Shown: one piece after another, positions 1-64,000 of the stretch | Numbering within the stretch: position 1 is the first letter of the stretch | Layout: every line of letters starts with the position of its first letter | DNA from: Branchiostoma floridae | Taxonomy: Eukaryota; Chordata; Leptocardii; Amphioxiformes; Branchiostomatidae | NCBI RefSeq assembly: GCF_000003815.2 | Contig: NC_049987.1 | Span: forward strand, 1,326,065-1,390,064 | DNA length: 64,000 bases | Reading direction: 5' to 3' | Program-made: the position numbers and the translations under genes | Notes under the pieces: generated by a model | What the model saw: the letters and a program-made list of their open reading frames with translations, nothing else | Database searches by the model: none | What the model was told of the DNA's origin: nothing

Positions 1-262
1 TGGCACCCGTTTAAAGTAAAACTGATCAACGATTTTAGACCAAAAAGAGTATTTTTAAGCCAAAGTTTGCATTTTGTACAGTGTCAGAATATCAATTTGT
101 TTCCTTTCTGCAACACATTGCATATGGACACGTAAAAGAACGGCACACGTATATTGTATTATTTTATTTGTGGTGCAATATATGAAATGACTCAACGAGG
201 CTATGTTTTTTGCAGAAAGGACGTAACAGTCATATGCATGGATATGAATACAGGCGATAGGG

Positions 263-410
263 GTGGCGGAACTCAGCGACTGGAGGCGACCGAGAGAGAG
301 CAACGAGCCGTGGAGATGGCGGGGCTCAGCGACTGGGGGCGGCCGAGAGAGAGTGACTAGCCGTGAAATGGAGGAGCTCAGCGATTGTGGGCGGTCGAGA
401 CAGAGAGCAT
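263..410. repeat. 52-53 bp tandem repeat, three copies
   Basis: Three imperfect copies of a GC-rich unit are anchored by CTCAGCGAYT at 272, 325 and 377, spaced 53 and 52 bp apart, each followed by a purine-rich GAGAGAGAG-type stretch. A further partial copy (GATGGCGGAGCTCAGCGACT) lies at about 818-840. Short open frames crossing this stretch follow the repeat and are not credible genes. Confidence 0.7.
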
Positions 411-519
411 ATGGGCACTTTGAAAACAAACACGTATTTTTTACCATTTCATTTATGACATGACAGGATGCAATATATCAAATGAATCACAAGGCCTTTT
501 TTCGTATCATACTTTAGAC

Positions 520-716
520 TTAGGTCACATTTCCAAACCGGGGCCCGGTCGGGATGTTTAAAGAAATGAAACATTAAAATGTATACCTAGAAATATACGC
601 GTGCACTGCCAAAGAAACTTATGTTGACATTTCATGTATTTTGATGTCCTTTTATATCATTCTTCTCCCTCCCGAAAGCTACCCGGTCGGGCCCCGGGAT
701 GGCAATTGTGACCTAG
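520..716. mobile_element. Short inverted-repeat DNA element (MITE-like)
   Basis: The left end reads TAGGTCACATTTCCAAACCG and continues into GGGCCCGGTCGGG. The right end (683-716) is its reverse complement with a few mismatches, finishing in AATTGTGACCTA. The roughly 197-bp element has no coding capacity, which fits a non-autonomous cut-and-paste element. TA at both outer edges suggests a TA target duplication, but this is not separable from the repeat itself. The family is not identified. Confidence 0.6.
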
Positions 717-859
717 GCCTTAGTAGTCTTTGCATTGGCGTTGCCCCGGCGTTGTGTCATAGTTGGCATAGACTGAGTTACAGTAGTGGTATGAACATAG
801 CCAGTGACACAGCTGGTGATGGCGGAGCTCAGCGACTTGGGGCGGAAAGGTCATTGAAA

Positions 860-3140
860 TGATGAATTTTAAAATTTAGGTGTAACTTCGGTCTATGTGT
901 TTAGTAGTTGAAAGAATTTGGCAGTTGAAGGCATCTTATTCATGGTATAACTCTCCAGGTTGAACAACGTGTAAACAGGATGTTGGGCTGACAATTTCTG
1001 TGTAGAGATATATTGCAATCTTGATGTACCTCATCTTATTGCCTTTATCAATTTATCATTCATGTATACGTAGGACAACGAAGATGAAGCTGTTTCACAG
1101 GGCTATTCCTGCAAAGATCGTGCTATCAGGACCCCATAAAAATCCACTTTGTCCCGACACATACGGGGAACAGACCTTTCACATGTGATGTTGAGGAATG
1201 TGACTATCGTGCTACTCAAAAGCACCATAGTATTAGTTTAAAATAACTAACAAGTACATTGTTTTTCTTTTTTTTAGTTAAAGAACGTACTTTCTCCTGT
1301 TTCTTCCCAGCCGCCGAGCTCCTGTTTCGCGTCCGATGGAGGTGGCATCAGCGGTGTGGGGCAAAGTGGCGTTGGCGGAGTACTATTTGGGAATTCTACA
1401 AATTCTAAACGTCAGCACACCTGTATGGACATATCTATCTGTTGCGAAAATAACAGCACAAAGTACTAGGCAATAGCTACACCTAGAACGCGTGACCGGT
1501 TAGCAACATCTCAGCACCTGCAGACATCGCAACCTCACCCCTTGTCATCATTCAGTTTTTATAGAGTTAGCACAAGTCGTCTCCTGACATTTCTACACTA
1601 TCTGAGTTTGGAAAGAAACAATAACTTGGTATACGCTTTGCTTAACAATGTAGAAAGCAATTCGTTTGTTCGACAGTCTTGTGATGGTTTTCGTTTCTAG
1701 TTAATAGCAGCATTTTGAATCACGCCATCATCTGGCATGTAGAATTTAAAAACATATTACAGGCAAAGAGAATATCTCAAGGAACAACAGTTTGGTTCTT
1801 GGCACTGTAATGCACATGTTCTGCACTGCTGGCTCAATCTTTTGAAATGTATTCATGATGCACCCTCCTCATTTGTGAGTCCCTCTTCAGTATATAAGGT
1901 TTCCTACATTTCCAGACTGTCATTACTTATTTCCAATGTCTCACTATAATCACTTCGTCTGAAGTCCAAGAGGAGACATTCATTGGCAACAACTTCCCCC
2001 TTCTCCTCTCTTTTCATAAAGCACATATGCGGCATGGAGAACTAGTTTCATCTCTCCTTTCAAACCTACTAACGGCAGTCACTTGTGATATCTCCTTCTT
2101 AGCAAAAAACAACGTAGTATCACAGCAAATGTGTTTTAAGTCAGTTTAGGACAGTATGAAAGTACCTGAGGGCCCGTGTTTGGTACAAATGTATGTTACA
2201 GATCCTACAGTCTGCCATGTTTCTAATGCTTCTACGATGTGCATTTGTACTGTTTGTGCTGATGTACAGGAGGGTACAAATTAAAGCATAACGTAGATTA
2301 TTTATTTTCTATACTAGGTGGGGGGTATAGAAATATTCAGGTATATTTTGGGGGGTGCAATATTTACATCTGATGATAAGCCAATGCTTTCAATGATGTC
2401 ATGTCAAACCCCAGTCGCTCTAAGTATCTGCGTGAACAGTACTTCAAAATGCTGCACGCATGTTCTGCACATGATCATCCATTAACTGCGAAAGTCGGCA
2501 GTCTGTTCCATCTTGTGCATACATTTCTCAAGTCCAAGTAGAAACGTTTGAGGCAGCAATCAGATCTCATGCCAGCTAAATCCAGCATGGGACTTCGGCA
2601 GACAACTCATTCTTCTTCTAGTAAAATTGCTAAGTCTGTCGTCAACACTGCCAGTACCAGTAGAAGTACAAACAATCGTTTCTTACCTGTACCATGGCAT
2701 GGTTTCTACTCTTGTTTCGGAGCCAAAATGTAAAGATACCATTATTCATGTTTACCTGATTTTCAGTTCTCAAATTCAAGACTATGTTCAGACAATTGTT
2801 AAACAACGGACTTATGTAACTTTACGTTAGCGTTTAGACACATGCAACAAACGTGCTGACATGTTGCACGTACTGACTGAGTGCAATGGCAATTTGATTT
2901 ACTAGGATGGTTAAAACGTTGTGATAGGAAATAGGGTGAATGGGTATGATTGATGTTACACGTCATACGTGATAGAATTGCAGAACTGGTAGCTACAGTC
3001 CATGGCTTGACGGGGAGTGGCTCCACTGAAGCGCTCAGGCAGGGTTAGTATAAACAGCGAAGGGCGAGGAGAATAGTAATGTGGACGAATGTAAACTGAT
3101 AGCTTTGTAAAAAAAAGCCGTCAACTGTAAAAGCATTTCA
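860..3140. other. Non-coding stretch, no supported gene
   Basis: I see no convincing exon, RNA gene or element ends here. The open frames are short and have no recognisable motif. A pyrimidine tract ending in TTCTTCCCAG at about 1302-1311 precedes a GC-richer open stretch (1312-1400) that could be an exon on the plus strand, but nothing else supports it. Confidence 0.4.
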
Positions 3141-3192
3141 CCACACACACACACACACACAAACACAAACACACACACACACACACACACAC
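3141..3192. repeat. (CA)n microsatellite
   Basis: A dinucleotide CA tract of about 50 bp is interrupted by two CAAA imperfections in the middle. The translated frames across it are low-complexity artefacts. Confidence 0.95.
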
Positions 3193-3485
3193 TACTAATA
3201 TATGAGAAATGCTTTTACGTATAAGTGTAAATGCATGTAAAATATACGTGTTTCGGGTCATTTCGGGAGCGGACCACGTGCCGCCATTACACACCTGCAT
3301 ATAGTCACCTAACCAGGGAGTCTTATGTATAGCCAAGAAAGTGAGTTTTCCTTCCTTTCAACCTACGCTGGAAAGACGAGAGAACGGGAGGAGGATGTTT
3401 TATCTCGACTGTAGGTTGGATACGGAGGGCTTGTCTGTTCTAAATTCAGTGGGCGTGTCGTCTTATTCTGCGGCGGAGGTCACCG

Positions 3486-3725
3486 TTGTGCGGGTATGTT
3501 TCAAAGATGAATTTAACATCTACTTTAAAAACAGTAACTGGTAACGTACCCTTGGCCGACAGTAACTCACTTTCTGTTGACCATGAGGACATACGGTCCG
3601 TTACGACATGTGCACCAGTAAAGTCGAACCACAAAGGTCCTTTGTTTTTACATCAGAATGTTAGAAGCCTAGTAAAGAAGGAACCGCAAGTTGAAGCTTT
3701 TCTGGACAGTAGCAAAACATCATAG
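3486..3725 (+). pseudogene. LINE endonuclease N-terminal relic
   Basis: The plus frame ends in residues HQNVRSLVKKEPQVEAFLDS. This matches the first conserved block of APE-type endonucleases in CR1/L2/jockey-type LINEs, where an Asn in a QNVRSL-like strand is followed by a helix. The preceding 50 residues are Ser/Thr-rich and may be the N-terminus of ORF2. The frame stops at 3723-3725 and no later endonuclease motif (GDFN, SDH) follows, so only the first part of the domain survives. The assignment rests on this single block. Confidence 0.5.
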
Positions 3726-4236
3726 TAATTTATTAGGGATTATTTAAAAGGGCTGACACCTGTTCAGTCATCCCGACGCCATTACCAACGAGTCAGAGCC
3801 GGACAAGTGCTCGGCAGATGCTGACTGGCGGGAACTTGCTATTTCCTTTATAGGGGACGCGGAGCAGGCGGCTGTCGCAGATGTGACGGGTATTCAAGTG
3901 GAAGGCATAAGTCGGCAGGATTAACCCCCGCCTAGTTTTAAGGTTTGGCTATCATTAAGCTAATTTCCGAATGGTTGGAGACGTAGTAATTTATTGGAGA
4001 TCAATTAAAAAGGCTAACGCACACTGCCACCGTTCACTTAATATTCTGTTGAGGCAAAGGGAATTTTATTCATCTCACATTGTTGTCCCCTGTACTGTGC
4101 ACAGATGTGGTCTAACTACAGCGCCGACGCGCTGCAGAGAGTCAGAGTTGCATCTCATGACGCCCTTAAAATTATTATGTCACAACCAAGATCCAGCAGC
4201 AACTGGCTCTTTGCACTAATGCGCGTGGACACATTT
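3726..4236. other. Non-coding stretch
   Basis: No gene or element boundary could be supported here. Open frames are short and carry no recognisable motif. Confidence 0.4.
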
Positions 4237-4290
4237 GACACCAGGAGGCGTAAGCTGACGCATTCATTTGCGTTTCGCCTCCTGGCGTCT
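4237..4290. repeat. Strong imperfect palindrome (hairpin)
   Basis: GACACCAGGAGGCG (4237-4250) is complementary to CGCCTCCTGGCGTC (about 4276-4289) with one mismatch. A second, inner complementarity (GACGC / GCGTT) shortens the loop. It may be the remnant of a small inverted-repeat element. No function is implied. Confidence 0.6.
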
Positions 4291-4857
4291 AGTGCTATCA
4301 TACTCTGACGTTGATTTCACAAATACGTTCTGGAATAACTACTGCCACGTCGTACACAAACCACGTACATGAGATACAGTGTGAATGAGCCATTGTGCCT
4401 GACGATAAACAGACAACAATCAGGTCAAGAGTCAGGCGGCTGTAGTTAGGAAAGAGCTGCCAAATATTTCACAAATACGGTTTACAGTAACCTGAAACCT
4501 TGAACAAACTTTAAACTGATTTTTATTTGTATTCTTATAAAAACCCAACATTGCCTATAACTCTGGAAATTCTTGACGCCTTTTACAACAGACTGTGAGA
4601 GTCGTATTACCAAGGAAGTACCGCTAAGTGCAATTAACAGTTTTTCAAATGGCATATCCCCTGGTTTATGTAGTATTCCGATCATGCCATTAACAACATA
4701 CTTTTTTAGCCCTTTTCATGGATGGCATTGCCCACCGCAAAGACAGGATAGGGCCTAGAAAAGATGGCCTAAACATTGCTTGCACCAACATACTGAGGGC
4801 AGGTGGCAGTACCTGTCCTGGCGTCTTAGTTCGGTGGCCGAAAAAAGCACAAAGAGA

Positions 4858-5131
4858 AAACACAAGGAAAAACTTAAGAATCGCAAGCTAGAATACTATA
4901 ACATCACTTGACACTGACCAATTTGATCGTCTTGAGCAACTCATCGCACTTATTGCAGCCGAACTAGGTAGGTATAAGCACTCTCTGAGACACGACTGGC
5001 AGAGAAAGGCTCGCAGAATGAGGAATGAGGAAGGCGGAGGCTATACCTTCTTCTGGAATGGCCTTCCTGAAGGTGAAAGAAGGAATTACGAAGTGTGCTT
5101 TGCAATTCGGACCCTTTTAAATTGGATGTAA
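4858..5131 (+). pseudogene. RTE-like LINE endonuclease relic
   Basis: Translation on the plus strand gives fragments diagnostic of a LINE-encoded APE-type endonuclease: LRIAS followed by a stop and N (in place of the conserved W-N strand), then LIALIAAELGRYK, then GGGYTFFWNGLPEGERR and CFAIRT. The order and spacing match the N-terminal half of endonucleases of RTE-like elements, often labelled craniofacial development protein 2-like. An in-frame stop at the W position, an altered middle part where the catalytic ETR block should be, and a stop after FAIRTLLNWM show it is dead. No downstream RT is attached. Confidence 0.7.
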
Positions 5132-5134
5132 TTC

Positions 5135-6640
5135 AGTGCAAGGCACTACAATTTTCCAATAAACGCAATCTTGAATTGAGTGTGTGAATTTAAGTTATGG
5201 ATTGTTGAATGTGTGTTTGTACAGTGACGGCGCATAATACTGTCCACCACCGGGCTCAAGTAGCTTCAGGGTCAACGGTTTCCAGCTCGCAGCATGGAGT
5301 ACGCCAGCCAGCCTCACAGCAGCAAGTGCCGCTCCTTTAGGTAGAAGCCAACGATCTACACACGTACTTTGTGGTATCGCCAAATGACCAAGGGCCAGAA
5401 ACCAAGGTCATGTGTAATCCTCGGCAGGTGGAGTAGGCGGGAGTGCTCGCCAGTTTCTGATACACCCCAACCGAGTTTCCTTGATGTGGCTCGGCTTCGG
5501 GTGACAGCAAGTAGTCATGATATGCATGGCCACCCTAATGACTTTGATTTGAATTTTGGAAATGTTGGGAAATCCTGAATCCTAAGCAGGTGTAAAATAA
5601 GTTTGAGACTGAGAGAGGAAATATAGTTGACCACTCTATAGGAAAGACATTGACTGGAAAGAAATCTATAAAAACAAGACAATAATGCATACAATAAAGG
5701 GTTAGACCATCAGCGATATTCTATCATATTTCTAAAGGAATATTTTTCCTTACAGAAGACACGGTGGACATAGTAAAATTCCTCATCTCGAAAGAGGGGC
5801 AGGGGAAACCAAACGTACACTTTAAGAATCGAAGAGAACCATTGATTGGATGCTGATTCTTATATTGAGAAGGTCGGGACAGTATTTACTAGTGATAAAG
5901 GAAGGGGTGGAATGGGACGAGATGTTGAGGACAGGGAATCCAGAGGCCAGTAATTTGGTTTAACGTACCTTTATAAGGTAAGGCGGTGAAGTCGGAGCTG
6001 TTGAGGACAGAGTAAAAGTCATTCTTGGCAGGCAAAAACCGTTTTTCTTAAGCTTAAGATTTGAAAGTTTACTGCGGAAAGGGTTCTAATACGTACTACC
6101 TTCAGACGGTTGCGAAAGTTGGGGATTGATAAGGCAGAAACCATGCGTGGATGGATATCGGAGTGGTAATTAATCAATCAAAGTTTAGTGTGTTACGTTA
6201 ATACAATTGTCGTCCTGGAGTAGTGGAAAATATAATATATATTGGGGTATCAGGGTCGGGTTTAGAGGTAGTGCGAATGTGTTAGGAAATGGTGCGAAAT
6301 AAATTAGTCATCAGGTCAACTGAGAGAGGTAAGAGAAAACACATACAGCGCTTAAGTTGGACCTAAATTAGAACATGCATCCACAGTTTGGGACCCAACA
6401 GTGATACACTCAGTCAAACGTATTAGAGGAGAAAATTGAACCTGCTAGATTTTATTAAACGTTTGTGCCTAAAATGTAGGCACCCTGTCTACATACGAAT
6501 TTTGATCTAAAACAATGTGGTCTCTATACTACTTTGCCTTATGCAGAAGTCCACTTATATGCGTGGACAGGCGCAGCTCTCCTTTCATTTCCACGATGCT
6601 TCTATGTATTTCCAGTGATATGAACCCCGGCCCTGTCAGT
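5135..6640. other. Non-coding stretch
   Basis: Short open frames at 5195-5383 (minus) and 5369-5578 (plus) have no recognisable domain. The remainder is AT-rich with frequent stops in all frames. No element ends or tandem repeats were recognised. Confidence 0.4.
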
Positions 6641-6644
6641 AGTA

Positions 6645-6870
6645 ACCCGGGATGAGCCTTTATTACTGCCTATTTGTGTGGTTCTTGTCATGAACCAGTA
6701 ACATGGGATGAAAAGGGTATCATGTGTGAGGAGTGACACCTGGTTTCATGCAGCATGTAATAATATACATTTAATTTGATAGCCTGGGTGATAGTAATGT
6801 CATGTGGACCTGTGCTGTTTGTGCAGGATTAAATTACAGCTCAGTACTATTAGATTTCCATGGAGTCAGC
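6645..6870 (+). pseudogene. PHD finger of a LINE ORF1, frameshifted
   Basis: Reading with two frame changes shows a PHD zinc finger: CGSCHEPVTWDEKGIMCEEC, then TWFHAACNNIH, then NVMWTCAVCAGLNYSS. The Cys4-His-Cys3 spacing fits a PHD finger, and the W-x-C-x2-C end followed by an N-Y/F-S-S motif is usual in ORF1 proteins of PHD-bearing CR1-like LINEs. The ligand order is intact but the frame is broken after the second Cys pair. A probable continuation lies at 7455-7610, beyond an unrelated RT fragment. Confidence 0.65.
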
Positions 6871-6975
6871 CACTTGCAGGCTCCAACTATTTCAGATTCT
6901 GAATCCCTTCCATGGCTCTACTGCAATAAATCTAAGACAGAGTTCATCAGTAACATCATCGGACTGCTGGGACTC

Positions 6976-7440
6976 ATTCTTATCCGGTGAATATTTACCA
7001 AGGGTTGATAACTTCAAATATCTTGGCTCCTACATCATGTGTCCTAAAATGACTTTGAATCTAAGAAAGCCCTAGCATGGGAAACAAGCAACAAATTGGA
7101 CAAGATTTGGAAGTCTAACATTCCTAACAAACTGAAGTTTATTGTTCACTACTCTAGCGTAACATATCTTGGATACAGCATGCTACAATTAAAACAATAT
7201 ATGGAAGACTGACCACAGCTATCTCAGAAACTGACTCATCGAAGGGTAAAAACTGCGGGACACTGTTGCCGAGCTAGACAGGAAATAATCTATTCTCAGA
7301 CTGTTCTTCTATGGAAACCAAGTGGTCGGGTACATTGCAGAAGCTTGACTTTTACAGACACTTTAACTAGAGACTCTGGTATTGATCTTGAGAACTTCGA
7401 CCAAGCTATGGTAAATAGGCCTCTATGGAGTAAAAAATGT
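6976..7440 (+). pseudogene. C-terminal reverse-transcriptase relic of a LINE
   Basis: The segment encodes the region just past the RT palm and the C-terminus. It opens with YLPRVDNFKYLGSYI, a typical thumb-entry block, continues with LAWETSNKLDKIWKSN, then IKTIYGRLTTAISET, and ends with AMVNRPLWSKKC. Several stops and frame changes interrupt it. The family looks RTE-like or another non-jockey LINE, since the FKYLG block and closing R-x-x-W motif are of that style, but I cannot fix the clade. It lies between two parts of what looks like one PHD-type ORF1. Confidence 0.6.
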
Positions 7441-7454
7441 ACAAGCCTAGTCCC

Positions 7455-7610
7455 GACGTCTGGTCGTTGATGTATGTATTTCAGTTTCTAGTCTTAGCAG
7501 CTTAGATTCCGTCAACTACGACGAGCCACCTTCTCCTATACATACATCGTCAACAGTTAAACCAAGACCAACTATGTATGAAAAGACAATTTTCTGATTA
7601 CATGAAGTCA
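7455..7610 (+). pseudogene. Probable continuation of the PHD-type ORF1
   Basis: The open frame VSSLSSLDSVNYDEPPSPIH and the following residues are the Ser/Pro-rich linker type normally found directly after the PHD finger in these ORF1 proteins. This suggests it was contiguous with 6645-6870 before the RT fragment arrived. The match is compositional rather than motif-based. Confidence 0.4.
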
Positions 7611-7619
7611 TTTGAAGTG

Positions 7620-10165
7620 GAAGATCTACAATCCCCATCGTACTGCTAAATAATTAGCCTAAAGATACGGAGCCACGTCGTGAAATAGTAGCAGTACTGG
7701 ATATGGTATGCACTGGTATTGCATATTGATATACCGGGTAGTATTTCAAGATTTACAGGCAACACAAAAGCACACAATAAAGCCGTGAAATTTCCGTTTC
7801 CGTGTAGAATCTCTATCAAAATCGTAGACTATAGACTTGGGCTATATGCCACTGGAAACACATGTACAGACCTGTCTGTACAGTGAGATTCAAACTCGCT
7901 GCTTAGCAGAGGTTTGACCATTCCATTCCAGTCTACTGCGACAGGGTCTAATCCAAACTAACACATCCAGTAGGTCCAAAGATGGGTCAGAAGAGGTCAA
8001 CCCAGGAAAATAAACTAGGAAGAAACCGATCACGCAATAGGTAAATGTAAATGAGTACAGCATTCTTTGCCCCGAGATTGGAATGGGGAGGGGGTGTACA
8101 TCTGGGTAACGTCTGCAATTCAGCAAATGCAAGACCCTCAGAAAAAAATACCTCAAAAGATCAATACAAAACAACAAACATTTACAAGCGACTTATAAAA
8201 ACGAAAAGTCTGCACATGAAATAATTTGAAGCACAAAAACATGATACAGATACGGAAACAACCTGCATGGCGGCATCACAACACGACATCCATGCTGTAA
8301 TGGCGCAAAACTCCAGACTACCGAACCGACTTCGTTGTATCAATCCGCCGATTTCTTAGGTCAAAATGAAAAGACAAAGAACAACTTCACAAATTAAAAC
8401 AAAAATATTGATATTGTCACCAGTAGCATATTTCTGATAGTGATTTGAAATGGCTGCGTATTAATGTTTTTTTTTTTTTCTGTCGCAGCAGGACAAGACA
8501 AGCTTCAGTCGAGAACAGTGATAAGGCTTCCGCAACAGGTGTGAGGACACCTGTGAGGGTGCGGTAGACAAATCCCCGCTGTAATTTACAATTAGCAGTT
8601 CAACCAATGAGAAAATTATGATTAGTGATTTGACCAATAAGAGAGTGGCTGCGTTAGCATGAAATATTTTGTATGTGTTTTGTTTATTTTTGTCTACGTT
8701 ATGACAGAAGCGGGATAATTTAATTATGTTAGGTTTGAATAATCTGTCAGGACGTATCCCTGTCTTGTTTTATGTTTTTTTCTATCTTTAAGCTCATTTC
8801 AAAAGAAATATACGCATACGTAATCTATTGGGGGTTAATCATAATGGCTGACACGCGTTCCAAACGTTTGCTAATTCGATCAGACTGAAACTACAGGAGC
8901 GTACATTTTTCTTTATTTTAATTAGCAGATATCACCTGATCTGGCCTATCCCACGTGAAACGTAGGTGATGTTTTACGTCTTCGGTGGTATGTATAAATG
9001 TGCCAATGAAAATAGTACATTGGTCTTCAGGCAACCTTGTCCATTTGAACAGGCAAAACTGACACTAATTTTTTTTCTATAATTCGTACTTTGAGGTCTA
9101 TTAGGGGTCGTTTATGTGGCTAAAAGCTAACTAGTGCATTTTGTCTCATTTTTCCTTTTGAAGTGGATGAGTTGCTCTTGCGGATGGATACAATGATAAA
9201 GTGAATATAAGGAGATGGCGTCAGTGGAAGTTGCTCAGTTATGAGCGTCTCGTGGTCAGGATGTGTGCATGATTCATTGGTCTCTGCAGTTTACTATAGG
9301 CTTCAAATTAGCAATGTGGTGAATACCCTATCTCGTGCATGGTTGGTGTGTTGTATTTTATCTGGTGTGTTCATGTTGCGTTCCTGTGGTTTAATTTGCT
9401 TGTTTTGTTTGATCTTCAGATTGTTGTAGTATTGCTCACCTGCCAACCTTCCCGCCCGGGCCCTTTATGCTTGTTTCAGCCATACCAAGTCAGGGTGTTA
9501 GAATGGCTATGCTCTTCTCCTGTGTTCTATTTACTTCAAAAGGACACTGCTATCTGCTTTAGCGCTGTGGCGAAGCTTTATTACATATGTGGTGCATGGT
9601 TTGCCATCTGGTAAATTTAGTGAATTTATATTTTGTTTTTGCATGTCTAATTTACTTGTTTTGCTTGCTCTTTTGGCAGCTTAGTTTAGTCATGGTCACC
9701 TCCAATAATTGCTGGTTTGTCTGTAGAGGGCACAGCGTTTTAATGTGGTATTGTCCAATTTCACCATCAGTAGGACTTGATGTTCAATCTCCATGTATGT
9801 CGCCATTTCTATCGTCTTTTTTTCACATGTTTCGGATGGATGTCGGTGGCTGCTCAGAAGAATACGACTGGTTTAGGAACTGTTTTAAGAACTTTAATTC
9901 CTAACTCTCTGATTTACTCCCTTCCTACACGTCTTGAATTTTGCCCAGGCTTCACTGGAGTTGGATCTCCTAGCTTTTGAAAAAAAAAATTCAGAGCGCT
10001 TACGCATATCTTTGCGAATTTGCGAATTTGGGGTGTTATCCATTTTTTTTAAATCTTTTTTTCTTGGACATGTTTATTAGCGTTAGTAGGCCCCAATGTA
10101 GATGGACTTACTGTTAGCCAAATGGATTCGTCAACTCGCAGGGACAGTCCGGGTCTGTGTGGTGG
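7620..10165. other. Non-coding stretch, TG-rich in part
   Basis: No gene is supported. A poly-T run lies near 8467-8479. Between 9241 and 9980 the plus strand is T/G-rich and low in stops in several overlapping frames, giving hydrophobic Cys-rich translations. That is a composition effect, because no frame stays open past about 105 codons and no splice structure is evident. Confidence 0.45.
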
Positions 10166-10170
10166 GTTGC

Positions 10171-12470
10171 TATATCTATCTATCTATATTGCTACTGGCC
10201 AAAACCCATTACGGGGTATCCCGGCCAGGGAGGTGCACGGTAGTGTGGCCGGTGGTGGTGCATAAGAACAAAAGGTGCAATCAATAAACGAGAACAAAAA
10301 GTGAAAAACATTGTGTCGGCCACACTATATAGATCAAGCTAAATCTGTGGGTTGGGGAGGCCCATGTGTTGGGCCAACCCCGTCTTGAAGGAGTTAAGTG
10401 TAGGTGTTGTGACTAGGTTGGTAGGTTTCTCTAGGCTCTGTGAACATTGTATATATGAATGGCGGTCTTTTCTTAGCCTTACGAATATGGATTATACAAC
10501 ATTTCTTAACACTAAATCTCAGTTGCCACATATCCGACCACTTACAGTCTATCGAGGTCCCTTTGAAGTGTTAGTTGATCTTCTTCGGTGAGAATTTGTC
10601 GGTAAATGAGGCAGTCGTCTGCAAAGAGACGTAGTTGGGAATATATTCTTTTGTCGATACCATTGATGTATATTAGAAATAGAAGCGGACCCAATACTGT
10701 GCCTTGTGGTACCCCGGATTTCACCTTGGTTGGTTTTGATAGCTCCCCATCGACCATCACGCGTTGGTGTCTATCTAGCAACAGATGATTTGATCCATTT
10801 GAGATTATTCCCCCGGATGCCATGGTATTGAAGTTTATTGATGAGTCGGTTGAATGGAACACTATCGAAGGCTTTCGAAAAGTCTAGAATAGCCAAGTCT
10901 ATCTGTTTACCTTTATCGTACCAAGCTATTATGTCCTGTAGAGTGCAAATCAGCTATGATTCGCATGAATGTCTAGCTCTGAACCCATGTTGAATAGGGA
11001 GAAGTATGTTATTACTGTCTAGGTGTTTCATGCTGGCAGAGTATATCATATGTTCAAGTAGCTTACAGCACACGCTGGTGAGGTACACTGGTCTGTAATT
11101 AGCAGGTTCACTTCTATCCCCTTTCTTGAAGATAGGATGAACATAGGTTCCACGCCAGTCTTCGGGGACGCTGCCTTTCTCTAGGGATTGGTTGAAAGTA
11201 GTTTGCAAGATTGGACTAATTTCTTTGGCATACTCTTCCAGAATCCTACATGGTATCGAGTCAGGTCCTGAAGCTTTGTGAGGATTTATTCCCTCTAGTA
11301 GCTTGTGGACCCCCTCAAGGGTGACCACTACTTGAGGCATGTCTGGGTGAGGACTGGGTCCTAGATCTGGTATTGAGGTTGTCTTATTCCGTGTATACTG
11401 ATTCATACTGTTTGTTGAGTACTTCTGATTTTAACTTACTGTCTGATATGAGGTTATTGTTGTGCTTTAGCGGTGCAATTCCTGTGGCAGATTGTTTTTC
11501 TACCTTTAATGTAATTCCAGAATTTCTTAGGGTCGTCTATTGCATTTTCCATGATTTCATCAAGATATTCATTATGAGCTCTTTTGGTTCTTTGTTTCAC
11601 TTTTCTACGTAGGCGTTTGAATTTGTCCCAGTCGTATTCGCTTTGAGACTCTTTGGCCTTCTTATACAACTTCTTCTTTTTCTTAATTGCTCTTCTTATT
11701 GGTGCGGTGACCCATGGACAATGATGTTTCCCAGATATCCTTTTCTGAGGTATATGTTTAGCAATTAGTTGCTTAAGGCCCTTTGTGAAGTATCCAGTTT
11801 TGCTCAACACTAAAGTTGGATGGTATTCTATCATGAAAGTGTTTGTCCAGTTCTTGAAGATCTTCTGAGAAAGATGTCTTGTCAACCTTTTTATATAGAT
11901 TAACTGTGCGTGGTTTCTTTTTAATTGGCTTAATATGAGTTTTCATTTTCACAGAGACTGTTTCGTGGTCACTTATACCTGGCAGGGTGTTAGCTTGTTC
12001 TACTAACTCTGGTTTAACATAAGGCCAAGATCTAATATGTTACCCCCCCCCCCCCCCCCCCATGGTTGGCGTGTGAATAATCTGGGTTAGGTCTGCTTCT
12101 AGGATCGTATCAACAAATTTCTAGTTTACGGAAAACCCATATTGAGGTGATGGAATGATAGATACAGGATTTGCATTCCAGTTTATGCCAGGTAGGTTAA
12201 AGTCACCAAATAACGCTATATTGGGGGTTGCTGATTTTGCTGTTATGTTACTTATGGACTGAGAGAGTGTTTCCATGTAATCCACTCCGGAGCTGGGAGG
12301 TCTATATGCCGAACCAATACACAAGGTCGGTATCCCGCCTGTTGAATGATTGCCCATACTACAAATCAAGCTTGAAGTTGAGGGTAAGGTACAGCTGTGC
12401 TTCATACTTTATGCCAGATAAAGTAGAAATATATGTAAATGCCTGTGTTACACCATCATGAAGATAGAAA
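10171..12470 (-). mobile_element. Broken CR1/L2-like LINE (LINE-D)
   Basis: Read on the minus strand, the domains run in LINE ORF2 order. An endonuclease piece (12405-12121) carries IGSAYRPPSS and LFGDFNLPGINWN. A linker follows (11885-11454), then RT fingers (11406-10954) with NPHKASGPDSIP and FKKGDRSEPANYRPV, then the palm (10862-10542) with SGVPQGTVLGPLLFLIYIN and the FADD catalytic motif. Frameshifts or stops separate each piece. Near 10430-10445 the frame jumps directly to the last residues (TLNSFKTGLAQHMG, then a stop), so roughly the RT thumb region has been deleted. The 3' end is a (GATA)n tail at 10171-10190. A run of 19 C at 12043-12061 interrupts the endonuclease. The element is dead. 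Confidence 0.85.
12043..12061. repeat. Poly-C homopolymer run (19 bp)
   Basis: Nineteen consecutive C residues lie inside the endonuclease region of LINE-D. On the minus strand they encode a Gly run just before NILDLGLM, a block conserved in LINE endonucleases, so this is an expansion within former coding sequence. Confidence 0.9.
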
Positions 12471-12479
12471 GGGGTGTTG

Positions 12480-14370
12480 CAGTCACAAGGAAATTTGCTA
12501 GGACAAAATAGGATACTGTATTCTAAAAAGTGTTACACATTTGCCAGTGATGTGGTCCCTAATCAGGGGTTCTTTTAATTAGTTTCTTCACTGTCTCTAA
12601 CCTTCCTCTTTATCAGCTTAAATATACTACCATCAATTATACTACCATCAATAAAACGGACGTCTAAAGGCATTGGATACTCATACATCTTGGTATGTTC
12701 CTCTCAGCGGCCCCGGCTGAACTTTCTAACTTCCTATCAGTATAAAAATGAATTTTAAATCTTAAGGCCCTCAGTGAACAACTGCCTGATGTGGCTAACA
12801 TGTACTCCCATTCCAATGTCAACTGTCGCCACAACACGAACATTGCAAGAGGTTACAAAAGTACCCTTACTTTGCGCTCATGACTTACGCATCGGTTCCA
12901 CTGTTACAGCTATCCAATAAGTTTCACTTCTTCATCTAAAGTCAAGACTACAGAGTCCCTAGTGTCAATTTAGGTTGCAACGCAGCCTAAGTTACCTAAG
13001 AAAACTAATGTTCGCATGGATGTCATCTACAGAATTTACTTGCAATGGCCTTACCAACTTTACAAAGACCTTCGTATGCTACTGCTACATTTTTGTAAAC
13101 TTCAAAGTGAATGTCGAATTCTGCTTCCGTGATGGCTGTTCTGTAAGTTAATAACTTCTATTTTAATCCTCCGTAGTTCACCCTACTAATACTATTTTCG
13201 TTATCACAACTATCTTCGCCCGCACTACCACCCTCATGCGCACTACTACCTTCTTCCTCACTTTCGTCATTTCGTAGTGCTGGCTGTATTCTGTTGTGAG
13301 AATGCTGGGTCCAATCCTGGTCGTGTGACTTCGGTGTAGCTCTGTAGCTGAAGGTGCTCCCTGTCTTCCGCAGGGTGTGAGACTCTCGGAACTTGGGGTT
13401 CGCCTCCAGTCTTGCCTACAGGATATGGCAGAGTCCAAGGCCACCCTCTTCGTCTAACTATAAAGTAACTCCGCTCCACAGTATTATCTCCCCTTTCGCC
13501 ATTAGGACGATTTCCCTGGATTCCTACAGCTATGGTACAAATGGATTTGTTGCCCGTTAAAATTTGAAATGTCACCAAGTTTATCGTCGGTTCAAGTATA
13601 ACTATATGCCGTGTAGAGGTTAAGCAGTTATCGCGGATCTTAAATACCCTTTATCTAAGTAGGATAATTTCCGTCGCTACCAACAATACAAAACTGTCTC
13701 TATAATTTCTGCTAGGCATATTTCAAAACACGCAACAAGCAGGGGACAGTGGTGTCGTCTTGAATCTCAGCGTCTGCTCCTCCCGCGGATGTTCTGAACC
13801 CGCACTTGCTATAACAGTTATTAATTGTCAACCACAGCTTTCCACGCATCTCTGGTCATTTCGATGGTATCAAGTGATAATGCCGATCATATTGCTGGTA
13901 AAAGTATCCATCGCCCTCATGTCCCCTGCAACATCTCCCCCTTTCAATGTCAGGGTGCCATTTGGGAGTGCGCTGTAAAACAATTCCAATTCGTCGCAAT
14001 TGTAATACAATGTAGCAAAGTCGCGGATAGCAAGGCAGAATCAAGCATGGAAAACAAAGCTGAAGGGGGTGATGTGGGATAGCTAAAGCTAGATGCGGAT
14101 GACTCCAGATCTGGCTTGTTCATTCAACTGGGAGTCAATTGTCGTTGTCAATAGGTTGCTTGTAGTCATCCATACAACAACTCAGGGAACATCCAAAATG
14201 TCCTCGGAAATGGAAGCGGTTTGCCAGGAACTGAGTGTTACGAAAGATATGAGGCTCCCTATTGAAGGCATATTGATCCAACTTGTATGCATCATGAACT
14301 TGAACTGACATTTGGTGACTTGCTAAATCTAGTTAGGAAAATTTGAAAGGGATGACGTAGGAATTCGCAA
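12480..14370. other. Non-coding stretch
   Basis: No gene or bounded element is supported. 13165-13265 is a pyrimidine-rich, degenerate (ACTACC)-like tract. Minus-strand frames at 13178-13578 are open for about 100 codons but have no motif. GGTCCAATCC at about 13307 resembles a pol III B box, yet no convincing A box precedes it. Frames at 13760-14082 are similarly unremarkable. Confidence 0.4.
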
Positions 14371-14376
14371 CTGGAA

Positions 14377-15660
14377 ATCATCATCATCATCCTTTATTGA
14401 TTTCAACATAGCAGACAAAATAGCAGCCTGAATAGCGTTGAAATTTACAACATAAAAACCGTATATATACAATAAGAAACAATATACTAAAGTAGTAAAC
14501 AACATCTCCGACGTTAAGTAGCCATTGTTACTGCCTACATGTCTACAGTCTTGTTGTACAGCTTGATAGCTGTGTGCAGGAAAGAGTTCTGAAGTCTTTT
14601 AGTTCTAGCTGGGGGGATGGAGAAAGTGTTTTTGTTTCTCAGTGATCGTCCCGTGGCAGTTGATCTGGAAGGTGGAACTATGTCGTGTAGGGGATGGTCA
14701 ACATCCAACATTTGTGTGAAAAGTTTGACAGCTGCATCCTCGCGTCGCGACTGGAGGGTGGGTAGGTCGGGCACATCGCGCCTGCCCGCTCGGCTGATGA
14801 TCCGTAGAGCCCGCTGTTGGACTCTCTGCATTGCGCGTTCCTGTTCCTTGCTACAGCCTACAAGGAGGACATTACCGTACTCGAGGACTGGGCGCACGAG
14901 GGACACGTAGATAGTCACTAGGTCGGCGACACTGGTCCCTTGCTTTGCAAGTAGTCTCAAGAAGTGCAGTCTACGGGAGGCTTTAGTAACCATTGAGGTT
15001 ACTTGTTCTTGCAGGGTGAGATTTTTGTCCAAGATGAAGCCCAGACCTTTTGCGGAGGCGACCCACGGAACGCACACACACCCGAGGGTTAACCTTGGTG
15101 GGCTGGGAACGGATCTGCAGACACAGATTTGTAGCAGTTGGCTCTTCTTCCCGTTTAGCAACATGTTGTTGGTGTCAGCCCACGAGTCGAGATGAGATGT
15201 CTCTTCCTCAAGTGATTTGTCTTCGATGGCTTGAGGTACTGATAGAGTTCTGGACATTCCGACATCGTCCGCATAGCCCACATTCATAGTGTCAGGATGT
15301 ACTGTTGTCCTTGAGCTCATAAGGAGTAGGAAAAGGTACGGGGACAGTACACCACCTTGTGGGACACCAGACGTCGGCTCCTTCCAGGTACTGGCCACGC
15401 CATTGACTACTACCCTCTGACGCCGACAGCTGAGGTAGCTGTGGATCCAAGACACCATGCGTGGAGTGGCCTGGATATCGATCACACGCTGTAGCAGTAT
15501 GGCATGATCGACTCGATCGAAGGCTTTAGACATGTCAGCAAATAAAGCTCTGACCACAGTTGGCTTCTTAAAATCCAGCGCAGTTAGCCAAGTTTGTACC
15601 ATACGCACAAGAGCGATCGTAGTTGAAGAGCCCCTCATGTACGCGTACTGATCTTTAATG
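14377..15660 (-). mobile_element. LINE-C, 3' part (RT palm to C-terminus)
   Basis: The minus frame 15660-14535 is open for about 375 codons. It opens with IKDQYAYMRGSSTT (RT block 2-3) and continues with FADMSKAFDRVDH (block A, catalytic Asp), SGVPQGGVLSPYLF (block B) and VGYADDV (block C, catalytic Asp pair). The thumb region and C-terminal ARTKRLQNSFLHTAIKLYN block follow. The 3' UTR ends in AATAAAGG and a tail of about five ATG units (14377-14390). The style is CR1/L2-like (jockey superfamily). Upstream the frame stops abruptly at 15660, where the (AGTAG)n tail of LINE-PHD begins. The missing upstream part resumes at 27302, so this is the downstream half of a split element. Confidence 0.85.
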
Positions 15661-16885
15661 AGTAGAGTAGAGTAGAGTAGACGTCCTTCGGTTGAGTAGG
15701 AGTTCGCACTCCATGGAACCGCTCCTGATCAACTGCTTCTTCCTCTCTGCAATCAGCTGACTGTGATGTTTGGTTTATGGGGATTATCCAAGGCCCTGTA
15801 GTTGTACACTACTGCGTGGTTCTCCATCAGTCTGTCAAGTCTTATCTAAAAACTGTTTACTGACGGTGCTGTNNNNNNNNNNNNNNNNNNNNNNNNNNNN
15901 NNNNNNNNNNNNNNNNNNNNNNNNNNNNNNNNNNNNNNNNNNNNNNNNNNNNNNNNNNNNNNNNNNNNNNNNNNNNNNNNNNNNNNNNNNNNNNNNNNNN
16001 NNNNNNNNNNNNNCTTTGTGTATACAGTCCATGCACATATTTGTACGTATTGATGAGGTCTTTCCTCAGCCGTCGATACAGTAGTGTTGGCAATTTCAAG
16101 GCTCGGAGTCTTTCTTCATATGATAGGTCCTTCAGACCGGGAACCCTTTTCGTCGCTCTCCTTTGCACATTTTCTAAGAGGTCAGTCAATCTCCACGTAC
16201 TCGGGGACCATATCGGGCCACCATACTCAATGTGGGGTCTTATTAGTGACTTATATAACAGAGTGAAGATTTCCTTATCCACATGGTGGAATGTTCGCCA
16301 CATGATACCCGCCATTTGATTGGCCTTTGATGCTATGGATAAGATGTGATTTTCAAACATCAAGTCTTGATCTATAGTAATTCACAGATCTTTTTCCTCT
16401 TTGTTGAAGGTCAGGTTCACCTTCGCCGCAGACTGGTCAATCATGTGGTATGTAAACTCTGGGTGCTTAGAGCCCACCCTCAGAACAATACATTTGCTGG
16501 GGTGGAACCTTAATTGCCACTTGTTTGCCCATTCTTGCAAGCTGTTAAGGTCTTTCTGTAGGTATTCACAGTCCTTGATGTTACATACACTTCGATAAAC
16601 TTTCGTGTCGTCTGCAAAAAGTTTTGATTTGCTCTGTACTACTTCTGGCATGTCGTTGATGAAAAGTGTAAATAGAACCGGACCGAGAACGCTACCCTGC
16701 GGTACTCCGCTAGTGACATTTGCCCAACTTGAGCGTGCTCCGTTCACGCAAACTCGCTGCTTACGTTCCGTCAGGAAAGACCTCACCCATTGGAGCATGT
16801 TACCACATATCCCGTAGCTTTCGACCTTTCTCAGTAGTCTCTCAATTGGTACCGAGTCAAAAGCTTTTTGGAAATCGAGATATAT
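15661..16885 (-). pseudogene. LINE-PHD ORF2, RT palm and C-terminus
   Basis: The minus frame starts at the LINE-ES insertion point with IYLDFQKAFDSVP (RT block A). It continues through SGVPQGSVLGPVLFTLFIND (block B) and LFADDTKVYRS (block C). A second frame (from about 16363) carries KSLIRPHIEYGGPIWSP and VQRRATKRVPGLK, the conserved thumb and C-terminal blocks of CR1-like ORF2 proteins. A frame change near 16380 and a TAG codon close to the C-terminus (just after VNSF) disable it. 141 unknown bases interrupt the C-terminal coding part. Its upstream half is at 23630-25432. Confidence 0.85.
15873..16013. other. Assembly gap
   Basis: 141 N residues fall inside the C-terminal coding region of LINE-PHD ORF2. 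The true length is unknown. Confidence 0.99.
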
Positions 16886-16888
16886 AAA

Positions 16889-16902
16889 CCAAGATGGCGG
16901 CG
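16889..16902 (+). promoter_or_regulatory. YY1-like motif at the 5' end of LINE-ES
   Basis: CCAAGATGGCGGC lies within the first 17 bases of the element. It matches the YY1 consensus (AAGATGGCGGC). In mammalian L1 a YY1 site near the 5' end sets the transcription start. The same role here is an inference from position only. Confidence 0.45.
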
Positions 16903-17113
16903 ACGACGGTCATGGCGATCGCACGCTCCTGCTAGAATAAGTTAAATTGTGTCTAACCGTGCGATCCATTTATTATTTTACATTCTACTAGTTTGCTGAT
17001 GTAAGTTCCTTCTATTTGAGTAGTTTTTTGCGTACTTTTGTCTATTTTCGCTGCAAATACGGCGGTAATTTAGGAGCAACACAAAACCCAAGCCGACCCA
17101 AACGCTCGGAACA

Positions 17114-17324
17114 ATGGCGACCGTTGGAAGTGACCCTGAAAAGTTGTACTCGGCACTCGGAGTTTCACCCACAGCGACTCACGATGAAATTGTCGCTGCC
17201 TACAAGACAGAGCTTCTGTTTGTACGAAGAAACACGCAAGCTCAGCAGGACAGACAGCGTCTTCAAGGAAGCTGATGCAAAGCACAAAGAGGTGAGAAAG
17301 GGTTCTTTCGGACGCTTCCCGTAG
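17114..17324 (+). pseudogene. J-domain-like fragment near the 5' end of LINE-ES
   Basis: A short frame from ATG at 17114 to a stop at 17273-17275 (53 codons) reads DPEKLYSALGVSPTATHDEI and then VAAYKTEL. This closely resembles helices I and II of DnaJ-type J domains. The HPD tripeptide that should follow is absent. In the next frame VFKEADAKHKEV resembles J-domain helix III, so a frameshift in between is likely. AAAGAG followed by GTGAGA at about 17290 could be a former splice donor. It may be the start of ORF1, or a host exon captured at the 5' end. Confidence 0.45.
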
Positions 17325-17447
17325 ACAGCAGTACAACGACAGCCATACCATCCCTGACGCGCCAAGATTCTCCAAGAAATCGCTGAAACAGCCTAGGAAC
17401 TATTGTATACAACACAACGCTCAAAGTATCAGTATATATCTCCCCCC

Positions 17448-19652
17448 CAATCATGCGAATTCCTGCCTTTCTAAATGTGAGGAATTCTACAACACTCGAG
17501 CAAAAGACGAGTCCAGTGACGGTCATCACATCAAAACTACGTTTGTTGATACCCAAACCAAACAGTCGGTTGGTACTGTGAGCATCAAAATCTACGAATC
17601 GACCCAGAAGTTGCTGATTCAAGGTTCGGCGTACTTGCTTTGGTTTTCGGAAGTGTTTCCTGTTCTCCGACAGAAGGTACAACAGAACATTAGTTCCACT
17701 CCTCTCGTGAACAATAACACGGTTGTTTCATCTCAGTACACAAGTCTGGAGGATTCTATAACGACTGTGAATAGCAGCACTACACTTTGCCAAACATGTG
17801 ATCAACCCCTTGCGTCTGATGTGTGTCCGCTGTGCAGAACTGTACCTAAAGGTTTGCTTGATGTAAACAGTAATGAGACTGAAGTTGTATCTGACAATTC
17901 GTCTAACACTCAGACAAATGTGGCGGATCGGTGTTTCTCTTCTAATTGCTCTATTGTTCAAGACAGTGTAAACAAGCTGGAAACGTGTCTAGTTGATTCA
18001 ATCGCCGACAGAAAAGCGTTTGAGGACTCTATTTCACAACGGCTGTCTGTCCTTGAAGACAAACTGAAAACCTCCGGCCAAAACCACAGGTGTAGCGGTC
18101 TCACTATCGAAGAAGGGAAGAAGCTGAAAGATGACATTGTGCGTCTTGAAAGGGAAAAGCGCGATCTTGATTATGAAGTCAAGACGTTACGACACAGAAT
18201 CGACGAATTAGCCGAGACCACATCAAAGCGGCAAGTGACATCGGCGGCAACCCAAACCAGGGGGAATCAGGATTCAGAACGCGCCGACAGGCTAATCCGC
18301 GAAGTGGCGACAATAAAGGTACACAACAGATTCGAGNNNNNNNNNNNNNNNNNNNNNNNNNNNNNNNNNNNNNNNNNNNNNNNNNNNNNNNNNNNNNNNN
18401 NNNNNNNNNNNNNNNNNNNNNNNNNNNNNNNNNNNNNNNNNNNNNNNNNNNNNNNNNNNNNNNNNNNNNNNNNNNNNNNNNNNNNNNNNNNNNNNNNNNN
18501 NNNNNNNNNNNNNNNNNNNNNNNNNNNNNNNNNNNNNNNNNNNNNNNNNNNNNNNNNNNNNNNNNNNNNNNNNNNNNNNNNNNNNNNNNNNNNNNNNNNN
18601 NNNNNNNNNNNNNNNNNNNNNNNNNNNNNNNNNNNNNNNNNNNNNNNTGATCCAAAGGTCATTTTGTAGCCGGTCCGACGAATGACATACGGGATCTAGA
18701 GACGCTACATTTGGTGACAGAGAACTTCGCGAACTAATCCAGGGTAACCCACGAGAAGTATCCACGCACCAACCTTGTCATATCTTCAGTACTACCAAGA
18801 GATGACCCCACCCTCCAACGATTTGGCGATGACGTCAACACCTTCCTGAAGGTCGCCGCTGATGAGACGTCTTACATTCACACCATAGACAACTCAAACT
18901 TCGCCGCCTCTGGGACCATCAAGAGACCCCTGTACTCATCAGACGGATATCATCTCAACAGAAATGGGATTCGGGTTCTGGCTGCCAACATAAAGCGAAC
19001 GATCAACCCCCTCGTAGGCCTGGGCCATTACATGGGCCGAAGGAACGACCCTATCAACAACAACCAACCTACAGCAAACATCAAGCTAAGTTCTCCGAAC
19101 CGCTCGTACAGAGACGCAGTAGTCGGTGCACAGATGGGCAGACCCAGCCAGACACCTCCCCGATTCCAACCACCTTCCCGATCCCAACCCGCTCCAAGAC
19201 CAACTCAGCCTCCTACTCGCTCCCAACCTGCTCCAACTTCAAGTCACCACCCCGTGCACGGACAGGAACGCCCTGCACCGGCACCTGAGAAAGCCCCGAC
19301 AGAAAGTATGCCTGTCATTTCTACCGAACCTTCAACACAGAGAACAGGACAGACGGTCGATGCGCCAAGGGTTAGCGGCCCTATGACCATGCAAGGGTCA
19401 AAGTCCTCTACTTCGAATGGCCAGACGGGGGAAGCAGCGATCACACCCAGACACCGTGCAGGACCCTGGAACCAGCCCCCACCCTCCGGACCTTGGAGCC
19501 GGCCCATGTTCCAGCCTCCTCCCGTGCCCTGGGGACCCCCTCCTACGAACGCCAACTTCCCCATCTCGCCCCGACATCCACCGCCGATGAACCTACCGCC
19601 CTGGCCATGGCACCCAAGTATGATGTGGCCGCCGATGTTCGCCATGTGGTAG
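17448..19652 (+). pseudogene. LINE-ES ORF1: zinc ribbon, coiled coil, SGNH esterase-like, Pro-rich tail
   Basis: An open plus frame runs from about 17448 into the gap. An N-terminal part with VGTVSIKIYESTQKLLIQG precedes a zinc-ribbon-like CQTCDQPLASDVCPLC. A charged coiled coil follows (about 18010-18235). After the gap the frame carries PTNDIRDLETLH, like SGNH block III, and SSDGYHLNRNGIRVLAANIK, like SGNH block V with its catalytic Asp-x-x-His. A Pro/Gln-rich tail ends at 19652. A TAA at about 18735 interrupts the esterase part, and the catalytic Ser block would lie in the gap. Esterase-type ORF1 proteins are known from CR1/L2-like LINEs. The frame change across the gap may only reflect its arbitrary length. 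Confidence 0.75.
18337..18647. other. Assembly gap
   Basis: 311 N residues sit inside LINE-ES ORF1, between the coiled coil and the esterase-like domain. Open frames reported across it on the minus strand are artefacts of the N run. Confidence 0.99.
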
Positions 19653-19983
19653 GATGTATACTGGGACTGTACCTTGCGTCACCCTATGTGCCTTTACTTT
19701 TGAATTCCCTTTTTTATTTTTGCTTGTTATCTCTTTAAGAACTGCTAGACTCATTGTCTGTTAACGTTGGTATTTAATCTCCGGGGGGCTTATGATAACG
19801 TTGGTATTTCATAAACATATACCAGTAGTTTTAGACTTCCTATTTATAGTATCTCACTGAAGGTTTAGAATGTATTGTCATAGTATCTCTATTTAAATGT
19901 TTAACTAGTTAAGTATTGTCAAGTATTGTGGATTCGGACCGCAAAGACACAATTTTTCTTAGTACTAGTACTTTATCAACAGT

Positions 19984-22900
19984 ATGAAAACATTCACAGG
20001 CGGAAGCAAAAGTTTTGGTGCCTGGAACGTTCACGGTTTAGGTACCAAATTAGAGGATATAGATTTCGTGTCTTATGTAAACAAGTTTGACTTCTTCTCG
20101 CTCCTAGAAACCTGGAGCACAGACAACACAAAAATCAACATTCCCGGCTACAGTTATTTCCACCAATGCAGACAAAAAAACAAGCGAGCTAAGCGCTCCT
20201 CGGGGGGTATAATATTCTTTTACAAGAGAGAGTACAGAAACTACGTCAAGAAAGCACAATCCAAATCTACAGATGTTCTCTGGGTACAGATAGACCGAAA
20301 GCTACTGGGCCTACCAAAAGACTTGTTTATTTGTTCGGCATATATTAGTCCATGTGCATCGACCACCCACAAATACGCAGAAAATCATACATTAGAAATC
20401 CTAGAAAGCGAAATATCTAGATATAGTTCAGACGGATTTATTTTACTTGGCGGCGACTTAAACGCTCGTCTTGGTGATTTGCGCGATTATGTAGATGATA
20501 GCACTCCTGACGATTGTAATCCAGACAGCTTCCCTTACTCCTCGGATAGACAACACATGGATAAGGCCCCTCCGAATAAATTCGGCAGGCATATTGCTGA
20601 CCTATGTGTTCAAGCTAACCTAAGAGTTCTAAACGGGAGGGTGGCTGGGGATTTACAGGGGAAATTTACCTGCCATCAACCGCGTGGAAGCAGCACGGTT
20701 GACTACATAATTTGCAGTCAGTCCCTGATCCCACATATCTTATCGTTTCACATAAAACCATTAACGTTATTCTCTGATCACTGCATGGTTTGGGCATTAA
20801 TCCAATCAAAATCAACAAATCACTCCTATCAAGAAAGCCGGAACATATCAAATGCAAAACCTCTCCCCAAACAGTATAAATGGAACGATAAATCAGCCCA
20901 GAAGTTCCTTTCTTCTCTCGGCCAGTCTCATTTTGTCGATAGACTACGTTTACTTTGTTCTAACGTTCCAAACAACACACTGCACAAAAACTCAAATTTC
21001 CAGGTGTTTCAAGGGACTTACACACCTGTGAAATGTTCTGTGTCCTGGCTGTGTACATGGCTTTCCTGGTTCGGCGTGTAATGTCCCTGTTTTTTCTGGT
21101 TTGACAAAACCTGCATGGAAATGACAAGGGAAGTGAAAAACATAGCATCTTTACTGGAAAAAAAATCCGTCGAATCCAGACATAAGGGGTAGATTCTTCA
21201 AAAGTAAAAAAGAATATAAGAAATTGCTAAAAAAGAAAAAACGAGATTTCCACCAACAAATCATGGATCAATTGTCTTCACTAAGGGAAAGAAATCCGAG
21301 TGCATTCTGGAATTTGATAAATAAACTGAAACCAGGAAAGCCAAATGACGATAACCAGATTACAGAAGAGGAATGGGTAAACCACTTCAAGAATCTTGAC
21401 AAATTTCCTGATAGCCCTACAGACAACGGCCTTCCCAGTGAAAACATTCAAACAGACTTTTCGACCACCCCACCAAACTCGTCAGAACTAGATTCCGCAA
21501 TTACCCCAGAAGAATTGGACACCGCAGTCTTAAAACTAAAAAACAATAAGTCAAGCGGCAATGACAGAATTTTGAATGAAATGCTAAAATCTGGTAAAAT
21601 GTTGCTTAAAGAACCTATACTCCACTTGTTTAACACTTGCTTACAAAATGGTCATTTCCCGCAAGAATGGTCAGTAAGTCATATTGTTCCTATCCACAAG
21701 TCAGAATACACCTCCCTGCCAGATAACTACAGAGGGATTTCTATAATCAGCTGTTTAGGGAAATTATTCTCCTCCATTCTAAATTCACGCCTTGTCAAAT
21801 ACGCAGAACACAATAACCTCTTCCAGCCACACCAAGCAGGCTTCAGACAAAACTTTAGAACTACCGATAATCTGTTTGTTTTAAGTACACTAGTTACCAA
21901 ATATCTAAACAAAAACCGTCAACTTTACGCTTGCTTCATTGATTTTAGCAAAGCATTTGATTCCGTTTGGAGAAACGGCCTCTTGTTTAAATTGAGTAAA
22001 CTCGGTATTGGTGGTAAATTTCTAAAAGTAATAGAAGGCATGTATTCAAAGACTATAAACTGCGTTAAATCTAAAAATGGATTGACTGAAACTTTTGTTA
22101 CTAACTGTGGTGTGAGACAAGGGTGTAACTTAAGCCCTACATTATTTAACCTTTTTCTAAGCGATATTGTGTCCCAATTTGACGGTGCTCCTTGTAATCC
22201 CCCACTTATGCACAGCAAAACTGTCCCATGCTTGTTGTATGCTGACGACTTGGTAATTTTTTCCGAGTCCAAACAGGGATTACAGCATTCCTTGAACAAT
22301 CTGGAAAATTATTGTGCACTTTGGAAATTAAAAGTAAATCTTAGGAAAACAAAAATTATTGTATTTACAAAGGGTGGCAGTCTACCTAAAAACTGTTCTC
22401 TCCTGTTTGATAATCGTGAAATAGAAATTGTAACTTGTTATACTTATCTTGGTATTATTGTGAGTGCAGCTGGCACGTTTAAAGCTAACAACAAATACCT
22501 GAGTGGCAAAGGTCTGAAGGCTTTATTCGGAATAAAACAATCTTTAGATAAAGCCACCGCCTCATTACCAGTTAGAAACAAACTTTTCGATGCATGTGTC
22601 AAACCTATTCTACTTTATGGCTCAGAAATATGGGGCGCATTTAAAAGCCCTAAAACCTGTCCCATTGAATCTGTTCACCTTAAATTCTGCAAACAAGCAC
22701 TAAATGTCCCCAGACCAGCATCTAACCTTCCACAAGAGCGGAATTAGGGAGGTACCCCATTCAACTGGAAGCCTCCCTGAACGCTATCAAACACTTTCTA
22801 AGAATCCGTCAAAACGTGCCAGCTGACAGTCTACAAGCCAACGCCCTATCTTGTCAATTACAACTAGATGATAATGGAAATAAGTGCTGGGCGTCCGGCG

Positions 22901-23508
22901 TTCGTAAGATACTGGAGGAATGCGGTTTTGCCTACATATGGAGATCTCAGATATCTCTAGGAACAAACCTATTACCTATAACCAACGCCATCAGCCAACG
23001 ATTAAAGGATATTTACATTCAAACATTTAGAACCGAAATACACAATGACAACCGGGACAAATCTTTCGGTAACAAATTACGAACCTATAGATTATTCAAG
23101 ACTATTTATAAAGAAGAAGAATATCTGATGGTGAAAAACATACAGCACAGAGTAGCTGTCACTAAACTCCGGATTAGTTGCCACAAGTTACATATCGAAA
23201 CTGGAAGGCACAACCGCACCCCCCTGCAGCATAGAGTCTGCCAATTTTGTGATCTACAACATGTAGAAGATGAACAGCATTTTATTTTACACTGTAAATT
23301 GTACCATAATGAACGGATTGTGCTTTATGAATATATCAGAAAAGAGTTCCCATATTTTGAACATCTTAATGCAACGGATAAATTTCTATTTTTGATGCGC
23401 CTAGACAAACCCTGTATATCAAACATTATATGTTCTTATATCTACACCTGTACAAAGAAGCGAGAAGATGTCGACCATCCTGTTAGCTTAGTACCTTCAA
23501 CTAGTTAA
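19984..23508 (+). pseudogene. LINE-ES ORF2: APE endonuclease and reverse transcriptase
   Basis: ORF2 starts at ATG 19984. The endonuclease (to about 20830) shows AWNVHGL, SLLETWS, ILLGGDLNARLGD, TVDYIIC and LFSDHCMVW, so all main catalytic blocks are present. A stretch of about 100 bp (around 21000-21100) looks inserted in the linker and ends the first frame at 21081. The RT frame (21224-22747) carries CFIDFSKAFDSVW (block A), GVRQGCNLSPTLFNLF (block B) and LLYADDLVIF (block C). A single-base loss near 22735 shifts into the last frame (to 23508), which has CQFCDLQHVEDEQHFILHC, a Cys/His motif at the C-terminus. About 1,170 residues in all, typical for the class. A CR1-group clade is likely but not settled. 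Confidence 0.85.
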
Positions 23509-23629
23509 ATTGTATCCTGTTGTTTTTTTCATATGTTTGTTATTCTGTTATCAGTCATGTCTGTTATCAGTGACCTGTACCTAGCCCGTCGAGGCATGAA
23601 TGTACAATAAAGGTCTTTCATTCATTCAT

Positions 23630-25432
23630 TATATTACGTCCACTGACCAGCCTTGCTCAATCCAATTCGTCCAGTCATCAAGACATTCTAGTATTTGGGT
23701 CGTCGTGGATCTTCCCGGTAGGAAGCCGTGTTGGTTCTCTGTAAACAGACTGTGGGCTCGCATATGATCTACGATCTCGTCTCTGATGATACTTTCCAGT
23801 ATCTTTCCTGTTACTGATGTTAAGCTCACTGGTCTATAATTACTCGGTAGTTTTTTACTTCCTTTCTTGAATATTGGCGTGATATGCCCGACTTTCCAGT
23901 CATTCGGTAACCTCCCCTCTTCTAGTGATTTATTAAAAATAATGTACAGTGGCTTTGCCAGGATTTCTGCCAGTTCCTTCAGAATTCTCGGATGAATCCC
24001 GTCTGGGCCCATGGTTTTATTCTGGTTTACCTCTTTCAGTCTCTTGCCAATGTCCTCCACTGACAGTTCAACCATAGACAGCAGTGCATTCACATTTTGT
24101 TTTTTTGCTTGTGGTATGGTGCCAGTTCTTTCCTCAGTGAACGTGCTCACAAAGAATTTATTTAAAGTTTCTGCTTTTTCTCTGTCCGTTTTTGCAATTT
24201 CGTTTCCATCATTTAGTTCTGGGATGCTCTCTCTTGTCTTGGATTTACTATTTACATATTTCCAAAACAGTTTTGGGTTGCCCTTAATGTTGTATGCCAT
24301 TTCTTTCTCGTAGTTTTTTGCTGCTTTTCTGGCTGCCCAGCGAGCTTGGTTCCTTGCCTTTGTATAGCTTTTGTAATCTTTGTCTTTTTTTTATTCTTGA
24401 TATTTCTTCCAGGCTTTTTGTTTTTTGTTCAGCTTACTTTTGAGGTCCCTGTTTCTCCATGGTAGACCTTCTTTCATTTTTAGAGTCGCTTTTGGTATGC
24501 ATTTCTCTGTGGCGTCTTTTACCCTGTCAGCAAAAAGTAGCCAACTTTCTTCTACCGATTTGCCTAGTAGGAGTTCTTCCCAGTCCGTATCAAGTTCTTG
24601 CGCCATCTGTTGATAGTCCCCCTTATTGTACTTGAAGTACTCTGGTCTAGTCTGAGACCTCTCAGCATAGCACTTATACACGAAAGACAATACAACATGA
24701 TCACTCTTCCCAATAGGTGGACTTGTCTTTATGTCTTCAACCATGTGTCCTTCATTGGTGAATATCAGATCAAGTACTAGTATGTTGCTTTCTTGACTCG
24801 GCCTATGCCTTGTAGGAAATGACACGTGTTGGAATAAATAGGCGTCTTTCGTGGCTTCGAGAAACTTATTCCCTTCACTTTTGGCCGAGCGTGTCAACCC
24901 CTCGCCTTCTCTCCAGGCTATGTCTGGGTAGTTGAAATCTCCTAGAAGTAACACATGGGTATATTTCCCCCTGTTGCAATTCTTTAGCATATTGTACAGT
25001 TTCTCATTGTTTTCCACAGTTGAGTTAGGGCTTCTGTATATTGCCATGATTAGTAATTTATCATTCTGATGGAGCTTTACCTCTACCGTAACTGCCTCCA
25101 TAGCTCTAACTTCCTCAGGCATGTCCGGTTCCCCAGCAACTAGGTTACTTCTGACATGTACTGCAACACCACGTACTCCATCCTTCATTGCATTTGTGTG
25201 CACCGTATAACCTGCTATTTGTAGATCTGCTGGTGACATTTTGAATCTTGAGTTTTTCGGGTTTAACATCAGGTGCCTCATTATCTATCACCGCAAGGTA
25301 TTCTGCTTTCTTGTTAGTTAGGTAGTCAATGTTGGTGTATAAGACTTTAATGTCTGATTTTTTTCTGCAGTTTGTTCCTTGGTTGATGTTTTCTGATTCT
25401 AAGCCTTTATCCTCCTTATTTGGAGGTTCCAC
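23630..25432 (-). pseudogene. LINE-PHD ORF2, endonuclease and RT fingers
   Basis: From 25432 on the minus strand: VLYTNIDYLTNKKAEYLAVI (endonuclease block 1), a frame change near 25200-25280, then MAIYRSPNS, LLLGDFNYPDIAW and GKSDHVVLSF (later catalytic blocks). An in-frame TAA near 24388-24390 precedes KKDKDYKSYTKARNQARWAA, which reads on in the same frame. The RT fingers follow with NKTMGPDGIHPRILKELAE, TPIFKKGSKKLPSNYRPVSL and NQHGFLPGRSTTTQILECLD. The frame is cut at 23634 after WSVDVIY and resumes at 16885. Only one frameshift and one stop were found here, so the copy is fairly young. Confidence 0.88.
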
Positions 25433-26274
25433 GGAGGGCCCCTTACTCGGTACTTCCAGTAGCCCTCCGTTTCTCGGTTTTTTTCCAGATCTTTAGCCTC
25501 TTGTACTTTTTGTTTCAACAACTCTCTTTCTTCCTTGTTAAGGTCATCACATACGCTGATGTCTCTAAACATTTCATCTGCATGCTTTAGCTTCTTGAGT
25601 CTGATCATGATTCTCTTCTTGTCATCTTTGTTCTGTAGTACCACTTTTAGGGGTCTCGGTGTTGATTCATTCTTCTTACCCAGCCGAACTGTGTTTCTAA
25701 TGTCAATCTTACCCAGTTCTAGTGGTTCAGCGAACAGCCGCTCGGCAAACCTTGTATCATGTATCCCTCTTTCTTCTGCATTTGTTTGAGTTGGCTCAGG
25801 TACTCTGTGGATGATTATATTCATCTCTCTGTTTTCTCTATCCCTTTCCTCTGTTTTGTGTTCAGCTATGGTCTTTTTAACAATTTCCTCCACCTGCCCG
25901 GTACCGGTTTCTTCCCGTGGCTTTGTCTCTTTTGTTGTACTTATTTTCTCTTCAATTTTGTCAAGTCTGTTTAGGATATTCTCCAGGATGGCATTGTTGT
26001 CTTGTTTTTCTTTCCCCCTTTTCAACATCTTATGTAGGTCATTCTTGCATCCTGTGCAAAACCAACATACATCATCCCTCTGTAGTTTACGTAGGGCCTT
26101 GAATTCACCCTGCTCAAATTTAGTACAGGTCAGGCAGTAATGTTTCTCACAACCATCGCATGTTAAGGCTTGACATCCTTTTTTATCGTCCAGGGTTTTC
26201 ATACAAATGTCACAATTCCAGATTTCTTTGCTACATTCATTCATTGTGTGCTTCACAGATTTAATGACCAGCAC
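25399..26274 (-). CDS. LINE-PHD ORF1 with PHD finger and coiled coil
   Basis: An intact frame of 291 codons. Residues about 20-80 form a PHD zinc finger: CDICMKTL, CDGCEKHYCLTC and DDVCWFCTGC supply the metal ligands. Residues about 85-155 are highly charged (RGKEKQDNNAILENILNRLD) and probably a coiled coil for trimer or multimer formation. Residues about 160-260 (MNIIIHRVPE, RNTVRLGKK, RPLKVVLQNKDDKKRIM) have the alternating pattern of an RRM-like or similar nucleic-acid-binding fold. The protein would chaperone element RNA. It overlaps the start of the ORF2 frame, as is usual in this LINE group. The host element is otherwise interrupted, so the frame is unlikely to serve transposition. Confidence 0.8.
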   Translation of the reverse strand: MLVIKSVKHTMNECSKEIWNCDICMKTLDDKKGCQALTCDGCEKHYCLTCTKFEQGEFKALRKLQRDDVCWFCTGCKNDLHKMLKRGKEKQDNNAILENILNRLDKIEEKISTTKETKPREETGTGQVEEIVKKTIAEHKTEERDRENREMNIIIHRVPEPTQTNAEERGIHDTRFAERLFAEPLELGKIDIRNTVRLGKKNESTPRPLKVVLQNKDDKKRIMIRLKKLKHADEMFRDISVCDDLNKEERELLKQKVQEAKDLEKNRETEGYWKYRVRGPPWNLQIRRIKA

Positions 26275-26399
26275 TCGTTATCTTGTACTTCGTTGTGCTT
26301 TTGTTACTGGCTATTCTTCCCTTCTCTGTAATTCCTTGTGGCTTGCTTTTCTTGAGACCTGATTCTCCACTGACTAGATGGTTATGGTCTTGCTCGTGG

Positions 26400-26600
26400 C
26401 CTTGGGCCTATGTGGTTTTTCCTACCACAGGAATTATGATGGCTTTTCCTGCCACTGGAAATCCACTTCAGTAGATCTTGCCAAATCCTATTCCCAAATC
26501 GGTGTGCACTTCTGGGCCTATGTGGTTTTTCCCACCACCGGAATATGTCATAAATTAGTATCCTTGTCCCGTGTGGCTTTTCCCACCACTGGAATTTTTG
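26400..26600 (-). repeat. Four short repeats in the LINE-PHD 5' UTR
   Basis: TATGTGGTTTTTCCYACCAC followed by MGGAAT occurs at about 26409 and 26519. Variants GATGGCTTTTCCTGCCACTG and GTGTGGCTTTTCCCACCACT lie at about 26438 and 26571. Each contains a GTGG...CCAC inverted repeat. They lie upstream of ORF1 on the minus strand and may be promoter repeats. Confidence 0.65.
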
Positions 26601-27301
26601 ATTATCCTTACAGTGTCTTGAGTCTAAATTCCCCGACACTGGGTGGAGAGGTTGAAATTAGGGACAGGAATTCAGGATGGCTTCTTCATTCAAATCTAAA
26701 CTAGAGTATAAAAATTTCCAACAGTGGCCTAAGTACTAAAAGAACCTGGCTGATCCCTATCTAGTCTAGTGCAATCAATGCACCGTCTCTGAGTTGCCTA
26801 GTAAAAATCTAAAATGCTGCGCTAGTTAGCCAACTCGATATAAAACTTCTAAACATGAGCGATACAAAATGGCTACCCTCGTGACCTAACAAAGATGCCC
26901 AATCTAAATCCTACATTAAAAGCAAAAAGTCAAACTATTGTTAAAATTTTAAGAAGAAATTACGGCTAGTAAAATACAAGGAATTTTATCCCTTACAATT
27001 TTTGTCCTACTAAGCTATGTCCAACTATTTTATCAAAAAAAAGCTACGTGTACGAACTTGTACGGGAAGACCAAGATGGCGGACAGCGTAGCGCTGTTGT
27101 CCTGCTGTTTTTGGTAAAAAAGACGGCTACCTAGCCTAAAAATCTTACAAATTTTCCAGCAGAAGTCTAACTAGTCTTTTCTTCTTCCGTTCCAGTAAAA
27201 AATCTGTGTTCGGACTATTCTAGAAAGTACGAAAAGTCAAACTTTTTCCGTTCTTCTCAGCAGCCTCAGCCAGACGTGTCTTCACTCGTTCACGCATGCG
27301 C

Positions 27302-27500
27302 AATGTCGGCGCGTAAGGAAGGAAGAAGTCTCTTCAGGATGCATCGCTCCATCAACTTAGCCAGCACAGACAGTAGAGAAATGGGTCGCATGTCGCAAAC
27401 ATCAGTTGCTCCCGCGGACTTCGGGACAGGTGCAATGTTGGCTGATTTCCATATGAGCCAAATACAACCAAAGCCATAACAGATGCCATGGCGACAGAAC
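27302..27500 (-). mobile_element. LINE-C, 5' part (RT fingers)
   Basis: The minus frame ends at 27302 with WKSANIAPVPKSAGATDVCD, then MRPISLLSVLAKLMERCILK and LLPSLRADI. These are the finger blocks (0-2) of a LINE RT. Joining LRADI at this edge to KDQYAYMRGSSTT at 15660 gives an unbroken RT, with the shared CATT (minus sense) as target duplication. Upstream of about 27500 the frame breaks up, and I cannot define the 5' end of the element. Confidence 0.8.
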
Positions 27501-30030
27501 AAAGTAAATATGATTGGCGTAAGGGAGAGATGGTAATATTCCTTACGGCAGCTCCCTGCATTGCCGCGGGATTTTGCTTCGGCCTCGTACCATGAAAGTA
27601 AAATATGACGGCTGTGCTGAGTCGTTGTCTCTCCTGATTGGTGAACGTGCTCTATTCCGTTACGTGGTACAGAATTCCTACGGTTGCTGTTATCCCGGTA
27701 ACAACGTGACAGGGGGAAAGCGGTGCCATCCAGCCAGTGGCCGAACCAGGGAAGAATGCGAGACCGGATGGCGCTGTAGGAACTTTGCGGGCACTCGTAC
27801 ATCGTTGAACGTTTTGTCCAGGATGCTGTTGATGCAAATGAGAAGCTCTTTGGCCAACTAATCTCACATTTTTCCTTTCTTCAAACCAGACAAGCTTGGT
27901 TATCATGGTCTAAGACGTGCGTTCTCTCCAATCTAAACTGGACCAAAGCAGTGAACTCTCTGGAATTTGAATGTTTACAAATTTTTAAGGTAACTAAAGG
28001 CTGTCTATCATTACCTGCGTTAGAAGTTTTTCAGTTTCATTTGGCTTTTTATTGTTTTTGTTCTGTATGTTGTAGAAAAAATCTGACTCTCATAGTATGC
28101 AACCAGCTGCATCTGTTTATGTTGTGCAGTAACTTTCTCTTTATTAGGCAATATCTTTATTAGTCAACTGAGAATTTGATGATTTATTGATAATATTTTT
28201 TATCAGATTATGATAGTTTTGCAATTTGTTAGTCTTGTAGGTTTCAATTAAACATTCCTTCCATCGATAGCGCATTGTAAGCATAAGACTATGTCGCTTC
28301 GAAAGAACGAACTACTACCTTAACTTTTTGTTGTCATCATTGGTACCCGTGTCCTCCAAATGACATGAAGCTAAAAGTTCCACTGCAATGTCACTCTTTA
28401 TCACATCCGGCTAAATTGTGTATATTTCCTTACATCTTTCCATATATGATAATGGTACTTTTTTCTTATCCTGGGTGTCATGAGCATTACCAAGTTTAAC
28501 CTTTTAGGTGGGTGGAGCTGAACGTCCTCGGCTAAGGGATATTGCGAAGGCAAGCTGGCATTCCGAATGGAAGACTTCTATATGGTTGCACAATGTGTGA
28601 AATAGTATAGTAATTGAATTCCTGGACCATTTCGCTGGGGAATGGATGTAGTGGTATTGTCAGGTCCCTCAATGTTACGGACTATGATGTTTAGTTTGAT
28701 CTTCCCTGTGAAAGTGTCTGTGAAGTTCTACATGAGGGACTGGTTACCATTACCTACTGACACGGCGTTGGCAAATTGAGTTTTTATTTCATTTTTGGCT
28801 TTCCAAATCATAGATTCTGAAGTGGTCTGGCACCTTAGTGACCGATGGACTTTGCGTCTTGCTGATCCCGATCGACGACCCGTCAAACACTTGTCTGTTT
28901 CAATTGTCAGACTGCAAAATGAAAGATGAGTAAAAAAAAAAAAACAAGCTGCCAAATTTTAAAGTAGACAAAGTAAATAAACGTTATATCAAGAGTTGAA
29001 GTGACAAAATATGGCAGCATTGATAACGAGTCCATTATTCTTGTATTGAAGAAGTACACTTGTGTTAGTCAAATTCGTTTGGTATACTGGCATCTCTTAT
29101 CAATTTGGCAACATCACTCTTGACTTCCATATTGGTGCAACTCTTACAGCTATCCGCCAAGTTTCACTTCAACTACAGTCACTATCCTGTCACTTCTACA
29201 TACAATTATTAGCTTACAACACAACCTATTAATCCATGTAGGTCTGACCATCTATGAACAAGAAAAAAATTCTTGTTCTCTTCCCCAAGAAGAGTACGTT
29301 TGACATTAACATGAAGAAAACAGCAACAGTATTTGTTATTAATGCAGAGTAAATGATTGCTGGACCTCTTAAACATGAATCAATTTGCCAGAAAAGACTT
29401 ACTGTTCTGATGTGGATTCTACTAATTTGTCGCTTTCTTTAGTTCCTTTTGCAGCTGCTTCTTTTGTACATCTAGTCAAATATATATTTTTAAAACAACC
29501 CTTTCACTTTTTGTTTCCCAAGGAGTCCATAATACGTCTACTATCGGCCGATACCTGACAACACTCTATAATAAATCTGGTGACTTAGTTTGTTGGTGCC
29601 GATCTAATGACCCTATCCCTTCACATATGAAGACGCCACCGTACCCGACTGTCTACAAAGACTCACCGTGTTAGCATCACACTGTAGTCCGAAGTAGATA
29701 CACTCAACATAGCCTGGTGTCCATTCAGGATTTGTCCAGCATCCACCTGTTAGGTTTGAGATAAAGACATGTCCCAGTCTCTGAATTATACAATATATTT
29801 TTAAAAACATACGGAGGTTGCTTACTTACTTAGGGCAGTCCGTCGGTACCGACGATGTCCTCACTGCAAGCTTTTCGCATGATCGATATCTGCTGTGACT
29901 GATCGGACCAATTCTTGTTTTGCATGTTTGTCCGCACACGCCACATCCTCTATAGTATAACAAAAAGAAAAGCAAAACATCAGCAAGATGAGTACGTGAC
30001 CTTTGCTCTCTTCTTCCTCCTGCTGGGTTG
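27500..30030. other. Non-coding, possible isolated exon at 29669-29743
   Basis: Degenerate sequence. Minus frames between 27500 and 27910 may be decayed upstream LINE-C sequence but show no motif. On the minus strand a 75-bp block near 29669-29743 is bounded by CCTAACAG and ACACG/GTGAGT and is open in one frame, so it could be an exon. There is no neighbour to link it with. A poly-A run lies near 28931-28943. Confidence 0.3.
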
Positions 30031-30867
30031 TCTGGAGTTCACTGGTGGTGGGAGTCTGCGGGGTCGGAGTGGGGACCGGACCGGTGACGGTGATGCTGCA
30101 GAGTCGGGTGAAGAGGCAACCGGCGAAGAAGCATCATAGGCACGGTCGGGGGGTCGATGTGAATAGTGGCGGTATGTGTTCCAAGCTTGAATGACCGACC
30201 TGCCAGGAGGGAGAAGTCAGAGCCGCTATCTTGTCGGAAAGGAAGTTGGAGATGAACGGTCGTGGCGTGCTCGACTGGACGGTGGGGATGTTGATGTTCC
30301 TGGGGGCCGGTACTGGCTCGCGATGCCCGGACGATTGGTTGATCTCGATGTGTACTGGACCATATCGGGATCCTTCCCAACATGATACAAAGAAGGATCC
30401 TCATTGCCATTGTCCAGTCTGTACGAAAGGGATGCGTACAAGAAAATTAATAAGGGAATGCATAGTGTTACGTATCATTCGACTGTACCATTTCACTTGT
30501 CATCATGTATCGTCACTTTGTCTTTTGATCTTGTTACATAAGTGCTACATAACTTAATCCTGCTAATAAAGTATTGAGATAAATATTCATACCATAGGGA
30601 GGTTTCCTAACTTTAAATCATTTTTTGTAGTATTAGAAAGATACATTTCCCTTTTCCGTTTAATCAGACTAAGATAATACAAATGTATATCATTTAAAAT
30701 ACATAAACATAGACATAATGTGCCTTCCGAGTATCCTTCGTGCACGTTGGAAGGAGACTTCCAGTCGATGTCTTCGGGCCAGTAGTTCGGCTTTGCTGCA
30801 GGTTTGCTGTACGATGACATGGAGTTACCAGAATTCAGAGCTCTGATCCATGCCGACGCAGTTGGCC

Positions 30868-31110
30868 TTACATCGTCGCACTTGATCTTTGGCGATGGGC
30901 ACTGGTGGTTTGTACAGCAACGTGTTCTTCACGGCAAGGTGCAGGTTCTGATAGCACCCTTTTGGTGCTCCTCGTGTCACGCTTCACCTCCGTATCCCAG
31001 AGGCAGATAATTCTCTCTAGCTTCTGTCTCCACCAGGTTTGCCGCCGCACAAGCCAGGTGTCGTGGCCTCCCTGGGTCTCCTCGTCGGACATCAGCTTCG
31101 ATGCGCACCC
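30868..31110 (-). pseudogene. Relic of the MSDEE/WR C-terminal module
   Basis: A minus frame reads MSDEETQGGHDTWLVRRQTW and then WRQKLERIICLWDTEVKRDT. The pattern (acidic MS-D/S-E-E/D, then a hydrophobic/basic strand, Trp, and a helix) is the same as in the C-terminus of the 348-aa gene at 47467-54897 and in the copy at 33756-34190. A +1 shift just before the Met breaks the upstream frame. The minus frame at 30039-30410 may be a decayed downstream part but has no recognisable motif. Confidence 0.5.
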
Positions 31111-31539
31111 TCCAGGAACTGCTGGTCCCGCTCACCGAGGACCATTTTCCCAGCTGCCCTCGAAAGTCTGGAATCAACAAATTAATTAGGTTGTTAGATA
31201 AACACATGTAGGGATGACCGTAAGACATTAGCTTGCTCATTGGTTTATCATGAAGGTTATTTCCCAAGTCTGGAAACTGTTTCTTTTTCCGTACAAAACC
31301 TTATTTAAGTTGCACTAAACTTTGGCTATATGTGCATTTTACTCAGCTTTGAGAAATCTTACATCAGTCTTACATGTTAGGGAGGAGTTCTTTAACCTCG
31401 TTGACGGTGTTAGCGTCTTGTGTTAATGCTTTTGTTGGTAGCTCCAATAAAATATTTTTGGTGTGATTTGACAAGTTATGCATGGGTTCACATGCAGTTT
31501 CATCAGGATGCTTCAAGTTGAGTTCCTCTAGACCCTCTG

Positions 31540-31890
31540 TTACAGTTATGCGAACAGCACAGATACACCTTTTTATATATTTGCATAAGGTCAACGGCAA
31601 ATAGTATAAAATAAAGTATTGAGGAGACTTTAGCTAGATCATTGACGTAAATCAAGAATAAGAGAGGACCTAAAATCTATCCCTGCGGGATAGATTAAAT
31701 TTAATTTCCTTGTATGTAGATTTAAGTATATTTAGAGTTGTGCATTGTTTCCTGTTATTCAGATGATTTTAGAACCAGGTCAATGCAGTTTCTGTAACAC
31801 CGTATGTATTTATTTTCCGGAGGAGTATGGTATGATTTACAGTATAAAAGGCTTTGGATAGATCTAAAAATATTCCGGTTCAGGATCCTC
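31540..31890 (-). pseudogene. LINE reverse-transcriptase palm relic
   Basis: Minus-strand translation gives [20 protein letters not shown] (RT block A, with the usual D-T replaced by Y-T), [12 protein letters not shown], a decayed block B, and then LYFILFAVDL where the FADD catalytic motif should be. Several stops and frame changes are present and the second catalytic Asp has been lost. It is clearly a dead CR1/L2-like RT fragment with no attached endonuclease. Confidence 0.75.
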
Positions 31891-32059
31891 CATCATGGCA
31901 GCAAAGCGGTTCTCTGCTAGCCTTCTGTGATGACTTAGAAAATAGTCAATATTATACAAAGTTAAGGTTTGTGGCAAATCTAGTTTCCATCAACAATATC
32001 AGGATTACATCGTCTTTACTTTATGCTGATTTATATAAAAAAAACCTATGACCTACCGT

Positions 32060-32165
32060 GTAAGCAGTACCAAGTCCTTCTTCGTCTGTTGCCTCGTCTA
32101 CTTGGATCCCGAAGAAGGTGGTTGCTCCAATGGACCCTGGCCTTACGGCCAAATTGCAAACAAAG
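32060..32165 (-). pseudogene. Possible hAT-like transposase exon relic
   Basis: The minus frame reads SIGATTFFGIQVDEATDEEG and ends LGTAYT followed by GTAGGT, a plausible splice donor. F-x-x-x-x-DE-[AS]-TD is the first catalytic block of hAT-type and ZMYM/ZNF862-like transposase-derived proteins. One block only, so the assignment is tentative. Confidence 0.4.
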
Positions 32166-32169
32166 TAAA

Positions 32170-33750
32170 GCAGTGGTATACATGACTTAACAAAGAAAAA
32201 AATAGCATCGTCTACAATACAAGCAAACTTATATTCGATACAAGCATGAGTGAAGGTTTGGTTGTGCAGGCGCAGTATTTCTTCTTGTGTTCTTTCCGCA
32301 GGCAATCCATTGTATTTCAAGGAGAGAAGTGAGTAGTTAATTGACAGGTGACACACTAACGAGATCAGTGCCATGCTGCAGTAACATCCTCCGTTGATGT
32401 CGTCGCCTCCCAAAGTAGCATTCTAGACCTATTTGATTTGTTGTCGAATGGCACCACGGTGATGGCACATGGGTTGGAAGCTAATCAACAAGTTTTGGAT
32501 GTGATGAGAGACGTCGTATGGAGGCTTACATGGAGTACCTCGTACTTGTCTAGAAACAAACTTTATGATGAGGTTTCTGGGCAACCGAACAACAATAATG
32601 GAAGTCTTTTTAATGCTACGCAGTTATTGTTACAAAAGCCATTGCATGTCCTTAGCCGACATCGCTCTTGCCTCATGTACATCTAGTACACCACGCGAGG
32701 ACAGATCCTTTGCCAGCTCATTTTCTTAAGGCTGATTCAATGCTGACATGCTATTCACGCCCCTTGGCCGGGGGATGTGTTCAGTTGGCCGGCGGCGCTG
32801 AAGGTGAGGCTGGCAGTGGGACTGTTGGTAGTTCCGTGGAACGTCTCCGGGTCCTCGCCGACGTGTGCCAACATGGCCACCAAGACCTTCCTGAAGACTG
32901 TTCACCTTCATGACCCGGACCAGATCTGTTCGCCCGAATAACAGGCGATTTTACGGTTTCACTTCATCTGCCTGTCCAGCGTCAGTGCATTGAGCCACCG
33001 TGGACGAGTTTCCTTGCTTCCTCGTTCGCTACTGGAGCAAGGGGAAAGACGGTAACGTCCTCTATTGGATCCCAATACACAACAAAAGTTACCAAATATA
33101 TTATCAGCCATAGCCAGAAAGACAATAATATTATAATTCTGCCACCTTTACACCCACCACCGAATTTTCCACGAGCCGTTTCGGCGATTAATGACATAAA
33201 GTAACATTTTTATACCATGTTACACAATAGATACAACAAGATAATAAAAAAAATACATATTGGTGGAATTGATTAACTAGATACAGTTAAGTACAACAGA
33301 GCAGGTTAGTCCAATGATATTTCAACTGTATCTTCTGTGCCCTAAACTCCTCTGCTGCTCTTTAAGAACTCCACTCAGCTCACAACCCTGAGCCGTTCGA
33401 TTGCCGTCTTCAGCTGCCCACGGCCTGCTACCCTCGAGTACCGCTAGTGTTGTCCTCACTCCGTCCCTTCGTTGCACGGCCACAGACGTAATCTCAACAG
33501 TCGTTCCTCAGGTCCTGACGCTACAGAAGTCCCCGCTAGGCTAGCCCGGATCAATTAGAATAGATTCAAAACAAAAAAATCAAACGAGACAAATCAAACG
33601 AGACATTCTTGTATAGAAATTATCATCTTGTACAGAAATTATCATATCTACTTTACATCACAATTTCTTCATGTCACTATATTTCTAGAGTTCAGTCATC
33701 TTCAAATGTATCTTTAAAGCTATCAATTTCTCTTTATTGAACTGCGTGAG
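32170..33750. other. Degenerate, no supported gene
   Basis: Open frames at 32438-32686 (plus), 32726-32911 and 32982-33197 (minus) lack recognisable motifs. A short direct duplication (CAAATCAAACGAGACA) lies at about 33575-33605. Confidence 0.35.
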
Positions 33751-33755
33751 CTTCA

Positions 33756-34392
33756 TTAATCTACTGTCCTGGAATGATAAGCTTTACACAATTGATTTTG
33801 AGTTGGGTGGTGCGCGCGTGGTCTTGGGGTCATTTGTGGTGTCTGACATTGTCGTGCTTGTACGGCGCTGGGGAGGACGGGCGTCTGTTGGCGGTGCACC
33901 TGGTCGTAATTGGGCGGAGGAGATCTCGTGTTGACGACTCCTTTCTTCTTGGGATGTGCGAGACCCTTTGATTGGGGGTCTTCCTCCATTCCGGCCTGCA
34001 GTGTGTTGCATATGTCCGTTAACACGGGGGCTCGGAATGATGGTGATTTTACTAGCCACACACCGATGCCGTCGACCTCGGCATTCTCCTCGTCTGACAT
34101 GAAGTCAACCGTCACCCCCATCCACAACGTCTTCTCCTCCTCTGTCCTGATGACACCTGCTCTTGCGCCCAGCAACTGGGGTAAACGAGCAAAATAAATA
34201 GCCTTTGTTGATCAACTGCAAGGCCGCTTGCAGCTCTGGAGGCCCGTATACGTAAGACTTCGAGTTTCCTTCGGGGTCGGAGGAATACGCAAAGCTGACC
34301 AAGTTGTTCAGGTGGGCCTTTCTGGTTGATGTTAGCATAGTGCCTGCATAGTTCTTGTACCATCTCCAGAAATTGCTCTTTGATGCAGCCAT
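33756..34392 (-). pseudogene. Second relic of the MSDEE/WR module with upstream exon
   Basis: The minus frame 34392-34190 (SNFWRWYKNYAGTMLTSTRK, then LVSFAYSSDPEGNSKSYVYG) is followed, after a possible acceptor TTTACCCCAG, by a frame from about 34175. That frame carries IRTEEEKTLWMGVTVDFMSD, then EENAEVDGIGVWLVKSP and KGLAHPKKKGVVNTRSPPP. The FMSDEE and W-L-V-K-x-P-x-[FW]-R pattern matches the 348-aa gene and the 31.0-kb relic. It may be a recently decayed paralogue. No start or terminal exon could be fixed. Confidence 0.5.
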
Positions 34393-35127
34393 ACTATGAA
34401 AGTTGTTACCTGCGACACGGAAGATAAAGATGAGACAAATTGTGATATAATAGTTTTACTGCAGAAAAAGACTTTAGTCTGATCCACTAACATTATTGTT
34501 CGAAAAAATGTCCACAGATTCACTCTTTGACAGAAAGCTTTTCCGATGTATGCGAGATTAGTGGGTATAACGTAAAGTAGCATGCATGTTTTAGTTTCTA
34601 AAATCAATATCTATTGAAAAGACTTAGAGCACTCTCATAAAGCTTACGACTCCTTTAAGCGCAAAATGTTAGGATTCTTGATTTTTAGGTTAGACATTGC
34701 AAGGCCTTGAAGCTAAGGACAAGACAACATTACGACACGAACGATGCACAAGTAACTTAGTACCTCTACACAAAATAAAAAGAAATACTATAAAAAGACT
34801 TCTTACAGTTTGATCTTGTTGTCCTTATTATCTTGTCAGTACTATGCAAAAATAAGATAAAAACCAAATCCATTCCAGACGACCATACATTAAGGTGAAT
34901 AACAGATATTTATCGAATTATTCTGAAATGTGACAGGCATTTTACACAGACTCACAGGTAGCATTGCTGATAATGGAGTCTACAAACAGGGACAGACACA
35001 CAAGAATGGTAAATTGTAACGCTACACATCATTGGCAAAATCAAGAACTAAAAACATATCAACAACTATCACAAGATTTGATATGCAATATAAATTTCAT
35101 TTGCATTTAGTATACCTTCGTTTTACA

Positions 35128-35236
35128 GTCGTTTTGCCCAGTCCTGCATGACGCCTACAACGGAGTCCACCATGTGCATGAATGGCTTCGCGGATCTGAG
35201 GCGGTCCTCTCTGGAGAAACTGACACAAGGGTTAGC
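35128..35236 (-). CDS. Candidate terminal exon of an unassigned gene
   Basis: After TTCTGCAG the minus frame reads ANPCVSFSREDRLRSAKPFM and then HMVDSVVGVMQDWAKRL before TAA. The composition is coding-like. The phase does not match the nearest upstream candidate exon (35681-35935), so the gene structure is unresolved. Confidence 0.35.
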
Positions 35237-35680
35237 CTGCAGAATTTAAAAAAAAATGGTTGGCACTATAGCTACTAAAAATGTTATGCGAATGTTAATC
35301 GAACAACAGGACCAGTAAGCACACACAGGTCATACGCATGCCGTTGACACGGGGACAGTGAGACGGGACACTCTCCGAGCCACTCCAACTAACATCGGTT
35401 TTGAATAAAGAACAGCATCCTGTACAACTCAAAGTCAAGACCTGCTTTATTTATATTCCAGCCTCCCTTACAGTACGTAACGACACAACACATTTCTGTT
35501 CTTCCGCAATTTGCCCAGAGTCATATGCTTTAAGGGATGCGATTACCTACAATGCTAAGAGTTCCGAGAATTCACGAAAATTTCACGAACATGCCTTGCA
35601 CGAAGATTTGCTGTCGTGGTTCAACCCTAAAAACTTGTTTCTTGACATGATTATATATTAGAAACTAATTTTATTTACCT

Positions 35681-35935
35681 AATGACTCTATGACTATGAT
35701 ATTGATGTAGAAAAGATTTCGCCCTACTCTTTCTTCCACTCGGCAATTGCCTTTTTCCTATCATCGGTTCTTCTTCATCTTCTTCTAATTCGATTTGACG
35801 GTCAGGTGTTTCTTCCGGACCAACAGACGAGTGTTTCTCCATGTCCAATATGAAATCCAATACCTCATCCTCTTCATATGGACGATAATTTTCTGACTGC
35901 TCCAAAAGAAGTGTGATCATTGCTTCCATTGTGCA
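35681..35935 (-). CDS. Candidate acidic exon
   Basis: The minus frame follows TTTCTATAG and runs through MEAMITLLLEQSENYRPYEE, DEVLDFILDMEKHSSVG and an acidic ELEEDEEEP stretch, ending in a basic segment. It closes at ATTAG/GTAAAT, a reasonable splice donor. No domain is recognised. It could belong to the same degenerate locus as 36190-36610. Confidence 0.4.
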
Positions 35936-35989
35936 CTATAGAAATACAAAACAAAACGCATATGCTTGCGTTTAGTAGAAAACTGAAAC

Positions 35990-36610
35990 AGCTCTGTTTC
36001 TACGCAGGCAAAACGTGGAAACATAAAAGTTGGCATGAGCACACTCAACACACACACCTACCTGGGGGTCGCCGTCTTGAATCAATGGAAATTTTTCTGT
36101 TTTTGCAAAGAAACACGCATCCCAAATACTTTACCGACTTGTGATATTCTAGACCATGTTCTTAGTTTAAATCATTGTTGGAAATGACGGTCTTTGTTAA
36201 CATAACAGTACACCCATACGCTCGTGTCTTGTCGACAGCAGCCCGGGCAGATCCCGGTGCTCTCCCAGCCTTGAATGATGGCGGCTCGGTTGTTCGCTAT
36301 GCCGCCCATGTCCCCCATGTTGCAATTGACATGGTCATGTTTAGCTTCTTTAGGAACATGTCGATCTTGATTCCTGCCAGGTCCCGGACTTCCCGGATCA
36401 TGTACGTTAACGTTAACGCTATGTTCTGTTACCTCAATGTGTAACAAAGTTGATAGTAATGGTGCTGACTGCCACAAGATCCTGCCCCAGATTTGAGAGC
36501 TTGCAACCAACTCGGATGCCATCCTTCGTCTTCTCCACCACCACAGTCATCTGCGCCTTTTCTTGTATCTGCAGCAAATTGGCCTTTGCATGCTGGAAAC
36601 AGCTACGGAT
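35990..36610 (-). pseudogene. Coding-like relic with a second copy at 56.4-56.9 kb
   Basis: Minus translation near 36600-36430 reads QHAKANLLQIQEKAQMTVVV and EKTKDGIRVGCKLSNLGQDL, strongly coding-like. Near 36390-36220, split over two frames, DLAGIKIDMFLKKLNMTM and GIANNRAAI match DLSGMKTDMSLSKLKP and SIADNRDAI near 56.8 kb. The non-coding part also matches: GCAGGCAAAACDTGGAAA and CACACACCTAYC with the sequence up to GTCGACAGC appear in both places in the same order. Function unknown. Confidence 0.5.
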
Positions 36611-36723
36611 CTAGAGTGAAGACCAGTGAAGCGGCAAATTATAGAGATATAGGGTGGTCAGGGTCTGGTAGTCTTCCAGCCACACCAACAGGCAAAAAAT
36701 TGTCACGCTGTTGGCCTCGTGAC

Positions 36724-37545
36724 TAGGGCTGGGTACCGGTACAGAAAATTCAGGTCCAGGTCCGGTTCAGGTCCAGAGGATTAGGTCCAGGTCCGGACCT
36801 GAACCTGGACCTGATTACAGTAGAACAGCAGTACTATGTCATGCATATGAAATTTTGGAGAGATAGATTCAATCACAGGTCTCTATGAGTGTTTAGCTGT
36901 AGATGGGAATGATAGCTATCTATACTCAAACAACTAATTTGCAGGAAGGAAACGGATATGTTTTAAATACTGGTTCTTTTGCCTGAATCAAAATGATCCC
37001 GTTTGTTTTGCTGCGCGGCGATCGCCAGGTGTTGTTGTCATTGTATGGTGGATTTCGGTTACTCAAGGTCAAGGAAATAAGCTGAGTATGGGCACAACGG
37101 ACAACAAATATATAGGTAACTTGATTTGCGGTTTACTTGGTTGTCATTTTTGTTCCCAACTTAGGCAAGTGTAAATTTACGCCAGTGCAAGTATATACAT
37201 GTGTCGCATCACTAGCCACTTACTAGAGTTGTAGGCTAGCCACTGTTGACACTTACCCAAAACTAAGTACCTTAACTGACATCTCCGTCTATTGATACAC
37301 CCTTTAACCATTTTAACTTCGAGATATTATTTACAGCTGCATGTAGCAGCTCTGTTTGGTCGTAATATATTATTAGTCTTGGTCTTGGACCGAAGATCGC
37401 CAGTAGCGATAGTCTGTTACTGACGTGAATTTTGGAATCGGTCCAACATCCGGTCCACGGATTTTTTTCAGGTCCGGTTTTTTCGGACCGGTCCAAGAAG
37501 AAAAACCGGTTTTGTACCGGTACACTGTACCGATACCCAGCCCTA
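36724..37545. mobile_element. hAT-type non-autonomous element, copy 1 (822 bp)
   Basis: The ends read TAGGGCTGGGTACCGGTACA and, inverted, CGATACCCAGCCCTA. CTCGTGAC flanks both sides (36716-36723 and 37546-37553), a perfect 8-bp duplication diagnostic of hAT-like insertion. Subterminal regions hold palindromic AGGTCCAGGTCCGGACCTGR blocks. No transposase frame is present. Three relatives lie at 49075, 50229 and about 54920; this copy is in the opposite orientation and longer. Confidence 0.9.
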
Positions 37546-37554
37546 CTCGTGACC

Positions 37555-38780
37555 CAGACTCATGTGCACAGCAGGTAGGCAGCGCCTTACTCGCCTTGTC
37601 GTGGATCAGCGTTCTCTATTGTGCTCTGGGTGATGTTCAGCATGTCATGAAATTGCAAAACAATATTCTACAGTTGGTGGTACATACAAGAAATTTTACA
37701 TTTTCTTTTAGCTTCAGACTATTTGTTTTGTCATTTCTCAAAAGAATATCAACGTGTGTTGATCCAATGCAATGCCAATGAGTAGACTTAATTTGTATAG
37801 CCCACTTGGATCTGGTGTATGCGTGACATCCTGCAAGCCGAGCTGTAGAACCTGAACAGTTCCACAAGGTTTGGCTTGAATTTGCGACGGAAGAAGGGAA
37901 CGACTTCCCCAGCGTGGCCAGCTGCTAGTGGCAACCTATTCACAATGCAATGGAGGACAGGCAGCAGCTTATTGAGGGAATTCAGAAATGCTACCACTCC
38001 TCCAATCTTTCCTAGAAGACTTTGAAAATAAGTTGTGATGAATACATTTTATGTACCACAAGAAATTAAATGACACCTTTAGTATATCTGGTTTGTTTGT
38101 ATTTATCTGTCTCGGAAGACAATGGCAGGCAGAGTAGGGTTAGGCGTGGCAGTGGCAGACCATGTTTAGGGACAAATTTGAGTTTATTGAATATAGATCC
38201 TATAAGTTGTACAAAAACTGCAATCTTACCTCACACTGGTGTAAACCAGTACCTGTAGGAGTGGAGGGTGGATCTTCTGATGGCGAATCATGGAAAACAA
38301 CATCTTCTCCCTCTATCTGACAAGGATCCCATATCTTCGTTGAAAGTTGTCACTTATTGTCTCACACTATGTCTGTACGTCTCTTTGGCACTTCGTCGTC
38401 AAGGCCAAAGGAACTTTGGTTCTCTGGTGTTGGAAGAGCTAGGCTGCTTGTGATAGTTTATCTTGGTGACTGCCAATTACTCTACCATGGGAAAACTGAT
38501 GGCTGCAACTCTGTATGTTATTGTCGTGTAGTCTCTTTTAGAGTGGAGAAATTGGCCCAATAACTTTAACTCGGTCATAGTTTGGTGGATGAAGGGAAAG
38601 CATCTCTCAAGATCAAATAATGCAAGATTTCTACATAATGTTGCTAATACACGCTTGTATATATTACATAGCACAGTCTCAGTATTTCTGCTAGACTGTG
38701 TAGTAGCTGCTTAACCTAGCTCCTTGTTTGCTCTATTCTGACGCTCCAACTCCAGTATGACAACACTGCATGAAATATCG
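37555..38780. other. Degenerate, possible exon at 37800-37995
   Basis: The minus frame 37995-37800 reads LNSLNKLLPVLHCIVNRLPL and FFRRKFKPNLVELFRFYSS, which looks coding but has no known motif. It may belong to the degenerate minus-strand locus around 36 kb into which the hAT-type element inserted. Nothing else was recognised. Confidence 0.3.
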
Positions 38781-38905
38781 GATTTACCAAACTTACCATT
38801 GGTGTGTAAATACCCGGTAAATGTGATCTACAATATTTACCCACATTTAGCACATATTTACCCGGTAAATTTGGATAAATACGGGTAAATGCTGGTAAAG
38901 CACCC
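38780..38905. repeat. GGTAAAT-rich sequence
   Basis: Multiple copies of CCCGGTAAAT and its complement ATTTACC occur at irregular spacing immediately before the 52-bp array. The same motif dominates 55850-56400. Confidence 0.7.
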
Positions 38906-40595
38906 TGGTATAAGGCCTTAAACAGGGGTACATGTATTACATTGTCAGGATGGACCCTGAAATAAGGCATTATACAGGGGTACATGTATTACATTGTCAG
39001 GATGGACCCTGAAATAAGGCCTTATACAGGGGTACATGTATTACATTGTCAGGATGGACCCTGATATAAGGCGTTATACAGGGGTACATGTATTACATTG
39101 TCAGGATGGACCCTGATATAAGGCGTTATACAGGGGTACATGTATTACATTGTCAGGATGGACCCTGATATAAGGCCTTATACAGGGGTACATGTATTAC
39201 ATTGTCAGGATGGACCCTGATATAAGGCGTTATACAGGGGTACATGTATTACATTGTCAGGATGGACCCTGATATAAGGCCTTATACAGGGGTACATGTA
39301 TTACATTGTCAGGATGGACCCTGATATAAGGCGTTATACAGGGGTACATGTATTACATTGTCAGGATGGACCCTGATATAAGGCGTTATACAGGGGTACA
39401 TGTATTACATTGTCAGGATGGACCCTGATATAAGGCGTTATACAGGGGTACATGTATTACATTGTCAGGATGGACCCTGATATAAGGCGTTATACAGGAG
39501 TACATGTATTACATTGTCAGGATGGACCCTGATATAAGGCCTTATACAGGGGTACATGTATTACATTGTCAGGATGGACCCTGATATAAGGCCTTATACA
39601 GGGGTACATGTATTACATTGTCAGGATGGACCCTGATATAAGGCCTTATACAGGGGTACATGTATTACATTGTCAGGATGGACCCTGATATAAGGCGTTA
39701 TACAGGGGTACATGTATTACATTGTCAGGATGGACCCTGATATAAGGCATTATACAGGGGTACATGTATTACATTGCCAGGATGGACCCTGATATAAGGC
39801 GTTATACAGGGGTACATGTATTACATTGTCAGGATGGACCCTGATATAAGGCGTTATACAGGGGTACATGTATTACATTGTCAGGATGGACCCTGATATA
39901 AGGCGTTATACAGGGGTACATGTATTACATTGTCAGGATGGACCCTGATATAAGGCGTTATACAGGGGTACATGTATTACATTGTCAGGATGGACCCTGA
40001 TATAAGGCGTTATACAGGGGTACATGTATTACATTGTCAGGATGGACCCTGATATAAGGCGTTATACAGGGGTACATGTATTACATTGTCAGGATGGACC
40101 CTGATATAAGGCGTTATACAGGGGTACATGTATTACATTGTCAGGATGGACCCTGATATAAGGCGTTATACAGGGGTACATGTATTACATTGTCAGGATG
40201 GACCCTGATATAAGGCGTTATACAGGGGTACATGTATTACATTGTCAGGATGGACCCTGAAATAAGGCCTAATACAGGGGTACATGTATTACATTGTCAG
40301 GATGGACCCTGATATAAGGCGTTATACAGGGGTACATGTATTACATTGTCAGGATGGACCCTGATATAAGGCGTTATACAGGGGTACATGTATTACATTG
40401 TCAGGATGGACCCTGATATAAGGCGTTATACAAGGGTACATGTATTACATTGTCAGGATGGACCCTGATATAAGGCCTTATACAGGGGTACATGTATTAC
40501 ATTGTCAGGATGGACCCTGATATAAGGCGTTATACAGGGGTACATGTATTACATTGTCATGATGGACCCTGGTATAAAGCCTTAAACAGGGAACA
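38905..40595. repeat. 52-bp minisatellite, 32 units
   Basis: The anchor TACATGTATTACATTG recurs every 52 bp from 38929 to 40541, giving exactly 32 units with no net insertion or deletion. The unit holds two palindromes: TACATGTA and the imperfect CCTGATATAAGG/CCTTATACAGG. One central base varies (GGC followed by G, C or A). The first and last units share variants not seen inside (GGTATAA, TTAAACA). 52 is not a multiple of three and the array is not coding. Confidence 0.97.
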
Positions 40596-40599
40596 CTAA

Positions 40600-41360
40600 T
40601 TTTATTAACAAGGATTCACCCTAAGACCGTGAGAGGGGCTGCATGTTTAAATCCTAAAGCAGGGGCACACCCTTGTTAAAGATCTCTTCATTAATTCATT
40701 CAAATTATCCAACTAGCATTTTATCCAACTATGACCTTTCCCTCAAAAAGGTATCTGCTGTCTCATGTTAATAAATGGCTTGATGTGTTGTCCTTAGCCA
40801 TGCTGAGGATGAAATAATAGAGATATTTTGAAAGTAGGTGTGATTAATCTTTTAATCAAAGAAAACACATGAACTTACAATGGTCAAGTTTTTGATGTGC
40901 ATACAAAGAAATAGGTGACATATTTACATTGTTAACTCAAACACTGTACAAAAAACACTTTACAAATCAACACTGCAAATATAAACACAATATAAACAAT
41001 GTATGAGTTGCTTATAATACTGTCGACTAAAACATCAATATGCTTAACTCATGAAAAAGGTACATAAAATTTCTCAAATGCCATAACATCGATACAATAT
41101 ATCAGAATGTATAAAATTTAACAGCTTTCAATCAGACATTAACAAAAGTTGACAAGGAAGTATAATGAGGCATGTAACACTTGCAAAGAAAGTAGAGGGT
41201 CGTCATCACTTCAAGCATCTAAGCATCTCTTTGGTAAAGGTAGAAAAGCAACATTGCAAAGGTATGTCCTATAACAAAATCACATGACCTTATATGCCAT
41301 ACTTATAACTATTCATAGAGTTAAATATTACAATGCAAACCTTATGCATTAACATATATT
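40600..41360. other. AT-rich non-coding stretch
   Basis: No gene, repeat boundary or RNA gene recognised. It lies downstream of the kinase gene's likely 3' end. Confidence 0.45.
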
Positions 41361-41580
41361 TAACGCTAGTTCACTTTTATCTGTGGGGTAACCTATATCC
41401 GTTGTTTTTAAAAGCAGGTTGTTTATAATGGATATCAGGTCGATGGACGATGGTTTCAAGTTGCAATATTTTCAAAATATAATTTTCAGTTTGAAAACAC
41501 CCGTCCGTTAACTTGATATCCCCAAACACCCTGCTTTTATAAACAACGGTTACCCCACGGATAAAGGTGAACTAGCGTTA
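41361..41580. mobile_element. TAACGCTAG inverted-repeat element, copy 1
   Basis: TAACGCTAGTTCACTTTTAT at the left is mirrored by ATAAAGGTGAACTAGCGTTA at the right. The complementarity extends inward through GGGGTAACC and the CAGG blocks, so most of the 220 bp can fold. A related 218-bp copy lies at 45130-45347. Non-autonomous, with no coding capacity. Probable TA target. Confidence 0.85.
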
Positions 41581-41717
41581 CTAACTTGGTATCAACCAGC
41601 TGTTACATTTACACCTTCTCTACACCAAGCCATGATGCAATAGACAAGTTGACATGATAAAACCCACATTATTTCGGAATAGAATTATCCCAACAATAAA
41701 CAAATACATTACATAAA

Positions 41718-41723
41718 TTTATT
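41718..41723 (-). terminator. Candidate poly(A) signal of the kinase gene
   Basis: AATAAA on the minus strand about 260 bp beyond the kinase stop codon. It is the nearest canonical signal noticed downstream, but use is not demonstrated. Confidence 0.4.
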
Positions 41724-41980
41724 TACATGCTGAACATTGCATACACAATAGATTTTCAGTCTCGGGTATAATGTGCACTGGCAGGAATTTCCTTTAGAAT
41801 GTGTCTACCAAGCCATCAACTTTTCTCTCACTTTCTGTTTTAAGCTAAAGTAAACATTATTTTGTATTCTGGAAAATAATTGACTACCTCTGCAGCTCAA
41901 AGAGCTTAAGGCTTTGCACAAAGGTTGGGAAATAGAACCTTAGCAGTTATGGTATGACTGCAACAAAACAGAACATGACT

Positions 41981-44900
41981 TCATTTCTTTGTTTTTAAAA
42001 CATACTGCAAGGTTTTTCTCACGACTGGTAAACACGGTCTATCTGTCTTCTCCTTCTTGCATTCTTTGGCAATACGAACAAAAATATCTAATTCTACAGA
42101 CTTGCACTTTCTGGAAATCCTGTCAACTATATATCCTACTGAAAACATGTCACTTGCAATGCTTACTGCATGTTCAGCGCTGCACACTTCGGGTGCAATC
42201 CAGGGATATTTGGAATGTGATATTGGCTTGGCCTTAGTTGTTGCTTCTGATATCAGACACGCTTGTCCAAAATCTATGATTTTGATGTTCCTTTTTGAGA
42301 CAACAATGACATTATTTGGCTTCAAGTCATTGTGTATGATACCCATCATGTGCACCTTGAACAAAGCAGATAGTAGGTTAATGATGATTGTGTACCAGCT
42401 CCACTTGTCATACTGGTCTGGGTGACAGTTTATAATGTACTCAATTGTAGTGCTTTTTCCGTCTTGGCCTTCGAATCGGGTTAATAGATGGTATGGAGGA
42501 GGGTCGAGTATTACACCAACTAGCTTTTGTACACCGTCAACATTTATCAATGCCCTCAGCATATTGAATTCTGTCAGGATATGACGCTTTGTCTCCTCAA
42601 CATCATATTTCCCATTCCTTTCAAATGATTTGTCTGCAACTAGTCCGTCAACAGGAAAATTAACTCTGCACACCTTGCCATATGCTCCACGCCCAATAGA
42701 CTCTGCCGAAGAAAAAGCTTTAACCAGGGTATCATGGTCATATTTGTACTGAGGAGGAATATCTGCAAGTTTGGTAACAAAGGATGAAGCAGTGCGATTT
42801 GACAGCGCTTCATACAGTATACTCTTCTCTTCATTTAAGGCCACTACTTGGCATAACAAATCCTCATTCCCGTCTTTCAGATCCTGTCCTTTTGACTCCA
42901 ATTCTCCAACTCTACTTCTTAACTCCTCAACAGTCTTGTTCTGCTGTTGCAGTTTAACTCTCAAAACTTTTCTTTCTTCTTCCACTTCATCTAGCTCCCT
43001 TTGAATGGCTTGATCAGCAGCTTTGCTTCCTATTTCAGAGTTTGATGGTAACGTTACATTTCCTTTGTTTGATTTGTTGAGCTCAATATTGCTCTCTTGA
43101 GTGTTTTGCATTTCATTGTCTCTCTCAACTCTTTCTGGTTGTACGATCTGTACTTTTAGTTCTATCCCATAGTAGTAGTAATCTCTCTTCTCCCTACAGC
43201 TACTACGGCCACTACGGTTAAAGCGCACGTTGCCATTGTACATTCCTTTTAAAATCCTTCCAAGATGTCTGTTGGACAATTCATGTCCAAGATCAACTTC
43301 TTCTTTGATCTTCTCCCTGAGCTTCTCTGCCCTTATCTTGGATCCCTTTTGTTCTTGCACATTGACATTCAACCTGCAGAAATATGATAACAAAAAACGT
43401 CTATTTATACTCTGTGGCTGATTTGCCTATATCACTCTTTTAAAGTCTTAGTCAAGTATTTCAACCCTACGAATGATTTACTCGAGACAAGGGCCGATGT
43501 CAAGGTTTGACAAAATAAGACAATGAAATGTATAAGAAAATGAATGGCTTTGTCAAGGAGGGAACAAATTCTCTTGATTGAACCATGCTTTTAACTTTTT
43601 AAAATCCAAAAGACATTGTAGGCAGGTTCACCTTACCAACAAAATGGACCTCAAACGAATCTATATGTTTCAAGGATCTAAGTGACACCCTTGATACACT
43701 GTCTATCTGGTTATTACTGATAAAAAGGTATAGAGAACATTCCCATGCAGACCCCCCAAAATGACAATCCAATATGACAGCAAGAAATCATTTCTATGTT
43801 GAGTGTAACAATTTGCAAAAAAATAACCTGATATAATTGTTGTATAATTATTCTATCATTGCATAATGTGTCCAGGGCAACACACATTGACAACATGCAT
43901 GCTATAGCAGGTTAAGATATAGTGATCAGTGATAAACAGATTAAGCATTAGTTTGGGGAAATGGACTTTAGTAAATGACATACGAGTTGCAATATTTAGA
44001 TTAGCAAACTGTGTGCTATAAGTTGCATAATGTTGAATGCCATTTACATTAAAAGATACTAGTAGCTTGTTCATTGATATGGCTTATTTTCAACTGTGTT
44101 CGCCAAGGGAAAATACTGCATGTTCATTTCAACACTTTAAGAATGTTTCTTGTTTCTTTTTTTTTTTTTTTGCAATATGAACTGGGCTTTTGATAAGAAG
44201 TGATATCCACAGAGTCAACATACTATAAATAACTAGGCTGATGTTTGACATGAAGACATGACATGAAGTCCCAATTTGTTCCATTATCCAAGAATGCTTG
44301 TTTAAGAGAATGGCGAAAAAAATCTTGCCCACTGGTGTATTGTAAGAAGAAGTCAACTTACAACAAGCTATGTAATTTACATAACATGACCTGTGCAAAA
44401 TTGCTTTGTTATTATGATTAGTAATGAAGAATACATAGTGGTTATTGGTAACAAAAAAAGGAAAAATATAGTCAAAATTACTGACCAACTTTGCACCTTT
44501 ACTCCCATTCTGGAATTCAGACTGTTTCTCCTGAGGACAGGTGATTCAAAAAAACTTCTTTTAGATCATTACATTAGACACAATACAAATGAAAAAACAA
44601 TATGCTGAAAACAGTCACATTTGCAAAGATGTTCCCCTTCCCAATTCACTCTTCATTTGAAACTTCAAACTGGATTGTACTTACTTTGAAGACTTTTCTT
44701 CCTTGTCTGGAGCCCCTCCACACAGACCTAACATCACTTCAATATTGTTTGGCACTTGATTCATCAGTTGGTCTTTCTTCAACTGTCAAAACAAAGTGAA
44801 ATTTATGTAATCATTTCTTTAAAGCAGACATCTAACACAGACCATCAGATATTTTGGCAACATCAACTCTCAGAACTCCACTGGTTGCCCTAATACTGCC

Positions 44901-46726
44901 ACATCAATTCAAAGTGATTTAAAGAGATGTACCAATGCAGCAGCAGTAATCCTGAGATTAAGACATTTCAGATATCTATCATGTTCAAGACAATCTTGAG
45001 AAGGCCTCTATAACTACATTGTTTTTTGATGTGGCAGTATTATGGCACCTGGTGGAAATAGGAAAGTTTATGTATCATATGTTTAGTGTATATATGGCCT
45101 ATGGGTATGCAAAAAAAATTAAATGTACATAACGCTAGTTCACCTTTATTCGCAGGGTAACCTTTATCCGTTGTATTTAACACCAGGGTATTTCGTTATA
45201 TCAAGTTGACAGATGGAGGTCTCAAACTGCATTATAATGAAAAAAAGTGATTTGAAATCACTGTCCATCAACGTCATATCCCTAAATATCCTGTTTTTAG
45301 GTACAACGGATATAGGTTACCCCGCGAATAAAGGTGAACTAGCGTTAGTCCTTCTACTACACAGCTACTACTCTACAGCTCTCTTATGTCCAGTTCTTTC
45401 CACTGTAGTGAAAAATTATACCCTTCCGGGGAAACTTTCATGTCTCTCGCATAAGGAAAGTTTTCCCAGAGTCATGTCTGTGGCATACAGAAAGTTTTCC
45501 CGGAAGGGTATAATTGATATTTGTGATGAAAGAACCAAATTTAAACAAAAATCATTCACCATGTACAACTGCTGTGTAGTTGTTTCCCTTTACTGAAACC
45601 AAGAAGGTTTTAAAAAATCCTTGCTTAAAACTATAAAAGGTTTAAGGTGAGGTATGTCACAAACAAACAAACCTTCTTGGATCCTGCAACCAATGTCCCT
45701 CCAGGTGGTAGGATCTTCTCCCTCTCCAACTGTAGAGTAAGCTCTGCAACTGTCATTTCCTCCAGGACATCCATGCACCTGTGGTTTCCATGTAGGTCTT
45801 TCACAAACAGCTGGTGTATCCTTCATGTGAGAAATTTTGTAGTTACGTTTGTGCTACACATTCAGGTTTATTAACGTAAATGGTCTTTGGAAAAGTTGAT
45901 TCCCAATTTTAACTTTGGGAAATAATGTAAATACTGGCTGATACTAAAACTAGTAAGTGATCCTATTAAATTAGAAGAAATTTCATACATGTGTATTACT
46001 GGACTATCAAGCAACTTATTTACCTGAGACAGTCTCCTTTGCAATCATGGTCACTGTTTCTGTCTGTGGATGCAGATGGCTCCTGATGGCATTCTGATCT
46101 GTGGATAAGTGTGATTAATACTTTCAATAAACAGTTACACTTCAGCAATCCCTCGAAGAACCACTAGGTAAATTAAATATGCAACTTTAATACTGCAGCT
46201 GCTTTTTACTTCATCTCACAAAAGAATCAAACTTTCTGAGTTACTTGTACAGTTTGAAAATATTAAGTTTGGCACTCAATCTCAATAATATACCTTGATA
46301 CCTAATATATAATATATTGGGCAAAACTCTCTATGAGGGCATTTCGCTCAGAGGAGGTCCAGGCACTTAGTACAACGTTTTGGTACCAAGCAGGCAAGCC
46401 CGAGAAACACGCAAAATTAGGTCAAGAGAGACATAAATCAATCAGTGCAAGACAAGAGAACATGGCACGAGCTATCTATTCTTTCCGTGTCATTATGGTG
46501 CGATCGGCACGCGAATCAAGAAAAGGGTGTTAATCCCTGGATTTTCCAAGTGATTAACTTCTTAATAGTATTTTCCTTGTCTAATGACCGATAACTGATC
46601 AAACGTGTGGGACGATTATCACCCGATTATCGCCCCATTGTCACCCAGAGAAAATAAAACTTACCTCAAGCTGGGCCCGTTATTGCAGGTGGTACTTTCG
46701 CCACTGTCCCGGTAAAGCCGGCCCAT
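41981..46726 (-). CDS. Ubiquitin-like / winged-helix-like / coiled-coil protein kinase, 591 aa
   Basis: Five coding exons on the minus strand: 46726-46665, 46098-46024, 45820-45673, 44782-44685 and 43373-41981. All have GT-AG borders; phases match and the total is 1776 nt (591 codons plus stop). Residues 47-118 are ubiquitin-like: QLFVKDLHGNHRCMDVLEEM, LPPGGTLVAGSKK, and VMLGLCGG aligned with the Leu-Arg-Gly-Gly end of ubiquitin. Residues about 150-202 (NRHLGRILKGMYNGN to DYYYYGIELK) weakly resemble an RFX-type winged helix. About 246-318 is a coiled coil. 345-586 is a kinase domain: IGRGAYGKV (354-362), VADK Lys376, Glu396, HNDLKPNN with Asp477, DFG 495-497 and APE 521-523, so activity is plausible. 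HND replaces HRD. The start is the in-frame ATG in the first exon. It diverges from the 348-aa gene. Confidence 0.82.
43733..44680. other. Intron 4 of the kinase gene
   Basis: AT-rich intron sequence with an A/T homopolymer near 44157-44171. No exon or element with clear ends was recognised inside it. Confidence 0.5.
45130..45347. mobile_element. TAACGCTAG inverted-repeat element, copy 2
   Basis: Same termini as the copy at 41361 (TAACGCTAGTTCACCTTTAT and its inverse), with an inner GGGTAACC block and a more diverged middle. It lies in the intron between the two exons encoding the ubiquitin-like domain. Confidence 0.85.
45414..45515. mobile_element. 102-bp palindromic element
   Basis: AATTATACCCTTCCGGGGAA at the left is mirrored by GAAAGTTTTCCCGGAAGGGT plus ATAATT at the right with one difference. 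A third partial arm (AGGAAAGTTTTCCC) sits at about 45454-45467. It can form a long hairpin. It lies in the same kinase-gene intron as the preceding element. Confidence 0.7.
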
Positions 46727-47466
46727 TAACGACCCCATCCCACGCTTGTTTAATACCAGTCGGCTATATCTTCACCGAGGACGCCGATGTAAAATAGAAG
46801 AACGTCGGAAGACACGGCTACTCTTACTGACTGCGAGTGGGCAAGTTGAGATTTGGCGGGAACACGGCAGCCAAACGTGATACATCAACACTGTGGTTTA
46901 TCATGCTATTAGGTCCGCGGTGCTTAAATTGATAGCATGTCCAACCCAGTAAGGTTTTACAATATTTACTTCAACTGCCTGTGGTATCAATAACAGACTT
47001 GCCAGAATTATAATAATTCATTGTGGCCATCTAGTTTATTTGCTTTTGGATGGGTGCGGGGCTGAACGCACGCGTCTGGATTGCATTACATAGGGATGTA
47101 GGGCGAGACTATATTATGCTTGTGTTTGATAACTCTGCTTCTTTTCTTTTTTAATACTTGCGTAAGATTCCAGCGAAGAATCCCCTCTAAACGATACAAC
47201 ATAATTTGATAAAAATGTAGCCTGCAAAGTGAACATTTTATGTTGCTAAAATGAATTTTTATCGTTTTTAACACTTGCACAACGTATGCGTGTAGTATTG
47301 AGTTGGTATGACCCGACCTGTGTGGACAACTGCGTGGATTCCCCGGAGACTCGGTACTGCTTGCCGATTGGCCGGGCATGTTGGCAGCATACGTCATGCC
47401 ACTTTGGGCGCCAAGAGCGAATGTTTCAGTTACAGGCTGTTCCTGGCGCCATACACAGGCAAGAAA
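46727..47466. promoter_or_regulatory. Shared divergent promoter region
   Basis: The 740 bp between the start codons of two divergent genes is GC-richer than its surroundings. TTTGGCGGGAA (46861-46871) and TTTGGGCGCCAA (47403-47414) both resemble E2F sites, one near each gene. TACGTCATGCC at about 47391 contains a CRE half-site. No TATA box is evident. Cell-cycle-linked expression would be an inference from these motifs. Confidence 0.55.
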
Positions 47467-50400
47467 ATGACTTCTTCGTCTTCTCTTCGATTTGGGGGCG
47501 GCCTGCGCTTAGGACGCGAAGAGGAAGACGGAGATTTCGACAGAAACAAGGCAAATAGCACTGCTGTGGATCTTGAGGGAGGAAATGATGAAAGCTTGTT
47601 TGAAAGTCCCGGTTCTCCCGAGCAGTTTTCCGCCCGCACCACCCCACCCAGGCGGCGAGGAGGAAAGACGGGAAAGGGGTCAAAACCTTATCATCGAGTC
47701 ACAACTCCGGTGAGTGTTGATCACATGTATTAAAACAAAATGTTTTGCGTAGTTAATGTGTGTTGTTTTCTGTTACGCTGTACAGCTACATCTCGTAGTT
47801 ACAGTTTTGTGGAAAATATTAACTATGCTAGCAAACGTTAGAGCGTGTAACGTTACAGCTAACGTGGGGAGGGGGGTGTGGTAAAGTTTCCTTGGGACTC
47901 CAATGGGAGCATGTTGGCTGTAAAAGGAATTCTGAACTGAGGAGCTGGTCTGTGTAGGGCCTGGTAACTGTTTGACATCTACTGATGATGATCTAGGCTA
48001 TCTTTGCCTGTTGCAGTACTAGTTGTTGGGCCATTCCAAAAAATGAATGGGGGGGGGGAGGGGTTGAAGAGGTTAGATTTTGCAACCGCTTCAAACATTT
48101 TGGATTAAATCAGAGTGCCTTGACCCCCCCCCCCCCCCCCCTTGAATTTCCTTCAAGTGCCTCGCCCACCTAATTTCATCCGAGTGCTTAGACCCTTTTT
48201 TATTTCTTCCGAGTGCGTCTACCCCTTTTATTTCATAATCGAACTTCCAAGTGCCCTTACCCCCTATTAATTTTCATCCTTGTGTCTTGACCTTGCACTC
48301 TTACAGTCCTGCAACTGAAAGCTTCAGAAAGAGCCAAAGAGTAATCCAAATCCAGATTTTATTGACCTCGTAGAAAAACCCCAATCCAGACTTATTTTGA
48401 CCCCCATTGAAATGAAAACCAAATCCAAGATTTGCCTGGCCCCCTTTGTAACTTGTAAAATCTGTACTTCCCCACCCGGGGGTAAACAAAGGGGGTAGAA
48501 GTTGAACGCAGATGAAATTAAAGAGGGTCGTAGAGTAAATCTGGGCAGTAAAGCCTCTCCATTCATACAATTTGTTTCTCAAAATCAGCAGTTTATTATT
48601 TAATTAGTCTTTGACGTTGTTTTTCTTTGTTAGATCCTAAAGGGGATGGACTGTTGACAAAACTAACGTGGGGCATGTAGAGGCTGGTACCCTGGATATG
48701 TAAAAAGAGTGCAAGTGCCTGCTGCAAGTATTTCTATCCTGGCTGATAAGGAAGTCGAAAGAAGCTTCTAATTTGACTGTGATTATATGTATATTCTCTG
48801 TATACATCTAGAAAACAGTGCCAAGGACTGGAAGTCAGATGCTAAGCAGAAAGTTGGATGATGTGCTGGCCAATCAACAGGAAATCTTAAAAGGGATGGC
48901 CAAACTGCAACACATGCTGGAAGATGTCCAGCAGACAAAGGCAAAACAAAGAGGAGCAGCACAGCAGAAACTTGAAGTGTCTAATGATGTCCGGGTAAAT
49001 GTTTGACCTTTTCAATTGGTGATTGCATGTCTGCTGATCTCATTTAAAGAACCAAGGATATTATTCATGAAAACTAGGGGTGGGTACAGGTACGTACAAA
49101 ACCAGTTTTTCTTATTGGACCGGTTCAGAAAAATTGGACCTGAAGAAATTTGGTGGACCGGATGTTGGACCTATTGGAAAATGAACAGAGGTTATATTAT
49201 CAGGTATTCATATGTTTTGGGGCTTACCGGTCAAGGAAAATAACAAGAGCAAAGTAGAGTAGAGTCTGTAGTCATTTCTACCATGTTTTACAGTCAATAG
49301 TAGAGACAGTTAGCCTTATAGTATTTTAAAACGCCAATGGGAGTCGAATACTCCACAAAACAGATTTCTTTGCTGTGAAATGGACCATTGTTTTGAGTAT
49401 CGTTCATTCACAAGTTCTCCGGTGACATACTGAATCAGGTCCAGGTTCAGGTCCGGACCTGGACCTGATCCTCTGGACCTGAGCCGGACCTGAATTTCCT
49501 GTACCAGTACCCACCCCTAATAAAAACTGCATTGAGGCCATGCCAATTTGACTTCTTGGTTTTCAGATGTAAAATAGTAGATAAACAGAAAACATAAGAT
49601 GTCATAAAAGACTTTCTGAGTATCTGATATCCTGAAAACCATGTGCACTAAGGTGCAGCCTTTCCCCACAGATTCAGCTTCTTGTTGATATTTCAAGCTA
49701 GCAATATAATATCTTTTTGAAGCTTAAAACCAAAATCACATTGTTGTGGCCCAAACAATGCTATGTAGACCTAAGAAATACTTGTATTACTAATAGCGCC
49801 TACAAATCCCTTGCAAAAGATGCTGTATAGTCAAACCTGTCTATAGCGGCCACTCAAGGGACTAAAGAAATATGGCCACTATAGACAGGTGGCCACTATA
49901 GAGAAAATGCTGATCAATTGACCACGAGCAAGCTACACATGATTTCAGTTCCCACTAATCTTTCTCACCAGGTAACATTGTCTCAATCAGTAAATTCACC
50001 GACAAAGACTTGCACTTTAATGCTCAAGGCATGCATACCTTCTGCTACTGCCTAAATGACCCTGTCAGGAACTCCAAGTCCTCGCAAACTACAATTTGAA
50101 ACTCGGAGCAGGATTACATAACTGTTTCTGTATCAACGGGACCGGAAAATGTGTGGCCGTGGCCGCGTTGGACTCTAAGCCTATTTCTTAATTATTACGA
50201 ATCCAAGGGACCGACAAAAATTGGCCACTAGGGCTGGGTATCGGTACGGTGTATCAGTACAAAACCGTTTTTTCTTATTGGACCAGTCCAGAAAAAACAG
50301 ACCTTAAAAAATTCAGTGGACCGGATGTTGGACCTATTGGAAAAATTAACAGATTATCTGATCAGGCATTCACACGTTTCGGGGCTTACCGGTCGGGGAA

Positions 50401-53400
50401 AATAACAAGAGCGAAGTAAAGTAGAATCTATAGTCATTTCTACCAGGTTTTACAGTCAATAGTACAGAGGCTGTTTAGCCAGTGAGAGTTGAATACTCCA
50501 CAAAACAGATGTCTTTGTTGCGAAATGGACCATTGTTTTGAGTATCGTCCATTCACAAGTTCTCACATAATGAATCAGGTTCAGGTCCGGACCTGGACCT
50601 GATCCTTTGGACCTGAACCGGACCTGGACCTGAATTTTCTGTACCGGTACCCACCCCTAGTGGCCACTGTGGCCAGGTGGCTGCTATGCAAAGGTGGCCT
50701 TTAATACAGGCTTGACTGTACTATACATATGATACAGTCCTACATTTCACCATTATCAAAGAGTGAGAAGAAGCCAACTTTCTATGTTAGACTAGGTCTA
50801 TGATACTTTTACACATGTTTGGTCTTTTTTTGTGTGTGACAATCACATGTTCTTACATATTGTTACATATAGCTGGGTGAAAAAAATGTACAAAAAAGGT
50901 CTTCATTCTTATTTTTACCAAGATTCTAGACAACACAGACATATAATCCTTGTACTGTACTTTTGTTGCAGAATCTGGTTAGACAAGGCTATGACTATGC
51001 AGTAAACACTCAGGGAAAAGCCAAGTGGAATGGTGCCAAAGGAATGACGTAAGTGAAATATGCATACCTTTTTTAATGTTTCTTTTGAACAGGAACATTT
51101 CTTTTGGGAAGGTATGCATGGGCACCTGCAGATTATTAATTAAGAAATTTTACATATCTTTTATAAATTAAGCTTCACTTTTTTGACATTTTCTCAATGA
51201 TACATTTCAAGATTCATTTCAAGTGATGTTTCTCTTCATTGAAGGAATGAAGGTACCATTGAAGGAAAAGTTTTGATGAAGTGCTAACAAAGTACACCGT
51301 ATTCAGGTCAGCCACTGGAATGAATTCAATTTTTTGGGGAGTGCACTTCTAATATCCAGGAATATTTTGGTTCTGCTTGATTCCAGCTAATTCCGAGTAA
51401 GTTGGAGGAAGGGGGTTTGTGTGCAATATTCTGGTCCAGGTATGGCCAATACCTACAAACACCAATGGGATCTTTCAAATGTGACATTTTGACCTATCTG
51501 CAGTTCTTGCCAGGCCTGTTGCATTAGCGACCCAAGTCAGGATTGGACAAGTCCACTAGTCTGATTGTCCCGGGCAATGTCCTTCCCCACTTGTCCGATC
51601 GGGCAAGATTTTTTCATGAGATTTTGATATACTTGTTGCTTATCACAGTTACTGCATCAAGCATTGGTCAACACAGAAAAATAGAGCCAAATCATTTCAA
51701 TGATAAAGGAATTGCTGCACGTAAAAAAAAAGTAGTGAAAAATGTTAATTAAACTTTTGGGCAAGCAGAAAGTTGGTTCGGGCAAGTCAATTTTGCACGT
51801 ACTTGCCCGATAGGACAAGTAAATTTTAGAAAACTTGTTAAACCCTGCAAGTGAAATCCTCCAATCCTAACCTCTTTATTTTGAGCTCAGGCACTAGTGT
51901 TGGAGCAAATACATAAAAGTTTCTAATTTGCCTTAGTCATGAAAACATTATACAATATCTTCATGGCAAAAATCAGTTTAATTGAAAATGACAGCACTGA
52001 ATTGGTCTTTATGTTACTAATTGTTAGGGTATAATGCCATGATATCAGTTAAGTTCCCTTCACACGAGAGCAAGAAAGAGCCAGAATGCCGTCAGAATGA
52101 AAATTATTTGCTATTACTGGGAATTCCTGAGAATTGGTAGTGTGTTCCAGACATTCTCACTGCATCTCAGCTATTTGTGCCCATTCTTTTGGCTGGCCCA
52201 AAAGTTTTTGACATGTTGAAAACTTTAGAGGTGCATTCAAAGTGGAGAAATATCGAATGGCATTTGAAGTGGATTCTAGTATAAGTGTATTCTATGTATG
52301 GCCGCATTCTATGGCATTCCAGTCTTATTCTAAACATTCTTATCTCATTCAATGTAGAACCAAAATGGCAAGCCACTTTGAATTCTGCCAGAATGTGGCC
52401 AAAAGAATATCTGGAATGCAGTGAGAATTTCTAAAATACATGTAGCACACTACGAATTCAAAGGAATAGAAAATGATTTTTATTCTGATGGCATTTGGGC
52501 TAATCCTTCTTGTGTGAAGGGGATAGAAAGTCCATTTGGAATTTTGCAAATACTTAATTCCGGATGGTTCTGCTTGATTCCTGCTAATTCGGTTTCAGTG
52601 TGAAGGCCCTATTAAAGAGGATATTTTAGAAAAAATAAATCCTTCCTACAAACCCTAATTATAACCAAAAACAAAATTCTTACTTCACTTATCCTCCATG
52701 GTACATTTCCAACAAATATGACCATGCTGTTGGAGCAACGAGAAGTGACACATTGTGAATCTTTTGCAGGGCCACCTCAGAAGCAAACAACGCTACAACT
52801 CAGGCTGTACTTGAGTTTGTGCAGGGGCTCCTCCCAGGATATGGAGACAAGATTGGCATGGTCAAAGGTGCAGTAGTATTTTATAAATTACATGTTGAAC
52901 TTCATGGAATATACTGATGATAGTAATCTTTTTTATTGTGTTGTATATGTAGATTCTTGGTTCTGGTGTCATTCTCTCTTTTTTTTGCAATATCATTTCA
53001 AATATTTGAGGACAAAGGAAGTACTAGTAATTTGAAAATAATCATGTAAAAAACTTGACATGTCCAGGCATCCTTCCATCTTCAAAGATGCATGAAGTTA
53101 TGGCCCTTAATAGCGTCTTTTGTGGCTATGTAGGCTGATCCCCGCATGACAATGAAGATAGGGTCATACATACTTCTTAACATGATAGATGGTTAGATTC
53201 AAAATGATGAACTAAAATAGAGCAAACTGATTTAGGTTTTGAACTGAATTGGTGGGAATTGATGAAGAAGGACTGAAGTTGTGTTTTCCCTCTTTATGCA
53301 TTACAGCTGCTGTTACCACATACTTTGGGAGTAAGAGAAAAGAAGAGAGGAGGGAAACAAAGGGCAAGAGCGAGAAACACAAGAAGCAGTGCTCTCGAAA

Positions 53401-54897
53401 CACAAGGATAGCCAAAGTGAGTCTTACAACGAGTGCTGTATGCCCCTTACCACCTGTTTTCAGGCATGAAAGCTTTTGTACATGTATGTCCGCTGAAAAG
53501 ATGGCAGTTTGCATTTCTTTACAATGTGACCACAAATAAAATAGTTATCTATTGAAACATATTTTGCAAGATTATTTTTTTTTAGCTCAAATTTAGAAGT
53601 TTTGAAAAAAGTTTTGTTGAATGTATGTTGAACATAACAACCAAAACTGTTCTAGCTGCCAGCTTTTCAGCAACTGATCAGCTAGCTTTATTGAGGTGGG
53701 TTCACACATCGGTTTATTTTCACGTGCTTTAATGAGGTCCCAAATTCTATCAATATAAAGCTGTAGGCCTAATATTTTTTTGAACAAATTAAATTATACG
53801 CACATCTAGCGTGACGTATAATTTGTATGAATCAAATACCAATTCCGTATGAGGTGCATATCAATTTGCGCAACCCAGTGTTTTCCTTGCTGTGGACAGC
53901 TGTGTATGAGGTATGTAGTTGAAGCAGTGCGTACGTTATGCGCATGCTGCCCAGATGTCATGCTGCGATATCAGTGTATTACTGTGTACACTTTAAAGTG
54001 CAAACATATAACATATTCGCCTGCACTCAACTGACGTGGGACCAATCCATTGCATATTTATGAGTTGCGTAGCTGCGTACGTATGATGGTTTTGTGCCTG
54101 TCCAAAACTATCATCGCCGTGCGTATGTCTGCGTACTCAAAACTTACTCAAAACAATTCAGATGTGTATGAGATGCGTATTGTACGTATGACTGCGAATG
54201 GGAAAATGTCAATTCAGACTTCATACGGAGTTAGAAATGTACGCACGTGTGAACCAACCTTTTAGGGCAAAATGAACAAAAAATGCTGTCCAAAATCCCC
54301 TACTAACTGACTGATGCCCAACTGTGTCAGGGACGCATGCAGCAGTAAAATCAAATACTACTGCAGGACTTGAGAAAATTATACTAATTTTGAAATGACT
54401 TTCCAACCTGAGGAAGCTCTTCATGGAATGTACAATGTATATCACTTCCAGATAAGACACCAAAATACTATTTGTGTCATGATCAAAGCATTTACACTTA
54501 CCACTATGTTCTGTAATAGATTATGGTTGAAACTTAAGGCACTTTACTTTTTTTCAAACAGAAACTGCAACATCGCCTCAGCGCTCTGAGAGCAAAGACA
54601 TCATATGACCCAAGCATCAAGCAGAAAGTACAGCGTGTACTCCTGACAGAGTATATGTCCTCAGAGGACTCCGGGGACTCTGATGAGGAAGAAAAGACCT
54701 TCAAGACCAGGCCGATTCCCTGGCAGTCAGACTTGTTTACAAGATACAAGCGGGAGCTTGACTTTAAGTACAGCAAGATGCAAACAGACTTAGCCAGGAG
54801 ACAATCTGTTAAGAGGGTCCCAGGCCCACCCTCAACCTCTAAGGTAAAAAAACCAATCCTGTCTGAACAGGATGATTGGATTTGTAAGCAACTTTAG
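47467..54897 (+). CDS. 348-aa coiled-coil protein with C-terminal MSSED/PW module
   Basis: Six coding exons on the plus strand: 47467-47709, 48812-48994, 50972-51048, 52770-52867, 53307-53416 and 54562-54897. All have GT-AG borders; the phases agree and the total is 1047 nt (348 codons plus stop). Residues 1-81 are polar with an acidic patch and TTPPRRRGGKTGKG. About 90-135 (LSRKLDDVLANQQEILKGMA) is a coiled coil. About 142-200 (NLVRQGYDYAVNTQGKAKWN, LEFVQGLLPGYGDKIGMV) is a probable globular part. About 205-235 is very basic (GSKRKEERRETKGKSEKHKK). The last exon carries YMSSEDSGDSDEEEKTF and RPIPWQSDLFTRYKRELDF. The final pattern recurs in relics at 31.0 and 34.0 kb. I recognise no named family; a nuclear, nucleic-acid-linked role is suggested only by the basic and acidic tracts. 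Confidence 0.8.
48040..48480. repeat. Decayed tandem repeats with G and C homopolymers
   Basis: In intron 1 of the 348-aa gene. From 48110 a degenerate unit of about 35-45 bp (GAGTGCYTNGACCCC, then TTTTATTTC) recurs about five times. From about 48345 a second unit (AATCCAGATTTTATTGACC-like) recurs about four times. A poly-G run (near 48050) and a run of 18 C (near 48125-48142) are included. Confidence 0.6.
49075..49519. mobile_element. hAT-type non-autonomous element, copy 2 (445 bp)
   Basis: Starts TAGGGGTGGGTACAGGTACG and ends GTACCCACCCCTA. Flanks ATGAAAAC and ATAAAAAC are an 8-bp duplication with one mismatch. It has the AGGTCCGGACCTGG subterminal palindrome and a CTTATTGGACCGG block. 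It lies in intron 2 of the 348-aa gene. Confidence 0.88.
49828..50718. mobile_element. CAGTCAAACCTG inverted-repeat element, interrupted
   Basis: The left end reads TAGTCAAACCTGTCTATAGC followed by GGCCACTCAAGGGAC. The right end, inverted, reads CAGTCAAGCCTGTATTAAAG. Repeated TGGCCACTATAG motifs fill both arms. hAT-type copy 3 splits it at TTGGCCAC. Its own length without the insert is about 0.45 kb. TA flanks suggest a TA target. A partial relative lies at 62091-62165. Confidence 0.75.
50229..50659. mobile_element. hAT-type non-autonomous element, copy 3 (431 bp)
   Basis: Starts TAGGGCTGGGTATCGGTACG and ends GTACCGGTACCCACCCCTA. Flanks TTGGCCAC and GTGGCCAC are an 8-bp duplication with one mismatch. 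It is close in structure to copy 2 and is nested inside the 49828-50718 element. Confidence 0.88.
51530..51850. repeat. Repeated TTGCCCGAT/ACAAGT motifs, unclassified
   Basis: Between 51530 and 51850 the motifs GGACAAGT, CTTGTCCGATCGGGCAAG and CTTGCCCGATAGGACAAG recur in both orientations. The unit is probably a dispersed repeat in intron 3. No end structure was resolved, and the open frame across it is not supported as a gene. Confidence 0.4.
52046..52610. mobile_element. CCTTCACAC inverted-repeat element
   Basis: The left end TTCCCTTCACACGAGAGCAA and right end TTTCAGTGTGAAGGCCCT are mutually inverted at the tips. The inner arms hold many GGCATTC/GAATGCC-type inverted pieces. About 560 bp, no coding capacity. 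It lies in intron 3 of the 348-aa gene. Confidence 0.5.
53696..54260. mobile_element. GGTTCACAC inverted-repeat element
   Basis: The left tip AGGTGGGTTCACACATCGGT is mirrored by GCACGTGTGAACCAACCT at the right. The right half is filled with GCGTAC/GTATG-type short repeats. No coding capacity. It lies in intron 5 of the 348-aa gene. Confidence 0.55.
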
Positions 54898-54919
54898 AGG
54901 GTACATAATATTCACGTAC

Positions 54920-55113
54920 AGTTATGGTTCAGGTCCAGAAGATCAGGTCCTGACCTAAACCTGGACCTAATTGTTTGTGAAAGCTGTTTATGAAAGTTGA
55001 TATAATCTGTTCATTTTCTAATTGGTCAAAAATCCAGTCTAGTGTGGGTTTCTTTGTCAGGTTCATTTTTTAGAAAATATGGCTTTTGTACAAGGTACCA
55101 GTACCCACCCCTA
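54920..55113. mobile_element. hAT-type element, copy 4, truncated
   Basis: Only the subterminal part (GGTTCAGGTCCAGAAGATCA, then AAACCTGGACCTAATT) and the right terminus (GTACCAGTACCCACCCCTA) are clear. The left terminus and duplication are lost. It lies just downstream of the stop codon of the 348-aa gene, probably in its 3' UTR. Confidence 0.65.
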
Positions 55114-55114
55114 T

Positions 55115-55850
55115 GTTAGGTATATAAACATTTTTACAATCATGATGTTAGGTTTAGAAGGATGAATAGGGTTGGTTTGTCATGAGTTATAAATGACAAT
55201 GTAATTCCGTCAAGTAGAATTGTAAAAAGACTTTTAGTCATAGATTTTTATTTGTAGATTGTTCAGTGGCAGGATACATAACTATCCAGGTGACATGAAA
55301 TGGGACAGACAAATAGTATATGGCAAAAGTAATCATGTACATAAGTTCTAAAGCCTGTTTGTCTTCACAATGACATATACTGATAATAAGATTAGATAGT
55401 GTGTGACGATAAACTGCATGTTACTTAATTGAATGTCATTCATGATCAATGTTCCTTGTAACTGTTTAGCTTGTATACAAGACAATTGATCAATGTCCAA
55501 TCATACTATGAACATTAGTTTGTAAGAAAAGGTCACACTTGTATATGGCAAAACTATAACATTTATCTGTTTACCCTTTAGATAACCAAACTAGACCTTT
55601 GACCTCAAGTTTTTTTAAAAATGTCGGTAAGACACTGCTCGTATTGTCAATACTCTGATTGTACTGTTGCATTCTGCATGTTTTTAAATGTATGTAGTTC
55701 AGAAATGTTGTGAATCTTGGAAGATTAGCCCATTTGGGTTTCGTTATAAATAAAATGAAATGAAACTGTCAATTGTTGATATGTTTATCCAATAAATATT
55801 GCTGATTTTTGTTACAAACCATGTTAGGATTCAAAATCAGGTTAATTTGG
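55115..55850. other. AT-rich 3' flank of the 348-aa gene
   Basis: No further exon. Candidate poly(A) signals AATAAA lie at 55749-55754 and 55791-55796 in plus sense. Otherwise AT-rich sequence without recognised features. Confidence 0.45.
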
Positions 55851-56400
55851 GTAATTCTGGGGAGTCATTGGTAAACTTCCAGCTAAATGTGGGGAAAAGA
55901 GGGTATATGTGATGTTATTCTAGTAAAGGTTGTGTTATCCCAAGGTAAATACAGCTAAATGTAGGGAAATAGGGGTAAATATGGCATTGAATATTCTGGT
56001 GAGGGTATATGTAAATCCGAGGTAAATATGGGTAAATACAGTTATACGAAAAATACTCCGCCTGGTAAATTTCGGTAAACGCGGACAATATATGAGAAAT
56101 ACCTCGTACGGTAAATCCAGGTAAACGCATGTTTACACAAACCTGGTAAATGTGGGTAAACGCGGAAAATATATGAGAAATACCTCGTACGGTAAATCTC
56201 GGTAAACCCATATTTACACGAACGTGGTAAATGTGGGTAAATCAGGCAAACATTACCCGCTTTACCATGCAGGTAAATGCCAGGTATATTTGCACATTTA
56301 CCGGCGGGTAAATGTCGATAAATCCCAGGTAAATCTAAACTTTACCCGGCTATACATAGCATTTACCAATATGGTAAATCTGACTTTTCATGCAGTGCAA
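55850..56400. repeat. GGTAAAT-rich repeat with an 81-bp tandem duplication
   Basis: GGTAAAT and its complement recur dozens of times at irregular spacing. Two direct copies of an 81-bp unit lie at 56080-56160 and 56161-56241, each starting CGCGGA and ending GGTAAATGTGGGTAAA. The open minus frame here is a repeat artefact. Confidence 0.8.
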
Positions 56401-56414
56401 GGGGTGTGTAAATC

Positions 56415-56880
56415 ATATCCGCAGTTCGAATTCTATGCAGGCAAAACTTGGAAAATTAAACGTTGGCAGGAGCACACTAAACACACACCTATCCGGGGGG
56501 TCTCCATATTGAATCAGTGAATTTTTTTTGTATTCGCAGAGAAATCTTCATCCCAACTACTTTACCCCAAGAAAGACTTATGATATTCCACGCCATCTTT
56601 CTATTTTCGAAATCATTGTTGACCATGGTCTTTTTTACATAACCGTACAGTGTACACACAAAATACAATCATGTCTAGTCGACAGCGGCCCAGATCCCTG
56701 TCCTCTCCAATGTTCGGGTGATGGCGTCTCGATTGTCGGCTATGCTGCCTATGGCGCCCAGGAGCAAGTCGGCATGGACAGGCTTCAGTTTGGAGAGGGA
56801 CATGTCGGTCTTCATTCCTGACAGGTCCCGGCCTTCCCCAAGAGCTCTGCTGCGAACTCATCGGCGTTGTGGGGGACAAA
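56415..56880 (-). pseudogene. Second copy of the 36-kb coding-like relic
   Basis: Matches 35990-36400 in order: a GCAGGCAAAACTTGGAAA block, CACACACCTATC, an ACTTTACC block, GTCGACAGC, then a minus-strand coding relic. The relic carries DLSGMKTDMSLSKLKP, HADLLLGAIGSIADNRDAIT and ERTGIWAAVD. It ends upstream near 56880. The translation is somewhat better preserved than at 36 kb. Confidence 0.5.
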
Positions 56881-56926
56881 TCGCTGCTTCAATTATTTTT
56901 TTTCAAGACATCGTTTACGCCCCCGT

Positions 56927-57000
56927 CGCATTCGCCCCCGTCGCATTCGCCCCCGTCGCATTCGCCCCCGTCGCATTCGTCCCCGTCGCATTCGCCCCCT
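56927..57000. repeat. 15-bp minisatellite, about five copies
   Basis: CGCATTCGCCCCCGT repeats with one C-to-T variant in a late copy. Because 15 is divisible by three, frames across it give short peptide repeats (APVAF), which are artefacts. Confidence 0.95.
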
Positions 57001-57639
57001 ATTCTACCTGGACTTCGTCCCATATACAATGCAGCTGATTCTAGCACTTTATTATGTTCACAGTCGTTTCTATCTCATTACAATGAATATCTATGACTAA
57101 TTCTTGCAGTTGCACTTGTACTCGTCCATGTATGTCTTTGATTAAATTCTTCTTCTCTATTCCCATTCAAATTATACCGGACTGTTCTTTCACTCTAGTT
57201 ATTGTGTTCCACAGTCGCTCATTGGGTGCTATGACTCTCACCGGCTGGCCGTACCCCGGTAATAATGCCGTGACCGGATCGCGCACGTCTGGTGGGTATG
57301 GTTAACGCGTGCTATGAACACGTGCCCGATGTGACCCATGCAGGGATTAGCCATTGAGAATAACAGAACACACACACGCACATCCTGATCGTTCTATAAG
57401 ACATTTAAAAAAATCCTTTGTCCGACCTAAACAATGATTATGAACTGTCTCATCAGTTTGTCACACGTACCTTCCTGTCTCCACATGGTTATGAAACACT
57501 CTGCGGCCTGGACTCTCTCGGCGTCAGCCCCTCTCTGGGCAAATTTGCGCAACTGCCCTTCCCAGCGTGTAGCGTTCGGGCTGTTAAGACGCGTGTAACT
57601 CCGTGCGCACCTGGAGGTGGTCAATCTGCCCCCCGCACC

Positions 57640-57975
57640 GCCGCGACTTCCCGCTGGTGGGCAAGCGGCATAGCGTCTATCTGCCGCTGCACATCTTCCA
57701 CGCCAACGGTGGACGTTTGGCGCAAGGTGAGGGATATGTCATGTTCTCCAGGTCCTCCAAAAACTGTAGCTGGTCGCGGGCGTCGTGTAGCGTTAGCGTC
57801 CGAGATTTACCCACTTCCTTTGCGAGAATGGGGATGTCCAGTCCTATCTTATGTTAGAAAATTTGGACACCTAAACCCTCGCTCATCAGCTGGAATGTCC
57901 GGGGATAGGCCAGGGCGACCACTTGGCGCACCCGTAGCTCGAACTCTTGCGGGGTCTCGTTGCACCATTCATGCG
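57640..57975 (-). pseudogene. Possible LTR-retrotransposon Gag relic
   Basis: The minus frame reads WCNETPQEFELRVRQVVALA and YPRTFQLMSEGLG, then a stop and GLDIPILAKEVGKSRTLTLH with DARDQLQFLEDLE. The pattern of a F-x-x-R-V helix, ALAYP and then a GL-D...TL-x-x-A...LE helix resembles the capsid part of Ty3/gypsy-like Gag proteins. One in-frame TAA interrupts it and no protease or RT is attached. Weak evidence. Confidence 0.35.
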
Positions 57976-58349
57976 AACTTCTGGAGGACAATCCCAGACA
58001 AATGGTTCAGCAGCACGGCTCGGCAAGTGATTCCTCCCCAGGTCAGAAAATCACCTTCGTTACAAAACTGTATTTTAAAATTTGGCAATTTTTGATGACT
58101 TGATGACTTGTCCCCCTTGTAATGAAGATGGAAAGCATTTGCTCCTATAGGTCCTGTTAATAGAGAGCACACTGAAAGACAATCTGATAGTCTTTTTTAT
58201 GTGAGCACTTCCATAGAGGCGTGACTCTACGCGCAGGAGGAAAGAGGTCGTCAGTTCCTTTCTGTGATACTCGTCCCACAGCGTGAACATCTTGCTCTCT
58301 AGTACACGGTACGACGTCCGCTTGCTAGCTGATTCAAGCTAAAAAACTT

Positions 58350-59309
58350 AGCCTGCAGACTCACGTACTGAGACTTAGTGTGTGTAGTAAAACTGCAAAC
58401 TGTGTTGGGTCTTCTTGTTGAGCCTTTTGTGGTAGTCCTCAGTGTCGTTATTCGTGCGGATGGGCTGGACCATTCCTCCACTGATCACACAGTGCTGCAC
58501 AGCCACTCATCCTACATGTACTCCATCAGCTGCATCAGCAAAGGCTGGTCCGTCTGCTCTCGCAAATCGTCAAACGCACCTCTGATGTGTTCGGACAGCA
58601 AGAAATGCAGAACCACCAGCTTCCGCATGAACTCGTTTGTACCTGTCTTCTCGAAGTAGACCGGCTGGAGACCTAAAAGACGATAGGAAACATATTCACT
58701 TAGATAAAACATTCAAGAAAAATGTGTGCTTACATTTAAATCAATGAAACATGTTTGCATTTACATGTTAAGTAACCAATATTAACAATGCAATTAACAA
58801 AGTTAATAGATAACGATATAGAGCAGCCAAAATAGCGATATGAAAAAGCAAGAACTCCTCAATACATACGGCACTTTGTATAAAATGTTTCGGAGCAGAA
58901 TGTTATAGAAAGTCAAAATTGAACGTTATCTAAGAGAGATAGAATTAATTGAACATCGGTACAATGAAAATTTATTTACTTTGCTTAGAGCTTAGTTTTG
59001 GATTATTTCCACATCGGTATAGTCCGTCCTAATTGGCTCGTGTTTCGGCAAGCCCGGCTCAAATACATCTCCTCTATGTACCACTGATGCAGGACATGTG
59101 ATGGTTTTGTTCCTCACGCTGCCTCACCAATACACGATGGTCTGGGTTTTCCTCTTGAAGGTGTATCCATTACTGCTGATCAGCTTGTTGTTGCCCCTTT
59201 GCGAGGACTCGGGGATGAAAGTGTAGATAGTAGCCGGGTTGTCGTAGGTGACGTGCGGATCTTCATTGAATGTCACGTCGACGTCAGGCTGCTGCTGTGA
59301 GAGACACAA
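58350..59309 (-). pseudogene. FLYWCH/MULE-type transposase relic, copy B
   Basis: On the minus strand a FLYWCH-type zinc-finger half lies at 59309-59124: FIPESSQRGNNKLISSNGYT followed by FKRKTQTIVYW. It ends at TATTG/GTGAGG, which looks like a splice donor just before the expected Cys. Around 58700-58350 follow TGTNEFMRKLVVLHFLLSEH, IRGAFDDLRE and then, in another frame, RTNNDTEDYHKRLNKKTQ. The last is the C-terminal helix block of Mutator-like (MULE) transposases. The catalytic core between them is missing or unrecognisable. Stops and frame changes show decay. Confidence 0.65.
58715..59110. other. AT-rich segment between transposase parts
   Basis: No motif recognised. It may be a former intron between the FLYWCH exon and the downstream exon of copy B. 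Confidence 0.35.
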
Positions 59310-59839
59310 ACATCAGACACAGTTCCGTGACTGAAGTCTGACAGACTGTTTCGGTCCTCTTCATTGATCATTTGGCAGGTTGTACATGTCGTTGTCATCT
59401 TCGGGCTAGGGGACAGGCTCGAGGCGTGTGCTTGCCGCAGCAGGTGCTAGGGGTAGCTCAATGTCCATCGAAGGTTGAGAACAGTCGTTGCACCTACCCT
59501 CCATTCATCCGTCGGATTCGTCACCAACCTACCTAGTTAAACGTTGTAGCAGACGAGCCTGCCATCACCTATCCCCCGCAAATCTCTCTCCAACTTGTTA
59601 CATGTACCATATCCTATCTGACTCCCGGGAGGGCTCCGAAGAAAGGGTTACATATGGGCAAACACGTCCGGAGCAACGCCCAGAGAGTCGTACATCTAAA
59701 ACTCCTGAGAGGCATAATAAATCGTGTGGATTTTGACAATGAAAAAAAAAGGTCAAAATCAGCAAAAGAACATAAATATTCACAATATTTTTTTTTATTT
59801 ACGACCCAGGGCAGTAGTAGGCAGTCTCGAGGGCAGTCT

Positions 59840-60760
59840 TCTCCCCAGTCTCATACTGTGTCCATAGCTAGAAAATCTTCTCTTGTGCAATCCTGCTGCC
59901 CGTTCTTTGCGTACCGGACAGTTTCAGATCCTGATGTTAAAATGCACCAGGGCCGCTTCCTTCTGCAGGTAGGGATCAAGCAAGTAGAATGGCATGTTGC
60001 TTTTCCCCTTCTCTTTTTTGTTAAAGGCGTTGTGCCATCCCTCAATGTTTTTTTTTTGTTCGGATGTTCTTCTTGTAGATACTCTGTCTTTGGAGAGTGC
60101 ATTGATGAGTCTATCCAGTTGTCTATTTACTGGGCTAAGGTGATGAGGGCTGGGGTTGATGCCTGTGCCTTCAGGGCTTCCCATTCGGTGGCGATCCCAT
60201 CTGCAGGCAGGAAAGGCAACGAGATTGTCTTCCTGAGGTACTTATATGTGCTGCCTATTTGGAGGTATGTGTTCTGCAAACCGACCTCTTGGAATTTTCT
60301 CCACACGCACTGGGTCCGATGAAACATGCATTCAGTCAGACTTACGTCGGGCAGAACTTGTGCCATGGCCGGCCACATGGCCTTTTAAGGTCCATCATTG
60401 CTCGTATTACATTTGGTGGTCCCAGCAGGAAGTCCAGTATATTCTTCGGAACTTTCTTGTTGTCTTTCTCTCGTCTGCTTATAAGCACGAAGACCAGGGG
60501 GACGCTCTTCATGCAGTCATCCTAACTGATGAACACGCTGATGGTGAACAACTGTCCAAGTACCATTTCTTGGCATCGGCCAGGTGTTATTTGAGCTGCG
60601 TGTCTGTAGCAAAAACTAGGTGACGACTTTCGCTGTCCCCGCGGCAAACCCGGATATCCCTATATAATGGCGGCACGAACTCCTTATCAACCTCAATGTT
60701 CAGATATTTCGGCTCGTCGGGTCTGAGCTTTTGTTTGCGGCGGTTGGCAGCTCTCGCCAT
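59840..60760 (-). pseudogene. MULE transposase relic, copy A
   Basis: From MARAANRRKQKLRPDEPKYL (about 60760) the minus strand encodes, with several frame changes: WYLDSC or NGTWTVV (around the first catalytic Asp, DGTF/W in intact relatives), SVPLVFVLISRREKDNKKVP, GPPNVIRAMMDLKR (second catalytic region), SLTECMFHRTQCVWRKFQEV (the C-x-F-H-x-x-Q block) and IEGWHNAFNKKEKGKSN (C-terminal block). The block order is that of Mutator-like transposases of the FLYWCH-associated animal type. Frameshifts make it non-functional. It lies upstream of copy B on the same strand; both may descend from one family. Confidence 0.7.
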
Positions 60761-60829
60761 GTGTTGGTATATATGCATGTGGAATAGGGTAAAAAAAAGT
60801 ATCAAGCAATGCAATAGATAATGCAATAA

Positions 60830-61135
60830 TCTGCTTTAAAAGAATCCGGCATTCAGTAACATTTTGGCATTATTTTCCTAAAAATTGCTTTGAACTGTTG
60901 ACAAAAAACAATTAACAAAACTTCAGAATCATGATTTGACTTTGACTTTATTCAGATTGTAATAATACAATGCACTTTGGTCACATGCAGTGATTTCTGA
61001 TGCTGTAACCCACACATTAACACATGCATAACAATACACAAATGCTAGTAATAAATAAATACAATCTAAAATAAAGTCCTATATATGAAATACCTATTAT
61101 GTAAACTCTAAGATACTTAGTATTCATCTGGTAGT
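60830..61135. other. AT-rich non-coding stretch
   Basis: Nothing recognised. Confidence 0.4.
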
Positions 61136-61139
61136 TCAA

Positions 61140-61690
61140 TTAGATAGACTGGGCGTTTTTATCACTGCCTATGGTAGTTGGCCCCGCGTATAGAATGGAA
61201 TTGTTCGATCAGTGCGGTCACCCTCCCTGTACACTGGTGAAACAGTTCACTGTTTCCACTCTGCTGGGAACTGGCCCGTTGACAGGGAAAAGTTAACCAG
61301 TTCACACAGGGAGGTGCAGATGACTGTTGCTGTCTCCGTAAGCAGTCTGTTGGATATCCCGTCAGGACCGGGGGCCTTGTTGGAAAGTGTTTATAGGGTG
61401 CCTTCGACTTCCTCCACCGACTCTACGATTGTTCTTCGTTTTTGACCATTGGGACACGTCTGGTACAGTCAGGGTGGGTAGGTTCCCTTGTGACATTGAG
61501 AAAGGTGTCGTTTAACTATTTCGTATGTTAAATTTTAATACTCTTTGATGATACATTTATCTAGAACTCGCCTGTTGCAGCCTCACTTTTTTTAACGTGT
61601 GTCTGTGCTCAGCATACTTGCCCCTTTAGGTACGCACCTGGTCATCCCTCTTACACCGATGGTCCTTCTTTCTTGACAGCATCTAGAATT
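61140..61690 (-). pseudogene. LINE linker and RT-finger relic
   Basis: Minus translation gives a linker (RGKYAEHRHTLKKVRLQQA, then LNDTFLNVTREPTHPDCTRR), then the RT finger block NKAPGPDGISNRLLTETATV, CTSLCELVNFSLSTGQFPAE and W-K with VYREGDRT. This is the usual LINE order. A TAA in the block before NKAPGPDG and a stop after EWKQ disable it. Palm motifs are absent, so the 3' part is lost or elsewhere. Confidence 0.75.
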
Positions 61691-61799
61691 GAGGAAATTA
61701 TTAAATTAAACCTTGATTATAAAAGATCATAAAACGGTTTACTGCATCTAAAGGGATATTTTTGAGCTGGCTGGCCTCGGTATCCGTCCACCGTCGTGT

Positions 61800-61860
61800 C
61801 AGGACGTTTCCCCGTCATGCCTTTCCCCGTCATACCTGGACGTTTTTCCGTCAATGAAAT
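61800..61860. repeat. Three short CGTTTTCCCCGTCA-like repeats
   Basis: GGACGTTTCCCCGTCATGCC, TTTCCCCGTCATACCTGG and ACGTTTTTCCGTCAATG follow each other closely. The origin is unknown. Confidence 0.6.
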
Positions 61861-62090
61861 CTTTATTAACACGATAAAAGTACAGCGACTTTCGTAAGGT
61901 CTAGATCAACTACTTTCAGTACAAATAAACAGACATATGTGAATCTCTATATCACTATTGGCTTTAGTATGCCATCTACACTGCTGGTTCTACTGTACAG
62001 ACATTCTTGGATATATTTGCCTATTTGCACACTTTGAGGGTTTTCTCATCCAAGAATGTGTTTGACTTTATTCATCGAACAGAGAGCACA

Positions 62091-62165
62091 GTCAAACCTG
62101 TATAAGAAGGGCCACTCTAGGGACCCAGCGAAAGTGATCTTCTAACATAGGTGGTCCTCATATAA
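62091..62165. mobile_element. Partial CAGTCAAACCTG element
   Basis: CACAGTCAAACCTGTATAAG followed by GGCCACTCTAGGGACC matches the left terminus of the element at 49828. The right end was not found. Confidence 0.55.
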
Positions 62166-62169
62166 AAAA

Positions 62170-63580
62170 AAAAGAAGAAACATGGCGGCATTAAAGAAAC
62201 TGACAAGTTTTCAATAAGTTCCACAGACTTTGTTGCCCATGTCTTTACTACTGTGTACAAATGTATGGCACAAGTACACTAACAAATAATTATAGTAACA
62301 ATTACATGCACAAAACTTTTCCAAGGATTGTCCATTGGATTGTCCATCTCAAATACATGACTTGCATAATTTAAATCCAACTTATCGACTAATGCTGTTT
62401 ACACATACACACACTCCATCGAAAACATAATGTTCTTGGTTAATAAACCAATGTGTTGAACTTAAGCTTATATAAAAAATCCCAAACAATACAAGCAGCT
62501 GCATTCTCTGAACAAATTTATGTGTTTGAGTTCGTCCAGAAAAGTTCTTTACCTCCTTCGTTAACGTCACCGTCATCCTCGTCGTCATCGTCCTCTTCCT
62601 GGCACTTGTCCTCCTCCAATCCAGTTCTTCCAGAATGGCTGTTGCTGGCTGTGCCCAGTCCCTCTTTTAAGTCTCTGCAAATTTTTTAGAGCAAGCGAAA
62701 AGTCGGTGTTAGTATATTGCCCTTCAACGCGGATATTGGAACGATCTGCGTTACTACATGTGACTGTACAATATAGTCGGTCTAGTATCTGTTTTATGTA
62801 GTGTTTTTTTTCTCCAATTTTGACGAATTTTGCAGATGTTCTAGTGTACAGACTGCGCCGGCGGGGACTATTTCCCCGAAGTTAACATCACCAGATGAAG
62901 TGTCAAGTTGTCGATTACGACGACTGCTTGACCAACAAAAACTTAAACGTAGCAATATTGGACATGTATGATGAGATCTGTACAATAATAGTGTTTATAT
63001 GCGTTGATATGCAGCGCAGGAATGGTATATTGATTGACGGCCGACTTATCCAACATGGCGCACGCACTTTCGTCGGCTTTCGGTCCGTTCCGCGCCCATT
63101 TTGCCGATTAAAATACTGCCCGTGTACCAGATGAGAAGGAGAAATTAAAATGTTTCCGTACATCTTTCTACAACGCACACAAATTATCCCTCACCGCCAA
63201 CTAAAGCTAGACCAGCATTTATTTGTAACGGTTCACTATGACTAGCTTATAGGTCAAAGGTCGGTGGGGAACAAACGCAGCAAAAACTGAGTAACGTTTT
63301 AAAATAAAAAATATGCGAAAAATAAAATAAAAATTCTATTTTCTCAGACATTCCCATTAGAAAGACAAACTAACATTACAAAACACAAAAAAATACAAAC
63401 GTCATTTATTAAAAGTATCATTATAAAACACATATGTACAGAATACTTCAATCACAAAAATACCTTGCATATTAGAAAATTTCTAACAACTTAGATTTAC
63501 CAATGATTACCTTACATAATATTGATTGTTCTGAGAAACTTACAAAATACTACGCAATAGAAAATAGTTACGCCGTTTCT
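62170..63580. other. Mostly non-coding, one candidate acidic exon
   Basis: On the minus strand 62674-62553 is bounded by AATTTGCAG and GGAG/GTAAAG and is open in one frame reading LKEGLGTASNSHSGRTGLEE and DDDDEDDGDVNEG. It could be an acidic-tail exon of a gene starting near 63.1 kb, where CpG-richer sequence (63000-63110) lies. No partner exon was confirmed. 63290-63580 is AT-rich. Confidence 0.3.
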
Positions 63581-63589
63581 TCTCCCCAC

Positions 63590-63890
63590 CATAACGTTAG
63601 CCCCCAAGTTCACAAACGTAGGCGAGTGGAATACCTCCTTCTTCCAAAGCTCTAAGTATTGCGTAGTAGATGTTATCAGTGTTAGCTGGGTCCATCTACC
63701 TCATGCAGCTTGATACATCGTGTCCTGATCTCCCCGTGACAGCACAGACTCAAAAACAAAATCAAGTTTTTGGAAACACTAATGACTTACTTTCGTCAAT
63801 CATGATCGAAACAGCCACACTGTCGGCGATTTTTCGGGTCCAGATCTTCTCCGAGGACGGCTGCTATGGCGTCCTGAAAGCCATGATCCA
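63590..63890 (-). pseudogene. Possible hAT-like transposase relic
   Basis: The minus frame reads TRKIADSVAVSIMIDES and ends at GAAA/GTAAGT, a strong donor consensus. Further on, NIYYAILRALEEGGIPL and AYVCELGG follow after a frame change. The pattern (K-I-A-x-S ... M-I-D-E-S, then a helix and GGDGA-like turn) matches hAT-derived ZNF862-like proteins. A run of 11 C near 63909 lies upstream on this strand. Confidence 0.4.
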
Positions 63891-64000
63891 GTCGTACGTG
63901 GCGTTGCACCCCCCCCCCTCCTTTCCCCTCTGCAAGTAGGACATGGCCTCGTATCTCACATCTTCCTGAAGCTCCAGTAGCGACTTGTGCTTCCTGGTCA

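Follow-up and report, generated by a model that had tools for sequence, protein, structure and literature searches.

A lancelet gene predicted to encode a protein kinase that also carries a ubiquitin-like domain, an RFX-like winged helix and a coiled coil

Analysis of a 64 kb stretch of Branchiostoma floridae sequence NC_049987.1 (the window) identified a gene on the minus strand which, judged from sequence, is an intact five-exon model. From the N terminus, the predicted product has a ubiquitin-like domain, then an RFX-like winged helix and a predicted coiled coil, and lastly a protein kinase. Sequence comparison supports this order, and the unusual domain combination looks both real and conserved. 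We place the probability of the whole reading, a conserved four-module protein working by the mechanism proposed below, at about 0.6. Across titles and abstract openings in the open literature, we found no account of a kinase that has an RFX-like domain in the same chain, whether or not a ubiquitin-like domain is present as well. The first-pass annotation likewise knew of no described family with this order. The features, all on the minus strand, are as follows.

46854..46870: 17 nt upstream block CTGCCGTGTTCCCGCCA, beginning 132 nt before the ATG, with an exact match in the C16 paralog
46665..46738: exon 1, start ATG at 46738, reading MGSLMGRLYR...
46024..46098: exon 2, matching exon 2 of the paralog, with the same reading
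45673..45820: exon 3, initial two thirds of the ubiquitin-like domain (aa 50–99); paralog exon 61 % identical
44685..44782: exon 4, end of the ubiquitin-like domain (...LCGG, aa 100–122, 44714–44782) and a short linker
41981..43373: exon 5, 1393 nt with stop; winged helix, coiled coil and kinase
43151..43372: RFX-like winged helix (aa 133–206), from PDB profile search, model and fold searches, and bridging homologues
42815..43024: predicted coiled coil (approximately aa 249–318), from heptad periodicity
42125..42709: protein kinase domain, Pfam-matched part (aa 354–548), PF00069

All five exons were found again at the places given at first pass, and their frames chain throughout, as had been claimed there; the introns between them are GT–AG, and the single large exon has the same extent. 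An open frame as long as its 463 codons would be expected about 1.7e-9 times, given the base composition and six frames of the 64 kb window. The earlier protein length of 591 aa, with a start at 46726, was revised: the ATG at 46738 lies four codons upstream and reads MGSL, as does the N terminus of the C16 paralog, and for this reason 595 aa appears to be the better protein model. The upstream block CTGCCGTGTTCCCGCCA is located at 159 nt in the C16 paralog, and a match of 17 nt was reached by 1 of 1000 Markov shuffles.

The C16 paralog carries five exons in the same order; introns 2–4 are identical in phase, and the reading frame continues across the linker. Its matches to exons 3 and 4 are 61 and 62 % identical, respectively, and its homologue of exon 5 was recovered in pieces at 36 and 55 % identity. 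Intron 1 of this copy is in frame only with the weaker donor GGC|GTGAGG, the stronger GTGAGT four bases further on being out of frame. For the two copies dN/dS was 0.34 overall, below 0.4 for each module from the ubiquitin-like domain onward and 0.83 for exons 1–2; these values are approximate, since dS (0.81–2.5) is near saturation, and they omit the codons of aa 382–460 because the kinase N-lobe of the paralog is incomplete there, containing a run of N. On these estimates the diverged C16 paralog is a copy that retains the domain order under purifying selection and, since both copies share it, the order is more than the accident of one gene. A pseudogene was ruled out on the overall ratio and the lack of frame breaks in the window copy.

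A third copy, on C6, encodes a winged helix, a coiled coil (recognized by eye) and a kinase in the same order and in one open frame, and an HMM search of 20 kb around it detected no ubiquitin-like exon (best E 1.8). This copy lends something to the view that the model runs a small ubiquitin-like gene into a separate kinase gene, but the exons of the C16 paralog follow the same order, with introns 2–4 in the same phase and a read-through linker, and so we reject a merging artefact as very improbable. Probably the unit of winged helix, coiled coil and kinase is the older one, to which the ubiquitin-like domain was joined later. Nor did the HMM find a ubiquitin-like exon in the sequence read near the winged-helix fragments (best E 0.37). 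Exon 5 matches at least 28 places in the genome (92 of 109 candidates scored). Winged-helix matches on C6 near 25.77, 27.14 and 19.52 Mb are broken or truncated fragments and were not counted as genes, and C6:21.59 Mb (three stops), C6:27.40 Mb and C1:32.31 Mb (87 % over 60 aa) are partial pieces. Besides L020, the frames of two other long-frame loci, L023 and L028, were read and show no winged helix; the remaining long-frame matches to exon 5 begin from query position 216, which is the kinase part. Searches of viral and prokaryote collections, which would detect close relatives only, confirmed none at E≤1e-3, from 2 and 35 stretches, respectively, that matched the pattern before confirmation.

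The placement of a ubiquitin-like domain across exons 3 and 4, first proposed from motifs, is supported at the level of sequence by shuffling and by a profile of the two paralogs. Aligned with ubiquitin, the region gave z scores of 6.8–6.9 locally (reached by 1 of 5000 and 0 of 2000 shuffles) and 7.6 globally (0 of 5000). Exon 3 alone gave z 6.0 (0 of 2000 shuffles), and exon 4 alone showed no likeness beyond shuffles (z 0.3, matched by 714 of 2000). Against NEDD8, ISG15, parkin and RAD23 the whole region gave z −0.5 to 1.7. With hhalign the single sequence reached 24 %, a value attained by none of 300 shuffles, rising to 81 % over 69 columns with six ubiquitin-like proteins after one relative was added. 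The two-paralog profile found ubiquitin, the best single-unit chain among the best 60 of 258 matches being 2jvc (E 3.2e-5, positions 3–73), and this profile points to homology with ubiquitin across the domain. A PDB match of the single sequence at E 4.5e-10 was not used alone because its score was the sum over nine tandem ubiquitins, each contributing about 5 bits; with single ubiquitins the same search reached E 0.46–0.76. The Pfam HMM search of the full protein that the first-pass annotation had recommended recovered the kinase, and left the ubiquitin-like and winged-helix domains below their gathering scores. For PF00240 there was no match at E up to 1 in the whole protein or up to 10 with the domain alone.

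The domain ends in ...LCGG in the window copy and ...LNGGAP in the C16 paralog, the Gly-Gly and the Ala-Pro that follows being common to both. This recalls ubiquitin fusions (ubiquitin-S27a/L40 and FAU), in which a ubiquitin-like unit ending in Gly-Gly is likewise followed by another protein, and the lancelet product could be such a precursor, cut by a protease after Gly-Gly so that a free ubiquitin-like modifier separates from a protein made of the winged helix, coiled coil and kinase. Retention of these four residues, in a domain 63 % identical between the copies, and the alignment of the two-paralog profile with ubiquitin-S27a chains to eight positions beyond Gly-Gly would suit a precursor, which we nevertheless regard as improbable. 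Neither copy keeps an arginine of the LRLRGG tail (72 is Gly/Ala and 74 is Cys/Asn), so that the E1-contacting Arg72 of conjugated modifiers is absent, although Gly-Gly is present, and the cleavage site would stand before Ala-Pro. According to PMC3731359, the ubiquitin E1 cannot do without Arg72 for recognition and the Nedd8 E1 tolerates Ala there; both points concern activation. Unlike the ubiquitin fusions, the lancelet protein also has a fused kinase and about 49 residues before the domain.

The winged helix, which had been offered only as possible, gained backing from profile, model, fold searches and bridging homologues. A profile of five family sequences against the PDB placed RFX5 first (E 0.015) and RFX1 fourth among the five matches listed. 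The structure model of this region (pLDDT 69.9) has the order strand–helix–helix–strand–strand, in which RFX helix 1 is not evident; the alignment behind it took in L044, a sequence itself above the RFX cut-off, which may have steered the model. Fragment loci L007 and L008, two of the three C6 fragments described above, are rows in the winged-helix alignments. In the fold search proposed at first pass, VIA-align ranked RFX1 and RFX5 first and second of 995, and Foldseek ranked RFX5 first (E 3.1e-3) among the best 50 of 186 matches, where RFX1 was absent; no Foldseek match reached E≤0.001. The model thus suggests the fold of an RFX DNA-binding domain, at an identity to RFX of only 17–18 % in the structural matches. 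Matches to actinohivin, and to an enterotoxin at E 1.3, were taken as chance. A homologue on C11 bridges the two families, with z 11.9 to RFX5, 11.2 to the C6 copy and 5.7 to the paralog. Direct comparisons were modest: z 3.1 for the window domain against RFX5 alone (60 of 5000 shuffles), 3.7 for C6 against RFX1 (25 of 5000) and 4.0 for C6 against the window (16 of 5000). With hhalign the single sequence gave 14 %, reached by none of 300 shuffles, and 85 % with two relatives added. The region had no match to the Pfam RFX family (PF02257) at E up to 10, and the window is absent among the 10 genome matches to that family at E≤0.001.

RFX transcription factors (RFX1, 1dp7; RFX5, 8zjr) are therefore the best match to the lancelet domain by profile and by structure, sharing the predicted winged-helix fold, a YYGI-type wing end and basic wing residues, but the lancelet domain falls below the Pfam cut-off and is fused to a kinase. 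It is conceivable, though we think it unlikely, that the protein is a nuclear transcription regulator, its RFX-like domain sitting on an X-box-like site and its kinase phosphorylating chromatin proteins there. RFX1 and RFX5 are closest in fold and sequence, their structures, by title, are with DNA or a nucleosome, and 7 of the 27 wing residues are Lys or Arg, all in keeping with such a role. Yet identity to RFX is low, and the wing also has three acidic residues where RFX1 has none. The conserved N terminus of the window and C16 copies, MGSL[ML][GA]R, presumably fits an N-myristoylation site, and lipid attachment of this kind would point to membranes rather than the nucleus.

The coiled coil proposed at first pass is likewise predicted here, heptad periodicity over aa 247–318 being reached by 5 of 5000 shuffles and in the C16 paralog by 11 of 5000. 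The stretch is helical in a low-confidence model of exon 5, which was made without relatives and is unusable at pLDDT 42.2. The kinase is clear, scoring 90.7 bits against the PF00069 gathering cut-off of 31.7, and the Gly loop (GRGAYG, 359), Lys (VADK, 377), catalytic Asp (HNDLKPNN, 479), DFG (499) and APE (525) are all present, as previously read. It shares the usual domain and motifs of other protein kinases, but HND replaces the usual HRD and a close solved relative is absent; the nearest chains are of mixed kinds (3q5i ‘Protein kinase’, LIMK1, ZAK/MLT and TAK1; best E 2.4e-12).

IKK-beta and TBK1 also hold a kinase, a ubiquitin-like domain and a helical dimerization region in one chain. 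TBK1 has an N-terminal kinase, then the ubiquitin-like domain, then a scaffold/dimerization domain, according to PMC3983252. The lancelet protein does not have this order: it is reversed, with the ubiquitin-like domain N-terminal, the kinase C-terminal and the winged helix between. In the mechanism we favour, the coiled coil would hold protein chains together in a dimer or oligomer, and the RFX-like wing, with its several basic residues, may bind nucleic acid or a partner. Binding and oligomerization together would bring the kinase domains close enough for trans-phosphorylation. The ubiquitin-like domain would remain attached as a docking or regulatory module, by analogy with IKK/TBK1 but on the opposite side of the kinase. 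The putative function suggested at first pass, in which phosphorylation is linked to ubiquitin-type recognition and to the binding of DNA or a partner, is reasonable.

At its most speculative, and we hold out little expectation for it, the gene would represent a chordate kinase class. Its product would be N-myristoylated and dimerize through the coiled coil; cytosolic DNA or RNA caught by the wing would switch the kinase on, and the attached ubiquitin-like domain would recruit ubiquitin-pathway effectors, making the protein a lancelet innate-immune sensor. If true, an RFX-type winged helix would sense nucleic acid outside the nucleus, for which we found no counterpart among the titles and abstract openings covered.

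The RFX-type winged helix is known from transcription factors, and a kinase in the same chain would couple nucleic-acid or partner binding to phosphorylation. The two conserved copies, alongside a third in which no ubiquitin-like exon was detected, offer a system for studying the assembly of chordate signalling architectures.

Our reading of the window sequence joined five minus-strand exons, separated by GT-AG introns, into a single frame of 595 aa.

Coding exons of the window kinase gene (window positions)
46738-46665, minus strand, exon 1, coding, starts with ATG
46098-46024, minus strand, exon 2, coding
45820-45673, minus strand, exon 3, coding
44782-44685, minus strand, exon 4, coding
43373-41981, minus strand, exon 5, coding

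The five-exon chain of the first-pass annotation was thus borne out, and exon 5 provides an open frame of 463 codons, a length expected in about 1.7e-9 frames across the six frames of the window, given its base composition. The 591-aa protein proposed there kept its exons but not its start, which was the second ATG, four codons inside the first. The first ATG is the better start, because a diverged paralog on contig C16 likewise begins MGSL. Two near-palindromic, MITE-like elements of ~218 bp with matching ends were seen, one in intron 3 (45130-45347) and the other just 3' of the gene (41361-41580), with smaller hairpins at 44860-45073 and 45414-45515. Among the frames listed, those at about 10545-22700 resembled, by eye, LINE-type reverse transcriptases and endonucleases.

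The ubiquitin-like domain attributed to exons 3 and 4 received no ubiquitin family call from Pfam, but it resembled ubiquitin in both local (z 6.9, matched by 1/5000 shuffles) and global (z 7.6, 0/5000) alignment, above FUBI (z 3.1) and four other ubiquitin-like proteins (≤1.7). This resemblance was carried by exon 3, and exon 4 alone gave no signal against ubiquitin. With hhalign, the window domain alone gave 24% over 49 columns (score attained by 0/300 shuffles), and the window/C16 pair aligned to six ubiquitin-like proteins at 81% over 69 columns, including the Gly-Gly. Searched against all PDB sequences with E up to 1 allowed, a two-paralog profile gave 258 matches, the best 60 of which were all named ubiquitin, ubiquitin-like, or ribosomal S27a/eS31/S31e or L40, ribosomal proteins that are made as ubiquitin fusions. 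Among the matches listed, the best chain with a single ubiquitin-like unit reached E 3.2e-5 over positions 3-73. The window and C16 domains retain Leu8 and Gly75-Gly76 of ubiquitin, but differ from it at Ile44 (Leu), His68 (Glu), Val70 (Met/Val), Arg72 (Gly/Ala) and Arg74 (Cys/Asn). According to PMC3731359, Arg72 is a residue that the ubiquitin E1 requires, the Nedd8 E1 tolerating Ala there. We infer that the domain stays attached to its protein and does not act as a conjugated modifier.

The predicted kinase, with its Gly loop, Lys, Asp, DFG and APE, was confirmed by a Pfam Pkinase match at aa 354-548 (90.7 bits; family cut-off, 31.7).

Kinase motifs (aa position)
GRGAYG, 359
VADK, 377
HNDLKPNN, 479
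DFG, 499
APE, 525

On its sequence this is a non-RD kinase, since HND replaces HRD; no kinase group was assigned because the nearest solved chains were of mixed kinds (3q5i 'Protein kinase', LIMK1, ZAK/MLT and TAK1; best E 2.4e-12). The heptad period of hydrophobic residues at aa 247-318 was attained in 5/5000 shuffles, and that of the corresponding C16 segment in 11/5000; Pfam returned many weak coiled-coil families here, all below cut-off (best 25 of 39).

Genome searches covered the 513-Mb assembly of 431 contigs. With E up to 1 allowed, a ubiquitin-like query matched four exons, all of them in the window gene and C16 paralog, and a winged-helix query found five places at E ≤0.001, namely the window gene, a C16 locus and three C6 loci. 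The C16 homologues of exons 3 and 4 are 61% and 62% identical, and that of exon 5 was matched in pieces (36% and 55%); exons 1 and 2 were recognised by reading the sequence. The phases of introns 2-4 are identical in the two genes, and an in-frame intron 1 in the paralog demands a weaker donor. An N run sits in the paralog's kinase N-lobe, so that the paralog cannot be counted as complete, and because of it aa 382-460 were excluded from the dN/dS comparison. The same residue was encoded in 231 of the 499 remaining aligned codons.

dN/dS between the window gene and C16 paralog (only rough, because dS is near saturation)
Exons 1-2: 0.83, 46 codons
Ubiquitin-like domain: 0.26, 72 codons
Linker and winged helix: 0.18, 81 codons
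Coiled-coil region: 0.39, 124 codons
Kinase start: 0.36, 41 codons
Kinase C-lobe: 0.27, 135 codons
Overall: 0.34

Every module from the ubiquitin-like domain onward therefore appears to be under constraint in this pair.

Head-to-head with the kinase gene lies a divergent, multi-exon, plus-strand gene (47467-54894, beginning near 47467), in three pieces of which a Pfam scan found no convincing family. C16:370001-400000 (loci L006, L050 and L051) carries five colinear exon-like matches to it, with 55% identity for the exon at 54538 (E 5e-34) and no match for the exon at 47467, the first of the gene. The two kinase genes also share upstream sequence.

46854-46870, shared upstream 17-nt block, exact in the C16 paralog, holding TTCCCGCC

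This block, at -132 in the window gene and -159 in the paralog, contains what we take to be an E2F-like motif, and 17 nt of shared upstream identity was attained in 1/1000 Markov shuffles. A longer similar block lies ~560-650 nt upstream (window 47302-47387). From the colinear exons and common upstream blocks, we infer a joint duplication of the two head-to-head genes as one unit, and not a copying of the kinase gene via RNA. Stretches at about 49083-49522, 50227-50659 and 56147-56397 look like dispersed repeats and show 74-81% similarity to sequence within the C16 region.

Exon 5 as query matched 28 genomic places. Besides those of the window and C16 genes, one further winged helix-coiled coil-kinase frame was found among the frames read, at C6:26.147 Mb, the other long-frame matches covering the kinase part only; winged-helix searches added no intact place beyond these three. 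No ubiquitin-like exon was detected around this third copy (C6:26143001-26163000). The simplest history would place the winged helix, coiled coil and kinase together first, the ubiquitin-like exons joining later but prior to the C9/C16 duplication. Many further short matches lie on C6 at 19.5-28 Mb, those examined being broken or partial, and such relatives of the kinase gene cluster in this one stretch of one contig. A 289-aa frame at C11:11.96 Mb (L044 961-1830, minus strand) holds an RFX-family winged helix above the Pfam cut-off, and no kinase was seen within it.

The analysis established the domain content, order and conservation. In the working that we propose, the coiled coil would assemble the protein, the wing, in which 7 of 27 residues are Lys/Arg and 3 are Asp/Glu, would mediate binding, and the kinase domains would trans-phosphorylate. 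The ubiquitin-like domain may serve as a docking or regulatory module like that of TBK1/IKK, although the domain order differs (PMC3983252). The first-pass annotation knew of no described family with this order, and the papers listed in searches of the open literature showed no description of the combination; the gene may already be catalogued as uncharacterized in predicted animal protein databases or subscription papers, which lay outside that search. The window protein and C16 paralog share the N terminus MGSL[ML][GA]R, a start that fits an N-myristoylation pattern. Such a modification, if real, would make a role at membranes or in the cytosol more likely than one in the nucleus.
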